Shown here one piece after another: positions 1-42,884 of a DNA stretch of 42,884 nt. Position 1 is the stretch's first letter. Each line of letters opens with the position of its first letter. The stretch comes from Archaeoglobi archaeon. Its GTDB lineage: Archaea; Halobacteriota; Archaeoglobi; Archaeoglobales; Archaeoglobaceae. The position numbers and the translations under genes were made by a program. The stretch is from assembly GCA_029259415.1 (NCBI GenBank), contig JAPDIW010000021.1, positions 1 through 42,884 of the forward strand. Direction: 5' to 3'. Under the pieces are notes generated by a model. It saw nothing but the letters and a program-made list of their open reading frames with translations, made no database searches and was not told where the DNA came from.

Positions 1-586
1 GAAATCTACGCTGAGATAATAGATCATCTTTCAAAAAAACGTGGGGAAGTTTGTAGGATGGCTTTGTGACAACGAAGGAAGTTCTGAGGAGAGCCAAGGA
101 AAACAAGGTTGTATATATTGGGAGAGTAAAGAAGAACTGGATTGTTGAAGTGTTTGGAAAGAAATTCAGAATAGAAGAGTTATTCGAGAAAGAGAAGCTC
201 TGCAAGAGGACTGTTGAAGGAAAGGAGTTTTATTTAGCTTCCAAAGTCGTTAACATTCCTGAGGTTGGTAGGGTTAAGATAGTTAAATGTATCATGGAAG
301 ATAAAAAAGAACCCTACTACTTAGTTTCAACAAACTGGAAGAAGAAAGCAGAGAACATAATAAAAGAGTATCTCAAGAGATTCTGGATTGAGGAGAAGCA
401 CAGAGGGGACAAATTTTAAAGCTTGAAGGAAACTATTTGAGAAGTGAGAAGAGCAACAACGGTTTTATTCTGCTTATGGCTGTATTATCAAACTGCATCG
501 AGTATTTGAGCCATAAGCTTGGTGTAACTTTCTACGATCTGGTTAATCTTTGCTCCGTTGATATAATACGGCATTTGCTTACGTGA
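1..586 (+). pseudogene. Broken DDE transposase (IS4-like), 5' end outside window
   Basis: Three reading frames are needed to follow one transposase-like protein. The frame 1 piece ends at base 69. The main piece runs from about 57 to 419: it opens with D-G-F, then LRRAKENKVVYIGRVKKNW, and ends with YLVSTNW and RFWIEEKHRGDK, the region where IS4-type transposases carry their last catalytic Glu. A further shift near 414-420 leads into a frame continuing to a TGA at 584-586 (LEGNYLRSEKSNNGFILLM). The GTG at 66 that would open the middle piece overlaps the first frame's stop, but it is more likely an accident of decay than a true start. Family assignment is by motif resemblance only. I could not identify terminal inverted repeats or a target duplication. 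Confidence 0.6.
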
Positions 587-739
587 TTCACATGGTCAGT
601 TTTTTATTAGTTGCCTGTTAAAACTGGAATCTTTTCTGCAAGCTGTTTATGCTGTACTACAACCAATGTTTGTGTTAAGTGGACAGGTCCATTCTCAACC
701 CCGAAAGAGATAATAACCACAGAGGGATAACCAGATGAT

Positions 740-1477
740 ATGGATGTGCAAGTCGTTGAAGAACTCTCAAAAATGCTTGCTGGCAGAAAGGCTGTAACAA
801 GAGAAGAAGTTAGGAGAGGGGCAATCAGGTGTGCCCTGAAGGTTCTTGGGCCAAAGCTTGTTGATGTAGAATCCGACCTGGTAGAGGATGTTACATGCAG
901 TCTTATTGAGTGTCCCATCACTCTCAAGAGCCTTCATTTCTCAGAAGAAGTTAGAATTGAGAACATTTCATTCTACCACCCTCACGTTGTAAAGCCGGAA
1001 AGGGAGGATTTTGAGGAGGCTTACTTTGAGTACAAGCAATCTAAGAGGTACCTCGACGTTTTTGATATCATGCTGGAAGTTGCGAATCGCTTTTTTGAGG
1101 GGTATGATGCCAAAGGGACGTACATGAGAAAGTACAGTAAAGATGGTAAGAACTACTACGTTTTCTTCTCAACAATTCAGGACGTGTTTGAAGACATCGA
1201 CACCCACCTGCAAATGACGAAAGAAGTGGATGGAGACTATGTAATAATCGTTCCAACTGAGGCAGAACTCAACCCGTTCCTGAAGTTTTTCAAGCGCTAT
1301 TCAGAGGATGCAAAGAGGGCGGGGCTTAAAATCTGGGTCGTCAACCCGGATGCAAAAACCATCGACCCATTCATAGGATACCCAAAGGACTACAAACTGC
1401 TTAAGGGCTTTAAGAACCCAAAAGCTGCTGCTCTTGTCAGCGCATACTGGAGAGTTGAGGTTAAGGAGCTGGATTGA
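740..1477 (+). CDS. Conserved-looking hypothetical protein, 245 aa
   Basis: I do not recognise this protein. It is soluble, acidic to neutral, with no signal peptide or membrane segment and one Cys pair (about residues 50 and 55). The C-terminal half has alternating strand/helix character, for example [12 protein letters not shown] followed by [15 protein letters not shown], suggesting an alpha/beta domain. It stands alone between the transposase remnant and tRNA-Cys. The ATG at 740 follows AT-rich, uninformative DNA; an antisense ORF over its 5' end is a shadow. Codon use resembles the flanking genes, which supports it being a real gene. No function is proposed. Confidence 0.75.
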
Positions 1478-1556
1478 GCTTTGCTTTGTTTTTCAAGGCG
1501 TTCAAAGAACCATGTTCACCTTTTTAATATTTCAAAAAAGTTATGCGAAGAAGGGA

Positions 1557-1628
1557 AGCCAGGGCCCGGATTCGAACCGGGGTAAAGCGGATCTGCAGTC
1601 CGCCGCATAGCCCCTCTGCCACCCTGGC
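1557..1628 (-). tRNA. tRNA-Cys(GCA)
   Basis: On the minus strand the 72-nt sequence folds as a cloverleaf: acceptor GCCAGGG pairs with CCCTGGC, followed by discriminator U73 as expected for tRNA-Cys. The anticodon stem GCGGA/TCCGC encloses loop CTGCAGA with anticodon GCA. The T-arm contains GGTTCGAATCC. CCA is not encoded. A TATA-like AT tract (ATTTAAATA on the minus strand, about 1650-1658) lies about 25 bp upstream. Confidence 0.95.
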
Positions 1629-1710
1629 TCGCTGAACTCTTATCCAGATTTGTATTTAAATGTTGCTGTCGATAATGCCAACTGTACAGAAAAAAATTTA
1701 GGCTTACGCT

Positions 1711-2046
1711 TTATCTATACATTCTTCTTTCCAGCGACTCAAGCTTGTCCTCTAAGTCTCTCACTTTTTCTATGAAAAGTCTCTCGATCCTCCCCTCAAG
1801 ATCGTCGGAGTTAACAGCTATAGTTCTCTTTATGCTCTTGAACTCGTCCATAATTTTCTGCATTCGTAATTCAATGCTGATCAGAAGTAGAGTTAGAGAT
1901 GCTATGAGCAGTGTGGCAAAGAAGATCACCGTCGCATCGACGCGGTCGTAAAGTGAAAGCCATCTGTACACAAGTGCCGCCGCCGAGAACACACTAATAA
2001 CCGACAGCACAACATCTCTCGCATCCATTGATAGTTTATGTATCAT
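1711..2046 (-). CDS. Small membrane protein with C-terminal coiled coil, 111 aa
   Basis: There are two hydrophobic segments in the N-terminal 60 residues (around VVLSVISVFSAAALVY and ATVIFFATLLIASLTLLLI). A charged, heptad-like C-terminus follows (MQKIMDEFKSIKRTIAV, then IEKVRDLEDKLESLERRMYR), probably a cytoplasmic coiled coil. A second ATG at 2028 is an alternative start. The gene stands alone between tRNA-Cys and the small Cys protein gene. I do not recognise the family; the architecture would suit a membrane-anchored oligomerising protein, but that is inference. Confidence 0.7.
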   Translation of the reverse strand: MIHKLSMDARDVVLSVISVFSAAALVYRWLSLYDRVDATVIFFATLLIASLTLLLISIELRMQKIMDEFKSIKRTIAVNSDDLEGRIERLFIEKVRDLEDKLESLERRMYR

Positions 2047-2200
2047 GATACTATATATTTTTTTTCTAAATTTGCGGGATTGTTTAGCGATTCTTCAATA
2101 CATCCTGACGATAGAAAATGCGCTGAGTAAAACTGCTGAAGGTTCCACACAGCTTAGAGGTTTTGGAAATCAGCTAAGAATAAAATAAATTTGGAAGAAA

Positions 2201-2362
2201 TTAATAGGAAATCACTTTAACAGCCACTGCATCATCTACTTTCCTTCTGAATAATTCGCATGAGAATGATGCAGCAGTAACACCCTGTTTTAGTGAGCAG
2301 TAGCCTGTATTGTCTGGGAACGAAAAGTCCCTCAGCCAGAACTTACACATCCTGCACACCAT
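2201..2362 (-). CDS. Small cysteine protein, 53 aa (possible metal or Fe-S binder)
   Basis: This is a short ORF from ATG at 2362 to TAA at 2201. The protein starts MVCRMCKFWL and has four Cys at about positions 3, 6, 22 and 35 (CxxC, then GYC, then SFSC). That is the layout of small zinc-ribbon-like or Fe-S proteins common in sulfate-reducing archaea. Upstream (2385-2415) the DNA is AT rich and may hold a promoter. No partner gene is adjacent. The spacing of the four Cys is the main reason to think it is translated; function unknown. Confidence 0.55.
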   Translation of the reverse strand: MVCRMCKFWLRDFSFPDNTGYCSLKQGVTAASFSCELFRRKVDDAVAVKVISY

Positions 2363-2443
2363 GAAGTAATTACTGTTTTGAAAGTATTTAAATCTTTCCC
2401 TTTTTATATTACTTCACTATTATGAGATGCATCATTACAATTA

Positions 2444-3610
2444 TCATCTCGCTCCCGAAACAATCTTGATTACATCGTTGTTCTTCAACTCATAATCGTC
2501 AGCCACTCTCATCTTAGTCCTAGCATCAAGAGCGTAGATGAAGTGCTTTCCTATGTCCGTGTGGATTTTAAAGGCAAGTTCCTTTGCCGTCGTACCTCTC
2601 TTTACAAGCATCGCGTCAGGCAGAACGTTTCCCTTCGAATCGGTAAACTTGTTCTCATCCTCAACAGGATAAACGACTATGTAATCAAGGAGGTCGAAGA
2701 CAACTCTGTTTATTGCTTCCTGAACGCCAGTGCTCCCGAATTCTTTCAAAAACTCCCTTATTTTCTCCAAAGCCTTTAACTGCTTCTCGTTCAGCTCTTT
2801 TATAATTTCAAAGTCAGAGTCGCCGGGAAGATACTTTATGTAGCCGTTTTTGGCTGCCGTCCTTAGAATCAGCTCGTAAGCTGCAGATGTTGGGACAACT
2901 ATTTCGTCGAGCTTCATCAGCTCTTCCAGCATTTTTCTGGGTGCTTTGTCAGCCTTGTTCGCTGCGATAACCATCTGCATTCTTCTCCTCCTCAATTCAA
3001 CTGCAAAGCTCTTGAGCTCCTCCTCGCTGAGTGCTGAGACATCTTCAAATCCCCTCATCGCCTCTCTGACCATCCACTCCTCAAAACCAAGACCTGCAAG
3101 CTGCTCTGTCAAAAACTTTGCCGGGTCTCTCTTCTCAGCCTTCATTCTCCTGATTATCTTGTCCCAGTTTCTCTTGAGGATGCTAAAAAGCCACATGTCA
3201 ATCTCGTGATACAGAAACTTGACGTCTTCAACGGGATTTCTCTCTCCCAAACCAATTTCGTTTCCTTCCTCATCTGTTGAGCCTGAAGCATCGACAACAT
3301 GTATGACTGCTTCACTTTGCCTTAGATTGTCTAGAAACTCATTTCCCAGTCCCCTCCCTTTGTGTGCATCCGGCACAAGTCCTGCCACATCAATCAGCTT
3401 AACGGGAATAAACCTCCAGCCGTCTATACATTCATTGCATTTCACTCCAAGCTCCTGGCATACACATTTAACCCTCACATACCCAACTCCGACATTTGGC
3501 TTTATTGTTGTGAAGGGATAGTTTGCAATCTCGGCATCAGCAAGTGTTGCGGCCTTAAAAAAAGTGGACTTTCCTGCATTTGGCTTACCAGCAATACCTA
3601 TCTCAATCAC
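2444..3610 (-). CDS. Archaeal YchF/Ygr210-type GTP-binding protein with TGS domain, 388 aa
   Basis: This Obg-family P-loop NTPase probably acts with ribosomes or translation factors in the cytoplasm. It shows G1 GKPNAGKST (about 8-16), switch/G3 KLIDVAGLVPDAHKGRGLG (about 72-90), G4 NKADKA (about 219-224), and a C-terminal TGS domain ending in KNNDVIKIVSGAR. Cysteines in the insert near residues 48-61 (CVCQELGVKCNEC) mark the archaeal/Ygr210 subfamily. Full length for the family. It overlaps the upstream DUF2095-like gene by 8 bp, so the two are probably co-translated. The exact nucleotide preference (GTP or ATP) cannot be read from sequence. Confidence 0.92.
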   Translation of the reverse strand: MIEIGIAGKPNAGKSTFFKAATLADAEIANYPFTTIKPNVGVGYVRVKCVCQELGVKCNECIDGWRFIPVKLIDVAGLVPDAHKGRGLGNEFLDNLRQSEAVIHVVDASGSTDEEGNEIGLGERNPVEDVKFLYHEIDMWLFSILKRNWDKIIRRMKAEKRDPAKFLTEQLAGLGFEEWMVREAMRGFEDVSALSEEELKSFAVELRRRRMQMVIAANKADKAPRKMLEELMKLDEIVVPTSAAYELILRTAAKNGYIKYLPGDSDFEIIKELNEKQLKALEKIREFLKEFGSTGVQEAINRVVFDLLDYIVVYPVEDENKFTDSKGNVLPDAMLVKRGTTAKELAFKIHTDIGKHFIYALDARTKMRVADDYELKNNDVIKIVSGAR

Positions 3611-3866
3611 TCAAACCCCTCCTCGTGTATTCTCCCCTTTCCCTCGTTCCTATGATACTTTTGAGAAGTGACGGGTTGCTCTTTAAAAAGTTGGCGTATT
3701 CCTTGCTTATTTCCCCGCGTTTTTCAAAATATTCTATGATTTCTATTGCCTCCTCTATCGTCTTGCATACCTCAAGGTGATCCAAGACGGTGGGCAGATT
3801 ACTGCCTTCTATTTCGTGAAAAAGGTTAGGAAACATCTTTTTGAACTTCTCCTTCTCCCATTTCAT
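3603..3866 (-). CDS. DUF2095-like archaeal protein, 87 aa
   Basis: A small charged protein beginning MKWEKEKFKKMFPNLFHEI, with a helical centre (TIEEAIEIIEYFEKRGEIS) and a basic tail. It resembles the archaeal DUF2095 family (uncharacterised), recognised from the start motif and length; not verified by search. It sits between, and overlaps, the beta-helix gene (41 bp upstream) and the GTPase (8 bp downstream), so the three form one transcription and translation unit. Function unknown. Confidence 0.7.
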   Translation of the reverse strand: MKWEKEKFKKMFPNLFHEIEGSNLPTVLDHLEVCKTIEEAIEIIEYFEKRGEISKEYANFLKSNPSLLKSIIGTRERGEYTRRGLSD

Positions 3867-4902
3867 CCTTCTCTTCCTCTACTTTAGCTTCGGGAGCTTC
3901 TTTTAACTCATTTGCTTCTTCTTCTTTCTGCTCATTAGGCTTAACCGCTTCTTCTTTCTCATCTTCATCGCTTTTCTCCGCCTCTGCTTCATTTCCTTCA
4001 ACCGTTTCCTGCACTTCTTCGGCTTCTTCCTCCTCTTCAGCCTCTTCTTCGTCCACTTCCTCTCTGCCGGGAATCTCGACCTTCTCCTTAATCCAGACCC
4101 CTTCTCTGCCCATAATCCCGCCCTCTACGCTGCATCCATCCTCCATGTAAACCCTGTCAGCCCTTATGTATCCAAAAACTTCCGAATTGTTTACGAGATA
4201 AACCACCCTGCCCTCTATTGCCCCATGCACTCTGCAGTTGCTCACAACTATGTCTCTGCCCCTCACACTGCCAAAAATCTCGCTGTCCTCTGCGTAAACG
4301 TCTCTAGCCTTGATATTTCCAAGAACCCTGCTGCCTACGATCTCCGCATCCTTTCTCGTCGAAATTCTGTCGATGCTGACCTGGGAGTTTTCCGGGATAA
4401 TCAGAGGAGTGTCGAAATCCTCTACTTCCTCCAGCAGCTTTTCAGCCTCCTCAAGCCTTCCAAGACGCAGGAGAACCATGAGATAAAGGAAGATGAAGAA
4501 TAAAGCCGGTGTAGGGTCTTGAATGGTAATCAAACCCTTGGCCTCGAAACCGTTCTTTATTCTAACGTTTCTCCCAATTTCAAGGTCACCGTAAACCGTT
4601 AATTTTCCCCCGATTGATGCGAACTCCCCAATGTATGCGTCCTGCTTTGAAGTAACGTTTCCGGTAACGCTACACCACGCATCGAGCCTTATCTCCTCCC
4701 CAAGCAGATCACCATCGATTGTAGTTCTTTCCCCCACGATTATCTTCTTTGCAATTATGCCGTAGCTGAGCTTAGAGTTTGGACCTATGATAACGTCTCC
4801 ACTGGCCACTATGTTTCTCTCTTCAAATCTCGTGTTGGGAGGGATTGCAAGTTTCTCTAGCATCCAACGATTGTTGCTTTTCTCACTTTTAAAGGTTTGC
4901 AT
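3826..4902 (-). CDS. Bactofilin-like polymer-forming beta-helix protein with acidic tail, 358 aa
   Basis: Residues about 25-125 and 165-275 consist of short repeating strands (GDVIIGPNSKL, ERTTIDGDLLGEEIRLD, GSVRGRDIVVSNCRV), typical of right-handed beta-helix polymer-forming (bactofilin/DUF342-like) proteins. Between them is a hydrophobic helix (PALFFIFLYLMVLLRL, about 128-143) and a charged helix. The last 80 residues are almost only Glu, Lys, Ala and Asp, a disordered acidic tail. The hydrophobic insert could anchor the filament to the membrane. It starts an operon with the DUF2095-like gene and the GTPase. A scaffold or cytoskeletal role is inferred from the family. Confidence 0.7.
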   Translation of the reverse strand: MQTFKSEKSNNRWMLEKLAIPPNTRFEERNIVASGDVIIGPNSKLSYGIIAKKIIVGERTTIDGDLLGEEIRLDAWCSVTGNVTSKQDAYIGEFASIGGKLTVYGDLEIGRNVRIKNGFEAKGLITIQDPTPALFFIFLYLMVLLRLGRLEEAEKLLEEVEDFDTPLIIPENSQVSIDRISTRKDAEIVGSRVLGNIKARDVYAEDSEIFGSVRGRDIVVSNCRVHGAIEGRVVYLVNNSEVFGYIRADRVYMEDGCSVEGGIMGREGVWIKEKVEIPGREEVDEEEAEEEEEAEEVQETVEGNEAEAEKSDEDEKEEAVKPNEQKEEEANELKEAPEAKVEEEKDEMGEGEVQKDVS

Positions 4903-4965
4903 GCCGCTTTTGGATGAAAATGTTTTGGATGAAAATTATTACAATGTTATTAAAGTCAAAAAAGT

Positions 4966-5886
4966 TTAAGAGTTTACCTTCTGAAGCTCCTCCTCTATCA
5001 AAGCCGCAAACTGCTCGTAACTCCTGTATCCAACTACCATCTTTCCATTAATGAAGAATGTCGGAGTGCCCTTAACTCCATAACTAATTCCGTCCTGCAG
5101 ATCCTTTTCCACTTCCTCCCTGTATTTGCCAGACTCGATGCAGGCCTTGAACTCATCAACGTTCAGTCCAAGCTGCTGTGCATAACTGTAGATTGCGGTT
5201 TGATTCGCTACCAGGCTATTATTTTTAAATTCAATCCACTCTCCTCGGTTTTCAAAAAGCATGTCGTGTATCTCCCAGTACTTCCCCTGCTCTCCTGCAC
5301 AGTTTGCAGCTTCTGCCGCAAAATAGGAAATCTCCCCATGCACCGGAAAGTCTCTGAAAACGATTTTTACTTTGTCACCATAATTTTCTAGAATTCTCGA
5401 TTCAACCTCTGTAGCGAATTTAGCACAGTATGGACAGGCGTATTCTGAGAACTCAATAATTACGACCTTCGCATTTTCAGCCCCCCTGTAAGGGTCGTCG
5501 TCAGCACTTACATTTATTCTCTCCTCCTTCTGCTCCTCGCTCAATTTAGTCAAATCAATTTGATTCGTGAAAAGGAGGGAGCCGTTGCCAGTTAAAAACA
5601 TGTCGTAACTTTCGAGAGTTCCATTCTCATCGTAAAAATCAACTCTCACTTTGTAAACTTCCCCATACAGAGAATAATCGGCGATTCTCACATTGACCTC
5701 AGGATTGTTCTGGTGAACAAGATTGTTTAGCTTCTTGGTGACACTTTCTATAGTTTGCTGGTCCAAAGATGATGATCCCGGACTCGCTGGGCAGAATTCT
5801 TCTCCCGATGGCGTTGCGGTGATTGCGTAAACGGCGATGGCGCCTATTATCAAGCCTATAACGATTCCTGCTGCCAAATCTCTCAT
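4966..5886 (-). CDS. Membrane-anchored DsbA-like thiol-disulfide oxidoreductase, 306 aa
   Basis: The N-terminus is a signal anchor (LAAGIVIGLIIGAIAVYAIT). Residues about 45-115 form a small alpha/beta domain before the thioredoxin domain. The active site CPYC lies in FSEYACPYCAKFATEVE (near residue 150), and the cis-Pro loop is GVKGTPTFFINGK near the C-terminus. This is the DsbA/Thioredoxin_4 fold, acting outside the cytoplasmic membrane to form or isomerise disulfides. It stands alone. A TATA-like sequence on the minus strand near 5905-5915 is about 25-40 bp from the ATG. Confidence 0.9.
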   Translation of the reverse strand: MRDLAAGIVIGLIIGAIAVYAITATPSGEEFCPASPGSSSLDQQTIESVTKKLNNLVHQNNPEVNVRIADYSLYGEVYKVRVDFYDENGTLESYDMFLTGNGSLLFTNQIDLTKLSEEQKEERINVSADDDPYRGAENAKVVIIEFSEYACPYCAKFATEVESRILENYGDKVKIVFRDFPVHGEISYFAAEAANCAGEQGKYWEIHDMLFENRGEWIEFKNNSLVANQTAIYSYAQQLGLNVDEFKACIESGKYREEVEKDLQDGISYGVKGTPTFFINGKMVVGYRSYEQFAALIEEELQKVNS

Positions 5887-6018
5887 AGATAACGAACACC
5901 TAGGGGGTATAAATAGTTAAGCATGAATTTTGGCTGGCATCATCAATGAACTTTGGCTCTCAAAATCAATCTTGTGTAAAGTTGCGAGACGACCTCATCT
6001 AACAAGTTTTTAAAAAAA

Positions 6019-6381
6019 TTAAACTTTTAATTGCCCGATTATCTCCTCAGCACTTGTCGGCTCTCCCTCTGCCACTTCAATGCTGGCCTTGAACCTCTTG
6101 AAACCGTCGAAGCTCGTCAAGTAGCTCGCGTAGATGCCGTTCGGGATTACTCCACCACTTTCAGGTGCTTTATCGGAAAGTTTAACCTTCAGCTTAACAA
6201 CTCTGCCGTTGGCCTCAACCTCGACCACATCGCCGTCATTAACTCCGCTCCTCTTGGCAAATTCTGGATGGAGAAAGATAACTGGCTCCGCTTTGCTCTT
6301 CGTCTCGTCCATAACCAGCGCATGCCTCGCCACAACGATGTCAGCCTCTACCTTCAAGAACTTTGAAAAGCGCATCATCAC
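6019..6381 (-). CDS. fwdD: Formylmethanofuran dehydrogenase subunit D
   Basis: This small molybdopterin-dinucleotide-binding domain packs against FwdB in formylmethanofuran dehydrogenase, which reduces CO2 to formyl-MFR or runs in reverse during lactate/acetyl oxidation. FwdD is usually 110-130 aa, as here. Family signals are ALVMDETKSK, VIFLHPEFAKRSGVNDGDVVEVE (the metal-pterin barrel core) and VIPNGIYASYLT. The first codons are ambiguous: GTG at 6381 or ATG at 6378/6375, all overlapping the fwdB stop, so it is translationally coupled. It is last in the train; FwdA and FwdC are not in this window. Confidence 0.9.
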   Translation of the reverse strand: MMMRFSKFLKVEADIVVARHALVMDETKSKAEPVIFLHPEFAKRSGVNDGDVVEVEANGRVVKLKVKLSDKAPESGGVIPNGIYASYLTSFDGFKRFKASIEVAEGEPTSAEEIIGQLKV

Positions 6382-7577
6382 AATCCCTCCTTTATCTTGT
6401 TGAGGATGTAAACGTCGTTGACTTCCTTCTCCTCCAGAGGTTCAAGCTTTACCCTCACTCCATCGCTCCTCACCATCGTCCCTCCAGTCTCCACGCCAGA
6501 TATGGCTGAAGGAATAACAACATCGGCAATCTTTGCAGTGAAGCTCATTCTCGGATCGACAACTATGGTCTTGATTTTTCCGAGCTTTGACGACACCTCG
6601 AAGGGGAGAGAGTAAACTGGGTCTGTCCCTACAATCAGAGCGGCGTCAATCTTTTCGTTCTTCAAAAGCTCTGTGAAAGCGAACTCCTCGCCACTCTTGC
6701 CGTCCCTGAAGCTGTACTTGTTCACATGCCCAACTCTCTCGAAAAGAGTTTCGTTGAAGCCTCTCATGTTGCCGTGGAAGCCAGCGGGGATGAAGTAAAC
6801 AGGAGCGACCTCGTTCAGCTTTTTGACCATTTCCTTGAACTGGTTTAAGTCCTTCAGCCCATACTTGAGGCCAAGACCGCCAAAAATCACGTTGAAATCA
6901 GCCCTCTTCATCTCGTTGATTATCACTCCCACATCCTTTGCGTACTTTGCCGCCTTGCCTTCAGCGACCTTTACGAAGGAATCCACCAACTCCGCATCGT
7001 CATCAACCATGATAAACCTTGCATTCTTCTTTGCCAGAACTGCGGTTTCGCTCCTTCTCACATCGACGACAACCAGAAAGCGATCCTCGTCGTAACCTCT
7101 CGGCCTCTTTTTCCCTCTCGGGTAGTACGTGTACTTCGACAGGTGCCTTGAGAGGCTGTGGTATGGATTTGTCCCCCAGTAAACCAGCACGTACGCGTTG
7201 TCCCTCACCTCGTCAAGAGTTGTTGTCGGCATCTCTCCTTTCAAAACGGCCTCAACCAGCTCTCCAAGGCAGAATGAGGAGTTGTCGTCAATGTATCCAT
7301 TCAGCTTCTCCGCAACATCTATTGCGATCCTCTGAGCTTCAACAACCGTCGTGTCGAGGCCGTAGATCGCGGGATTCTTCGCATCCTTGAGAATTTCAAC
7401 TGCCTTCTCGATCGCTGTGTCAACGTCAACTTCCTTGCCGTCAACTCTCGCTACCGCTCTGTTTTCCTTGTATTTTGCAAAAATCTCATTCCCCCTTCTG
7501 CACGCATTGAAAACCTTTCCTTCTTTGATGTAAATATCATCACAAAGACATGAACAACCTGGGCAGATCATAATCAT
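6378..7577 (-). CDS. fwdB: Formylmethanofuran dehydrogenase subunit B (catalytic, Mo/W)
   Basis: The catalytic subunit carries the molybdo/tungstopterin and one [4Fe-4S] cluster. The cluster motif is at the N-terminus (CPGCSCLCDD, with a further Cys in FNACRRG). The metal-ligand position is Cys in DNSSFCLGEL (near residue 100), so this is the cysteine rather than the selenocysteine form. Later motifs are VYWGTNPYHSLSRH, VVDVRRSETA, VGTDPVYSLPFE and IPSAISGVETGGTMVRSDG. Length 399 aa is near normal. It overlaps the upstream Fe-S gene by 4 bp. Whether the metal is W or Mo cannot be told. Confidence 0.95.
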   Translation of the reverse strand: MIMICPGCSCLCDDIYIKEGKVFNACRRGNEIFAKYKENRAVARVDGKEVDVDTAIEKAVEILKDAKNPAIYGLDTTVVEAQRIAIDVAEKLNGYIDDNSSFCLGELVEAVLKGEMPTTTLDEVRDNAYVLVYWGTNPYHSLSRHLSKYTYYPRGKKRPRGYDEDRFLVVVDVRRSETAVLAKKNARFIMVDDDAELVDSFVKVAEGKAAKYAKDVGVIINEMKRADFNVIFGGLGLKYGLKDLNQFKEMVKKLNEVAPVYFIPAGFHGNMRGFNETLFERVGHVNKYSFRDGKSGEEFAFTELLKNEKIDAALIVGTDPVYSLPFEVSSKLGKIKTIVVDPRMSFTAKIADVVIPSAISGVETGGTMVRSDGVRVKLEPLEEKEVNDVYILNKIKEGL

Positions 7578-8044
7578 CCCTCCAGAAATCTTATCGCGTC
7601 ACTCGGACAGTTCTCCCTGCAAACCACACACAGTACGCGATTTTTACCATATCTCCTGCAAGCCTGCATGTTTATAACCTTAACAACGCCATCTTCAACT
7701 CTCAGAATTGGATCATCAATGGTAGGGCCGTTGCCCACTGCCGCCCCTTTGGGGTCTTTCTCCACATGAACCGGGCAGACAACGACACAGTTACCGCAAC
7801 CTGTGCACAAGCTTTCGTCAACAATCAGACCCGTTTCGGTCGCCTCCTCAAGAGGTTTCAACATTTCTTCAAGCTTCTTCCTCTGCCTCTCGTATTTTTT
7901 GTCCTCGTAAAGCGGTTTACAGTCTTCAAGCTTTTTTTCCCTGTTGAGGAGTTTGAAGGCAAAGCTCATGCAGGTCGCCTCACCGCATTTCTTGCAGTTG
8001 GTTTTTGGCAAAAGTTTGTAAATGTCCATCGGATTGAGCGCCAT
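7574..8044 (-). CDS. Fe-S protein with 4Fe-4S (CdhD-type) and ferredoxin domains, 156 aa
   Basis: The N-terminal motif TNCKKCGEATCMSFAFKLL is the cluster-binding module found in acetyl-CoA synthase corrinoid subunits. It is followed by a ferredoxin part with CTGCGNCVVVCPVHV and, after an insert, CVVCRENCPSDAI. Located directly before fwdB with a 4-bp overlap, it is likely an electron-transfer subunit of this formylmethanofuran dehydrogenase. That role comes from context. I do not assign FwdG or another named subunit because the N-terminal domain differs. Confidence 0.85.
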   Translation of the reverse strand: MALNPMDIYKLLPKTNCKKCGEATCMSFAFKLLNREKKLEDCKPLYEDKKYERQRKKLEEMLKPLEEATETGLIVDESLCTGCGNCVVVCPVHVEKDPKGAAVGNGPTIDDPILRVEDGVVKVINMQACRRYGKNRVLCVVCRENCPSDAIRFLEG

Positions 8045-8092
8045 GATAATTACTTGGAGAATTTAATTAAAATTCTTTTGCTGTTTCTACCT

Positions 8093-9004
8093 TTAGCTCA
8101 ACACCGAAATTACTCCAAAACCATACGCAAGAAAAAGGGCTGAAATTATGCCAAACGGTGTCAGGATTATGTTTGGAGTGACGTTAAGCTTCCTACCATC
8201 CCATTTCGAATTTATTACGATAGTGTAAACTATGGTGTAGAGGATTATAAGGGGAGATATCAGCTTCACCTCAACTCTCTCCGAGATGGCAAATACATAA
8301 GCCCAAAGAGCAATTGTGATGGCTGAAAGAGGATATAGCGACTTCAAAGCCCTTTCAGGGCCAAAGTAAACCGGCGTATTTTTTAATCCAGCTTTTTTGT
8401 CAAACTCGTAGTCTGAGACGGCAGTGGGGATGTAGAAGGTTGACGCAAGGAAAAAGGCTGCCGGATAAATCGCCGTCGGCACTTCTGCCCCGCCAATGCT
8501 CAAACCAGCGTAAAATGCAAGTACAGCAGCGAGGGCGTTGCACACCACGTCCATAACCGGCTTTGCCTTGAATCGTGGTGGGGCGGAATAGACATAGCCG
8601 ATAACATTTGCCGCAAGCATCGCAAGGAAGAACTTCTCGTTTATCGCTGCAGCGGTTGCCAGTGAGAGAACAAAGAAGATGAAGCAGTAAAGCCATGCTT
8701 CCCTTACTGATATCTCCCCCGTAACGAGGGGTTGAAGGGATAGATTTAGGTCCTTAACTCTTCCATCGTGCAGTCTGTCAACGTCTCTGTCAAAAAGAGC
8801 ATTGATCGTGAAGCTGAAACTCATCCAGAAGATGAAAGAGAGAATGCCGAGAACTGCATGCAGAAGACTCGTATCTGGAGTTATCCCGAACCCAAATCCG
8901 ACAGCATAGGGAAGAAGGAAGCATAGCCATGCAACAGGGCGAAGAAGTCGCCAGAATTTCGACGAGACCTCGACTTGGTTGATGTTAGCAAGACTGTTTT
9001 CCAT
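8093..9004 (-). CDS. UbiA-family membrane prenyltransferase, 303 aa
   Basis: This integral membrane protein has about eight hydrophobic segments and the two Asp-rich prenyl-diphosphate sites: NALFDRDVDRLHDGRVKD (about 88-105) and SDYEFDKKAG (about 210-220). UbiA enzymes attach an isoprenoid chain to an aromatic or other acceptor using Mg2+. An Archaeoglobus fulgidus UbiA homologue has been crystallised; this may be its orthologue. The acceptor (quinone ring, haem or lipid headgroup) is not shown by sequence. It lies between the nitrilase-like gene (16 bp away) and the Fe-S gene (48 bp away), in the same train. Confidence 0.9.
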   Translation of the reverse strand: MENSLANINQVEVSSKFWRLLRPVAWLCFLLPYAVGFGFGITPDTSLLHAVLGILSFIFWMSFSFTINALFDRDVDRLHDGRVKDLNLSLQPLVTGEISVREAWLYCFIFFVLSLATAAAINEKFFLAMLAANVIGYVYSAPPRFKAKPVMDVVCNALAAVLAFYAGLSIGGAEVPTAIYPAAFFLASTFYIPTAVSDYEFDKKAGLKNTPVYFGPERALKSLYPLSAITIALWAYVFAISERVEVKLISPLIILYTIVYTIVINSKWDGRKLNVTPNIILTPFGIISALFLAYGFGVISVLS

Positions 9005-9020
9005 GAATTTTGAAAGACTG

Positions 9021-9794
9021 TTATGATTTAAAATTTTTGTTCAGCAACTCTTCGTATGCCCTGACGTTTCTGTCAACTAGGGAGTAGTTTATCGTCTTAT
9101 ACTCTCTTATTTTCTCCAAATCAACGTCAGCTATCACCACTTCTTCTGCATTTTCGTCGCTAAACTTTGCCAGGATTCCGTCAAAACTTGAGATTAGACT
9201 TCTTCCAACAGCTTCTCTCCCCGTAAAAGTCCTCCCAACTCCTCCAGCCTTCACGATTGCATAAGCGTTGTCGAACGAGCGGGTGAAGTAAAGGCAGTAT
9301 CTGTACTCCTGACCCGGCAGTTCGGACTTTTTGAACGATACCACCGGATTCAGAACGATTTCCGCTCCTTTGAGAGCGGCAACTCTACATATTTCAGGAT
9401 ACAGAATGTCTGCACAGATTAAAGTGCTTACCAACGCCTTCCTCACTTCGAAAACCTCAAGCTTACTCCCGCACTGAATTCCAAAGCTTCTCTCAACTCT
9501 CGTTGGATGAATCTTATCCTGAACCCCGATGAGCTCTCCACTATCGAAAAGGAAGGCTCTGTTTTTATATCCGCCATCGTCAACAACAGCGTTTCCCGAA
9601 ACAACAACTCCGTAATCTGAACTCACTCTCTTCAAAAAGGCGAGAGTTTCGTCCAGCACTTCTGGAGCGAGTTTCGAGTAGGAGAAGTATTCAGGGAACA
9701 GCAATATCTCCGCTCCCTTTTCAGCCGCTTCTCTCGCTCCTCTTTCTGCACTTCCCAAATCACCAATCCTGCACTGTATCGCAGCCAACCTCAT
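9021..9794 (-). CDS. Nitrilase/omega-amidase superfamily hydrolase, 257 aa
   Basis: The carbon-nitrogen hydrolase fold has the three catalytic residues visible: Glu in LLFPEYFSY, Lys in VQDKIHPTR and Cys in LICADILYPE. These enzymes hydrolyse amides or nitriles. ATG at 9794 is chosen because it overlaps the pantoate kinase stop as ATGA and starts MRLAAIQCRIGD like the family; the longer ORF to 9815 would overlap by 25 bp. Being next to CoA synthesis genes it could act on a pantothenate- or CoA-related amide, but this is only context. Length is normal. Confidence 0.88.
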   Translation of the reverse strand: MRLAAIQCRIGDLGSAERGAREAAEKGAEILLFPEYFSYSKLAPEVLDETLAFLKRVSSDYGVVVSGNAVVDDGGYKNRAFLFDSGELIGVQDKIHPTRVERSFGIQCGSKLEVFEVRKALVSTLICADILYPEICRVAALKGAEIVLNPVVSFKKSELPGQEYRYCLYFTRSFDNAYAIVKAGGVGRTFTGREAVGRSLISSFDGILAKFSDENAEEVVIADVDLEKIREYKTINYSLVDRNVRAYEELLNKNFKS

Positions 9795-10576
9795 ACTCTC
9801 CTCACACCACAGCAATCCAATCTCGCCTTGAACGGCGCACCAAACTCCTTCAGGGCATCATACCCATTCACCGCAAAAACCGTCCTGCCAAGCATGACCA
9901 TTCCAGCTTTCCCTCCAAAACTCTCAACTGCCTCAATTGCATCATCAACAAGCTCCAGCAGCCCCGTTTCCTTGGCAAAGCTGTTGGAGCAATGAAAGAG
10001 GTTGTCAAGCGTTGGTCTTTTCAGAAACTCCTTTGTCCAGATCATTCCTGCTTCGGCAATTCTTCTTCGCTGGATATCGTCCCCAATTACGTCCTTTGTG
10101 GAAACCTCTCCCATCACAACGAAATCAAACTCAACATCCCAGAAAAACCTCTCCAGTTTTGCCATAGAGGGACATGCGGCGTTCTTCCTCACAACTAACC
10201 CGCCAAATGTTTGCGTGACGACGTCACCGAGACCCGTGAAGTTTGTCACCTCTGCGATGTGTGCAAGGTCTGCAGCATCAATGTAACCCATATCTCCAAG
10301 ATTTGCAGCAGCCAGTGCTGCTGCTCCACTCATGCCGAATCCACATCCAAATGGCAGCTCTGATTCAATTTTCACACCCTTCAAGCCAGCCTTTTCAATT
10401 ACGTGTTCGAGAGTGGAAAAGTTCCGTTCCTCACCATTGATTGTGGTTCTGTTGCTTTTCTCAGCCGTCAAACCCTTTGAAATCGTAAATCCCACACCAA
10501 CACTGCCCGATTTCCTCGGATCGTCCTCTACTTGAGGGGAGAAAATGCAGGTTATGCTCGCAGGAGCAAAAATCAT
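9791..10576 (-). CDS. Pantoate kinase (GHMP family), archaeal CoA pathway
   Basis: Archaea make 4'-phosphopantothenate from pantoate using pantoate kinase then phosphopantothenate synthetase, in place of bacterial PanC/PanK. This protein has the GHMP signature LPFGCGFGMSGAAALAAA (about 77-94) and begins MIFAPASITCIF. ATG at 10576 is chosen over TTG at 10582 since it gives a 4-bp ATGA overlap with coaBC. Adjacency to coaBC, which uses the next pathway intermediate, supports the assignment. Phosphopantothenate synthetase is not in the window. Confidence 0.88.
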   Translation of the reverse strand: MIFAPASITCIFSPQVEDDPRKSGSVGVGFTISKGLTAEKSNRTTINGEERNFSTLEHVIEKAGLKGVKIESELPFGCGFGMSGAAALAAANLGDMGYIDAADLAHIAEVTNFTGLGDVVTQTFGGLVVRKNAACPSMAKLERFFWDVEFDFVVMGEVSTKDVIGDDIQRRRIAEAGMIWTKEFLKRPTLDNLFHCSNSFAKETGLLELVDDAIEAVESFGGKAGMVMLGRTVFAVNGYDALKEFGAPFKARLDCCGVRRV

Positions 10577-11787
10577 AGGCAATCTTCGATATACGCTTCA
10601 ACAATTCTCTCCGCAACGTGCTGCTTGAGCCCTTCAACCCACTCCTGCCTTTTATGCGTCAGGATGAGCACTCTCGTATCCTCTGTTCCCATCCCCCTCT
10701 CCAGCACGTCGTTCGCAACAACCATGTTCAGCCTGTCAACCGACATCTTCTCCTCTGCCACCCTCAAAAGGTCCTCATCGCTGAGTCCGGTTTCAGCCTT
10801 AAAACCGATAATAGGCCCACTGTAAATTTTCCTGACCTCCTTTATGATTTTTGGGGATTCCTTCAGCTTTAACATCAGCTCTGGAGCAGTCTTTATCTTC
10901 TTGGCTTCCGCATCGACTATGAAGTCGGCAGCTGCGGCGGAGGAGACGAAGAGGTCGCATCCCTTCTCGACTTCGTAGAGGACTGCTTTCATCATGTCCT
11001 CTACCGACCATACCTTTACTTCCTTGTAGTTCGGCAGATTCATGCCGGAAGGCTTTGAGGTTATGTGAACAACCTCAGCTCCTCTCCTCCAGAATTCGAG
11101 GGCAATTTCGAGTCCCATTCTGCCTGAGCTTTTGTTGCTGATAAACCTTATCGGATCAATCTGCTCATAAGTGGGGCCTGAGGTTACAATAACTCTTTTA
11201 CCCCTCATCTCTTTCGGATACAGCTCCCTCTCAACGTGGAGGCAGATTGTCTCAATATGGGGGAACTTCGCCTTCCCCTCTTCAATTCTCGGCTGCACAA
11301 ACTCAACTCCCATGCTCACCAATCTCTGTATGTTCTCCAGAACTGCCTTGTTTCTCATCATGGCTTCGTGCATCGCCGGAACGATGATTATCGGCTTTCC
11401 AGAACCCAAAGCAGTGGTTGCAAAAGTTGTTACCGGAGTATCGTCGATGCCCTGTGCTATTTTTGAAATTGTGTTGGCCGTGCATGGGGCGATGAGAAAG
11501 AGGTCCGCATCCCCGTACTCGCCAAGAAGGTTGACGTGCTCAATGCTTCCAGTTATTTCCGTAACAACCCTCTTGCCAGTTGCAAACTCAAGAGAGTACG
11601 GATGGATTATCTTTCTGGCTGCTTCGCTCATTACCGCAGTAACGTCAGCCCCCCTCCTCACGAGCTCTCTCGCAAGCTTGACAGTCTCAATTGCGGCTAT
11701 GCTGCCAGTAACCCCAAGTACAATCTTTCTCCTCTCAAGCTTTCTGCTTCTCTTCCCCTTTATCCTCTCCAAGTGCACGCTTAACAC
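10573..11787 (-). CDS. coaBC: Bifunctional phosphopantothenoylcysteine synthetase/decarboxylase
   Basis: The N-terminal CoaC flavoprotein domain runs from IVLGVTGSIAA; the catalytic His is in EHVNLLG, and PAMHEAMMRN is the substrate loop. The C-terminal CoaB domain begins GKRVIVTSGPTYEQIDPIRF, followed by SNKSSGRMG and SSAAAADF. It joins cysteine to phosphopantothenate (CTP-dependent) and then decarboxylates the product. Length about 400 aa is normal. The start is uncertain: GTG at 11787 overlaps the polyferredoxin by 53 bp, and the domain proper begins about 20 codons later. It is coupled to pantoate kinase by ATGA. Confidence 0.95.
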   Translation of the reverse strand: MLSVHLERIKGKRSRKLERRKIVLGVTGSIAAIETVKLARELVRRGADVTAVMSEAARKIIHPYSLEFATGKRVVTEITGSIEHVNLLGEYGDADLFLIAPCTANTISKIAQGIDDTPVTTFATTALGSGKPIIIVPAMHEAMMRNKAVLENIQRLVSMGVEFVQPRIEEGKAKFPHIETICLHVERELYPKEMRGKRVIVTSGPTYEQIDPIRFISNKSSGRMGLEIALEFWRRGAEVVHITSKPSGMNLPNYKEVKVWSVEDMMKAVLYEVEKGCDLFVSSAAAADFIVDAEAKKIKTAPELMLKLKESPKIIKEVRKIYSGPIIGFKAETGLSDEDLLRVAEEKMSVDRLNMVVANDVLERGMGTEDTRVLILTHKRQEWVEGLKQHVAERIVEAYIEDCL

Positions 11788-13060
11788 CTCTCACAAACAC
11801 CTCTGCGTCCCCACTCTCCAGGGCTCTTCTATACCTCGCCTTTTTTAAGACATTCTCCAAAATCTCGACTTTCTCCTGCAAAGCCCTAAGCTTTTCCTCA
11901 TCGACCGGCTGAATTTCAAGCTCCTCCTCTTCAACCTCTAACTCTTCCTCTCCTATGAAGAACTTGAAGGGCTCCTCAACTCTCCTCTTTTCAACAATCC
12001 TCTCAACCGCTTCCTCCCATGCCTCTCTCCACGGTGCATCCGTTGCTACCTCCTTCGTGTAGTAGCTCGTTCTTGTGACCTTTATCAAATCGTAGGGGCA
12101 TGCATTCTCACACGCACCGCAGTAAACGCAGAACTTCTCGTTGAAGTGCACCCTCCCCTTGTCCTTCGAAACGTACCACACTCTGTTATGCTTGCAGACG
12201 TTTATACATGCCGCACAGCCTACCGGATCGCAGCGAGGCATTCTCGCCTCAAAAAGCTCAAGTTTTCCCTCCATTGGCTTGATTGTTTTTGCGGCATCGT
12301 AGGGACAGACTTCTTCACAGTAACCACAGTGAGAGCAGAGCTCCTGGTCTATAGTTATTTCTGCAAGTTTTTCCGGAAGCTGGAAGGAGATGCGCTTACC
12401 CTCTACCTTAATTGCTTCTTCAGGGCAAACTTCCTCGCAGAGCTTGCAGTAGTCGCAGGCAGTCTCGTCAATAAGAATATCAGAATATGGCATCACGTCT
12501 TCCGGATGGGGCTCCTTCTCGACCATCTTGAAGACTTCGCAGAATTCTGCACAAATGCCGCACAAATTGCACTTGTCCCTGTCAATCTCAATCTTTCCCT
12601 CTATCCCCTCATTCTTCTCCTCAATTTGCTGGCGCGTAATCTTGACCTCTCTCTTTATGGCGTTCGTTGGACAGACTTTGTAGCAGAGAGTACACTCCCT
12701 GCAGGTTTCGTACTTGTAGGTGTACATCACTGGTGAGAGTGTGAGAGTTGACTTGTCCACCCTCTCCCCGTTGATGTAAAAATCGAAGGAGTTGAATGGA
12801 CAGAAGGAGTAGCATATTCCGCAGTAAGCGCATTTCAGGTGGTCTATAATAACAGGGGGCATATCGAGCCCTATTGCGATGTCGTGCACAGGTCCAAGTT
12901 CGATTGCTCCTACCGGGCAGGCGTAAACGCAAATTCCGCAACCGTTGCACCACTTGTAATCGTAATAAAGCTCCCTCAACTCGCCTTCTGCTCTCTGAAA
13001 GTAGCGGAACTTGCCATCTTCAAGCATCTCAAGGTCTCTCTCCACTTCCATTCCCGCCAC
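11735..13060 (-). CDS. fwdF: Polyferredoxin, eight [4Fe-4S] motifs (FwdF-like)
   Basis: There are eight cluster motifs, for example CNGCGICVYACP, CAYCGICYSFCP, CRECTLCYKVCP, CNLCGICAEFC, CDYCKLCEEVCP, CSHCGYCEEVCP, CDPVGCAACINVC and CVYCGACENACP. The C-terminal 90 residues are Glu-rich with a coiled-coil feel (EEKLRALQEKVEILENVL). In formylmethanofuran dehydrogenase, FwdF is an electron wire with the same number of clusters. Linkage to fwdB and fwdD in one gene train supports the role. ATG at 13051 is an alternative start. The FwdF name is by motif count and context, not alignment. Confidence 0.82.
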   Translation of the reverse strand: MAGMEVERDLEMLEDGKFRYFQRAEGELRELYYDYKWCNGCGICVYACPVGAIELGPVHDIAIGLDMPPVIIDHLKCAYCGICYSFCPFNSFDFYINGERVDKSTLTLSPVMYTYKYETCRECTLCYKVCPTNAIKREVKITRQQIEEKNEGIEGKIEIDRDKCNLCGICAEFCEVFKMVEKEPHPEDVMPYSDILIDETACDYCKLCEEVCPEEAIKVEGKRISFQLPEKLAEITIDQELCSHCGYCEEVCPYDAAKTIKPMEGKLELFEARMPRCDPVGCAACINVCKHNRVWYVSKDKGRVHFNEKFCVYCGACENACPYDLIKVTRTSYYTKEVATDAPWREAWEEAVERIVEKRRVEEPFKFFIGEEELEVEEEELEIQPVDEEKLRALQEKVEILENVLKKARYRRALESGDAEVFVRGVKRALGEDKGEEKQKA

Positions 13061-13096
13061 CTTTTACCCCTACCCTTTAACACTTTTAACTCTTTG

Positions 13097-14326
13097 CTAA
13101 ATAACTCTCTCGAAGCCCTCCTTTCCCAACGGCCTTGTGGCATCGATTCCCCACTTCGAAGTAGTTCCGTCCGCTGATGGGTCGAGGCTGCTTCCTCTCG
13201 CCCCCTTAACCACCACCAAGTCCCTGTCCGGCTGAAATCTTGTCGCTATAGCAAACTCCACGTCTTCGTAATTCAGAATGTCGATGTCGTCATCAACAAC
13301 CACAACCCCTTTCATGCTCGGATTTGCTGAAAGTGCAGCCATAATGGCGTTCTTGGCATCCCCCTCCGAACGCTTTTCGATCTGAACGATGCAGTGGAAG
13401 TAGTGACAGCTTCCGGGAGTCATGACAACATTCTTAACCTTGCAGACGTTCGAGACGAATCTGTAGATTACCGGTTCATACGGCACTCCCATGAGCATCT
13501 GGTGCTCCTTTCCGCCGGGAGTTATGGAGTAATATATGAAGTCGTCTTTAACATACATCTCGTCGAAAACGATGACCGGCTCATCCCTAACAATGTCATA
13601 CGTGCCCGTGATATCCACAAACGGCCCCTCCTTAGCCGTCTCAGCCGTGATTCTTCCGAACAAAACTATCTCGGAATCGGGGACGAGCAGACCTTTCTTT
13701 TCGTAGAGAGTTAGACCACCCATCAGGCTTGCAGCGTAGCTGAACTCCTCCCCCTCACCAACTCTCGTGGCGGAGGCAAAGAGGAATAGCGGGTGAGTGC
13801 CTATAACAACAGCTATTTCAAGCTCCTCTCCACTCTCCACCGCATCCCTCCACATCAAATATGTGTGTCTCGGCGGAACGAGGCGGGCAGCAACCCTCTT
13901 CTCATCGAGAAGAAGCATGCGGTGAATGCTCGCGTTGAAAACATCATTTCTCTTAGCAATTACAACTCCGGCGGTGATGTACCTACCACCATCACGCGGG
14001 AAGTACTTTATGACGGGAAGCTCATGGAGGTTGACATCAACTTTCTTCATGTTGAGGGCGGAGAAGGGCTCAACGCGTATCTCAGCTTCCCTGTCTTCAA
14101 TCTTCGACAGTTCTTTGGCTATGCTGTACGCATCCACACCTAAATATTTTCCGAGCATTTGCCTCGACGATACGAAGTTCTTGGCTACTTTTTTCCCCTC
14201 GACGTTCAGTAAAACTGGAGAATCAAGGAGATTGTGGGATTTGAGAAACTCCACAACTTCATCATGTCTCAACTCCTCTTCAATCTGAACGGGATTAATC
14301 AGGGCAAGAGCGTCACGAAGGTTCAT
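13097..14326 (-). CDS. UbiD-family prenyl-FMN decarboxylase, 409 aa
   Basis: UbiD enzymes decarboxylate unsaturated acids with prenylated FMN. The family is recognised from LHELPVIKYFPRDGGRYITAGV, FNASIHRMLLLDEKRVAARL, a GTHP segment (VVIGTHPLFLF) and the SKWGIDATRPLG ending. Two roles fit archaea: decarboxylation in menaquinone or aromatic metabolism, or the anhydromevalonate phosphate decarboxylase of the archaeal mevalonate route. The window also encodes HMG-CoA reductase, but not adjacent. The stop is 36 bp from the polyferredoxin start, so it probably heads that operon. It diverges from hisS. Confidence 0.88.
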   Translation of the reverse strand: MNLRDALALINPVQIEEELRHDEVVEFLKSHNLLDSPVLLNVEGKKVAKNFVSSRQMLGKYLGVDAYSIAKELSKIEDREAEIRVEPFSALNMKKVDVNLHELPVIKYFPRDGGRYITAGVVIAKRNDVFNASIHRMLLLDEKRVAARLVPPRHTYLMWRDAVESGEELEIAVVIGTHPLFLFASATRVGEGEEFSYAASLMGGLTLYEKKGLLVPDSEIVLFGRITAETAKEGPFVDITGTYDIVRDEPVIVFDEMYVKDDFIYYSITPGGKEHQMLMGVPYEPVIYRFVSNVCKVKNVVMTPGSCHYFHCIVQIEKRSEGDAKNAIMAALSANPSMKGVVVVDDDIDILNYEDVEFAIATRFQPDRDLVVVKGARGSSLDPSADGTTSKWGIDATRPLGKEGFERVI

Positions 14327-14488
14327 GCATAGTTGTGCAACCCAGACAAATAAATCTCTTCCGTTTTTCGTCCGTTTTTCGGGAGCTAAAATTTCTCCTG
14401 AAAAAGTTACAGTAGAGGATAAATCAATTTTTCAGCAAAGTTCTGAAAAACGTAAAAGTTTTTTAAACACCCTCACCAAAGCTGGAAC

Positions 14489-15727
14489 GTGAAAATTGAA
14501 CGACCGAGAGGAACGAGAGATTTTCTGCCAGACGAAATGGAAAGAAGGAGAGAAATTGAGAGAAAAATGAGAAAAATTGCCGAAAGCTTTGGATACAGGG
14601 AAGTGATGACGCCGACCTTCGAGCACCTCGAACTCTTCACAAGAAAATCCGGAGAAGGGATTGTGGAAGAAATGTACGTTTTCAAGGACAAGTCTGGCAG
14701 AGACCTCGCTTTGAGACCTGAACTCACCGCGCCAGTAATGAGAATGTTCGTAAACGAGTGCAGTGTGATGCCAAGACCGCTTCGCTTTTACTATTTCGCA
14801 AACTGCTTCCGTTACGAAAGGCCACAGAAAGGCAGATACAGGGAGTTCTGGCAGTTTGGCGTTGAGCTTATCGGTTCCAAATCCTACCTTGCAGATGCCG
14901 AGGTGATAATTTTAGCAGATAAAATTCTGAAAGAGGTCGGTGTGAAGTTCAGCCTTGAAATAGGGCATGTTGGAATAATGAGACACCTTCTGAAACCTGT
15001 TGGTGAGGAGAAAGCATCGAAAATCATGAGACTGATAGATAAGGAGGATAGGGAGGGGCTTGAAAGGTACCTCGAAGAGATAAGGGTTGAGGGTGATTTA
15101 AGAGAAAAAATCTTCAGCTTGGTTGAGCTAAAAGGCGATGAATCAGTAATTGATGAGGCGAAGGAAATAGTCGATTACGATTTCAGCTATCTTGAGAGGC
15201 TTTCCTCATTGCTGAGAGATGTTGGTGTCGACTTTATTCTCAACCTGGGCATAGCGAGGGGACTGGACTACTACACGGGTGTTGTCTTCGAATGTTATGC
15301 CGAAGGCCTTGGGGCGCAGAAGCAGGTCTGCGGTGGAGGGAGTTATGAGCTCTCCTCACTCTTCGGTGGTCCTGTGACTCCGTCAACTGGATTTGCGATA
15401 GGCTTCGATAGGGTTTGCGAGGTTTGCAGGATTGAGGAGAAGAAAAGGGATGTTGTCGCAGTCATCTCATTCAAAGGACTTGAAAGCCATGCCTTCAGAG
15501 TTGCCAGCAAGCTTCGAGATGCTGGTATCACTGCGGTTGTTGATGTTATGGAAAGAAATCTGAAAAAGCAAATGAGCTTCGCAAACGAGATTGGGGCAAA
15601 ATACGCTGTCATCATAGCTCCAGAGGAAGTTAAAGAAGGGAAGGTCGCCATAAAGAACCTCGAAACGCAGGAGCAGGTTGTTATAGCTGAGGGTGAAATG
15701 CTAAAGTTGCTGAAATTTGGCGAGTAG
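14489..15727 (+). CDS. hisS: Histidyl-tRNA synthetase
   Basis: Class II aminoacyl-tRNA synthetase. Motif 1/2 regions include RPRGTRDFLPDEMERR, LRPELTAPVMR, FYYFANCFRYERPQKGRYREFWQFGVE; the His-specific box is LGIARGLDYYTGVVFE; motif 3 is GFAIGFDRV. The C-terminal anticodon-binding domain follows (about 320-412). It opens with a GTG start. Full length (412 aa). It is divergent from ubiD across a 160-bp AT-rich spacer that should hold both promoters. Confidence 0.97.
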   Translation: MKIERPRGTRDFLPDEMERRREIERKMRKIAESFGYREVMTPTFEHLELFTRKSGEGIVEEMYVFKDKSGRDLALRPELTAPVMRMFVNECSVMPRPLRFYYFANCFRYERPQKGRYREFWQFGVELIGSKSYLADAEVIILADKILKEVGVKFSLEIGHVGIMRHLLKPVGEEKASKIMRLIDKEDREGLERYLEEIRVEGDLREKIFSLVELKGDESVIDEAKEIVDYDFSYLERLSSLLRDVGVDFILNLGIARGLDYYTGVVFECYAEGLGAQKQVCGGGSYELSSLFGGPVTPSTGFAIGFDRVCEVCRIEEKKRDVVAVISFKGLESHAFRVASKLRDAGITAVVDVMERNLKKQMSFANEIGAKYAVIIAPEEVKEGKVAIKNLETQEQVVIAEGEMLKLLKFGE

Positions 15728-15852
15728 GTATAAATTCGGTGAAAGAAGGAGTCGAGAGATGTCCCTGCCTTGTATTTTAAACATTAAGTTTTCAAAAGAT
15801 AAATTTCATCCAAAACAAAAACCAAATTAAACATCCCCGCAAAAGTCGTTTA

Positions 15853-16959
15853 ATGTTCCTTAGACTGAGAGAGGAGCTTGCAAAAAGCCTCAGAAGTTCG
15901 GGGATTAGAGCAGTCTCACCCTACAAAGTTGGCATTGGGTGGGTTGATCTGGCTATTCCAAGGAAAAGAGTTGGTGTAGATATCCTCGATGGTAGCTACG
16001 AATCATGCGTGGAAAGGCTTACATCCCATCCATTCAGAGATGTAAGGATTATTGACGAAAACTCACTGGATGAATTCTGCAAGGAGTTTGGTGTTTCCAT
16101 AAAAGTGGATGAGGAGAGGCTGGATTCCCCAACAGCCTACGTAAAAGCAATCGAGGATGCCCTCGCTTACCTTTACATCACCGGCGAGGTTTACGAGAAG
16201 GAGATTAATTACAGGCCTTTAAACACAACGCTGCCAGACCTGAAAAGGTTCGGGTATGCTATTTCCCATTCAAAGCCGAAGCTGAACCCGGAAATGTTTG
16301 TCTGCCTGACTCATGAGGGATATTCAGCCGCAAAAAAGGTGATTTTAAGGAGAGTGGAGATGTTTGAAAAAAGGCTCAGAAAGCTTTCAAATCCAGAAAG
16401 CTACATAATCGCTCTCGGAATGTCAGCGGGTCTGAAAGTCTCTAAAGCAGCCGATCTAAATGACTACGACCTCAAATCTCTCTTGAGCTTCATGAGAGGG
16501 TTGAACGAAGAGAAATTCAGAATTGACACCTCTTTACACCCAAAGGTAGCTCTTTGCAGATTTCTTATCGACACGGCTCTAAACGGAAAAGCTGTAAAGC
16601 TTGCACAAACTCTGAACAAACTCGGTTTAGCCTTCAAGGTCAGGAATTACTCCCCTTTTGGTCATTATTTGGGTGAGGAGTACAGAATCGCGAGAGAAGC
16701 TATTGAAGCTCTGATGAAGTTCAGCTACGCAGAAATTCCTGAAAACTGCCTGAAAGAGTTTCTTGCTTTAGCCTATCCCATCAACCATTCTGACGTTTAC
16801 TCGATCATGAGTTACTCAGGAGAATTTCTCAGAAACGCTGAAAAAAGCGGAGTATGCAGGCTTGATGGTTCGAAAATAATCTTAAGCGACAAATTTATCG
16901 ATTACGCAAAGGTTAGACTTGCGATGCTGGTTGAGAAAGTTATAGGAAGTCTTTCTTAA
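15853..16959 (+). CDS. Hypothetical archaeal protein, 368 aa
   Basis: The family is not recognised. The N-terminal 80 residues (VSPYKVGIGWVDLAIPRKRVGVDILDG) have alternating strand character like an endonuclease-type alpha/beta core, but no clear (D/E)xK triad is visible. The middle and C-terminal parts are helical and Lys-rich with no membrane segments. It follows hisS by 125 bp with an AT-rich spacer, and converges with the FAD oxidoreductase, overlapping its end by 20 bp. Function unknown. Confidence 0.7.
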   Translation: MFLRLREELAKSLRSSGIRAVSPYKVGIGWVDLAIPRKRVGVDILDGSYESCVERLTSHPFRDVRIIDENSLDEFCKEFGVSIKVDEERLDSPTAYVKAIEDALAYLYITGEVYEKEINYRPLNTTLPDLKRFGYAISHSKPKLNPEMFVCLTHEGYSAAKKVILRRVEMFEKRLRKLSNPESYIIALGMSAGLKVSKAADLNDYDLKSLLSFMRGLNEEKFRIDTSLHPKVALCRFLIDTALNGKAVKLAQTLNKLGLAFKVRNYSPFGHYLGEEYRIAREAIEALMKFSYAEIPENCLKEFLALAYPINHSDVYSIMSYSGEFLRNAEKSGVCRLDGSKIILSDKFIDYAKVRLAMLVEKVIGSLS

Positions 16960-18148
16960 CCTGCTCGGCAACCTCATAACCCGCCCTGACACTTCCGTTC
17001 ATACTCCTCTCAGGATAATTTGGTCTTGACGTCATTCCTGCTATGTAGAACCCATCCGCCACCCTGTAGGGTGTAATTTTCCTCCTATAACCTTTCTCGT
17101 ATATCGGACCACTGTATTTCGCCTTGAAAATCTTCATCCATTTTATGCTCTCGGTGTTGAACCCCAGCTTTTTGAGGTCGGATAGGAATAGTCTCTTTAT
17201 CTCGTCTTCACTCAAATTGAAGAGATAACCGTCTGGAGTGGAGTAGCTTGCGAGGTAAATGAGGTGAATGCCGTAATCCTCGTAAGGCATGAAGTTCGTG
17301 TGCTCAATCACAGCACCAAAGCTCATTCTGTCAACGATGTTCGTCCAGTAGATGTTATCCGTCAAAGTCTCCTCTGCCCCTACCAAAGCGCATACGGAGC
17401 TCTGATACCTGATTTCCGCAATTCCGAGCTTCTCACTTAGCTCACCAAGCTCTGGAAGGGGTGCTGTGTATATTACACCGTCAAACTGCTCTCCGTTAAC
17501 CTCCCACTTCGCAGCCTTCCTTATCCTAGCCCTCTCATTCCTTATTTCCAGACCTTCAGCCATCTTATCAACAAGCTGCTGGAATCCATGCCTTATGTAT
17601 CCAATCTCCTCGCCAGAGAGCTTTCTGTTGCTCCTTATAGCCACCCTACCGAGCAGCCACGCATAACTGACCTCTTCAGCATTCTCCCCAAACTTCGACC
17701 TCAGCAGTGGCATGAAAAAGCGCTCAAGCAAGCCTTCTCCAAGCTCCCTCCTTATCCCCTCAATAACACCAACATCGTCGAAATCCTCGTAGTTAAGCTT
17801 CCTGCTTTTAAGCGTAAACCTTGCAAGCCTGATTTTTTCACCAAAGGTGAGCAGGGGATAGCGAAGAATTTCAAAGGGAGTGTTTAGGGGATATATCTTT
17901 CCATTTGCGGCAAAGCCCGTCTTGGCAATTCTCCAGACAAGCTTCGATTTAAGCCCGCTCCTCTTTATCTCCTCCAGCAGAAAGTCATCGTTTTTGAAGC
18001 AGTGATGGTAAAACTTTTCAACACCTTCGTAACTTGCTACAAGCCCCCCTACATCTTCAGGCTCAAAAACCACAACACTGGCATACTCAGATAGCTCCTT
18101 CGCTGCCTTGAGCCCCGTGAGTCCCGCTCCGACAACTGCAATTTTCAT
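16940..18148 (-). CDS. FAD-dependent oxidoreductase (amine oxidase/protoporphyrinogen oxidase type), 402 aa
   Basis: The dinucleotide-binding motif at the N-terminus is MKIAVVGAGLTGLKAAKEL, followed by VGGLVASYEGVEKFYHHCF, the region that contacts FAD and substrate in PPO/phytoene-desaturase-like enzymes. The C-terminal FAD contact is ADGFYIAGMTSRPNYPERSMNGSVRAGYEVA. The substrate is unknown; carotenoid/isoprenoid or sugar-nucleotide oxidation are possible. Start ATG at 18148. Divergent from hmgA, 87 bp away, so both promoters lie in that spacer. Confidence 0.85.
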   Translation of the reverse strand: MKIAVVGAGLTGLKAAKELSEYASVVVFEPEDVGGLVASYEGVEKFYHHCFKNDDFLLEEIKRSGLKSKLVWRIAKTGFAANGKIYPLNTPFEILRYPLLTFGEKIRLARFTLKSRKLNYEDFDDVGVIEGIRRELGEGLLERFFMPLLRSKFGENAEEVSYAWLLGRVAIRSNRKLSGEEIGYIRHGFQQLVDKMAEGLEIRNERARIRKAAKWEVNGEQFDGVIYTAPLPELGELSEKLGIAEIRYQSSVCALVGAEETLTDNIYWTNIVDRMSFGAVIEHTNFMPYEDYGIHLIYLASYSTPDGYLFNLSEDEIKRLFLSDLKKLGFNTESIKWMKIFKAKYSGPIYEKGYRRKITPYRVADGFYIAGMTSRPNYPERSMNGSVRAGYEVAEQVKKDFL

Positions 18149-18206
18149 TGGTTTGCGATGTTTTCCGGATTATATTAAAACTTCCTCGAAACTCTCAACC
18201 GAAGCC

Positions 18207-18215
18207 ATTATAAAT
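18207..18215 (+). promoter_or_regulatory. TATA box of hmgA
   Basis: ATTATAAAT is centred about 25 bp before the hmgA ATG at 18236. This implies a leaderless or very short leader transcript, common in archaea. The placement is read directly; the start site is inferred. Confidence 0.55.
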
Positions 18216-18235
18216 CAGGGAAGATTAGGAGAGCC

Positions 18236-19489
18236 ATGAGTTCTCGCATTCCTGGATTTTACAAGCTCAGCGTCGAGGAGAGGTTGAAGAAAGTTGCCGA
18301 GTTCGCAGGATTGAGCGATGAAGAGGTTAAAGCAGTTTTATCCCAAGGTCTGCCTCTTGACGTTGCTGACAGGATGATTGAAAATGTCATCGGAACTTTC
18401 GAGCTGCCTCTTGGCATAGCCACAAACTTTCTGATTGACGGCAAGGATTACCTCATTCCGATGGCGATTGAAGAGCCAAGCGTTGTGGCTGCTGCGAGCA
18501 ATGCAGCGAGGATGGCAAGGGAGAGCGGGGGGTTCAAGACTGACTATACCGGCTCACTGATGATAGGTCAGATTCAGGTTACGAAGCTTTCCAACCCGCA
18601 GGCGGCAAGGTTTGAGGTTTTAAGCCACAAAGAGGAGATTATTGAGAAGGCAAACGAGTGCGACCCCATGCTGGTCAAGCTCGGTGGGGGTTGCAGGGAT
18701 GTTGAGGCGAGAGTAATCGACACGATAATGGGAAAAATGCTCATTGTTCATCTGATAGTTGACGTTTTGGATGCGATGGGAGCTAATGCTGTAAACACGA
18801 TGTGTGAGAGTGTCGCACCTTTTATCGAGAGAATTACAGGTGGGAAGGTCTATCTCAGAATAATCTCCAATCTTGCCAAATACAGGCTCGCAAGGGCGAA
18901 GGCTGTGTTTGATAAAGACGTTATCGGCGGTGAGGAGGTTGTAGAGGGAATAATGCTCGCCTACGCCTTTGCTGCTGCAGACCCATTCAGATGTGCCACG
19001 CACAACAAGGGGATTATGAACGGCATCTCTGCACTGATGATAGCTACTGGCAACGACTTCAGGGCTATTGAGGCTGGAGCGCACAGTTATGCTTCAATCG
19101 GCGGTTACAAACCACTCACAACATACGAGGTGGACAAGAAGGGGAATTTGGTTGGAACAATAGAGGTTCCGATGGCCGTTGGAGTGATAGGTGGGGCGAC
19201 GAAGGTGAACCCTCTCGCAAAGATCTCGCTGAAGATTCTCGGAGTTGATACTGCAGAGGAGCTGGCGAGAGTTGCCGCAGCTCTAGGCTTAGCTCAGAAC
19301 TTCGCTGCACTGAGGGCGCTTGCTACGGAGGGCATACAGAGAGGACATATGGAGTTGCATGCGAGAAATCTTGCAATAATGGCCGGGGCTGTTGGAGACG
19401 AGGTTGACAAAGTGGTTGAAATTATGGTTAGAGACAGAAAAATAAGGCTCGACTACGCCAAGGAGATTCTGGAAAAGATGAGGGGCTAG
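18236..19489 (+). CDS. hmgA: HMG-CoA reductase, class II
   Basis: It makes mevalonate for archaeal isoprenoid lipids. Motifs are the catalytic Glu region MAIEEPSVVAAASNAARMA, LGGGCRDVEAR, DAMGANAVNTMCES, Lys in ATHNKGIMNG, Asp in GNDFRAIEAGAH and His in GIQRGHMELHARN. The N-terminus (SRIPGFYKLSVEERL) and overall layout match the bacterial-type class II enzyme described for Archaeoglobus, rather than the class I enzyme of most archaea, suggesting an old lateral transfer. Length 417 aa is normal. Confidence 0.96.
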   Translation: MSSRIPGFYKLSVEERLKKVAEFAGLSDEEVKAVLSQGLPLDVADRMIENVIGTFELPLGIATNFLIDGKDYLIPMAIEEPSVVAAASNAARMARESGGFKTDYTGSLMIGQIQVTKLSNPQAARFEVLSHKEEIIEKANECDPMLVKLGGGCRDVEARVIDTIMGKMLIVHLIVDVLDAMGANAVNTMCESVAPFIERITGGKVYLRIISNLAKYRLARAKAVFDKDVIGGEEVVEGIMLAYAFAAADPFRCATHNKGIMNGISALMIATGNDFRAIEAGAHSYASIGGYKPLTTYEVDKKGNLVGTIEVPMAVGVIGGATKVNPLAKISLKILGVDTAEELARVAAALGLAQNFAALRALATEGIQRGHMELHARNLAIMAGAVGDEVDKVVEIMVRDRKIRLDYAKEILEKMRG

Positions 19490-19490
19490 A

Positions 19491-20489
19491 TTAAATTTCA
19501 TCTATTTTTGCAATAAAAGGAGAAAATGCGAGGAGCGCAAAGGAGGCAGCGGAGAAAACTGCGGCGGTGGTAAGGTCTATTTCAGCACCTGCAGCAGCTC
19601 TACCAACCATCACTGCGGGGCTTGCGTATTTTGTGACCATCAGTGGCAAAGAGCCGGCTGCGAGGATTGAGAAAAGGAGCTGAGCCCTCTCTCTGTCCCT
19701 GAATTTTGCTGCCATGAGGTAACCGAGCGAAACGAAAAAGGCAGTAATTGAGACCGAGATTATAAACGCCAGAACCGGATTTGCCACATCCACTTTGTTG
19801 AGAGCTAGGAGGAGAAGCCACAGTGCGGTTAAGAGGGACGAGAATATCATGGGGGTTGCAACCTTGCTGACGGAAATCTTAAAAGGTGTAAGGGGCGTGG
19901 AGAGCAGCACCTCTATCGACCTGCTCTGTATCTCCTCACATACAGAGTCAATTGTCATTCCTGCAGCAACAACTGCTGTGGTGATGCTTAGGAGGGGGAT
20001 AAGGATCAAATATATGAACTTGAAAACCGTTGAGGAGCCTGAGGGAATTTCTATCTCTCTGCCTCCTGAGTAAACCTTCAGCTCAAGATTCGGCACACCA
20101 TAAACGTTTCTGAGCTTCTCTTCATACTCCGTAAGCAGTTTTTTGACGTAACTCAGAACCTGAGCCGCTTTTATTTCATCATCTGGCACGATGACGTCAA
20201 CATACTTAATCCCGTCCACATCGGATACAATCAGCACGGCATCAACTTTTCCGCTTTTGAAAAGCTCCATAGCAGTTTTTTTATCGTAACAGCTTTCGAT
20301 AAAGCACTCTCCAACCACGGCAACTTTCGAAGTGCCATAAAAACCGAGGTAATCCGGGTTATACAGCATGATCAGTCCGAAAGTCACAACTGAAGATATT
20401 CCTGCAACGAACACTATCAGAAAGACGACGCTGACAAAGGTTCTTTCCCTAAACATCAGCTTCATGTCCTTCTTTACTATTTCAAACAA
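19491..20489 (-). CDS. ABC-2 type transporter permease, 332 aa
   Basis: The N-terminal membrane helix (TFVSVVFLIVFVAGISSVVTFGLIM) is followed by an extracellular domain of about 120 residues (VAVVGECFIESCYDKK and onward). Five or so C-terminal helices follow, with VCEEIQSRSIEVLLSTPLTPFKISVSK, the typical cytoplasmic motif of NatB/ABC-2 permeases. It overlaps the preceding permease-protease gene by 8 bp, so the two are probably partners. No ABC ATPase is present in this window on either side, so it may lie elsewhere in the genome. Substrate unknown; export of Na+ or a peptide are family options. Confidence 0.85.
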   Translation of the reverse strand: MFEIVKKDMKLMFRERTFVSVVFLIVFVAGISSVVTFGLIMLYNPDYLGFYGTSKVAVVGECFIESCYDKKTAMELFKSGKVDAVLIVSDVDGIKYVDVIVPDDEIKAAQVLSYVKKLLTEYEEKLRNVYGVPNLELKVYSGGREIEIPSGSSTVFKFIYLILIPLLSITTAVVAAGMTIDSVCEEIQSRSIEVLLSTPLTPFKISVSKVATPMIFSSLLTALWLLLLALNKVDVANPVLAFIISVSITAFFVSLGYLMAAKFRDRERAQLLFSILAAGSLPLMVTKYASPAVMVGRAAAGAEIDLTTAAVFSAASFALLAFSPFIAKIDEI

Positions 20490-22125
20490 GGAGCATCACC
20501 ACCGCATAGTCATATACAGCATGCAGGGCGATTGCCAATCCCAAAGCCTTTGCGTATCCCTTTTTCGCCATAAGGGCGATGGTTATGGCTGTTGCAATGT
20601 GCAGAATTAATGGAAGGGCGAGAAACTGACCGAGAAAGGCTATGCTGTATTCATGCAGGACATTAAATAGGATGAGGATCTTCTCTCCCAAGAAGAATCC
20701 GATGGCAGTGAAAATTCCTCTGCTTAGTGTTGGAGAGGAAAATATGATGATTCCTTTGATAAACTCCTCTACCACAGCAACGCAGGTCAGCAAAGCTGGA
20801 ATCATCAGTTGCTGTGGAAGGATGAAAACCGCGAGTATTGCGAAAAGCTCCGCCATGAAGGCAAACGATATAGAAAGGAAGGCGAAGATGAAAGCTGCAT
20901 AATTGCTGGTTACGCTTAGCCTTGAAATCTCAATAAGTTTCTGAAAAATCTCTTTGCCGTGGGAAATATCGGGATTCAGAGCCTTCATGCCAAAGTAAAA
21001 CAGCATAAAAGCCATTATGAGGTAGTGGGCGAATGAAAGAGCCAGATCACTAACAGCAAGCTCTTCTCCCTGAATATAAGCAAGGAGAAGGGTAATGGGT
21101 GAGATTTTTGATAGAGGAATAGCGGTTGAGAAAACTGCCGGAATGAAGGCGTAGATTGTTATCAGAAGTGAAACGACGAGCAGGAGAAAAGTTGCTTCTC
21201 TGTAACTTCTCGAAATCATTACAACAAACGTCTGTGCTGAGAACAGCAGAAGAACGACAGGGATGGCGAACAAGAACGCTAGAAAGCTGTTCAGATAAAT
21301 CGAGACGGCAATGGCCGACAATAAGGAGAGGAGGAGGTAAGGGAGCATTTTTCCAAAAATTAGGTCAGACCTGTCTATAGCTGAGAGGAGAACTTCAAGC
21401 CTTCTAAGGAGCTTATCCTCAAGAAGGGAAGACGAGAATACCTGAACGGTGAAGTAGGACGGGATGACGAAAAGAAACGCTAAAACCATTCTGTCAACAA
21501 GACTTGGAGTTTTGATGTCCTCGGGAGGGACGTAAGTAGCGTTTGATTCTGGAGTTGTAGGCTTAGTCTCTTCAACTGCCATTGGTGTTGTGGTGGTCTT
21601 GACTGCTGTGGTTGCAGCAACAGCGGTTGTTGTTTTTAAGGCAGAACCGCTGGACGACTTATTACCAACAGATTCGGACACCTTTCCGCCTGTCTCCGGC
21701 GGCTTTTCTTTTTCCTCAACCACTCTCTCTGGCGGCGTGATTCCAGAAGGTTCAAGGTAAACAACGCTCACCCTCACAGGATGTGCCATCTCTCCAAACT
21801 CCTTTTCTACCCTTTTTCTGTGCTCTTCTTTGAGGTATTTCAAAAGCTCATCCGCTGCTGCTAGGCTTCTGTCACTCCGCTCTACAAACAGCTTGCTGTC
21901 AAATAAAGCAACATCCGGACTGCTGGAACTCGTGAAAGTTTCTAGGTCAACTTTAACATTGGTCGTGTAGATACCTCTGTCCGAGTCAATTCCGGTTATG
22001 ATGGAAGCATAACCCAGTGAAGCTGATATCGCAACAGCGAGGATGATGAGAAGTAAGCTGCCACCCCCGTATCTCTTTCTCGACTTTTTAATCTCAAACT
22101 TAGCCACTTTAAGCACAGAATTCAT
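20482..22125 (-). CDS. ABC-2 permease fused to PrsW-like intramembrane protease domain, 547 aa
   Basis: Residues 1-45 hold a membrane helix. Residues about 50-230 form an external domain with a Thr/Ala/Val-rich low-complexity stretch (TAVAATTAVKTTTTPMAVEE). ABC-2 helices follow (LEVLLSAIDRSDLIFGKMLPYLL is the permease motif). The last 170 residues add helices with VVEEFIKG, GFFLGEKILILF, PLILHIATAITIALM and LAIALHAVYDYAVV: the EExxK, xxxE, H and HxxxD signatures expected of PrsW-type proteases. Such a protease could trim exported or membrane proteins. The fusion is seen; proteolysis is inferred. Confidence 0.75.
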   Translation of the reverse strand: MNSVLKVAKFEIKKSRKRYGGGSLLLIILAVAISASLGYASIITGIDSDRGIYTTNVKVDLETFTSSSSPDVALFDSKLFVERSDRSLAAADELLKYLKEEHRKRVEKEFGEMAHPVRVSVVYLEPSGITPPERVVEEKEKPPETGGKVSESVGNKSSSGSALKTTTAVAATTAVKTTTTPMAVEETKPTTPESNATYVPPEDIKTPSLVDRMVLAFLFVIPSYFTVQVFSSSLLEDKLLRRLEVLLSAIDRSDLIFGKMLPYLLLSLLSAIAVSIYLNSFLAFLFAIPVVLLLFSAQTFVVMISRSYREATFLLLVVSLLITIYAFIPAVFSTAIPLSKISPITLLLAYIQGEELAVSDLALSFAHYLIMAFMLFYFGMKALNPDISHGKEIFQKLIEISRLSVTSNYAAFIFAFLSISFAFMAELFAILAVFILPQQLMIPALLTCVAVVEEFIKGIIIFSSPTLSRGIFTAIGFFLGEKILILFNVLHEYSIAFLGQFLALPLILHIATAITIALMAKKGYAKALGLAIALHAVYDYAVVMLLV

Positions 22126-22188
22126 TTTTAAATATCTGGAATTTAACGTTTGGGGAAATTAGATAAAGCTTCGCACCAACATTCAGCC

Positions 22189-22374
22189 ATGTGTGAATCA
22201 AAAGTTTACTTGTCAGGCCGAGACGAACCACTTATGGAGGATGTGGTGAGAATTGTTGTGGAAGGAGAAAAAGTAAAAATGTGGGACATTCTTGGTGAGT
22301 ACAAGGAGATTAAGGGTAGGGTTGCGGAGATGGATTTGATTGGGCACAAAATAATACTGGAGGGAGAGTTATGA
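22189..22374 (+). CDS. CooT-like small (Ni-binding) protein, 61 aa
   Basis: It begins MCESKVYL, the hallmark of the CooT family, in which the Cys exposed after Met removal binds nickel in the bacterial CO dehydrogenase system. The rest (MEDVVRIVVEGEKVKMWDIL and IKGRVAEMDLIGHKIILE) is an all-beta small domain. ATG at 22189 is chosen over an upstream start at 22150 because of the MCxxxVYL motif. It overlaps gap by 4 bp (ATGA). Role in archaea unknown; metal chaperone is a family inference. Confidence 0.8.
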   Translation: MCESKVYLSGRDEPLMEDVVRIVVEGEKVKMWDILGEYKEIKGRVAEMDLIGHKIILEGEL

Positions 22375-23390
22375 AGGTAAAGGTGGCAATAAACGGTTAT
22401 GGGACCATCGGAAAGAGAGTGGCCGATGCCGTAAGCCTTCAGGATGACATGGAGGTTGTAGGAGTCACCAAAACTCGCCCCGACTTCGAGGCGAAACTTG
22501 CTGCCAAGAGATACCCACTTTACGTTGCCAAGCCTGAAAACGTTGAGCTGTTCGAGAAAGCGGGAATTGAAATTCAGGGCACGATTGAAGATCTGCTGCC
22601 AAAAGCCGATATTGTGGTTGACTGCAGCCCTAACAAGGTTGGAGCTGAGAATAAGGCTAAATATTACGAAAAAGCTGGCATAAAGGCGATATTTCAGGGT
22701 GGAGAAAAGAAGGACGTTGCTGAAGTTTCATTCAACGCACTCGCCAACTATGGTGAGGCTAAAGGTAAAAACTATGTCAGGGTGGTGAGCTGCAACACCA
22801 CAGGTTTAACAAGACTAATATACATGCTTAAAACGAACTTCAAGATTGGCAGAGTGAGGGCAACAATGCTCAGGAGGGTTGTTGACCCGAAAGAGGACAA
22901 GAAAGGACTCGTCAACGGAATTATGCCCGATCCAGTCTCTATTCCGTCACACCACGGGCCTGATGTTAAAACCGTTCTGCCGGATGTTGATATCGTAACA
23001 ACAGCCTTCAAACTCCCCACAACACTCATGCACGTCCACGCACTCAATATAGAGATGAAGGAAGCAGTTAAACCTGATGATGTTATCAGCGTTCTCGAAC
23101 AAGAGCCGAGGATAATGCTTATTTCAGCGGAGGATGGCTTTACCTCAACCGCGAAGGTTATAGAGTTTGCCAGAGAGCTGAGACTCAGATACGACCTTTT
23201 CGAGAACGTCGTTTGGAAGGAATCGATTGGCGTTGATGGGAATGAACTCTTCGTCACTCAGGCAATCCACCAGGAAGCAATCGTCGTTCCTGAGAACATC
23301 GACGCCATAAGAGCTATGCTTGAGCTTGCAGAGAGGGATGAGAGCATGAAGAAGACGAACGAAACCCTCGGAATTCAGAAAGTTTTTTAA
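22371..23390 (+). CDS. gap: Glyceraldehyde-3-phosphate dehydrogenase, archaeal type
   Basis: Phosphorylating GAPDH of gluconeogenesis. NAD(P) motif VKVAINGYGTIGKRVADAV at the start, the catalytic Cys in VVSCNTTGLTRL (about 138-149), and a conserved His in LPTTLMHVHAL. Length 339 aa is typical for archaeal type II enzymes, which have little similarity to bacterial GapA. It is translationally coupled to the CooT-like gene. Confidence 0.96.
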   Translation: MKVKVAINGYGTIGKRVADAVSLQDDMEVVGVTKTRPDFEAKLAAKRYPLYVAKPENVELFEKAGIEIQGTIEDLLPKADIVVDCSPNKVGAENKAKYYEKAGIKAIFQGGEKKDVAEVSFNALANYGEAKGKNYVRVVSCNTTGLTRLIYMLKTNFKIGRVRATMLRRVVDPKEDKKGLVNGIMPDPVSIPSHHGPDVKTVLPDVDIVTTAFKLPTTLMHVHALNIEMKEAVKPDDVISVLEQEPRIMLISAEDGFTSTAKVIEFARELRLRYDLFENVVWKESIGVDGNELFVTQAIHQEAIVVPENIDAIRAMLELAERDESMKKTNETLGIQKVF

Positions 23391-23411
23391 AAATTTTAAC
23401 TCATTTTTGCC

Positions 23412-23723
23412 ATGGATATTCAGACCAGAAAGTCCATACTCTGGGATGCTTTTGAGGAACTGAAAACGAGATGGGGGGCGGACGAGAAGTTTCTGGAGAA
23501 GGCTGATGAGGAGGAGCTTACTGTAGACGGTCTGCCAGAAAGTAAAGTCAAGGACTTGCTGGATTTGAGGGAGAAATATCAGCTCGACGAGCTTGAGTTC
23601 CTCTTCATCGTTGGAACGGCTGTAGGCCTCTATCAGGGGCAGAAGCAGGTGAAGGAAATCCTTCTGAGGAGGATGAGTGCCCTTAACGAATTTGTTTCAT
23701 CCCTCATCGGGAGAGAACTGTAA
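23412..23723 (+). CDS. Hypothetical helical protein, 103 aa
   Basis: An all-helical, acidic protein (TRKSILWDAFEELKTRW, then KSK-VKDLLDLREKYQLDELEFLFIVGTAVGLYQG). No Cys pairs or membrane segments; one weakly hydrophobic helix near FLFIVGTAVGLY. It starts 21 bp after gap and its TAA overlaps the ATG of truA by 1 bp, so it belongs to the gap-truA operon. Family not recognised. Confidence 0.75.
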   Translation: MDIQTRKSILWDAFEELKTRWGADEKFLEKADEEELTVDGLPESKVKDLLDLREKYQLDELEFLFIVGTAVGLYQGQKQVKEILLRRMSALNEFVSSLIGREL

Positions 23724-24517
23724 TGAAGTTTGCGTTCAAGATAGCATACTTCGGCGAGAACTTCCACGGAAGCCAGTTCCAGCCCGACCAGAGGACGGTG
23801 GAGGGGGAGGTAATCAACGCACTCAGAAGGCTTGGAGTTGAGAACCCAAGGCTGAGGAGTGCTGGAAGAACTGATGCCGGCGTTCATGCCTACGGGCAGG
23901 TAATCTCCTTTTATTCTGACGAGAAAATCTTTCCGAGGATGTTAAATGCCGAGCTTCCGGAAGACATCACCGCATGGGCATGGGCAAAAGTTTCAGAGGA
24001 CTTCGACCCCAGAAAGGCGAAGAGCAGGGTTTACACCTACGTCATGTACGGCTCCGACTACGACATCTCAGCGATGAGGAAGGCTGTCAAGGAGCTCATC
24101 GGCGTCCACGACTTCTCCAATTTCACGAAGAAGTTTGGAGAGGGGGAAAGCTGCGTAAGGGAGATTATAAGGGCAGACATTAGGGCTGACAGAGAATTCA
24201 TAATTTTCGAGATAGAGGGAAATGCCTTCACATGGAACATGGTCAGGTGCATAGTGACGGCGATAATGGAAATTGGAAAGCAGCACAGAAGCGTAGAATG
24301 GTTTAGAGAGCTTTTGAACCCGGAAAAGCACAAGGAGAGGGTTGAGCCAGCTCCTCCTTACGGACTGATTTTAAAGGACGTTAAATATGATGGTGTGGAG
24401 TTTGAGGTTGACGACTATGCCTTGAAAACACTTCAATCAAGAATAGAGAGCAGGATAGCATATCACGGAACGATTTTCAAGCTGTTTTCACTTTTCAGGC
24501 AAAGCGGAATTTCCTGA
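23723..24517 (+). CDS. truA: tRNA pseudouridine(38-40) synthase
   Basis: TruA isomerises uridines in the tRNA anticodon arm. Motif II, with the catalytic Asp, is LRSAGRTDAGVHAYGQV (about 50-66). Other family blocks are FAYFGENFHGSQFQ-like start (KIAYFGENFHGSQFQPDQRT), RVYTYVMYG and FEIEGNAFTWNMVRCIV. Length 264 aa is normal. The last 23 bp overlap the convergent FtsZ-like gene. Confidence 0.95.
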   Translation: MKFAFKIAYFGENFHGSQFQPDQRTVEGEVINALRRLGVENPRLRSAGRTDAGVHAYGQVISFYSDEKIFPRMLNAELPEDITAWAWAKVSEDFDPRKAKSRVYTYVMYGSDYDISAMRKAVKELIGVHDFSNFTKKFGEGESCVREIIRADIRADREFIIFEIEGNAFTWNMVRCIVTAIMEIGKQHRSVEWFRELLNPEKHKERVEPAPPYGLILKDVKYDGVEFEVDDYALKTLQSRIESRIAYHGTIFKLFSLFRQSGIS

Positions 24518-25427
24518 TTCCCGAAAATATCAGAACGGCAGAAACCTTTCTTGAACCGGGAATTGGATAATCACCGTACCTCACAACAATATCTCTGTTT
24601 ATGTTCTCTATCATCGCTATGGAAGAGAAAAGACCCTCCATCGTAAGCTCGTCAGGCTTACCGGCGAAAAGGAGCAAAGCTGATTTAGCATCCTCGACAT
24701 CCCCATTTATGCTCACGTTCTGCAACGCCTCCTCCGTCAGCTCAAGCATCCTTTTCGTTCTTATCGCCTTCAGTTCACTGTTCCTTCTGAAAATGAGGTT
24801 TTTTATGTCAAAGGGTATTTTCCTCTCCGCTATACCAGCAATGGCAAATCCGTCAGACTTTAAGGCATTGAACACATCAGAGGTGTCAACAACAACCTCT
24901 CCAGCCACCCTCTTTTTAAGGTCAATCTCACCAGCAAGGGCAACGAGGTTCATAACTTCCAGAATCTTTCTTTCCACCCCGACCTCCCCCTCGAAAAGGA
25001 TGAGAACATCCGATACTTCTTTCAAACTTCGAATTCGCTTCTTTATCTCTCCAATGCTTGAAGTGTCGAGTTGGGGAACCAATGCGAGAGATATTACGAC
25101 GTCTTCAGTAACTTTTCTAAGCTTCTTGCAGAGTTCAAGAGACGTTATGTAGCCAAAGTCATCTTCCAGAGAGGTTAAGACGAGGCTTCCTTCAAATATT
25201 TCGTAAAGGGATGTAATCTGGTTTACAAAACCACTGACATCCCCTTTCAGGCCATGGACATAATACTTTCTGTCATCTCCCAATGAAACATTTCTCAAGT
25301 GCTCTTCATTGTTTAAGACTGCAAAGCACTTAAACAGAGGAACTCGATTGACCTTGACTCCTTTTTTGTGCATAATTTCCGCAATCTTGGCACCACGCAA
25401 CCCTGATCCTATAGTCAGCAATTTCAT
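24495..25427 (-). CDS. Divergent FtsZ/tubulin-superfamily protein with degenerate GTP site, 310 aa
   Basis: The layout follows FtsZ: N-terminal KLLTIGSGLRGAKIAEIM matches the first glycine loop, the central part has helix/strand repeats, and the C-terminal domain shows DVEDAKSALLLFAGKPDELTMEG and DYPIPGSRKVSAVLIFSGI, as in FtsZ (GARIDP...VTVIITGI). The tubulin signature loop GGGTGTG is absent; in its place is LVLTSLEDDFGYITSLEL. It therefore probably cannot bind or hydrolyse GTP normally. Similar non-canonical FtsZ-like proteins are known in archaea; role unknown. It converges with truA. Confidence 0.65.
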   Translation of the reverse strand: MKLLTIGSGLRGAKIAEIMHKKGVKVNRVPLFKCFAVLNNEEHLRNVSLGDDRKYYVHGLKGDVSGFVNQITSLYEIFEGSLVLTSLEDDFGYITSLELCKKLRKVTEDVVISLALVPQLDTSSIGEIKKRIRSLKEVSDVLILFEGEVGVERKILEVMNLVALAGEIDLKKRVAGEVVVDTSDVFNALKSDGFAIAGIAERKIPFDIKNLIFRRNSELKAIRTKRMLELTEEALQNVSINGDVEDAKSALLLFAGKPDELTMEGLFSSIAMIENINRDIVVRYGDYPIPGSRKVSAVLIFSGIRKFRFA

Positions 25428-25499
25428 TTGACTGATATTTGAGAATGTCGTTTAAAATATTTTATTGAAAAGTCAGCCTTTTAAAAGTCCTTTTAAAAG

Positions 25500-26570
25500 T
25501 CAAACAAGGCTTTCATACAATTTTACAAGGGAGTCCACAATAACCTTCCAACTGTACTTTTCTCTTACAACCTTTTTCCCCTTGTTTCCTATCATTCTAA
25601 TCTTTTCTTCATCGCTTAAAACCTCGTTTATTATTTCACCAAGCCTTATGTGGTCTCCGGGAGGAAAAACAAAGCCGGCCTCTCTTGCAACATCCCTAAC
25701 TCCGGGAAGGTCGGATGCGGCAACAGGGGTTCCGCACGCCATTGCTTCGAGGAGGACTATTCCAAAAGCTTCCAGCCTCGAAAGAGAGGGTAGAACGAGA
25801 AGAGAGGCTCTCGCAAGATACTCTATAACCTTTCTTCTTGGAAGGAACCCTGTAAATTCAGCGTTGACATTAAGCTCCCTTGCAAGTCTCTCAAGGGAGT
25901 TTCTCTCCTCTCCATCACCTATAATCACACACCTTGCCTCGACATCAACATGCTTCATGGCCCTAAGCAAAACGTCAACTCCCTTGGTTGCGGCAAGTCT
26001 CCCGAGAAAGAGCACTATGGGCTCTTTTTCTGCTTCAACTCCCTCAAACTCGCTCAGCTCTATGCCGTTAGGAATCACGTGATAATGTCTGCCATTCAAA
26101 AGCCTTGAAGTTTCGGCGTAGCTTTTTGTTGTTGCAACAATTGCATCAGCCCTGTCAAGGGCTTTTGATAGCATATCGTCGCTTTTTTTTATTATCAGCC
26201 GGGAAACGGTTTTAGGGATCGGAAACATCCCGTACTTTTCTGGTATCTCTATGTCGCAGTGATACGTTATGACGTGTGGAGATTTTTTGAGCGAATAGGA
26301 GAAGAAGGGTGGTGGTGTGTGCGAGTGGAATATATCACCATCTAGCTTTTCCAAAAACCTACCGAGGAAGGGCGTGATTGGTGAATAGGGGATGGGGATG
26401 CAGGGAACGTATTTAACCTCGAATGGAAACTCAGCAGTGCCGGATGCGCTTGATGTGACCACTACCACTTCAAAACCCCTTTTGTGGAGGTGGTGGGCAA
26501 CTCTTTCAACGTGAACTTCAACTCCTCCGACGTGAGGTGGAAAGTACGAGGTAAGAAGCACGACCTTCAT
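25500..26570 (-). CDS. GT4-family glycosyltransferase, 356 aa
   Basis: A GT-B fold, retaining family-4 enzyme. N-terminal domain MKVVLLTSYFPPHVGGVEVHVERVAHHL; acceptor region FHSHTPPPFFSY; linker VIPNGIELSEFEG; nucleotide-sugar site SRLEAFGIVLLEAMACGTPVAASDLPGV with the E(x7)E motif. ATG at 26570 is chosen by the MKVVLLTSYFPP start; the longer ORF to 26738 would run into the divergent gene. Product and acceptor unknown; lipid or protein glycosylation is likely with the neighbouring flippase-like gene. Confidence 0.9.
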   Translation of the reverse strand: MKVVLLTSYFPPHVGGVEVHVERVAHHLHKRGFEVVVVTSSASGTAEFPFEVKYVPCIPIPYSPITPFLGRFLEKLDGDIFHSHTPPPFFSYSLKKSPHVITYHCDIEIPEKYGMFPIPKTVSRLIIKKSDDMLSKALDRADAIVATTKSYAETSRLLNGRHYHVIPNGIELSEFEGVEAEKEPIVLFLGRLAATKGVDVLLRAMKHVDVEARCVIIGDGEERNSLERLARELNVNAEFTGFLPRRKVIEYLARASLLVLPSLSRLEAFGIVLLEAMACGTPVAASDLPGVRDVAREAGFVFPPGDHIRLGEIINEVLSDEEKIRMIGNKGKKVVREKYSWKVIVDSLVKLYESLV

Positions 26571-26591
26571 GTGCGATTCGGTGAGGTGAGA

Positions 26592-26632
26592 TACAAATAA
26601 ATTTAACTGGTTACGAAAATGGTTTATATACG
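26592..26632. promoter_or_regulatory. Divergent promoters of glycosyltransferase and flippase-like genes
   Basis: A plus-strand TATA box TTTATATA (26623-26630) is about 35 bp before the TTG start at 26662. On the minus strand an AAATTTATTT-type box (about 26594-26603) is about 27 bp before the glycosyltransferase ATG at 26570. Start sites are inferred. Confidence 0.45.
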
Positions 26633-26661
26633 TTGACCATAACTGAGCACCGGGGGAAAAA

Positions 26662-27672
26662 TTGAGTTCAACGCTGAGGGCGGCGGTCGTCGGGATTCTC
26701 GTAAGCATCATTGTTACGGCAATCATATTCAAGTACACCGAGTCTGAGTTAACTTGGAATGTTATTAAGAGAGCTAACTGGCCTCTGCTCCTCGCAGCCT
26801 TCTTGCTTCAGGTGTCTTTTTGGCTTCTGTGGGCGTTCCGTATGAAGCTTCTTTCTAGCTATCTGGGATATCGCATCTCTTTTCATCACTCTCTTGAAAT
26901 TACCATGGCCAGCATGTTTACAGCCTCTATAACACCCTCTTCCGCTGGTGGAGAGCCTGTCAGAGTTAAGATGCTGTCGGACAGAGGTGTGGAAGTCGGC
27001 ACATCAGCCTTCATCGTCCTTGCTGAGAGAATCCTCGACTCAATGTATTTCTCAACAGCCCTGCCAGTCTTTCTGATTGCCACAGGATTTTCGACAAGTT
27101 TTGGATTCAAAATAGCCATAATTTTCATTTCACTCCTCATCGTTTTTTTGTACGTTCTTTACAGGATATTCAGAAACGAGTCGAGCATCGACAAATTTGC
27201 AGAGCTTCTTTACAAAGCCGTCCGGAAATTCAACGAAAAAAAAGCTGAGAAATACTCTTCGGCATTCTCAAGAGAACTCAGGAGTTTCAGAGAAGCAACG
27301 ATAAAAATGCTATCCGACTCTCTTTCCGGTATACTCGTGCTCTACATCGTCACACTCGTCATGTGGAGTGCGAGCTTTGCAATTCCCTCAGTAATCCTCG
27401 TCGCCCTCGGTTATGATGCCTACTTTCTATACTCTTACACAGCACAGCTAATAATAGTGATTGTCTCTCTTGTCCCGCTCACCCCTGGAAGCAGCGGAAT
27501 TGCAGAGGTGAGCATGGCCTACTTCTACTCAAACTTCGTCCCTACAAACATACTCGGAGTCCTCGTAGGGCTGTGGAGATTAATAACCTACCACGTAAAC
27601 ATCTTTTTCGGAGCGATATTCGTCAACTACAGCCTGATAAAATCAAAATTGGTGAAGAATCAGCTCACGTAG
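26662..27672 (+). CDS. Flippase-like/LPG-synthase-type membrane protein (UPF0104), 336 aa
   Basis: About eight membrane helices. The family motif region ITPSSAGGEPVRVKMLSDRGV with AERILDSMYF, and the later VPLTPGSSGIAEVSMAYFY, mark the lysylphosphatidylglycerol synthase-like transmembrane (AglD/flippase-like) family. TTG start at 26662 with an upstream G-rich tract. The divergent glycosyltransferase suggests a joint role in transfer or flipping of a glycosylated lipid. Convergent and overlapping by 13 bp with the next minus-strand gene. Confidence 0.88.
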   Translation: MSSTLRAAVVGILVSIIVTAIIFKYTESELTWNVIKRANWPLLLAAFLLQVSFWLLWAFRMKLLSSYLGYRISFHHSLEITMASMFTASITPSSAGGEPVRVKMLSDRGVEVGTSAFIVLAERILDSMYFSTALPVFLIATGFSTSFGFKIAIIFISLLIVFLYVLYRIFRNESSIDKFAELLYKAVRKFNEKKAEKYSSAFSRELRSFREATIKMLSDSLSGILVLYIVTLVMWSASFAIPSVILVALGYDAYFLYSYTAQLIIVIVSLVPLTPGSSGIAEVSMAYFYSNFVPTNILGVLVGLWRLITYHVNIFFGAIFVNYSLIKSKLVKNQLT

Positions 27673-27926
27673 CTCTCATCATCCTCAAAACCGTAGCTCA
27701 TGTCCTGGAGCATTTTCGTTGCCAGGCCAACAAGAACCTTATCCTCACCAACTATTTCTTTTATGAGCATTAGTGAAGCGGACTCCTTCAGTTCAAAGCT
27801 TTTGATTTCATCCAGCAGCTTGAGAAGCTTGGATGCCAGCTTGTAAATTTCAGCAAGTTTTACGTCATCCTCACCTTCAACTTCATCTTCTTCATCCTCA
27901 ATCATCAAATACTCAAATTCATCCAT
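27660..27926 (-). CDS. Hypothetical acidic protein, 88 aa
   Basis: A soluble acidic helical protein (MIEDEEDEVEGEDDVKLAEI near the start, then LASKLLKLLDEIKSFELKE). No motif is recognised. ATG at 27926 is preferred; a longer ORF begins at 27944. It converges with the flippase-like gene and is divergent from cbiA, which is 75 bp away. Confidence 0.65.
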   Translation of the reverse strand: MDEFEYLMIEDEEDEVEGEDDVKLAEIYKLASKLLKLLDEIKSFELKESASLMLIKEIVGEDKVLVGLATKMLQDMSYGFEDDESYVS

Positions 27927-28000
27927 GCTAGTGAATAACCTCAAAGCTTAATTTAAGGTTTTCTGTAAAAGTCTAAATTACTCCGGTGAGACTTTCGCTA

Positions 28001-29362
28001 ATGGACATTCCGAGAGTCGTAATCGCAGGGACGAGCAGCAAGGTCGGAAAAACTATGATTTCCATCGGCCTGATGAGACTACTCGTTAACAGGGGTTACA
28101 AGGTTCAGCCGTACAAAGTCGGGCCTGATTTTATTGACCCTGGCTTTCACCACCTTGCGACTGGCAGGTATTCGCGGAATCTAGACAGCTTCATGCTGAG
28201 CAGACAAGCAATCCTTGAAACTTTTGTCAGAAACTTTAGGGGGGCGGATATAGCAGTAGTTGAGGGGAAGACAGGTCTTTACGACTCATCGGATGCTATA
28301 AGTGAGAAGGGAAGTGTTGCTGAAGTTAGCAAGATTTTAAAGGCTCCAGTTGTGCTCGTTGCCAACGTGGAGAGGCTTAACAGGACTGCTGCAGCAATAA
28401 TGCTTGGCTACAAGCTCTTCGACCCAGATGTAAGGCTTGAGGGGGCGATTTTGAACAGAGTTGGCAGCGAGAGGCATGCTGGAAAGGTTAAGAAGGCTGT
28501 GGAGAAGCTTGCTGGCATCAGAGTTCTTGGTGTTGTGCCGAGAAAGAAGGTGAAAATGCCGTACCGCCATCTCGGCCTTGTTACCGCCTACGAAAGAGAA
28601 GATATGGACGAGCTGCTTGACAGCATTGCTGAGATTGTGGAGAAGCATGTTGATATTGATGCAATTCTTGAAATAGCTGAAAAAGCACCTCCGCTTGATG
28701 CTTTGGTTGAAGATGGTGAGAGTGAAGCTGAGACAGAGAAGCGGGTAAAGATTGGGGTGCTCAGGGATCAGGTCTTTTCGTTCTACTACCAGGATAACCT
28801 CGATGAGCTGTCGAAATATGCGGAGCTAGTCTTTTTGAACTCCCTGAAAGATAAAAAGCTCCCTGATGTGGATGCGCTCTACATCGGAGGGGGTTTTCCG
28901 GAGGTTTTTGCAGAGGAGCTTGAGAAGAACAAAAGGCTCAGGGAAGAAATTTACGAATTCTGCCAGTCTGGCAGGCCAGTTTATGCTGAATGTGGTGGAT
29001 TAATGTACCTCGGAGAGTCTCTTGAAACCTCCGAAGGAGAGTTTGAGATGGTGGGCTTTCTTCCGCTCAAAACAAAGATGTATGAAAAGTTTCAGGCGCA
29101 GGGATATTCAGTTTACAGGGCATCGAAGCCCTGCATTATTGCCCGAAGAAACCAGAAAATAGTAGGGCACGAGTTCCACTACTCCAAGCCAACTCTTACT
29201 GGAAAAGCTGATTTTGCATTTAGGGTTGAGAGAGGGTTTGGAATTGATGGCAGGAAGGATGGCATAATGAAAGAAAATACGCTTGGATGCTACATTCACG
29301 TCCACTTCCTCTCGGACAGAAGTATTGCAAGAAGATTTATCAAAAAAGCGAAGAAAAAATAA
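28001..29362 (+). CDS. cbiA: CbiA/CfbB-family a,c-diamide synthase (candidate sirohaem amidase)
   Basis: An ATP- and glutamine-dependent amidotransferase that amidates tetrapyrrole acetate side chains. The N-terminal P-loop is VVIAGTSSKVGKTMISIG, followed by YKVGPDFIDPGFHHLATGR and VVEGKTGLYD. The C-terminal glutaminase domain has Cys in VYAECGGLMYLGE and His in VGHEFHYSKP. A GTG at 27986 is an alternative start. The gene sits head-to-tail with the convergent dsvC (2 bp apart). In sulfate reducers a CbiA homologue (DsrN) is tied to amidated sirohaem of sulfite reductase, so that role is favoured here over cobalamin. Confidence 0.85.
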   Translation: MDIPRVVIAGTSSKVGKTMISIGLMRLLVNRGYKVQPYKVGPDFIDPGFHHLATGRYSRNLDSFMLSRQAILETFVRNFRGADIAVVEGKTGLYDSSDAISEKGSVAEVSKILKAPVVLVANVERLNRTAAAIMLGYKLFDPDVRLEGAILNRVGSERHAGKVKKAVEKLAGIRVLGVVPRKKVKMPYRHLGLVTAYEREDMDELLDSIAEIVEKHVDIDAILEIAEKAPPLDALVEDGESEAETEKRVKIGVLRDQVFSFYYQDNLDELSKYAELVFLNSLKDKKLPDVDALYIGGGFPEVFAEELEKNKRLREEIYEFCQSGRPVYAECGGLMYLGESLETSEGEFEMVGFLPLKTKMYEKFQAQGYSVYRASKPCIIARRNQKIVGHEFHYSKPTLTGKADFAFRVERGFGIDGRKDGIMKENTLGCYIHVHFLSDRSIARRFIKKAKKK

Positions 29363-29364
29363 GA

Positions 29365-29712
29365 TTAGACACAGCCAGTTGGCTTTGGAAGTCCGGCAAT
29401 TCTACAAGCGTCCTTTGCAGGCCCCTGCGGGAAGAGCTTGTAGATGTACTGAAGGTTGCAGTCTGGCTTTACCTCTTTTTTGCAGTATTTCACGAGCATT
29501 CTAACGGGTGGAGCAACACCGTATTTGATAAAGTAGTCTCTTAGATACTTTATAATCTTCCAGTGCTCCTCCGTCAGTTCTATTGGCTGCGGGCTGAAGC
29601 GGGTGTCCTTCGCAAGGGCCTCTGCAACCTCCTCATCCCACTCTTCCCAATCCTGCAGAAAACCGTCCTCGTCAAGTCTGAGCTTCTTTCCTTTAACCTC
29701 TAACTCTGGCAT
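29365..29712 (-). CDS. dsrC: Dissimilatory sulfite reductase-associated protein DsvC/DsrC
   Basis: DsrC is the sulfur-carrying substrate of dissimilatory sulfite reductase, giving a trisulfide between two C-terminal Cys. Both are present in the flexible tail: DACRIAGLPKPTGCV, with the last Cys penultimate and the other 11 residues before. Other family blocks are LDEDGFLQDWEEWDEEVAE and LTEEHWKIIKYLRDYF. 115 aa is normal. A strong ribosome site, GGAGGTGA, is 5 nt upstream of the ATG, fitting a very highly expressed gene. DsrAB is not in this window. Confidence 0.97.
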   Translation of the reverse strand: MPELEVKGKKLRLDEDGFLQDWEEWDEEVAEALAKDTRFSPQPIELTEEHWKIIKYLRDYFIKYGVAPPVRMLVKYCKKEVKPDCNLQYIYKLFPQGPAKDACRIAGLPKPTGCV

Positions 29713-29716
29713 GAAG

Positions 29717-29760
29717 TCACCTCCGTCTTAAAGTGCTTTTTCATCTACGCATATATAATT
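29717..29760 (-). promoter_or_regulatory. dsvC promoter and ribosome-binding site
   Basis: On the minus strand AATTATATAT (29751-29760) is a good TATA box, about 40 bp from the ATG; GGAGGTGA occupies 29717-29724. This implies a short leader of about 15-20 nt. Confidence 0.65.
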
Positions 29761-29840
29761 TACGGAATTGTCCCAATGAGGGTTCAGGATTTTAGAAATA
29801 GCAAAAGCCTTTAAAAACCATCCTCCAATTTATCACTGCT

Positions 29841-29913
29841 GGGGCCGTGGGGTAGCCTGGTAGCCTCTCGGCCTGGGGCGCCGGTGACCCGAGTTCAAAT
29901 CTCGGCGGCCCCA
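29841..29913 (+). tRNA. tRNA-Pro(GGG), integration target
   Basis: The 73-nt sequence has acceptor GGGGCCG/CGGCCCC with A73, anticodon stem TCGGC/GCCGG with loop CTGGGGC (anticodon GGG), and T-arm CGAGTTCAAATCTCG. A TATA-like TTTAAAAA sits at about 29811-29818. The 3' 43 nt are the left copy of the element's att repeat, so the intact tRNA gene was kept after integration. Confidence 0.95.
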
Positions 29914-29916
29914 CTT
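29871..29916 (+). repeat. attL (46-bp direct repeat, in tRNA-Pro)
   Basis: It begins GCCTGGGGCGCC in the anticodon loop and ends CCCCACTT just beyond the tRNA. It is identical over 46 bp to 41570-41615. The flanking bases differ on both sides. Confidence 0.93.
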
Positions 29917-30154
29917 GTTTATGGCGTTTAAACGACTCATACAGCGTTAAGAACTCTTCGAGCAGTTCATTTATCAGTGCAGACCTGTTAAATCCGAGTT
30001 TTTCGCATTTATCCCAGAGATCTTGTCTAATTTTCACGTGCCTATCTATCCACAGTTGTCCACTGTCGTCCTTCTTTATCCGTTTATGGATATTTTTATC
30101 CATAACACGCCTTACCGCCTCCTCATATACCTGCCTTATCATCCTATTACTCAC
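29871..30154 (-). CDS. Integrase N-terminal fragment, int(N), with RHH domain
   Basis: Reads from ATG at 30154 into the att repeat; the chromosomal frame runs on through the tRNA to 29792 but residues after about 95 are tRNA antisense. Residues about 38-72 (HVKIRQDLWDKCEKLGFNRS and LINELLEEFL) look like a ribbon-helix-helix. Residues 81-95 (VGPPRFELGSPAPQA) are encoded by the repeat and match the start of int(C). In the excised circle this joins int(C) in frame to give about 409 residues. In the integrated state no complete integrase is made, which locks the provirus in place. Confidence 0.82.
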
Positions 30155-30167
30155 CTCACATCACAGT

Positions 30168-30689
30168 TCATAATCGACCCTCCAACTTCTCCTTAAGCTC
30201 AGGGAAAGCTTTAAAGAACAGGTTGACGGCTTGAGGCATTGACAGTTGCTTTTCGGCTGCCCATTTGCTCAGTCTGACTTTGATTGCATCTGCTGGTTCT
30301 CTTCCGAGTTTCAAGCAATGAGCTTCAAACTTTTCGTAGTCCTGCAGGTCCTCAAAGACTATTTCGTGGAGTTCCCTAATAAGAGGTAAAGCATCTTGTA
30401 ACTCCTGCTGTTCCTGCTTTTCTGCTAATTTCTCTTTTAGTTCTTGGATTTCAGGCTTTATTTTATCAGCCCATTCCCAGAATTCATTAATCTTCTTTTC
30501 GATTTCAAGGAGTTTGACCATCTCTTTGGTTAGGAGTTCTTTACTATTGTTGTCACTAAAGAAATAGTGCTGAAGAAGATTACAAATCAACTTGCTCAGA
30601 TTACCTCCACTATCTCTGAAAGATTTTATGGCAACTGCCAGTTTCTCATCAGTAGTTGAGAAACTGAAGTTATACCGCATTGTAACCAC
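30168..30689 (-). CDS. RHH-type DNA-binding protein with coiled coil, 173 aa
   Basis: The N-terminal 40 residues (RYNFSFSTTDEKLAVAIKSF, then NLSKLICNLLQHYFF) have strand-helix-helix RHH character. A long coiled coil follows (INEFWEWADKIKPEIQELKEKLAEKQEQQEL), then a helical C-terminus. ATG at 30680 (MRYNFSF) is an alternative start. It lies 13 bp downstream-adjacent to int(N), on the same strand. The iteron/palindrome region is immediately upstream, so it may bind there as replication initiator, partition protein or autorepressor. No search possible. Confidence 0.65.
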   Translation of the reverse strand: MVTMRYNFSFSTTDEKLAVAIKSFRDSGGNLSKLICNLLQHYFFSDNNSKELLTKEMVKLLEIEKKINEFWEWADKIKPEIQELKEKLAEKQEQQELQDALPLIRELHEIVFEDLQDYEKFEAHCLKLGREPADAIKVRLSKWAAEKQLSMPQAVNLFFKAFPELKEKLEGRL

Positions 30690-30730
30690 CCCTATTTGAG
30701 CAGAAAAGTCCCCTTAACCAGTACCCAAAA

Positions 30731-30903
30731 CCTGTATTAAATTTAATAATTTCTGTTATTGATAATTAAATTAAAATAAAGACTAGTGAATCTTTACGAG
30801 AGTATATAGTGTTACTTTCTGTGTTAAGTTCACACCTGTATTATTAATAATAATACAGCCTGTATTATTAAACAACAGCTATAGGGATACTCTTTCTCGT
30901 AAA
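30731..30903. promoter_or_regulatory. AT-rich repeat region: candidate replication origin or operator
   Basis: Part of the 332-bp gene-free stretch 30690-31021. CCTGTATTA occurs at 30731, 30835 and 30859. A perfect 9-bp inverted repeat with 3-bp spacer, TGTATTATT-AAT-AATAATACA, covers 30837-30857. An outer pair TTTACGAGA (30793-30801) and TCTCGTAAA (30895-30903) brackets it, with AGAGTAT-like sequence next to each arm. Such nested repeats suit an iteron origin or a regulator's operator. The rest of the stretch (30904-31021) shows at most one 21-codon ORF and nothing else I can support. Confidence 0.5.
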
Positions 30904-31021
30904 CATTCCCTGAACTGAATAAAAATGTTGTCATGGTTGACCCCTTACAGGTTCAAGTTTACCTTCCTTGAGCATCTGCAACTGTATGGAGTCCATCAGT
31001 GCAGAGATCTTGAAGTGTAGA

Positions 31022-31129
31022 TTAACGGGCTATAACGTAGGACTGTTTCCAGTTCTCCTGTACTACCTGTCTATCCAAGGCGATTAAGAGGCCAAAGAGT
31101 TCATCCATGTAGTTTAGGGGATGATCCAT
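31022..31129 (-). CDS. Small hypothetical protein, 35 aa
   Basis: ATG at 31129 lies 4 bp after the stop of the preceding gene, with GGTGAGGG just before it as ribosome site. The product is MDHPLNYMDELFGLLIALDR followed by a short tail. It ends the left minus-strand operon. A 21-codon ORF in another frame follows (about 30957-31000) and might be a broken continuation. Translation is plausible but not certain. Confidence 0.4.
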   Translation of the reverse strand: MDHPLNYMDELFGLLIALDRQVVQENWKQSYVIAR

Positions 31130-31133
31130 TCCC

Positions 31134-31319
31134 TCACCTTCCGTTCATCCCCTTTGCAATCTGTCTGATTGTATCCTGTGGTCTAATCTCTTCCCATTCT
31201 GGAATTCCGAAGAATGGACAGGTTTTCGGCTCTTCATCATCAATCGTAACGAAGTAGCAGGGCCTCACGAGACAGGCGGAGCACTTCCAGAATCGATATG
31301 TGTGCTGTATCTGAATCAC
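31134..31319 (-). CDS. Small Cys-containing protein, 61 aa
   Basis: Cys at CSAC, RPCY and KTCPFF could hold a metal ion (zinc-ribbon-like). The remainder is EWEEIRPQDTIRQIAKGM. The start ATG overlaps the stop of the upstream nuclease gene by 4 bp (ATGA), so it is coupled to it. Function unknown. Confidence 0.65.
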   Translation of the reverse strand: MIQIQHTYRFWKCSACLVRPCYFVTIDDEEPKTCPFFGIPEWEEIRPQDTIRQIAKGMNGR

Positions 31320-31871
31320 CTCAAAATCGACGCTAACATCTCATAACTCAGCTTGGCCATCTCCGAGAGTCTCAGCCTCTTGTTCCAGTATTTCCCTGTT
31401 TGGCAGAAATCGTAAACCTCCCTGATCGGCTTGATGTACCATTCTCCCTGCCTCTCAACAACAATGTAAACCGGAATGCCCAGCTTCTCAGCCATCAGCT
31501 TCAGCGTCTTGTAGTGGTTGTACTTCAGCAGCACATCCTTGCCATTCGTCGTGAACTTGATCTCAAAGATGGCTTTGAACTCGTCTCCAACCCTGACGAT
31601 CTTATCAACGTTTGTTGCAAAGATCGGCTCCCAGATATTGTATTTCTCCACCACCTTATCAAGGAACCTGCTGAACTTCATGCTTCTAACGATTTCGCCG
31701 ATGTTGCCGGTGAGAAAGGTCTTGCAGTCGTTGATGAACTTGATGTCCTCGTGGTCTTCTGTCGTCAACTTGTAGAAGTTTAGGAAAGCCTCTATCTGCG
31801 AGCTTATCACGTTGGCCGAAGCTCTCAAAAAATTGGTAGTTATCCCTGAATCTCTTGGCCCTGGTGTCCAT
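31316..31871 (-). pseudogene. PD-(D/E)XK nuclease-like gene with a frameshift
   Basis: The reading frame from ATG at 31871 (MDTRAKRFRDNYQF) moves at an A-run on the plus strand (31827-31832) into the frame continuing to 31316. Removing one base gives one protein of about 184 aa: DTRAKRFRDNYQF-LRASANVIS. Residues include VDKIVRVGDEFKAIFEIKF, with a D...ExK nuclease core (FEIKF), then KTLKLMAEKLGIPVYIVVE as the following helix and strand. The ATG follows the previous stop directly. It may be an archaeal-virus nuclease such as a Holliday-junction resolvase or recombination helper. If the frameshift is a sequencing error the gene is intact. Confidence 0.6.
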
Positions 31872-32281
31872 TCAGATCACCCTTAAAACCGGCTTAAGTC
31901 TTGAAACGTTGAATATCCTTCCAATCAGATTTGCGATGTTTTCACTGTAAAAATTGAGCATCGCATGAACTCTCTGCCAATCAAGTTCTTTGATGCCCAT
32001 GAGCCATATTTCACCGTTCTGAATCGTGTAAACAACAAAGAGATAATGAGGATTCGGTTTTAAGCCGAGTTTGGTATGGTTCTCACGATAGAAAAAGAAT
32101 CTTCCGGGCCTCTTCTTGCCGGATCCGAGCACGTACCTTGAGGCGCCTTAATCTCGATGGTCTTAGCAAATTTGGCATCTTCAGCATCGTAGAATCCGTT
32201 AACTCTCTGCAGGTTGAACAGATCACAGATAACGTTCTCTATCAGCTCAGAAACCTCTTTTTGCCATGTCATTCTCGTCAC
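31872..32281 (-). pseudogene. Second PD-(D/E)XK nuclease-like gene with a frameshift
   Basis: ATG at 32281 opens MTRMTWQKEVSELIENVICD and reaches EDAKFAKTIEIKAPQG; then the frame must change near 32131-32140 to continue with YVLGSGKKRPGRFFFYREN to the stop at 31872. The joined product is about 136 aa. EIKAP is an ExK core, with the acidic residues of EDAKF before it. One base appears to be missing. It overlaps the upstream 129-aa gene by 4 bp. It is not clearly a relative of the adjacent nuclease, beyond sharing this core. Confidence 0.6.
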
Positions 32282-32667
32282 CTTAAGATATACTGGCCTT
32301 CCGTTGCGTTGAATTCCCTAGCAATCTCCAGGAACTCCTTAGCCTTCTTTTCCAAGATCTTTATCATTGCATCAGCTGTTCTCAATGTCGGATTTTCATC
32401 CATTAGCTTGATAACTTCCTTGTCATTCCACTTGACTGAATAGCTCTGGAAATACTCAACAACCATTATAACCGGGATATAGTCCATTTCATCATCTGGA
32501 ACTGCCATTTTGCTGATTCCCTGGAGCTTGAACATTATTCCGTATTCAACCCCTTGAGGATCTTGGAAGTAGTCAATCTTGTAATGAACTCTGACAAATG
32601 GATTTGGCTTAACCAGCTTCTTGAACTCCTCCAGGTCATAAACACGTTCAACTATCGCCTTGATCAA
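32278..32667 (-). CDS. Hypothetical protein, 129 aa
   Basis: TTG start at 32667 overlaps the stop of the preceding (broken) gene, TTGA. The protein is mixed alpha/beta, with VRVHYKIDYFQDPQGVEYGI and a helical acidic C-terminus (ADAMIKILEKKAKEFLEIA). No family is recognised. It overlaps the nuclease-like gene downstream by 4 bp, so it is part of one coupled operon. Confidence 0.7.
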   Translation of the reverse strand: MIKAIVERVYDLEEFKKLVKPNPFVRVHYKIDYFQDPQGVEYGIMFKLQGISKMAVPDDEMDYIPVIMVVEYFQSYSVKWNDKEVIKLMDENPTLRTADAMIKILEKKAKEFLEIAREFNATEGQYILR

Positions 32668-32964
32668 CCTCCCCTTCCATCTCTACTATTGGAGAGATTG
32701 GAACTCTCAAGGTAGTCGTTTGTCATCAAAACAGGCTCTGGCTTTTCCTTGTAGAGGTAGATATAGATTTCTGGATCGTCTGTAGAGCTATCTTGCTGCA
32801 AGATAAAATTAAACCTCTAAGAAATTCAACAGCATCCCTGAGAAGGTGAACGTTTACTTTAACCTTAGCAAACTTATCAGAATCGATTTCAGCCTTGATC
32901 AATCCAACAGCTCCATAATATCATCCTTTATCAGAACCTCACCTTTCATACCTTCCCAGGACAT
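32664..32964 (-). pseudogene. Small gene with two frameshifts
   Basis: ATG at 32964 gives MSWEGMKGEVLIKDDIMELL; one base seems missing near 32901-32910, after which the text continues GLIKAEIDSDKFAKVKVNVH and LLRDAVEFLRG. A second missing base at the T-run (plus 32811-32815) leads to FNFILQQDSSTDDPEIYIYL and YKEKPEPVLMTNDYLESS to the TGA at 32664-32666. Codon flow in each piece is protein-like. A reconstructed product is about 100 aa, family unknown. Confidence 0.5.
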
Positions 32965-32979
32965 CAGGCATCAGCCTCC

Positions 32980-33162
32980 TTAATGTTTTTCCCTCGCAAA
33001 ATCATCATCCAGCAAGAATCTGAACCTCAATGCTGAACAGAAGGAAAAGCGGCCGTCTTCAAGCGGTTCTATACAAGCCCTACCGATTTGAGCACATGTT
33101 TGTTGCAGATTTGCAGAACAATAGAACGTTCCCTTTCCTGCTTTTACCTTAAGTTCTGGCAT
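32980..33162 (-). CDS. Small Cys-containing protein, 60 aa
   Basis: MPELKVKAGKGTFYCSANLQ then QIGRACIEPLEDGRFSFCSA: four Cys, no clear spacing motif. It overlaps the upstream 112-aa gene by 14 bp. A good ribosome site (GGAGG) occurs after it for the next gene. Function unknown. Confidence 0.55.
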   Translation of the reverse strand: MPELKVKAGKGTFYCSANLQQTCAQIGRACIEPLEDGRFSFCSALRFRFLLDDDFAREKH

Positions 33163-33487
33163 CAGGCATCAGCCCCTTCCTTGCCTCAAGCCTGGTTTTA
33201 ATGTATCTCTTCAGATCCTCGAAAACAGCCTTTGCCGCCTCAGGTGTTGTTGCTGAAACCTGGACCCACTTCTTACCAAGAGTTCCAAACTTGCTTATCT
33301 TTACCTCGACGTCGCCTGAAACCTTGATTACGTACTGTTTGCTGTCTTCCCTGAACTCCGTGATCCCTCTTTTGGCCAGGCAGTTGAAAAACTCAGCATA
33401 GAACTCCTTTTCCCATCCACAAAATGGCTGAACTTCAAAGATTTCGCTGAACTTCCCATCTGCGTAGATCTGATAAAACAGCCTCAT
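33149..33487 (-). CDS. Hypothetical protein, 112 aa
   Basis: A mixed alpha/beta protein starting MRLFYQIYADGKFSEIFEV with a strand-rich centre (KQYVIKVSGDVEVKISKFG) and a C-terminal helix. No family is recognised. Overlaps the RHH gene upstream by 4 bp (ATGA) and the small Cys gene downstream by 14 bp. Confidence 0.7.
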   Translation of the reverse strand: MRLFYQIYADGKFSEIFEVQPFCGWEKEFYAEFFNCLAKRGITEFREDSKQYVIKVSGDVEVKISKFGTLGKKWVQVSATTPEAAKAVFEDLKRYIKTRLEARKGLMPDART

Positions 33488-33729
33488 TCCGCATCACCTC
33501 CTTCAACCAGCAAATCAGCCCTTACAAAATCCCCCAGCCTCTTGTTCTCGTTCAGGTCTGGGTAGTACTGCCTCAGAAGCAAGTCAATGGCCTCTTCAAT
33601 GGCTTTGCTGCGGTTCTTGAATTCACCCTGCTCAACCAGCTCGTCAAGGAGATAAAGCCTGTCCATGGTTGTCTTGAAAGATACCATCATCTTCTGCTTC
33701 CGCAGCCACTTCAGAACGGAGCCGTTCAA
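33484..33729 (-). CDS. RHH-type regulator, 81 aa
   Basis: MVSFKTTMDRLYLLDELVEQ then RSKAIEEAIDLLLRQYYPDL is a strand-helix-turn-helix RHH (CopG/NikR-like) module preceded by a basic leader (KWLRKQK). The stop overlaps the downstream gene start by 4 bp, and the start overlaps the next RHH gene by 4 bp, so it is translated with its neighbours. DNA target unknown; possibly heterodimer partner of the adjacent RHH protein. Confidence 0.7.
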   Translation of the reverse strand: MNGSVLKWLRKQKMMVSFKTTMDRLYLLDELVEQGEFKNRSKAIEEAIDLLLRQYYPDLNENKRLGDFVRADLLVEGGDAE

Positions 33730-33977
33730 GCCAAATCACCTCCTTCAAAAACCTCCACATCTCCGTCCGCATCCACAAAACTGCTGCCGTTGCGGCGGTT
33801 CTCTGCGATTTTTGGCTTTCTTATTTCCAAAATTTTGTCTCTGACAGCATCTCTAACAAAATCCGGAACAGAAAGGTATCCTAAGTTTCTGTTCTCCTTT
33901 ACAAGTCTGTCGATTTCACTGTATAGCTCTGTAGGCAGTGGAATGTATTTCATTTTCTTACCTTCTACCACTTCCAT
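33726..33977 (-). CDS. RHH regulator (paralogue of the divergent RHH gene), 83 aa
   Basis: The core MKYIPLPTELYSEIDRLVKE and GYLSVPDFVRDAVRDKILEI closely parallels the divergent plus-strand protein (ISIPREMFDEIERIIEE and SITDFVKDAVREKITEIRK), so they are recent paralogues. ATG at 33953 (MKYIPLP) is an alternative start. It is the first gene of the left minus-strand operon. Binding the inverted repeats in the shared 89-bp spacer would control both directions. Confidence 0.75.
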   Translation of the reverse strand: MEVVEGKKMKYIPLPTELYSEIDRLVKENRNLGYLSVPDFVRDAVRDKILEIRKPKIAENRRNGSSFVDADGDVEVFEGGDLA

Positions 33978-34067
33978 ATGGTATGTATATGGTAGATAAG
34001 TTTAAAAGGTTTGTGGTTTGAGTATGGTATAGGTATGGTCAAAAGAAAACTTTATCATCTACCATAT
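33976..34067. promoter_or_regulatory. Divergent operator/promoter region with inverted and direct repeats
   Basis: ATATGGTAGAT at 33987-33997 and its inverse ATCTACCATAT at 34057-34067 form an 11-bp perfect inverted repeat. Further TATGGT copies occur around 33976-33983 and 34023-34038. They lie between two divergent, paralogous RHH genes. RHH dimers usually bind such short inverted or direct repeats, so autoregulation is likely but inferred. Confidence 0.6.
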
Positions 34068-34296
34068 GCGTATAGTATATATGCCAGTAGGAAAGTACAA
34101 AGGCATTAGCATACCGAGAGAAATGTTTGATGAGATCGAGAGAATAATCGAAGAGCATCCAGAACTCGGCTACTCGTCGATTACTGATTTCGTTAAAGAT
34201 GCAGTCCGTGAAAAAATAACGGAAATCAGAAAGCTACATTTAAAACCACAAAAACTCATCAGAGAAACCGACGCAGGTGAAGAGGACCTGATATGA
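34066..34296 (+). CDS. RHH antitoxin-like regulator, 76 aa
   Basis: RHH core ISIPREMFDEIERIIEEHPE then SSITDFVKDAVREKITEI, with a variable tail ending DAGEEDLI. ATG at 34081 (MPVGKYKGIS) is an alternative start that leaves the operator arm fully upstream. Its TGA overlaps the next ATG (ATGA). First of a three-gene operon with DUF4258- and DUF2283-type proteins, an arrangement common in toxin-antitoxin-like cassettes. Confidence 0.75.
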   Translation: MRIVYMPVGKYKGISIPREMFDEIERIIEEHPELGYSSITDFVKDAVREKITEIRKLHLKPQKLIRETDAGEEDLI

Positions 34297-34566
34297 CCGA
34301 GATCCAGTTCACCGACCACGCCAGAATGAGACTCCGAGAAAGAGAAATCTCTGAGCAGGATGTTATTGAAACCGTAAAGAACCCGGATGAGGTTCCTGTT
34401 TGATGCCGATAAAGGTAACCTCGTTGCAGTTAAGAAGGTTGGAGATATGTATCTCATCGTGATTTATGCTCCTTCCAAACCCGTTAGGGTCATCTCAATC
34501 ATCCAGACCTCAAAGTTAAATATTGTTGAAAATAGAATAAAAAGAGGTAGGTGGGTAAGGTTATGA
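34293..34566 (+). pseudogene. DUF4258-like (candidate toxin) gene with one extra base
   Basis: ATG at 34293 reads FTDHARMRLREREISEQDVI and NPDEV, then stops at 34401-34403. Skipping one C of the CC at 34395-34396 continues LFDADKGNLVAVKKVGDMYL and SIIQTSKLNIVENRIKRGRW to the TGA at 34564-34566, as in DUF4258 (HARERMRERGI..., ...VVKRVGDYLVVVY). The joined length is about 90 aa. Its terminal TGA overlaps the ATG of the next gene. The shift is either a mutation, a sequencing error or a rare programmed shift. Confidence 0.7.
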
Positions 34567-34763
34567 AGGTAAGATACGATCCCGAAGCAGATATCCTCTA
34601 CATCCTCGTGAAGGAGGGGAAGGTTAAGGACACCGAAGAAGTAGATGAAGATCTCTTCGTTGAATTCGGAGAAAACGGCGAAATCATGGGGATCGAGATC
34701 TGGCAGGCCGGAAAGCACATCGTTTCCGAGATCCTCAAGGTTGTGGAGATCGCCAAGAGATAA
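34563..34763 (+). CDS. DUF2283-family protein, 66 aa
   Basis: MKVRYDPEADILYILVKEGK then EVDEDLFVEFGENGEIMGIE and ILKVVEIAKR is the DUF2283 signature, found next to DUF4258 in many prokaryotes. ATG at 34563 overlaps the previous gene's TGA; a GTG at 34551 is less likely. It is thought to be the neutralising partner in toxin-antitoxin-like pairs, but biochemical proof is limited as far as I know. Confidence 0.85.
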   Translation: MKVRYDPEADILYILVKEGKVKDTEEVDEDLFVEFGENGEIMGIEIWQAGKHIVSEILKVVEIAKR

Positions 34764-34776
34764 GGGGGCTGGCAGC

Positions 34777-35100
34777 ATGCTTGCCTCCGTCGAGATTGGC
34801 AAATCCAAATTCTGGATCGAATTCGTAATCAGAACGAGAAAGCGGATAAAGGAATACCACTATGACGATTCAACGAGAATCATTGAAATCGAAAGAAGGC
34901 CTGAGGACGTGCTTATTTTAGGCGTTACAAGGCATGAAGATTTTGTTAGGGAAGTTCTGAGGGAAATTGAATACCTGTTTGTAGTTGAGGATCTGAGCAG
35001 AGATGAAGTTTTAGAAAAGATCAAAGACATTTTCGGCCTGAACGATGAAGATGCGAAAGAACTGCTGGACTACGCTGAATGGTACCTGTTTAACGGGTGA
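34777..35100 (+). CDS. Hypothetical protein, 107 aa
   Basis: ATG at 34777 follows GGGGGCTGGCAGC. The protein begins MLASVEIGKSKFWIEFVIRT, has strand-rich RKRIKEYHYDDSTRIIEIER, then helices (FVREVLREIEYLF, DEDAKELLDYAEWYLF). No family recognised. It probably continues the RHH-DUF4258-DUF2283 transcript. Confidence 0.65.
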   Translation: MLASVEIGKSKFWIEFVIRTRKRIKEYHYDDSTRIIEIERRPEDVLILGVTRHEDFVREVLREIEYLFVVEDLSRDEVLEKIKDIFGLNDEDAKELLDYAEWYLFNG

Positions 35101-35102
35101 TA

Positions 35103-35480
35103 ATGTGCGAAAGACAGAGCCAAATCAAGTGCAACTCAATTCAGCCGAATTCTTACGCTAATAGCTCTTTTGCTATAATCTCGACATTCACGATCCCAGT
35201 CATGAAGCTGCATTATATCCGTGTTTATTTGGGCCAACTACTTAACCCAGCTTGGATGGCTCTGATTTTCTTACCGTTATTTGCCGGTTTCATCTACAGG
35301 GGTTTCAGCACAATAGATGGGATTATTTTGTTTGTGTACATCTTAATCCTCGGTTCTCAAACGACGACGGTATCCATTTTAGGGTTCAAATATACGGCTT
35401 CGCCACATCTCGAAGCAGGTTATTTTATCCTTCTATTAAGCTCGATTCTCCTGATCGTTGCCGGACTTATTAAAAAATGA
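35103..35480 (+). CDS. Membrane protein, about 125 aa, three helices
   Basis: ATG at 35103 (GTG at 35097 is possible) sits just after the previous stop. Three hydrophobic segments: around SSFAIISTFTIPV (weak), WMALIFLPLFAGFIYRGF and the long IILFVYILILGSQTTT to YFILLLSSILLIVAGLIKK. The N-terminal 40 residues are low in hydrophobics and may be extracellular or disordered. It converges with the 47-aa membrane gene, separated by 2 bp. Function unknown. Confidence 0.6.
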   Translation: MCERQSQIKCNSIQPNSYANSSFAIISTFTIPVMKLHYIRVYLGQLLNPAWMALIFLPLFAGFIYRGFSTIDGIILFVYILILGSQTTTVSILGFKYTASPHLEAGYFILLLSSILLIVAGLIKK

Positions 35481-35482
35481 GG

Positions 35483-35626
35483 CTATTTTTCATTCAATCG
35501 ACCCTTTTTCTTAAGTGCGATGTAGGCTGCGACTACACCTGTTGCATACCCGGAAACAAATCCGAGAAAGAGGAATATAATGGCAACATCAAGCAGCTTG
35601 TCTGGCGGAACGCACAGCTCAAACAT
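35483..35626 (-). CDS. Single-helix membrane protein, 47 aa
   Basis: MFELCVPPDKLLDVAIIFLF then LGFVSGYATGVVAAYIALKK and a basic tail: one transmembrane helix with small residues and a cytoplasmic Lys cluster. The ATG overlaps the (frame-corrected) stop of the ATPase by 8 bp, so it is translated from the same operon. Last gene of the structural-like module. Possibly a small virion membrane protein; inferred. Confidence 0.6.
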   Translation of the reverse strand: MFELCVPPDKLLDVAIIFLFLGFVSGYATGVVAAYIALKKKGRLNEK

Positions 35627-36504
35627 CCTTACCACCTTCAAAAACACCGTAGTAGTAAACCCTACCGTTGGTCTCGCCGTAGAATTGTGTTGTGGCTTTA
35701 TCTGTAAAGCTCTTGTCCGGGAAGAATATGACGCACTGGTCCGTCCTCAATGTCTGCAGCATCGGGCTGAACTTCTTCAGCTTCTTGATCTCCCTGTCTG
35801 CCTCCTCGGCAATTCTCTTGACTATTATCCAGTTGAAGCAGCTCTTAATTCCGCTCCTTATTTTGTTTAAGCTGTGCGTCGATGCTATCAGCCTGACCCC
35901 CCAGGCTCCTCAGCTTTTCCACGTTAAGCTGAATCCATCCACCTATCTTGTACTGAGCATAACCGCCAACTTCATTGTGCCTCGAAGGAGCCACATTGTG
36001 AAACTCATCGAAAAATAAAGCCATCGGCGTAGGCAGTTCGTAGCTGTGAGCCTTCAGAATCAGGGTTCTGAAGATGTCGGCAATAACCTTGGTGTAGGTT
36101 GTAGGATCAAAAATAAAGCGGTAAAAGCTGATGATGTTGACCTTATCCGGGTGGATGTAGTTCCAAACACCATCCTGGATAAACCTAGTCATGTCGCATT
36201 CAACCAGCTCGAAATCATAGTTCTCCACCACGATTCTGCAACCTGCAGGAACTATAACTCTCATCTCCCTGCCCGTCACCTCTCCGAGCTTGAACGCCTC
36301 ATCGTTCTTCCCTATATCGAACCATACAATTGTTTCATCCGGATTCTCGTGAGAAATCAAATCGGCAAGCCAGTAGAGTAGCTGAGTTTTTCCGCTGCCG
36401 GTTATGCCTACAACTATCAAATGTTCGCCGGGCCTCTTCACGAACTGGCTTATGAACCTGTTTTTCCAAGCTGCTATACGTCGTTGACGAGGTAGCATCA
36501 TCAT
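35619..36504 (-). pseudogene. FtsK/HerA-type ATPase, interrupted by a frameshift in an A-run
   Basis: Walker A VGITGSGKTQLL (about 32-43) and Walker B PMALFFDEFHNVAP (about 160-173), with an arginine/sensor-rich C-terminus, identify a P-loop ATPase of the FtsK/HerA/VirB4 class, as used in archaeal-virus packaging or virion assembly. The frame stops at 35845, yet the next frame continues SGIKSCFNWIIVKRIAEEAD to YYYGVFEGGKDV, ending at 35619. Removing one A from the AAAA run (35861-35864) gives about 294 aa: LKQ-IRSGIKSCFNW. Overlaps the upstream gene by 4 bp. Real mutation, sequencing error and programmed slippage are all possible. Confidence 0.7.
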
Positions 36505-36875
36505 CTTTTGGACCCTCCAAAGAAGAACTCCGACACAACACTTTCATCCAGCAGCTCAAAGTTCTCAACTATGTTTATTATGCGAAAACGGATCTCGTCA
36601 AGCTCCTGCTCGAATTTCAGCCTGGCCTTATGGCTAAGCTCAAAGTCCTGGTCGTAAATAAACCTGTAGTTCTTTCTAAGCTCCTTAAGCTTCTTCTCTA
36701 TTTCGTTTAGCTCTTTGTGAATTTCTTCAGCATCCTTGCCATCTTCGAAGAAGAACCTCGCCTTAACCCAGTCAAAAATGAAGTAGAGCAGGTTAAGCCT
36801 CGCATACAGCGTATCATCTGGCTCGTAAACCATTTTGTTAAAGGCCATTACGAGAATGTAGCTGCTACTCTTCAC
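36501..36875 (-). CDS. Coiled-coil hypothetical protein, 124 aa
   Basis: GTG at 36875 is chosen because AGGAGG lies 7 nt upstream and it overlaps the preceding stop; a longer ORF begins at 36905. Two parts: a helical start with hydrophobics (LNLLYFIFDWVKARFFF) and a charged coiled coil (HKELNEIEKKLKELRKNYRF). It overlaps the ATPase start by 4 bp. Function unknown; in an operon with ATPase, an assembly cofactor is possible. Confidence 0.6.
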   Translation of the reverse strand: MKSSSYILVMAFNKMVYEPDDTLYARLNLLYFIFDWVKARFFFEDGKDAEEIHKELNEIEKKLKELRKNYRFIYDQDFELSHKARLKFEQELDEIRFRIINIVENFELLDESVVSEFFFGGSKR

Positions 36876-37224
36876 TGCCTCGCCTCCTGTTGAAGATCTT
36901 CCCAAGCCAGCTTACCTTTTTGGTCGGCTGATCCTCCTCAATAGGATATGGGTAGCGTCCGATGTACTGTATTGGCCGCTTGAATATCGTAACCGCCTCC
37001 TGCCTCCCTTTCCTGTCAAGGCTGCGTTTAAGGCTCATGTGGTGCTCAAACAGGTTCATTAGGTTGGGTAGGGGTATTATACCATCTATGGCCCGGTAGA
37101 ACGATATTGCTCTAATCTCGTCGTAATCCAAGTCTGAGAAATTCTCGTTCAGCTCCTCGCCAAGGAACTTCTCGATCATCAGTGTTTTTCTCACTTCCGG
37201 AACGATTATCTCGCCTTCATCCAT
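36865..37224 (-). CDS. Hypothetical soluble protein, 119 aa
   Basis: ATG at 37224 follows GAGGTGAT. It is acidic at the N-terminus (MDEGEIIVPEVRKTLMIEKF) and basic at the C-terminus (KKVSWLGKIFNRRRGSEE); the tail may be an amphipathic helix that touches the membrane. No family recognised. In the structural-like operon. Confidence 0.65.
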   Translation of the reverse strand: MDEGEIIVPEVRKTLMIEKFLGEELNENFSDLDYDEIRAISFYRAIDGIIPLPNLMNLFEHHMSLKRSLDRKGRQEAVTIFKRPIQYIGRYPYPIEEDQPTKKVSWLGKIFNRRRGSEE

Positions 37225-37244
37225 TTTATCACCTCAGAACATCC

Positions 37245-37643
37245 TCAGAACATCAGACCTAAGAAAAAGCCTGCACCGATGCCAATGAGCAGAGCAGCAA
37301 TAATGGTTTTCATTGCCGGCTTAAACTTGAATGCTCTTTGCAAAATCTCAGGCTCAAGAATCGTGCTGATAAGTTGCGGAGATGTCTTGAGCTTCAGCAC
37401 TTGCTCATCCACTTCTGGTTCGAGAACTACACCTTTCTCCCCACTTAGCAGATAAACGTACTTGCCATCAAATCTGATAGGCCTGCCGTTCAATGTGAAC
37501 GTTTGCCCGGTCATGGTATCCACGTAGGTGTTGCCCATCTTCTTCAGCTTTGCAGTCCTGAAGCTCATTCCGCCATCTTCCACAATTATACCGTTCTTAC
37601 TCTTCCTAAACACGCCTAACACCTCCATACTTCTTTTTGGCAA
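37245..37643 (-). CDS. Tail-anchored protein, 127-132 aa
   Basis: The soluble part has FHA-like/beta character (IIVEDGGMSFRTAKLKKMGN, GRPIRFDGKYVYLLSGEKG). The last 25 residues, AMKTIIAALLIGIGAGFFLG, form one C-terminal helix, so most of the protein faces one side of the membrane. A start at ATG 37628 (MEVLGVF) is preferred over TTG at 37643. Overlaps the small upstream ORF. No known family. Confidence 0.65.
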   Translation of the reverse strand: MPKRSMEVLGVFRKSKNGIIVEDGGMSFRTAKLKKMGNTYVDTMTGQTFTLNGRPIRFDGKYVYLLSGEKGVVLEPEVDEQVLKLKTSPQLISTILEPEILQRAFKFKPAMKTIIAALLIGIGAGFFLGLMF

Positions 37644-37743
37644 ATTTAAGTAACATTACGCAGATTTCAACAGGGTTGTTGCCCGAAATTTTGTGTATAG
37701 CTGTTCCGTTCTCAACAAAAACGACTTTAAACAACAACACCAC
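37606..37743 (-). CDS. Small basic protein, 45 aa
   Basis: GTG at 37743 follows the stop of the 322-aa gene by 3 bp, with a GGGGG tract as possible ribosome site. Reads VVLLFKVVFVENGTAIHKIS then NPVEICVMLLKFAKKKYGG with a basic end. Overlaps the tail-anchored gene's 5' end. The position in the operon and codon flow support it, but it is short and unverified. Confidence 0.45.
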   Translation of the reverse strand: MVLLFKVVFVENGTAIHKISGNNPVEICVMLLKFAKKKYGGVRRV

Positions 37744-37746
37744 CCC

Positions 37747-38715
37747 CTAAACCGGTTTTAACGCCTGAACAACCTTGCTAACTATATCTATGAAAGTCCG
37801 CACAAGGCCGATGGTGAATTCAAACAACGCTCTGTGCCAGTTCACGTATTTTCTCATGAACGTGTAGAAGTTTCTCGATGTCCCTGCTGAGAATGCCAAG
37901 GCAAATGCTTCGAATAACGCAAACGTCAACAGTCCGTTATCGACGAATATTAGCTTAATGTAATACAAGCCTCCTGATAAAATGAAATACAGAGAATCAA
38001 ATGTCGTTACAAGAAGCCCTCCATAGGGTATTTTCTTTACTTGTTCCTTAAGCCATTCTCCGGATTCTCCAATTAGGTTTTTAGTGTTGTTAAGCAAGTT
38101 GCTGATGTCAAAGGGATTCTGCGTTATGCTCTGCCATTCCTCCATTGTACAATAATAAACTTCAAGATGTGCTTCATCAGTAGAGCTGAAAACAACCTGG
38201 TTGAACACCAGGAAACTCCCCAAGTCGTATGATAAGGGGCCTGTTGTACTCGCCTGAAGCGGATTTAAATAAATATACACATCAATCTCTACTCTGTTTT
38301 GCAGCAAACCACCAAAGCCTGTTGGAATGGCCCCTTCCACGTCTGGCTCAGCTGCATAGTATTGGATTTTAATGTCGTAATCATTGAAAACTCCGCCGAA
38401 GTACGTTATCTCCTGTGAAACCGTCGTTCCATTTGGATATGTCAGATTGACTATGAAGTGCTTCCATGCACCAAAAGCACCTTCGGACCTCGACTTTACC
38501 GTCAGCACGTAGTTTTGGCCAAATGCGTTGAGATTGAACGTCTGGATGCTCCAGTCATCGCTAAAAACAATGTCGTTGGCGTAGATGCTGAAAATAACGT
38601 AGCCCTGCGGTGCGTTAAAGTTAGCCTGCTTAACCCTTCCCATGTCCGCCTGCTGATAAGCTGAAACCGTACTTACCGCCAGAAGCAGCAGCACAAAGAT
38701 TAGCAGGGGCCTCAT
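37747..38715 (-). CDS. Secreted membrane-anchored protein, candidate virion envelope/spike protein, 322 aa
   Basis: Signal peptide LLIFVLLLLAVSTVSA then a beta-rich ectodomain of about 180 residues (QGYVIFSIYANDIVF, NYVLTVKSRSEG, RVEIDVYIYLNPLQ) with Asn-glycosylation-type sites (NLT, NGT, NNT). An amphipathic region follows (EWLKEQVKKIPYGG), then two or more hydrophobic helices and a basic C-terminus. Size, signal peptide and C-terminal membrane region are as expected of a virus spike or envelope glycoprotein, but no sequence family is recognised. Largest protein of the module. Confidence 0.65.
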   Translation of the reverse strand: MRPLLIFVLLLLAVSTVSAYQQADMGRVKQANFNAPQGYVIFSIYANDIVFSDDWSIQTFNLNAFGQNYVLTVKSRSEGAFGAWKHFIVNLTYPNGTTVSQEITYFGGVFNDYDIKIQYYAAEPDVEGAIPTGFGGLLQNRVEIDVYIYLNPLQASTTGPLSYDLGSFLVFNQVVFSSTDEAHLEVYYCTMEEWQSITQNPFDISNLLNNTKNLIGESGEWLKEQVKKIPYGGLLVTTFDSLYFILSGGLYYIKLIFVDNGLLTFALFEAFALAFSAGTSRNFYTFMRKYVNWHRALFEFTIGLVRTFIDIVSKVVQALKPV

Positions 38716-38716
38716 T

Positions 38717-39157
38717 TTACCTCCTCCTAACAGCTCTCATCAGCATTCCGAACATGCTCATCATCGCTACAAGAATCGCCAGGCGGATAAGTGCAGGTGC
38801 TGAGGAGTAGAGTTCCTGTATTCCTTCATTCAGGCTTCCTGCCGTAGAGCCGGTTGTGCCTCCAGAACCTCCTGCTGTAGTTGTTGGAGTCGCCGAGATC
38901 GGCATGAGTTCAACCGTTACATCTTTTTGATTATCTCCAACCTCCACACTGCCAGAAATAGTGAAATAGCCCTGTGCACTTACCGTGTAGCTGTAGGTGT
39001 TGTTTTTGGGAACTTCGAACCACGTGAAGCCGTTACTGTTCGTTATCTTCGTCTTGCCGTTTACAGTTACGTAGGCTCCACTAATCGCCTCTTTCGTCTC
39101 AGAATCAAGCACTGTAAAAGTTAAAGCAGTGTTGTTTGTTGGATCTGGAAGCAACAA
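38717..39157 (-). CDS. Ig-like (carboxypeptidase-regulatory-type) tail-anchored protein, 146 aa
   Basis: The core ALTFTVLDSETKEAISGAYV, TNSNGFTWFEVPKNNTYSY and SGSVEVGDNQKDVTVEL is a beta-sandwich of the CarboxypepD_reg type. A Thr/Gly/Ser-rich linker follows (TTAGGSGGTTGSTAGS), then a single helix IRLAILVAMMSMFGMLM and RRR. It looks exported with the domain outside, yet no signal peptide precedes it. The start is TTG at 39157 with no good ribosome site; it overlaps the DUF5658-like gene by 37 bp in another frame. It may be the frame-shifted second half of that gene. Confidence 0.6.
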   Translation of the reverse strand: MLLPDPTNNTALTFTVLDSETKEAISGAYVTVNGKTKITNSNGFTWFEVPKNNTYSYTVSAQGYFTISGSVEVGDNQKDVTVELMPISATPTTTAGGSGGTTGSTAGSLNEGIQELYSSAPALIRLAILVAMMSMFGMLMRAVRRR

Positions 39158-39573
39158 GATGATGATGTATCATATTGTGCATTATAGTTTTTAGAACTTA
39201 CTTGGGAAAGCGTAAAATTGCCTTTCTCAATTATAACGCCATTTTCTTCATAAATTTCAGCACTTGCGATGAGTACAACGTTGTTTACAACTATAACAGC
39301 ATAAACAAACAGTAGAACCACTGCAACATTAATGCCACTGCGCCTTACTTGCCTCAGCTTTGAGCAGGTAGTTATTTTGTAAAGCAAAATCAAAGCTGCA
39401 AGCTTTATAATGAAAAGTAATGTGAAGGTGATGAACCAATTACCAATAAGATCGTTAATTGCCACTACATACTGGTTCTGCTCCTCGAGCCAGTTAATTC
39501 CGATAACTGAGGTCAGATAATCCGCAGATATCAGCACAGCCAAAAAAATGAAAAGAAAATCAAGCTTTCTCAT
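39121..39573 (-). CDS. DUF5658-like four-helix membrane protein, 150 aa
   Basis: Four hydrophobic segments within about 110 residues: FLFIFLAVLISADYLTSVIG, WFITFTLLFIIKLAALILLY, INVAVVLLFVYAVIVVNNVV. The ADYLTS motif in the first helix resembles DUF5658. After residue 110 it reads AEIYEENGVIIEKGNFTLSQ and ends abruptly at a Ser/Cys-rich run. The ATG overlaps the stop of the basic 56-aa gene. The tail may be the start of the Ig-like protein's exported part, lost by a frameshift. Confidence 0.65.
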   Translation of the reverse strand: MRKLDFLFIFLAVLISADYLTSVIGINWLEEQNQYVVAINDLIGNWFITFTLLFIIKLAALILLYKITTCSKLRQVRRSGINVAVVLLFVYAVIVVNNVVLIASAEIYEENGVIIEKGNFTLSQVSSKNYNAQYDTSSSCCFQIQQTTLL

Positions 39574-39740
39574 TTCCGCCTCCTCCTCCTCACATGCTTA
39601 ACCTTATGCGGCCTGCCTCGGATGTACACCTTCACATGGCCAGGAGTCTTGGCAAAAACACCAGTAGCATGCCCATAAGCCAGCCAGCGCCTGTATGCTT
39701 TCTTGCTACTGAAATTCATCTTCTTAATCTTCTTACCCAT
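39570..39740 (-). CDS. Very basic 56-aa protein, candidate virion DNA-binding protein
   Basis: Reads MGKKIKKMNFSSKKAYRRWL, AYGHATGVFAKTPGHVKVYI and RGRPHKVKHVRRRRRK: about 23 Lys/Arg/His of 56. Start ATG at 39740; TGA overlaps the next ATG (ATGA). The AYxxWLAYGHxxGxFxxTPGxxxVxIRGxPHKV pattern looks conserved, as if selected, and I have the impression of similar small proteins in other archaeal viruses or proviruses, not confirmed. Such a protein could condense DNA in a virion or bind nucleic acid as a regulator. Confidence 0.7.
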   Translation of the reverse strand: MGKKIKKMNFSSKKAYRRWLAYGHATGVFAKTPGHVKVYIRGRPHKVKHVRRRRRK

Positions 39741-39750
39741 AACTACCACC

Positions 39751-40107
39751 TTATTTGAAAATCACTATCAGGAGATACCCACCACAAATTATGACGACAG
39801 CAAACAGGAGATAACTGAGCATTGGCGGAATAGAGGCCTTGAACAGCTCCAATGCGTTAAGCGGATTCTGAAACCAAACTTGCTCGGTCGGCTTGAAAAC
39901 AAAGATGTAGCTCATGCTGTCGTTAAGATTAAGCGTTATCGTATCCGTGGTGTTGTACTCTCCTACATAGTTGCCGAGGTGGTCGTAAACTACAATCTTC
40001 GTACCCTTTATCAGCTGCAGATCGCTAAGAGTTATCGTTACATTCTCGGCTGCCGCCGGGACTATTCCTAAAAATAAAATAAGGAATACTGTAGCTTTCA
40101 GGTTCAA
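39751..40107 (-). CDS. Secreted, C-terminally anchored small protein, 118 aa
   Basis: Signal peptide ATVFLILFLGIVPAAA, then a small beta domain (NVTITLSDLQLIKGTKIVVY, DHLGNYVGEYNTTDTITLNL) and a C-terminal helix PPMLSYLLFAVVIICGGYLL. TTG start with AAGGAGGTG upstream. Likely exposed on the cell or virion surface. Comparable in layout to the 322-aa neighbour. No family recognised. Confidence 0.65.
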   Translation of the reverse strand: MNLKATVFLILFLGIVPAAAENVTITLSDLQLIKGTKIVVYDHLGNYVGEYNTTDTITLNLNDSMSYIFVFKPTEQVWFQNPLNALELFKASIPPMLSYLLFAVVIICGGYLLIVIFK

Positions 40108-40119
40108 TACAGCACCTCC

Positions 40120-40314
40120 TTACCTCATGAACCTGAATGCATCCCTTATTGCTCCGATGATGCTGTCAAAGAGTCCCGTGACGAACCCTACAACGATGAG
40201 TATCAGAATCACTGGCACGACAGCGACTACCAGGTTGCCGATGCTTGGCATTATGCTTCCTGCCCCTTCAATCAACTCCCCTATATCCGTCCAGTTAACC
40301 GTCAAATCGGTCAT
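40120..40314 (-). CDS. Small single-helix membrane protein, 64 aa (candidate major virion membrane protein)
   Basis: MTDLTVNWTDIGELIEGAGS at the N-terminus, one long helix (LVVAVVPVILILIVVGFVTG) and an amphipathic C-terminus LFDSIIGAIRDAFRFMR with basic residues. A longer ORF begins at 40332 but ATG at 40314 matches the usual start. It leads the right minus-strand operon, where abundant virion proteins would be expected. No signal peptide cleavage site. Resembles small coat proteins of enveloped archaeal viruses in size and topology only. Confidence 0.6.
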   Translation of the reverse strand: MTDLTVNWTDIGELIEGAGSIMPSIGNLVVAVVPVILILIVVGFVTGLFDSIIGAIRDAFRFMR

Positions 40315-40393
40315 AATAAAATAGGAGTTCAAATTATATTAATATCTGCAGATTTCGATGGCTATGTTTGACATCTATCTATTTTTTATTTTA

Positions 40394-40627
40394 TTACTTA
40401 CAGTTTGTTGTTTGAGCTTGCAGGTATCGCCCCACATCAAGCTTCCCTGTTTGCCTCAGCCAGACCTCAAGAAGGTGATTGATCAGATCCGACAGAACTA
40501 CACCTTCTTTTTCCAGTATCTCTTTATATATTCTCTCGATCCAGATTGTAGTCTTTACTCTGTCCTTCTTGTTTGTTGCAATCAAATAATAGGTAAGGCT
40601 AAACTTTTCGAGATCAAGTGTGTTCAT
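40394..40627 (-). CDS. RHH protein coupled to integrase, 77 aa
   Basis: DRVKTTIWIERIYKEILEKE then VLSDLINHLLEVWLRQTG is an RHH-like strand-helix-helix. The ATG overlaps the stop of int(C) by 4 bp, so translation couples to the integrase. It may work as an excisionase/directionality factor or a repressor of the integrase promoter; inferred. The element holds about six RHH-type proteins in all. Confidence 0.65.
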   Translation of the reverse strand: MNTLDLEKFSLTYYLIATNKKDRVKTTIWIERIYKEILEKEGVVLSDLINHLLEVWLRQTGKLDVGRYLQAQTTNCK

Positions 40628-41613
40628 CTCTTTTTCCTCCTAATCTCCATAATCATCTTCTCAGCCTCGTCTGGACTTGAATTAATCAGCTTTGTCAGAA
40701 CTGGTGCAATTTCTGCATAATACTCGTCTGCATCTTCCCTTAACTCTATGTAGTTCGTGAACTCAACACTTTTTTCAATCTCGCTTGGCCTGCCGAGCAT
40801 GAAATTGCGTTCATCCTTAGGAACTCCGAGCTTCTTCAGCAGGTTGTTAACGAATTTGCGGATGTATTTTGCAGAAACAAGAGTTTGTTTGATAACTCCT
40901 TCGATTTCGACCTTATACTTGTAGCGGATAACTTTCTTTGCATATTGATATCCTAAATCAAAACTGCAATTCTTTTTGAACTGCTCAAGTAATTTTCTGG
41001 CAAGCCATAACGGCATGTAACATTCATAAGCCTCCTTGTTCTCAGAACCTATTTCACCCATGTTGTATCTGGCAAATCCCCTATCCTCGAAAATCTCCAG
41101 CTTGTCTGGATCGAAGGTATTGAGCATGTCAACGATGTGGTCAAGCCTCAAACCGCTGTAGAGCATTAGCTGAAATACCAGGTAATAGTTTTCGTTAAGA
41201 TGCGTTCTGAAAAACCTATCTGCCTCGATTATTGCCCTGATCTCGGGGATCTTCTTGTCAGTTTTCGCTTTAGGAATTGGTAGAATTGCTTTGAACTCTT
41301 CAGCATTGTAGCGGTCTATAAGCTTCTTTTCTACCATGAAGTTAAGAAGATTCCTGACAGCTTTTGAGAAGTTGGCCTTGTTCTTCTCAAGGCTGTCATA
41401 TATTTCTTTCAGCTGCTCCGGAGTTGTTATGACTGTGAACCTTATCGTTTTGTCCAGGATGCTTATGTAGCTCCTCCATGTTTTCTCCGCTATCTTGCCC
41501 TTAAACCACTGAATTAAATCATCTCGTAGCTCTGAATAGCGTATAATCGGTTGTGCTCCGAACTGGCTCGCCTGGGGCGCCGGTGACCCGAGTTCAAATC
41601 TCGGCGGCCCCAC
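40624..41613 (-). CDS. Tyrosine integrase catalytic part, int(C)
   Basis: The first 15 residues (MGPPRFELGSPAPQA, GTG start) are the att-encoded antisense of tRNA-Pro. Residues 30-120 form the SAM-like core-binding domain (TWRSYISILDKTIRFTVITT). Catalytic box I is LMLYSGLRLDHI with Arg156. Box II is SAKYIRKFV (KxxR with Arg252, as in SSV-type enzymes lacking the usual His), and the nucleophile is likely Tyr288 in EFTNYIEL. The fused protein with int(N) would be about 409 aa. Without its N-terminus it lacks the RHH part; whether it can act alone is unknown. Confidence 0.88.
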   Translation of the reverse strand: MGPPRFELGSPAPQASQFGAQPIIRYSELRDDLIQWFKGKIAEKTWRSYISILDKTIRFTVITTPEQLKEIYDSLEKNKANFSKAVRNLLNFMVEKKLIDRYNAEEFKAILPIPKAKTDKKIPEIRAIIEADRFFRTHLNENYYLVFQLMLYSGLRLDHIVDMLNTFDPDKLEIFEDRGFARYNMGEIGSENKEAYECYMPLWLARKLLEQFKKNCSFDLGYQYAKKVIRYKYKVEIEGVIKQTLVSAKYIRKFVNNLLKKLGVPKDERNFMLGRPSEIEKSVEFTNYIELREDADEYYAEIAPVLTKLINSSPDEAEKMIMEIRRKKR

Positions 41614-41615
41614 TT
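41570..41615 (+). repeat. attR (46-bp direct repeat)
   Basis: Exact copy of 29871-29916. The half tRNA left here lacks the 5' part (the preceding bases AACTGGCTC do not match the tRNA), so this is a tRNA remnant, not a functional gene. It encodes the start of int(C) on the minus strand. Confidence 0.93.
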
Positions 41616-41780
41616 TAAATCTGCTGCTAGAGGATGCTGGACGTAAGATAAGAACTCCAGGAACTTTGGCTTGATTTTGAAAATAGAATTTATCACTCTT
41701 CGTATTTCAATCATATTAAATCCCACCTCGAGAGGCACATAAACGGCTAAAGTTTATGTTTTTATCTATGCGATATAATT

Positions 41781-42026
41781 TTAATCATCCAGCAAAAACA
41801 TTTTTCCTTCGTGAATTCTGGATTTTACCTCTATACAGATGACGTTCTTAAAATTCGTGTTAAACACCCATTTATTGGTATTTAAAAATTCTTCAAAAGC
41901 TTCCTCTTCTGTGGAACCTTCTGCCAATCCAAGAACTTGGAAATTATCAACATCCGGGTAAATATTCCCACATGAGGAGTGTGTCACCTCATCAGGTGTT
42001 AAAAACATGAAAAGCCTCTTTTTCAT
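41781..42026 (-). CDS. Small partner protein of the EVE-nuclease, 81 aa
   Basis: Starts [20 protein letters not shown], then [40 protein letters not shown]. The FLTPDE...NxQVLG...EEAFEEFL...NxW pattern suggests a conserved small family seen beside DNA-processing genes, from memory only. It starts 4 bp inside the end of the nuclease gene (ATGA-type overlap), so the two are translated together. Function unknown. The gene-free region 41616-41780 holds nothing else I can support. Confidence 0.65.
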
Positions 42027-42884
42027 ACCATCACCTCCAAATGAAGCAATTTCAGGAGATTTTCGTAGGTGTATTCACTCTCTACATCTAAATTATCAAA
42101 GGAGTACTTAACATGCAACACTTGAGACTCTTGACGCACTTTCTTTGGAAATTCCTTTGCTATTAATACTCCACCAACAACTTCGTCCCCTAGTTCTCTC
42201 ATGTAATCACGAAGTTGGTCTATGTCTTTTCGCTGTGCTTTCCCCGTTTTTACCTCCACAAGCAAGTATCTATTGGATCCTACTGGGTGTTTTAATTTTA
42301 TGAAAATATCCACATAACCTTCAGGAAGCGCCTTTTCTCCCAGTATTTCAAAATCTGTGGAGCCATAATTTACTTTGAAATGGTCAAGAATTTCCTCAAA
42401 TATTGTACTTGAAAGTTTTTTGCGAACTAATGATTGAAGTATCAGTTCCTTAAAATAGAATTTTTCCGGAATATTTTGTTTTTCTTTCTTGAATACAATT
42501 TTTGGCTCAAACGTTTCTGCGTCAACATCCAGACTTTCATTATTACCGTAATACGGCTCACCCATGCCGGAAACGTTATAGAAGGTAACAGTGTCTGCCT
42601 GAAAATGCGTTTTTCTGTATCCACCTCTTAAAAGCAAATTCTCAGCTACATAAGAAAATTCAGGCCTAACCATTGGTTCATTTAAACTACGTTCTTGTTT
42701 TAGAATAAACCTAAAGGGAAAATGATAAGTTTTGCCTGATGTTTTGAATGTTATTGGTGGCCACGGAGGAATTTTGTCAGCATTTTTATAAGCCACCTTT
42801 TTGACAACTCTGTAGAGATTTCTGACCCTCGCACCGTAGAGAAAAGATACAAAATCTCCTTCTTCAATGTCTAAAAACGTCCAG
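42023..42884 (-). CDS. EVE/PUA-like domain fused to PD-(D/E)XK nuclease; N-terminus outside window
   Basis: The reading frame is open to the window edge (first whole codon at 42881-42883). N-terminal part: [20 protein letters not shown] then [20 protein letters not shown] and [11 protein letters not shown], with the GD-V-FY...R-Y-V-K...W/PP...PYRF pattern of EVE/PUA-like modified-base binders. C-terminal part: [24 protein letters not shown] and [12 protein letters not shown], a PD-(D/E)XK core with Asp, ExK and QxxxY. This suggests a modification-dependent restriction enzyme that acts on foreign DNA. The EVE assignment is by pattern and needs structural prediction. Confidence 0.6.

Follow-up and report, generated by a model that had tools for sequence, protein, structure and literature searches.

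The window analyzed here, positions 1 to 42,884 of contig JAPDIW010000021.1 from an Archaeoglobi archaeon, carries an integrated mobile element of 11.7 kb (29,871 to 41,615) flanked by a 46-bp direct repeat (100% identity over 46 nt, 29871-29916 versus 41570-41615, spacing 11,699). The minus-strand gene cluster between 35,483 and 40,627, hereafter the module, makes up half of this element. The initial annotation had taken the cluster as the unit of interest; all the minus-strand ORFs that it reported are present, and syntenic homologues in many genomes argue that the cluster is not a product of chance, but the mobile element extends beyond it on both sides. The features are listed in Table 1.

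Table 1. Features of the integrated element and its integration site, with the evidence for each (coordinates are those of the window).
Feature	Coordinates	Strand	Evidence
tRNA-Pro(GGG), host gene, integration site; 3' part is the left att	29841..29914	+	ARAGORN
Left attachment repeat (46 bp), same sequence as 41570-41615	29871..29916		Direct repeat D1
int(N), N-terminal part of split integrase	29917..30154	-	In-frame reading through 46-bp att into int(C)
w173, relatives in Geoglobus acetivorans element (L008), L010, and AvPV1	30168..30689	-	phmmer/iterative profile
w170, possible nuclease-like protein	31316..31828	-	phmmer 7.7e-7 to pT26-2 t26-28p; 4e-30 to L008
Two small regulators: 81-aa ribbon-helix-helix; 83-aa CopG-like	33484..33977	-	81 aa, PF01402 above cut-off; 83 aa, inspection only
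Divergent genes: 76-aa CopG-like, DUF2283 protein (34551-34763), frame within 34645-35100, 127-aa membrane protein	34066..35480	+	ORFs; PF10049 1.5e-19
g54, one-helix protein	35483..35647	-	phmmer 2.6e-9 to L011; hydropathy
HerA/VirB4-type ATPase, frameshifted	35625..36504	-	Profile A8: 35899-36498 at 2.4e-67, 35625-35903 at 1.5e-27
g134, soluble, coiled-coil-like, conserved	36501..36905	-	Family in 13 further loci
g119, soluble, conserved	36865..37224	-	Family in 14 further loci
g132, small beta domain and C-terminal tail anchor	37245..37643	-	Family in 15 further loci
g45, small, conserved among the Archaeoglobi copies	37606..37743	-	Homology
g322, signal peptide, outer domain rich in beta structure, multiple C-terminal membrane helices	37747..38715	-	Alignment A7, 19 members; hydropathy; low-confidence model
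BIG remnants (150-aa N-part, 146-aa CarboxypepD C-part, different frames)	38717..39573	-	Single ORFs in relatives; CarboxypepD_reg 7.9e-8
g59, small and very basic, restricted to Archaeoglobi copies	39570..39749	-	phmmer 2.7e-30 to L008
g118, signal peptide, beta domain, C-terminal membrane helix	39751..40107	-	Family in 16 further loci
g70, small membrane protein with one helix and a basic C terminus	40120..40332	-	Family in about 16 further loci; one helix 34-52
g77, ribbon-helix-helix-like regulator	40394..40627	-	Family in about 12 further loci; hhalign 73.8% to AvPV1 gp02
int(C), catalytic part of suicidal tyrosine integrase	40624..41569	-	PHROG integrase 1e-34; AvPV1 integrase 1.4e-57
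Right attachment repeat	41570..41615		Direct repeat D1

The 46-bp repeat is a copy of the 3' end of the tRNA-Pro gene, which remains intact. The ORF at 40624-41613 consists of int(C) plus the attachment sequence, and when the ends of the element are joined, int(N) reads through att into int(C) in frame. The rejoined integrase matches Phage_integr_3 (PF16795, 4.3e-31; Pfam) and, by phmmer, t26-1p of pT26-2 (5.9e-22); it is an integrase of the SSV/pT26-2 type whose gene is split by integration. Elements with SSV-type (suicidal) integrases share with ours the PF16795 domain and the splitting of the gene at a tRNA-derived att, but the likeness is one of integrase family only. The copy in Geoglobus acetivorans has the same anatomy, with a 44-bp repeat in tRNA-Glu; in strain SBH6 this intact copy lies at about 1.735-1.747 Mb on the chromosome. 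No replication gene was recognized in the element, and a MobC_2 match at 32278-32667 fell below the cut-off (0.0027).

The ORFs first described in the module were all recovered. The 64-aa membrane protein and the very basic 56-aa protein are g70 and g59 read from inner Met codons (70 and 59 aa in full), and the secreted membrane proteins of 118 and 322 aa, the tail-anchored protein (132 aa), and a P-loop ATPase are all present. Topology prediction from hydropathy gave signal peptides and C-terminal helices to the surface proteins and made the ATPase soluble; in nearly all members of the g132 family, the helix lies at the extreme C terminus. g70 is a candidate for the major particle protein. 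In relatives, a g54 homologue or look-alike directly precedes the ATPase gene. For g322 and the ATPase, AlphaFold gave models (mean pLDDT, 44 to 45) that were too poor for fold comparison.

Two genes had to be reinterpreted. What had been reported as separate "DUF5658-like" and "Ig-like" genes (150 and 146 aa, respectively) are, on sequence comparison, the N- and C-terminal remnants of one gene, BIG, for an adhesin-like surface protein of ∼600 aa. The gene is intact in relatives, where the parts match single ORFs (L011, 7899-9833, both parts; L008, 9276-11138; L007, 10393-12210). The reported FtsK/HerA ATPase is indeed a P-loop ATPase, of the HerA/VirB4 type, but the ORF assigned to it (35845-36504) encodes only the first 219 aa; the rest lies in another frame, to about 35,625, and the frameshift comes from one additional G within a run of six (G6) near 35,896-35,901. 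With a truncated BIG, a frameshifted ATPase, and a split integrase, the assembled window copy is probably defective. Such damage, together with the likewise fragmented BIG of locus L043, would be expected if the element had decayed or been domesticated, leaving a remnant in which the module has a host (envelope) function or none. We give this explanation little credence: many relatives in different genera are intact, with constrained ATPases and fast-evolving outer proteins, and the damage in the window may be sequencing or assembly error, in the G6 run and through loss of the middle region from a draft contig.

Of 59 Archaeoglobi genomes, 7 carry the module, and it also occurs in methanogens belonging to the same phylum (16 strong matches among 394 genomes). 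Across both groups the gene order is nearly fixed: the small membrane protein comes first, followed by the secreted anchored protein, the adhesin-like protein of ∼600 aa, the multi-helix membrane protein rich in beta structure, the tail-anchored protein, the pair of soluble proteins, and the HerA/VirB4-like ATPase. Cultured strains that carry members include G. acetivorans SBH6 and Methanolobus profundi MobM; L044 is incomplete and L042 is rearranged. The element's proteins match almost nothing in Pfam, PHROGs, or NCBIfam, and scans of these databases detected no capsid, polymerase, or relaxase, as the initial annotation had noted. Searches of phage, plasmid, and viral-contig collections returned no match to the module, and scans of IMG/VR gave no relative, the single match covering the P-loop only.

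The ATPase evolves much more slowly than the surface proteins. Between L033 and L037 the ATPases are 92% identical and the N-terminal halves of BIG 42%; between L039 and L041 the values are 80% for the ATPase, 88% for g70, and 20% for the N-terminal half of BIG. The ATPase tree and the g322 tree disagree, so cassettes have been exchanged between elements.

The earlier proposal of an undescribed element with a membrane/surface-protein and translocase module is supported: the module is conserved, had no match in the virus and plasmid collections searched, and varies fastest in its outer proteins. The pleolipovirus-type link that came with it is not. Thalassapleoviruses are known from Archaeoglobi (PMC10919331), and the element shares with Thalassapleoviridae (AvPV1 and GacPV1) and Pleolipoviridae its Archaeoglobi hosts, integration at tRNA genes, and the order of small membrane protein, surface protein, and ATPase. 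The closest integrase is that of AvPV1, the Archaeoglobus pleomorphic virus (1.4e-57), but the integrase alone is clearly common to the two. VP4, the V-shaped membrane fusion protein of these viruses, has no match in the module (hhalign, 0.8% with g322 and 1.0% with BIG), the ATPase is unrelated to the conserved morphogenetic-block NTPases of thalassapleoviruses and HGPV1 (11.8%), and no gp08 homologue was found. The best hhalign matches of g70 contain no VP3, although short hydrophobic proteins compare poorly. Genuine VP4 loci lie elsewhere in the source genome, where the VP4 profile matched contig C57 only (1.4e-85), and in G. acetivorans. Having compared the thalassapleovirus and HGPV1 proteins, we rejected membership in either family, and even a more general kinship with these viruses is very improbable.

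The g70 family also has the short (30- to 90-aa), one-helix form of inovirus structural proteins, an unspecific feature. In an inovirus-like filamentous virus, g70 would be the major coat protein, with its short length, single helix, and basic end; BIG would be the attachment protein; and the ATPase with a small membrane partner would be the extrusion motor, inovirus pI being likewise an FtsK-HerA ATPase (PMC6813254). Moreover, the N-terminal domain of the M. profundi BIG is common to an adhesin-like protein of a Zot-bearing, inovirus-like element on the same contig (2e-24). However, Pfam placed 15 module ATPases with HerA/TrwB and not with Zot, no Zot (pI) match occurred at the module in any genome tested, and in module-bearing genomes Zot matches are elsewhere or absent. 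In the PHROG scan g322, g132, g119, and g134 had no recognized inovirus counterpart, and no rolling-circle replication protein was recognized in the element, so we consider a filamentous virus improbable. The common contig, NZ_FOUJ01000007, had raised the suspicion that the M. profundi element was the archaeal inovirus of Roux 2019. That identity was rejected because the genes for the Zot ATPase, a replication-like protein, and small coat-like proteins are grouped on their own ∼7 kb away; this group, we infer, is the published provirus. Archaeal inoviruses such as this one thus resemble the element as a contig neighbor, in the BIG adhesin domain, and in a small one-helix protein, but they have a pI ATPase of the Zot type and a probable replication protein, neither of which was found in the element. 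The PHROG scan also gave no match to hydrophobic coat proteins of the fusellovirus VP1/VP3 type.

The closest analogue of the element is the pT26-2 family, reportedly confined to Thermococcales and Methanococcales, whose core includes a CarboxypepD surface protein, a multi-helix protein, and a HerA/VirB4-like ATPase (PMC6972569). Both are integrative, the element having the suicidal SSV-type integrase of the Thermococcales members; the CarboxypepD/PEGA surface protein, multi-helix protein, and ATPase have counterparts in the module, and w170 is related to t26-28p. Among the ATPases compared, that of the module is closest to t26-14p of pT26-2 (86%), the value on which we rely, since the E value for the pMEFER01 ATPase (∼1e-53) is inflated by the presence of the pMEFER01 sequence in the profile. 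In contrast, the pT26-2 elements measure 17 to 38 kb versus 11 to 12 kb, and our elements reside in Archaeoglobi and in methanogens of that phylum. Family membership was rejected after comparison with pT26-2, pGE2, and pMEFER01: among the seven core genes (t26-5p, 6p, 7p, 11p, 13p, 14p, and 15p), only the ATPase and a domain of t26-5p (28%) showed anything (t26-6p, 0.3%), and the other core proteins were unmatched.

One hypothesis for the pT26-2 plasmids is a secretion- or conjugation-like apparatus (PMC6972569). The module might similarly be a small apparatus for contact-dependent DNA transfer, with BIG and g322 contacting recipients. Its architecture resembles the pT26-2 core, its ATPase is similar to t26-14p and, weakly, to HerA, TrwB, and CedB models, and fast-evolving outer proteins combined with an ATPase would also fit such a machine. 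Yet the Pfam, PHROG, and NCBIfam scans found no clear match to plasmid conjugation proteins; relaxase, type IV secretion system, and further secretion components were lacking there, leaving only the weak coupling-ATPase similarity. The coat-like g70 and the adhesin domain common with the inovirus-like element are a better fit to particles, and we judge contact-dependent transfer rather unlikely. A further likeness, by description only, is to pR1SE and other haloarchaeal plasmid-vesicle elements: pR1SE, which travels in vesicles, codes for membrane and surface proteins as well as an ATPase of the VirB4/packaging type (PMC10818511), but the hosts are haloarchaea.

On balance, we lean toward regarding these genes as a transfer module carried by an integrative element of 11.7 kb whose family would spread in self-encoded membrane particles, either virions or plasmid vesicles. 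The free element would be a circle with an uninterrupted integrase gene, which integration into tRNA-Pro cuts in two. Since the gene is cut, exit would depend on an intact integrase supplied in trans, a dependence suggested by the observed repeat and in-frame halves. Prediction places all products of the front cassette (g70, g118, BIG, and g322) on the outer side of the cell membrane; the back cassette comprises the tail-anchored g132, the soluble g119 and g134, and the HerA/VirB4-type ATPase as a putative DNA pump. Together the module proteins may assemble a membrane-coated particle. The ATPase would load the DNA of the element into a budding membrane patch with a g70 coat, and recognition of the next host may fall to BIG together with g322 and g118. 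More tentatively, the elements could be a new family of membrane-enveloped archaeal viruses that lack VP4 or a known capsid, infect hyperthermophilic Archaeoglobi and methanogens, and have exchangeable surface and packaging cassettes; this is a possibility that we would not yet call probable.

The elements constitute a newly defined integrative family in Archaeoglobi and several methanogen families, apparently uncatalogued, being absent from the phage, plasmid, and viral-contig collections searched. The family sits between plasmids and viruses, with the pT26-2-like idea that DNA is moved by self-encoded membrane proteins and a translocase. Because some members reside in cultured strains, whether they produce infectious vesicles or virions is directly testable, and the domain common to BIG and the inovirus-like adhesin provides a handle on host recognition in methanogens.

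The element is bounded by a perfect 46-bp direct repeat that flanks 11.7 kb. An intact tRNA-Pro gene has the left copy of the repeat as its 3' part, and a tyrosine integrase open reading frame (ORF) contains the right copy within its 5' end. When the ends of the element are joined, as in a free circle, the N-terminal part of the integrase, the repeat, and the C-terminal part read in frame as one unbroken integrase, in which the domain of archaeal phage integrases, PF16795, is recognized (4.3e-31). An integrase of this kind belongs to the "suicidal" SSV/pT26-2 type, for which PMC8371274 is a review. Among the integrases tested, the closest was that of a thalassapleovirus, Archaeoglobus veneficus pleomorphic virus 1 (AvPV1; 1.4e-57), followed by those of ApPV1, pGE2, and pT26-2. 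No attachment sites were found within the 20-kb stretch of L009, a related locus. In the half of the element outside the module, Pfam assigned proteins to the ribbon-helix-helix group and one to DUF2283, most genes there being of unknown kind; no replication protein was recognized in the element.

Coordinates of features in the window and in related loci
Location	Coordinates	Feature	Remarks
Window	29871-29916	Repeat, left copy	
Window	32278-32667	129-aa element protein	Weak MobC_2 similarity (0.0027, below cut-off)
Window	33149-34763	Clustered small proteins (ribbon-helix-helix/CopG-like; DUF2283)	Possibly regulators or antitoxins
Window	35483-40627	Module ORFs	Minus strand
Window	35625-35903	ATPase, profile match	1.5e-27
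Window	35899-36498	ATPase, profile match in the other frame	2.4e-67
Window	41570-41615	Repeat, right copy	
G000:C57 (window's own genome)	9189-10379	VP4 gene	1.4e-85
L007	13063-14003	g70-type small membrane protein	Two tandem copies in one element
L009	13270-14418	Integrase	Apparently full-length (382 aa), versus split in the window
L043	10624-12214	BIG gene of another element	Split over several frames
L067 (G200:C10:111000-130900)	5933-15696	Methanolobus profundi inovirus-like element	Zot ATPase, integrase, replication-like protein, 418-aa adhesin-like protein

ORF calling confirmed all of the module ORFs of the initial annotation. A search with the 322-aa protein, g322, found relatives in 7 of the 59 genomes of the class, counting the window's own, and across 394 genomes of the phylum, a 19-member g322 profile had matches in 21, of which 16 were strong. 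Several genomes have two copies, and the loci include Methanolobus profundi Mob M and a Methanosarcinaceae MAG. The complete genome of Geoglobus acetivorans SBH6 carries an intact copy, with a 44-bp repeat in tRNA-Glu and an integrase split likewise; the GacPV1 sequence is present at 100% elsewhere in that genome. With proteins named by length and BIG denoting an adhesin-like surface protein of ∼600 aa, gene order is nearly constant: g70, g118, (g59), BIG, g322, (g45), g132, g119, g134, ATPase. The exceptions are L042, which is rearranged, and L044, which is incomplete; which end of the module the g77 regulator occupies varies. Protein searches with the window ATPase, the 322-aa protein, and a Methanolobus ATPase gave no match in phage and plasmid collections, and IMG/VR scans gave no relative. 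The element family is real and conserved, and apparently uncatalogued.

Hydropathy predicts one helix in g70 (many relatives have a second, signal-like helix ahead of it), a signal and C-terminal helix in g118 and in most BIG proteins, a signal and C-terminal helices in g322, and a tail anchor in g132; g119, g134, and the ATPase are nearly helix-free. BIG has CarboxypepD/PEGA domains and, in some cases, carbohydrate-binding-type domains.

Two window genes are damaged. The 150-aa and 146-aa proteins, initially listed separately, match the two ends of single BIG ORFs of 605 to 644 aa in L007, L008, and L011; in the window the middle part is absent and the ends lie in different frames. The P-loop ORF of the ATPase stands, but its 219 aa are not the whole protein: the gene has one surplus G in CTGGGGGGTCAGG, a premature stop follows, and the expected remainder continues in another frame, where a profile of 15 relatives also matched. 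The lesions are either mutations or assembly errors, and the copy as assembled is probably inactive. Because BIG is also broken in L043, its loss or damage recurs.

The suggestion of a pleolipovirus was not supported. Profile-profile (hhalign) percentages, which are not identities, were 0.8% for g322 and 1.0% for BIG against VP4, the fusion protein, of thalassapleoviruses and HGPV1, and 12% for the ATPase against their NTPase. A genuine VP4 gene of the thalassapleovirus type lies on another contig of the window's own genome; thus, in addition to the element, the host carries a locus that is truly pleomorphic virus-like.

Among close relatives, the outer proteins are far more diverged than the ATPase: 92% for the ATPase versus 42% for the BIG N-terminal half (L033/L037), and 80% for the ATPase and 88% for g70 versus 20% (L039/L041). 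The ATPase and g322 trees disagree, L038 and L043 being sisters by ATPase and separated by g322. The g322 of L007 is among the closest to the window's (53%), and the back-half proteins of L007 are only 19 to 25% identical to those of L008. These patterns indicate that surface and packaging cassettes have been swapped between elements. In M. profundi, the N-terminal domain of BIG is shared (37% over 238 residues; 2e-24) with an adhesin-like protein from an inovirus-like element that carries Zot and lies separately, ∼7 kb away on the same contig. Fast divergence, exchange, and domain sharing point to host-recognition proteins. In three Archaeoglobi genomes, matches to the Zot family (G022:C139, G037:C6, and G038:C3 and C9) are possible inovirus-like elements.

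The module ATPase is weakly HerA/TrwB/CedB-like by Pfam and NCBIfam, and its assignment to Zot was rejected. By hhalign percentage (again not identity), it scored 86% against the ATPases of pT26-2/pGE2/pMEFER01, with the alignment covering Walker B and the following motifs; in the other comparisons with these plasmids, the values were 28% for t26-5p, in the CarboxypepD domain only, and 0.3% for t26-6p. Membership in the pT26-2 family was rejected by our tests. pT26-2 is reported from Thermococcales and Methanococcales only, and a novel DNA transfer route, perhaps by vesicles as for pR1SE, has been proposed for it (PMC6972569). That the module is a contact-dependent apparatus is a serious alternative. 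From the comparisons with known systems, the element works most like pT26-2 or pR1SE, the latter likened by description: it would be excised in trans, the ATPase would load DNA into a membrane particle built on g70, and BIG would recognize the host.
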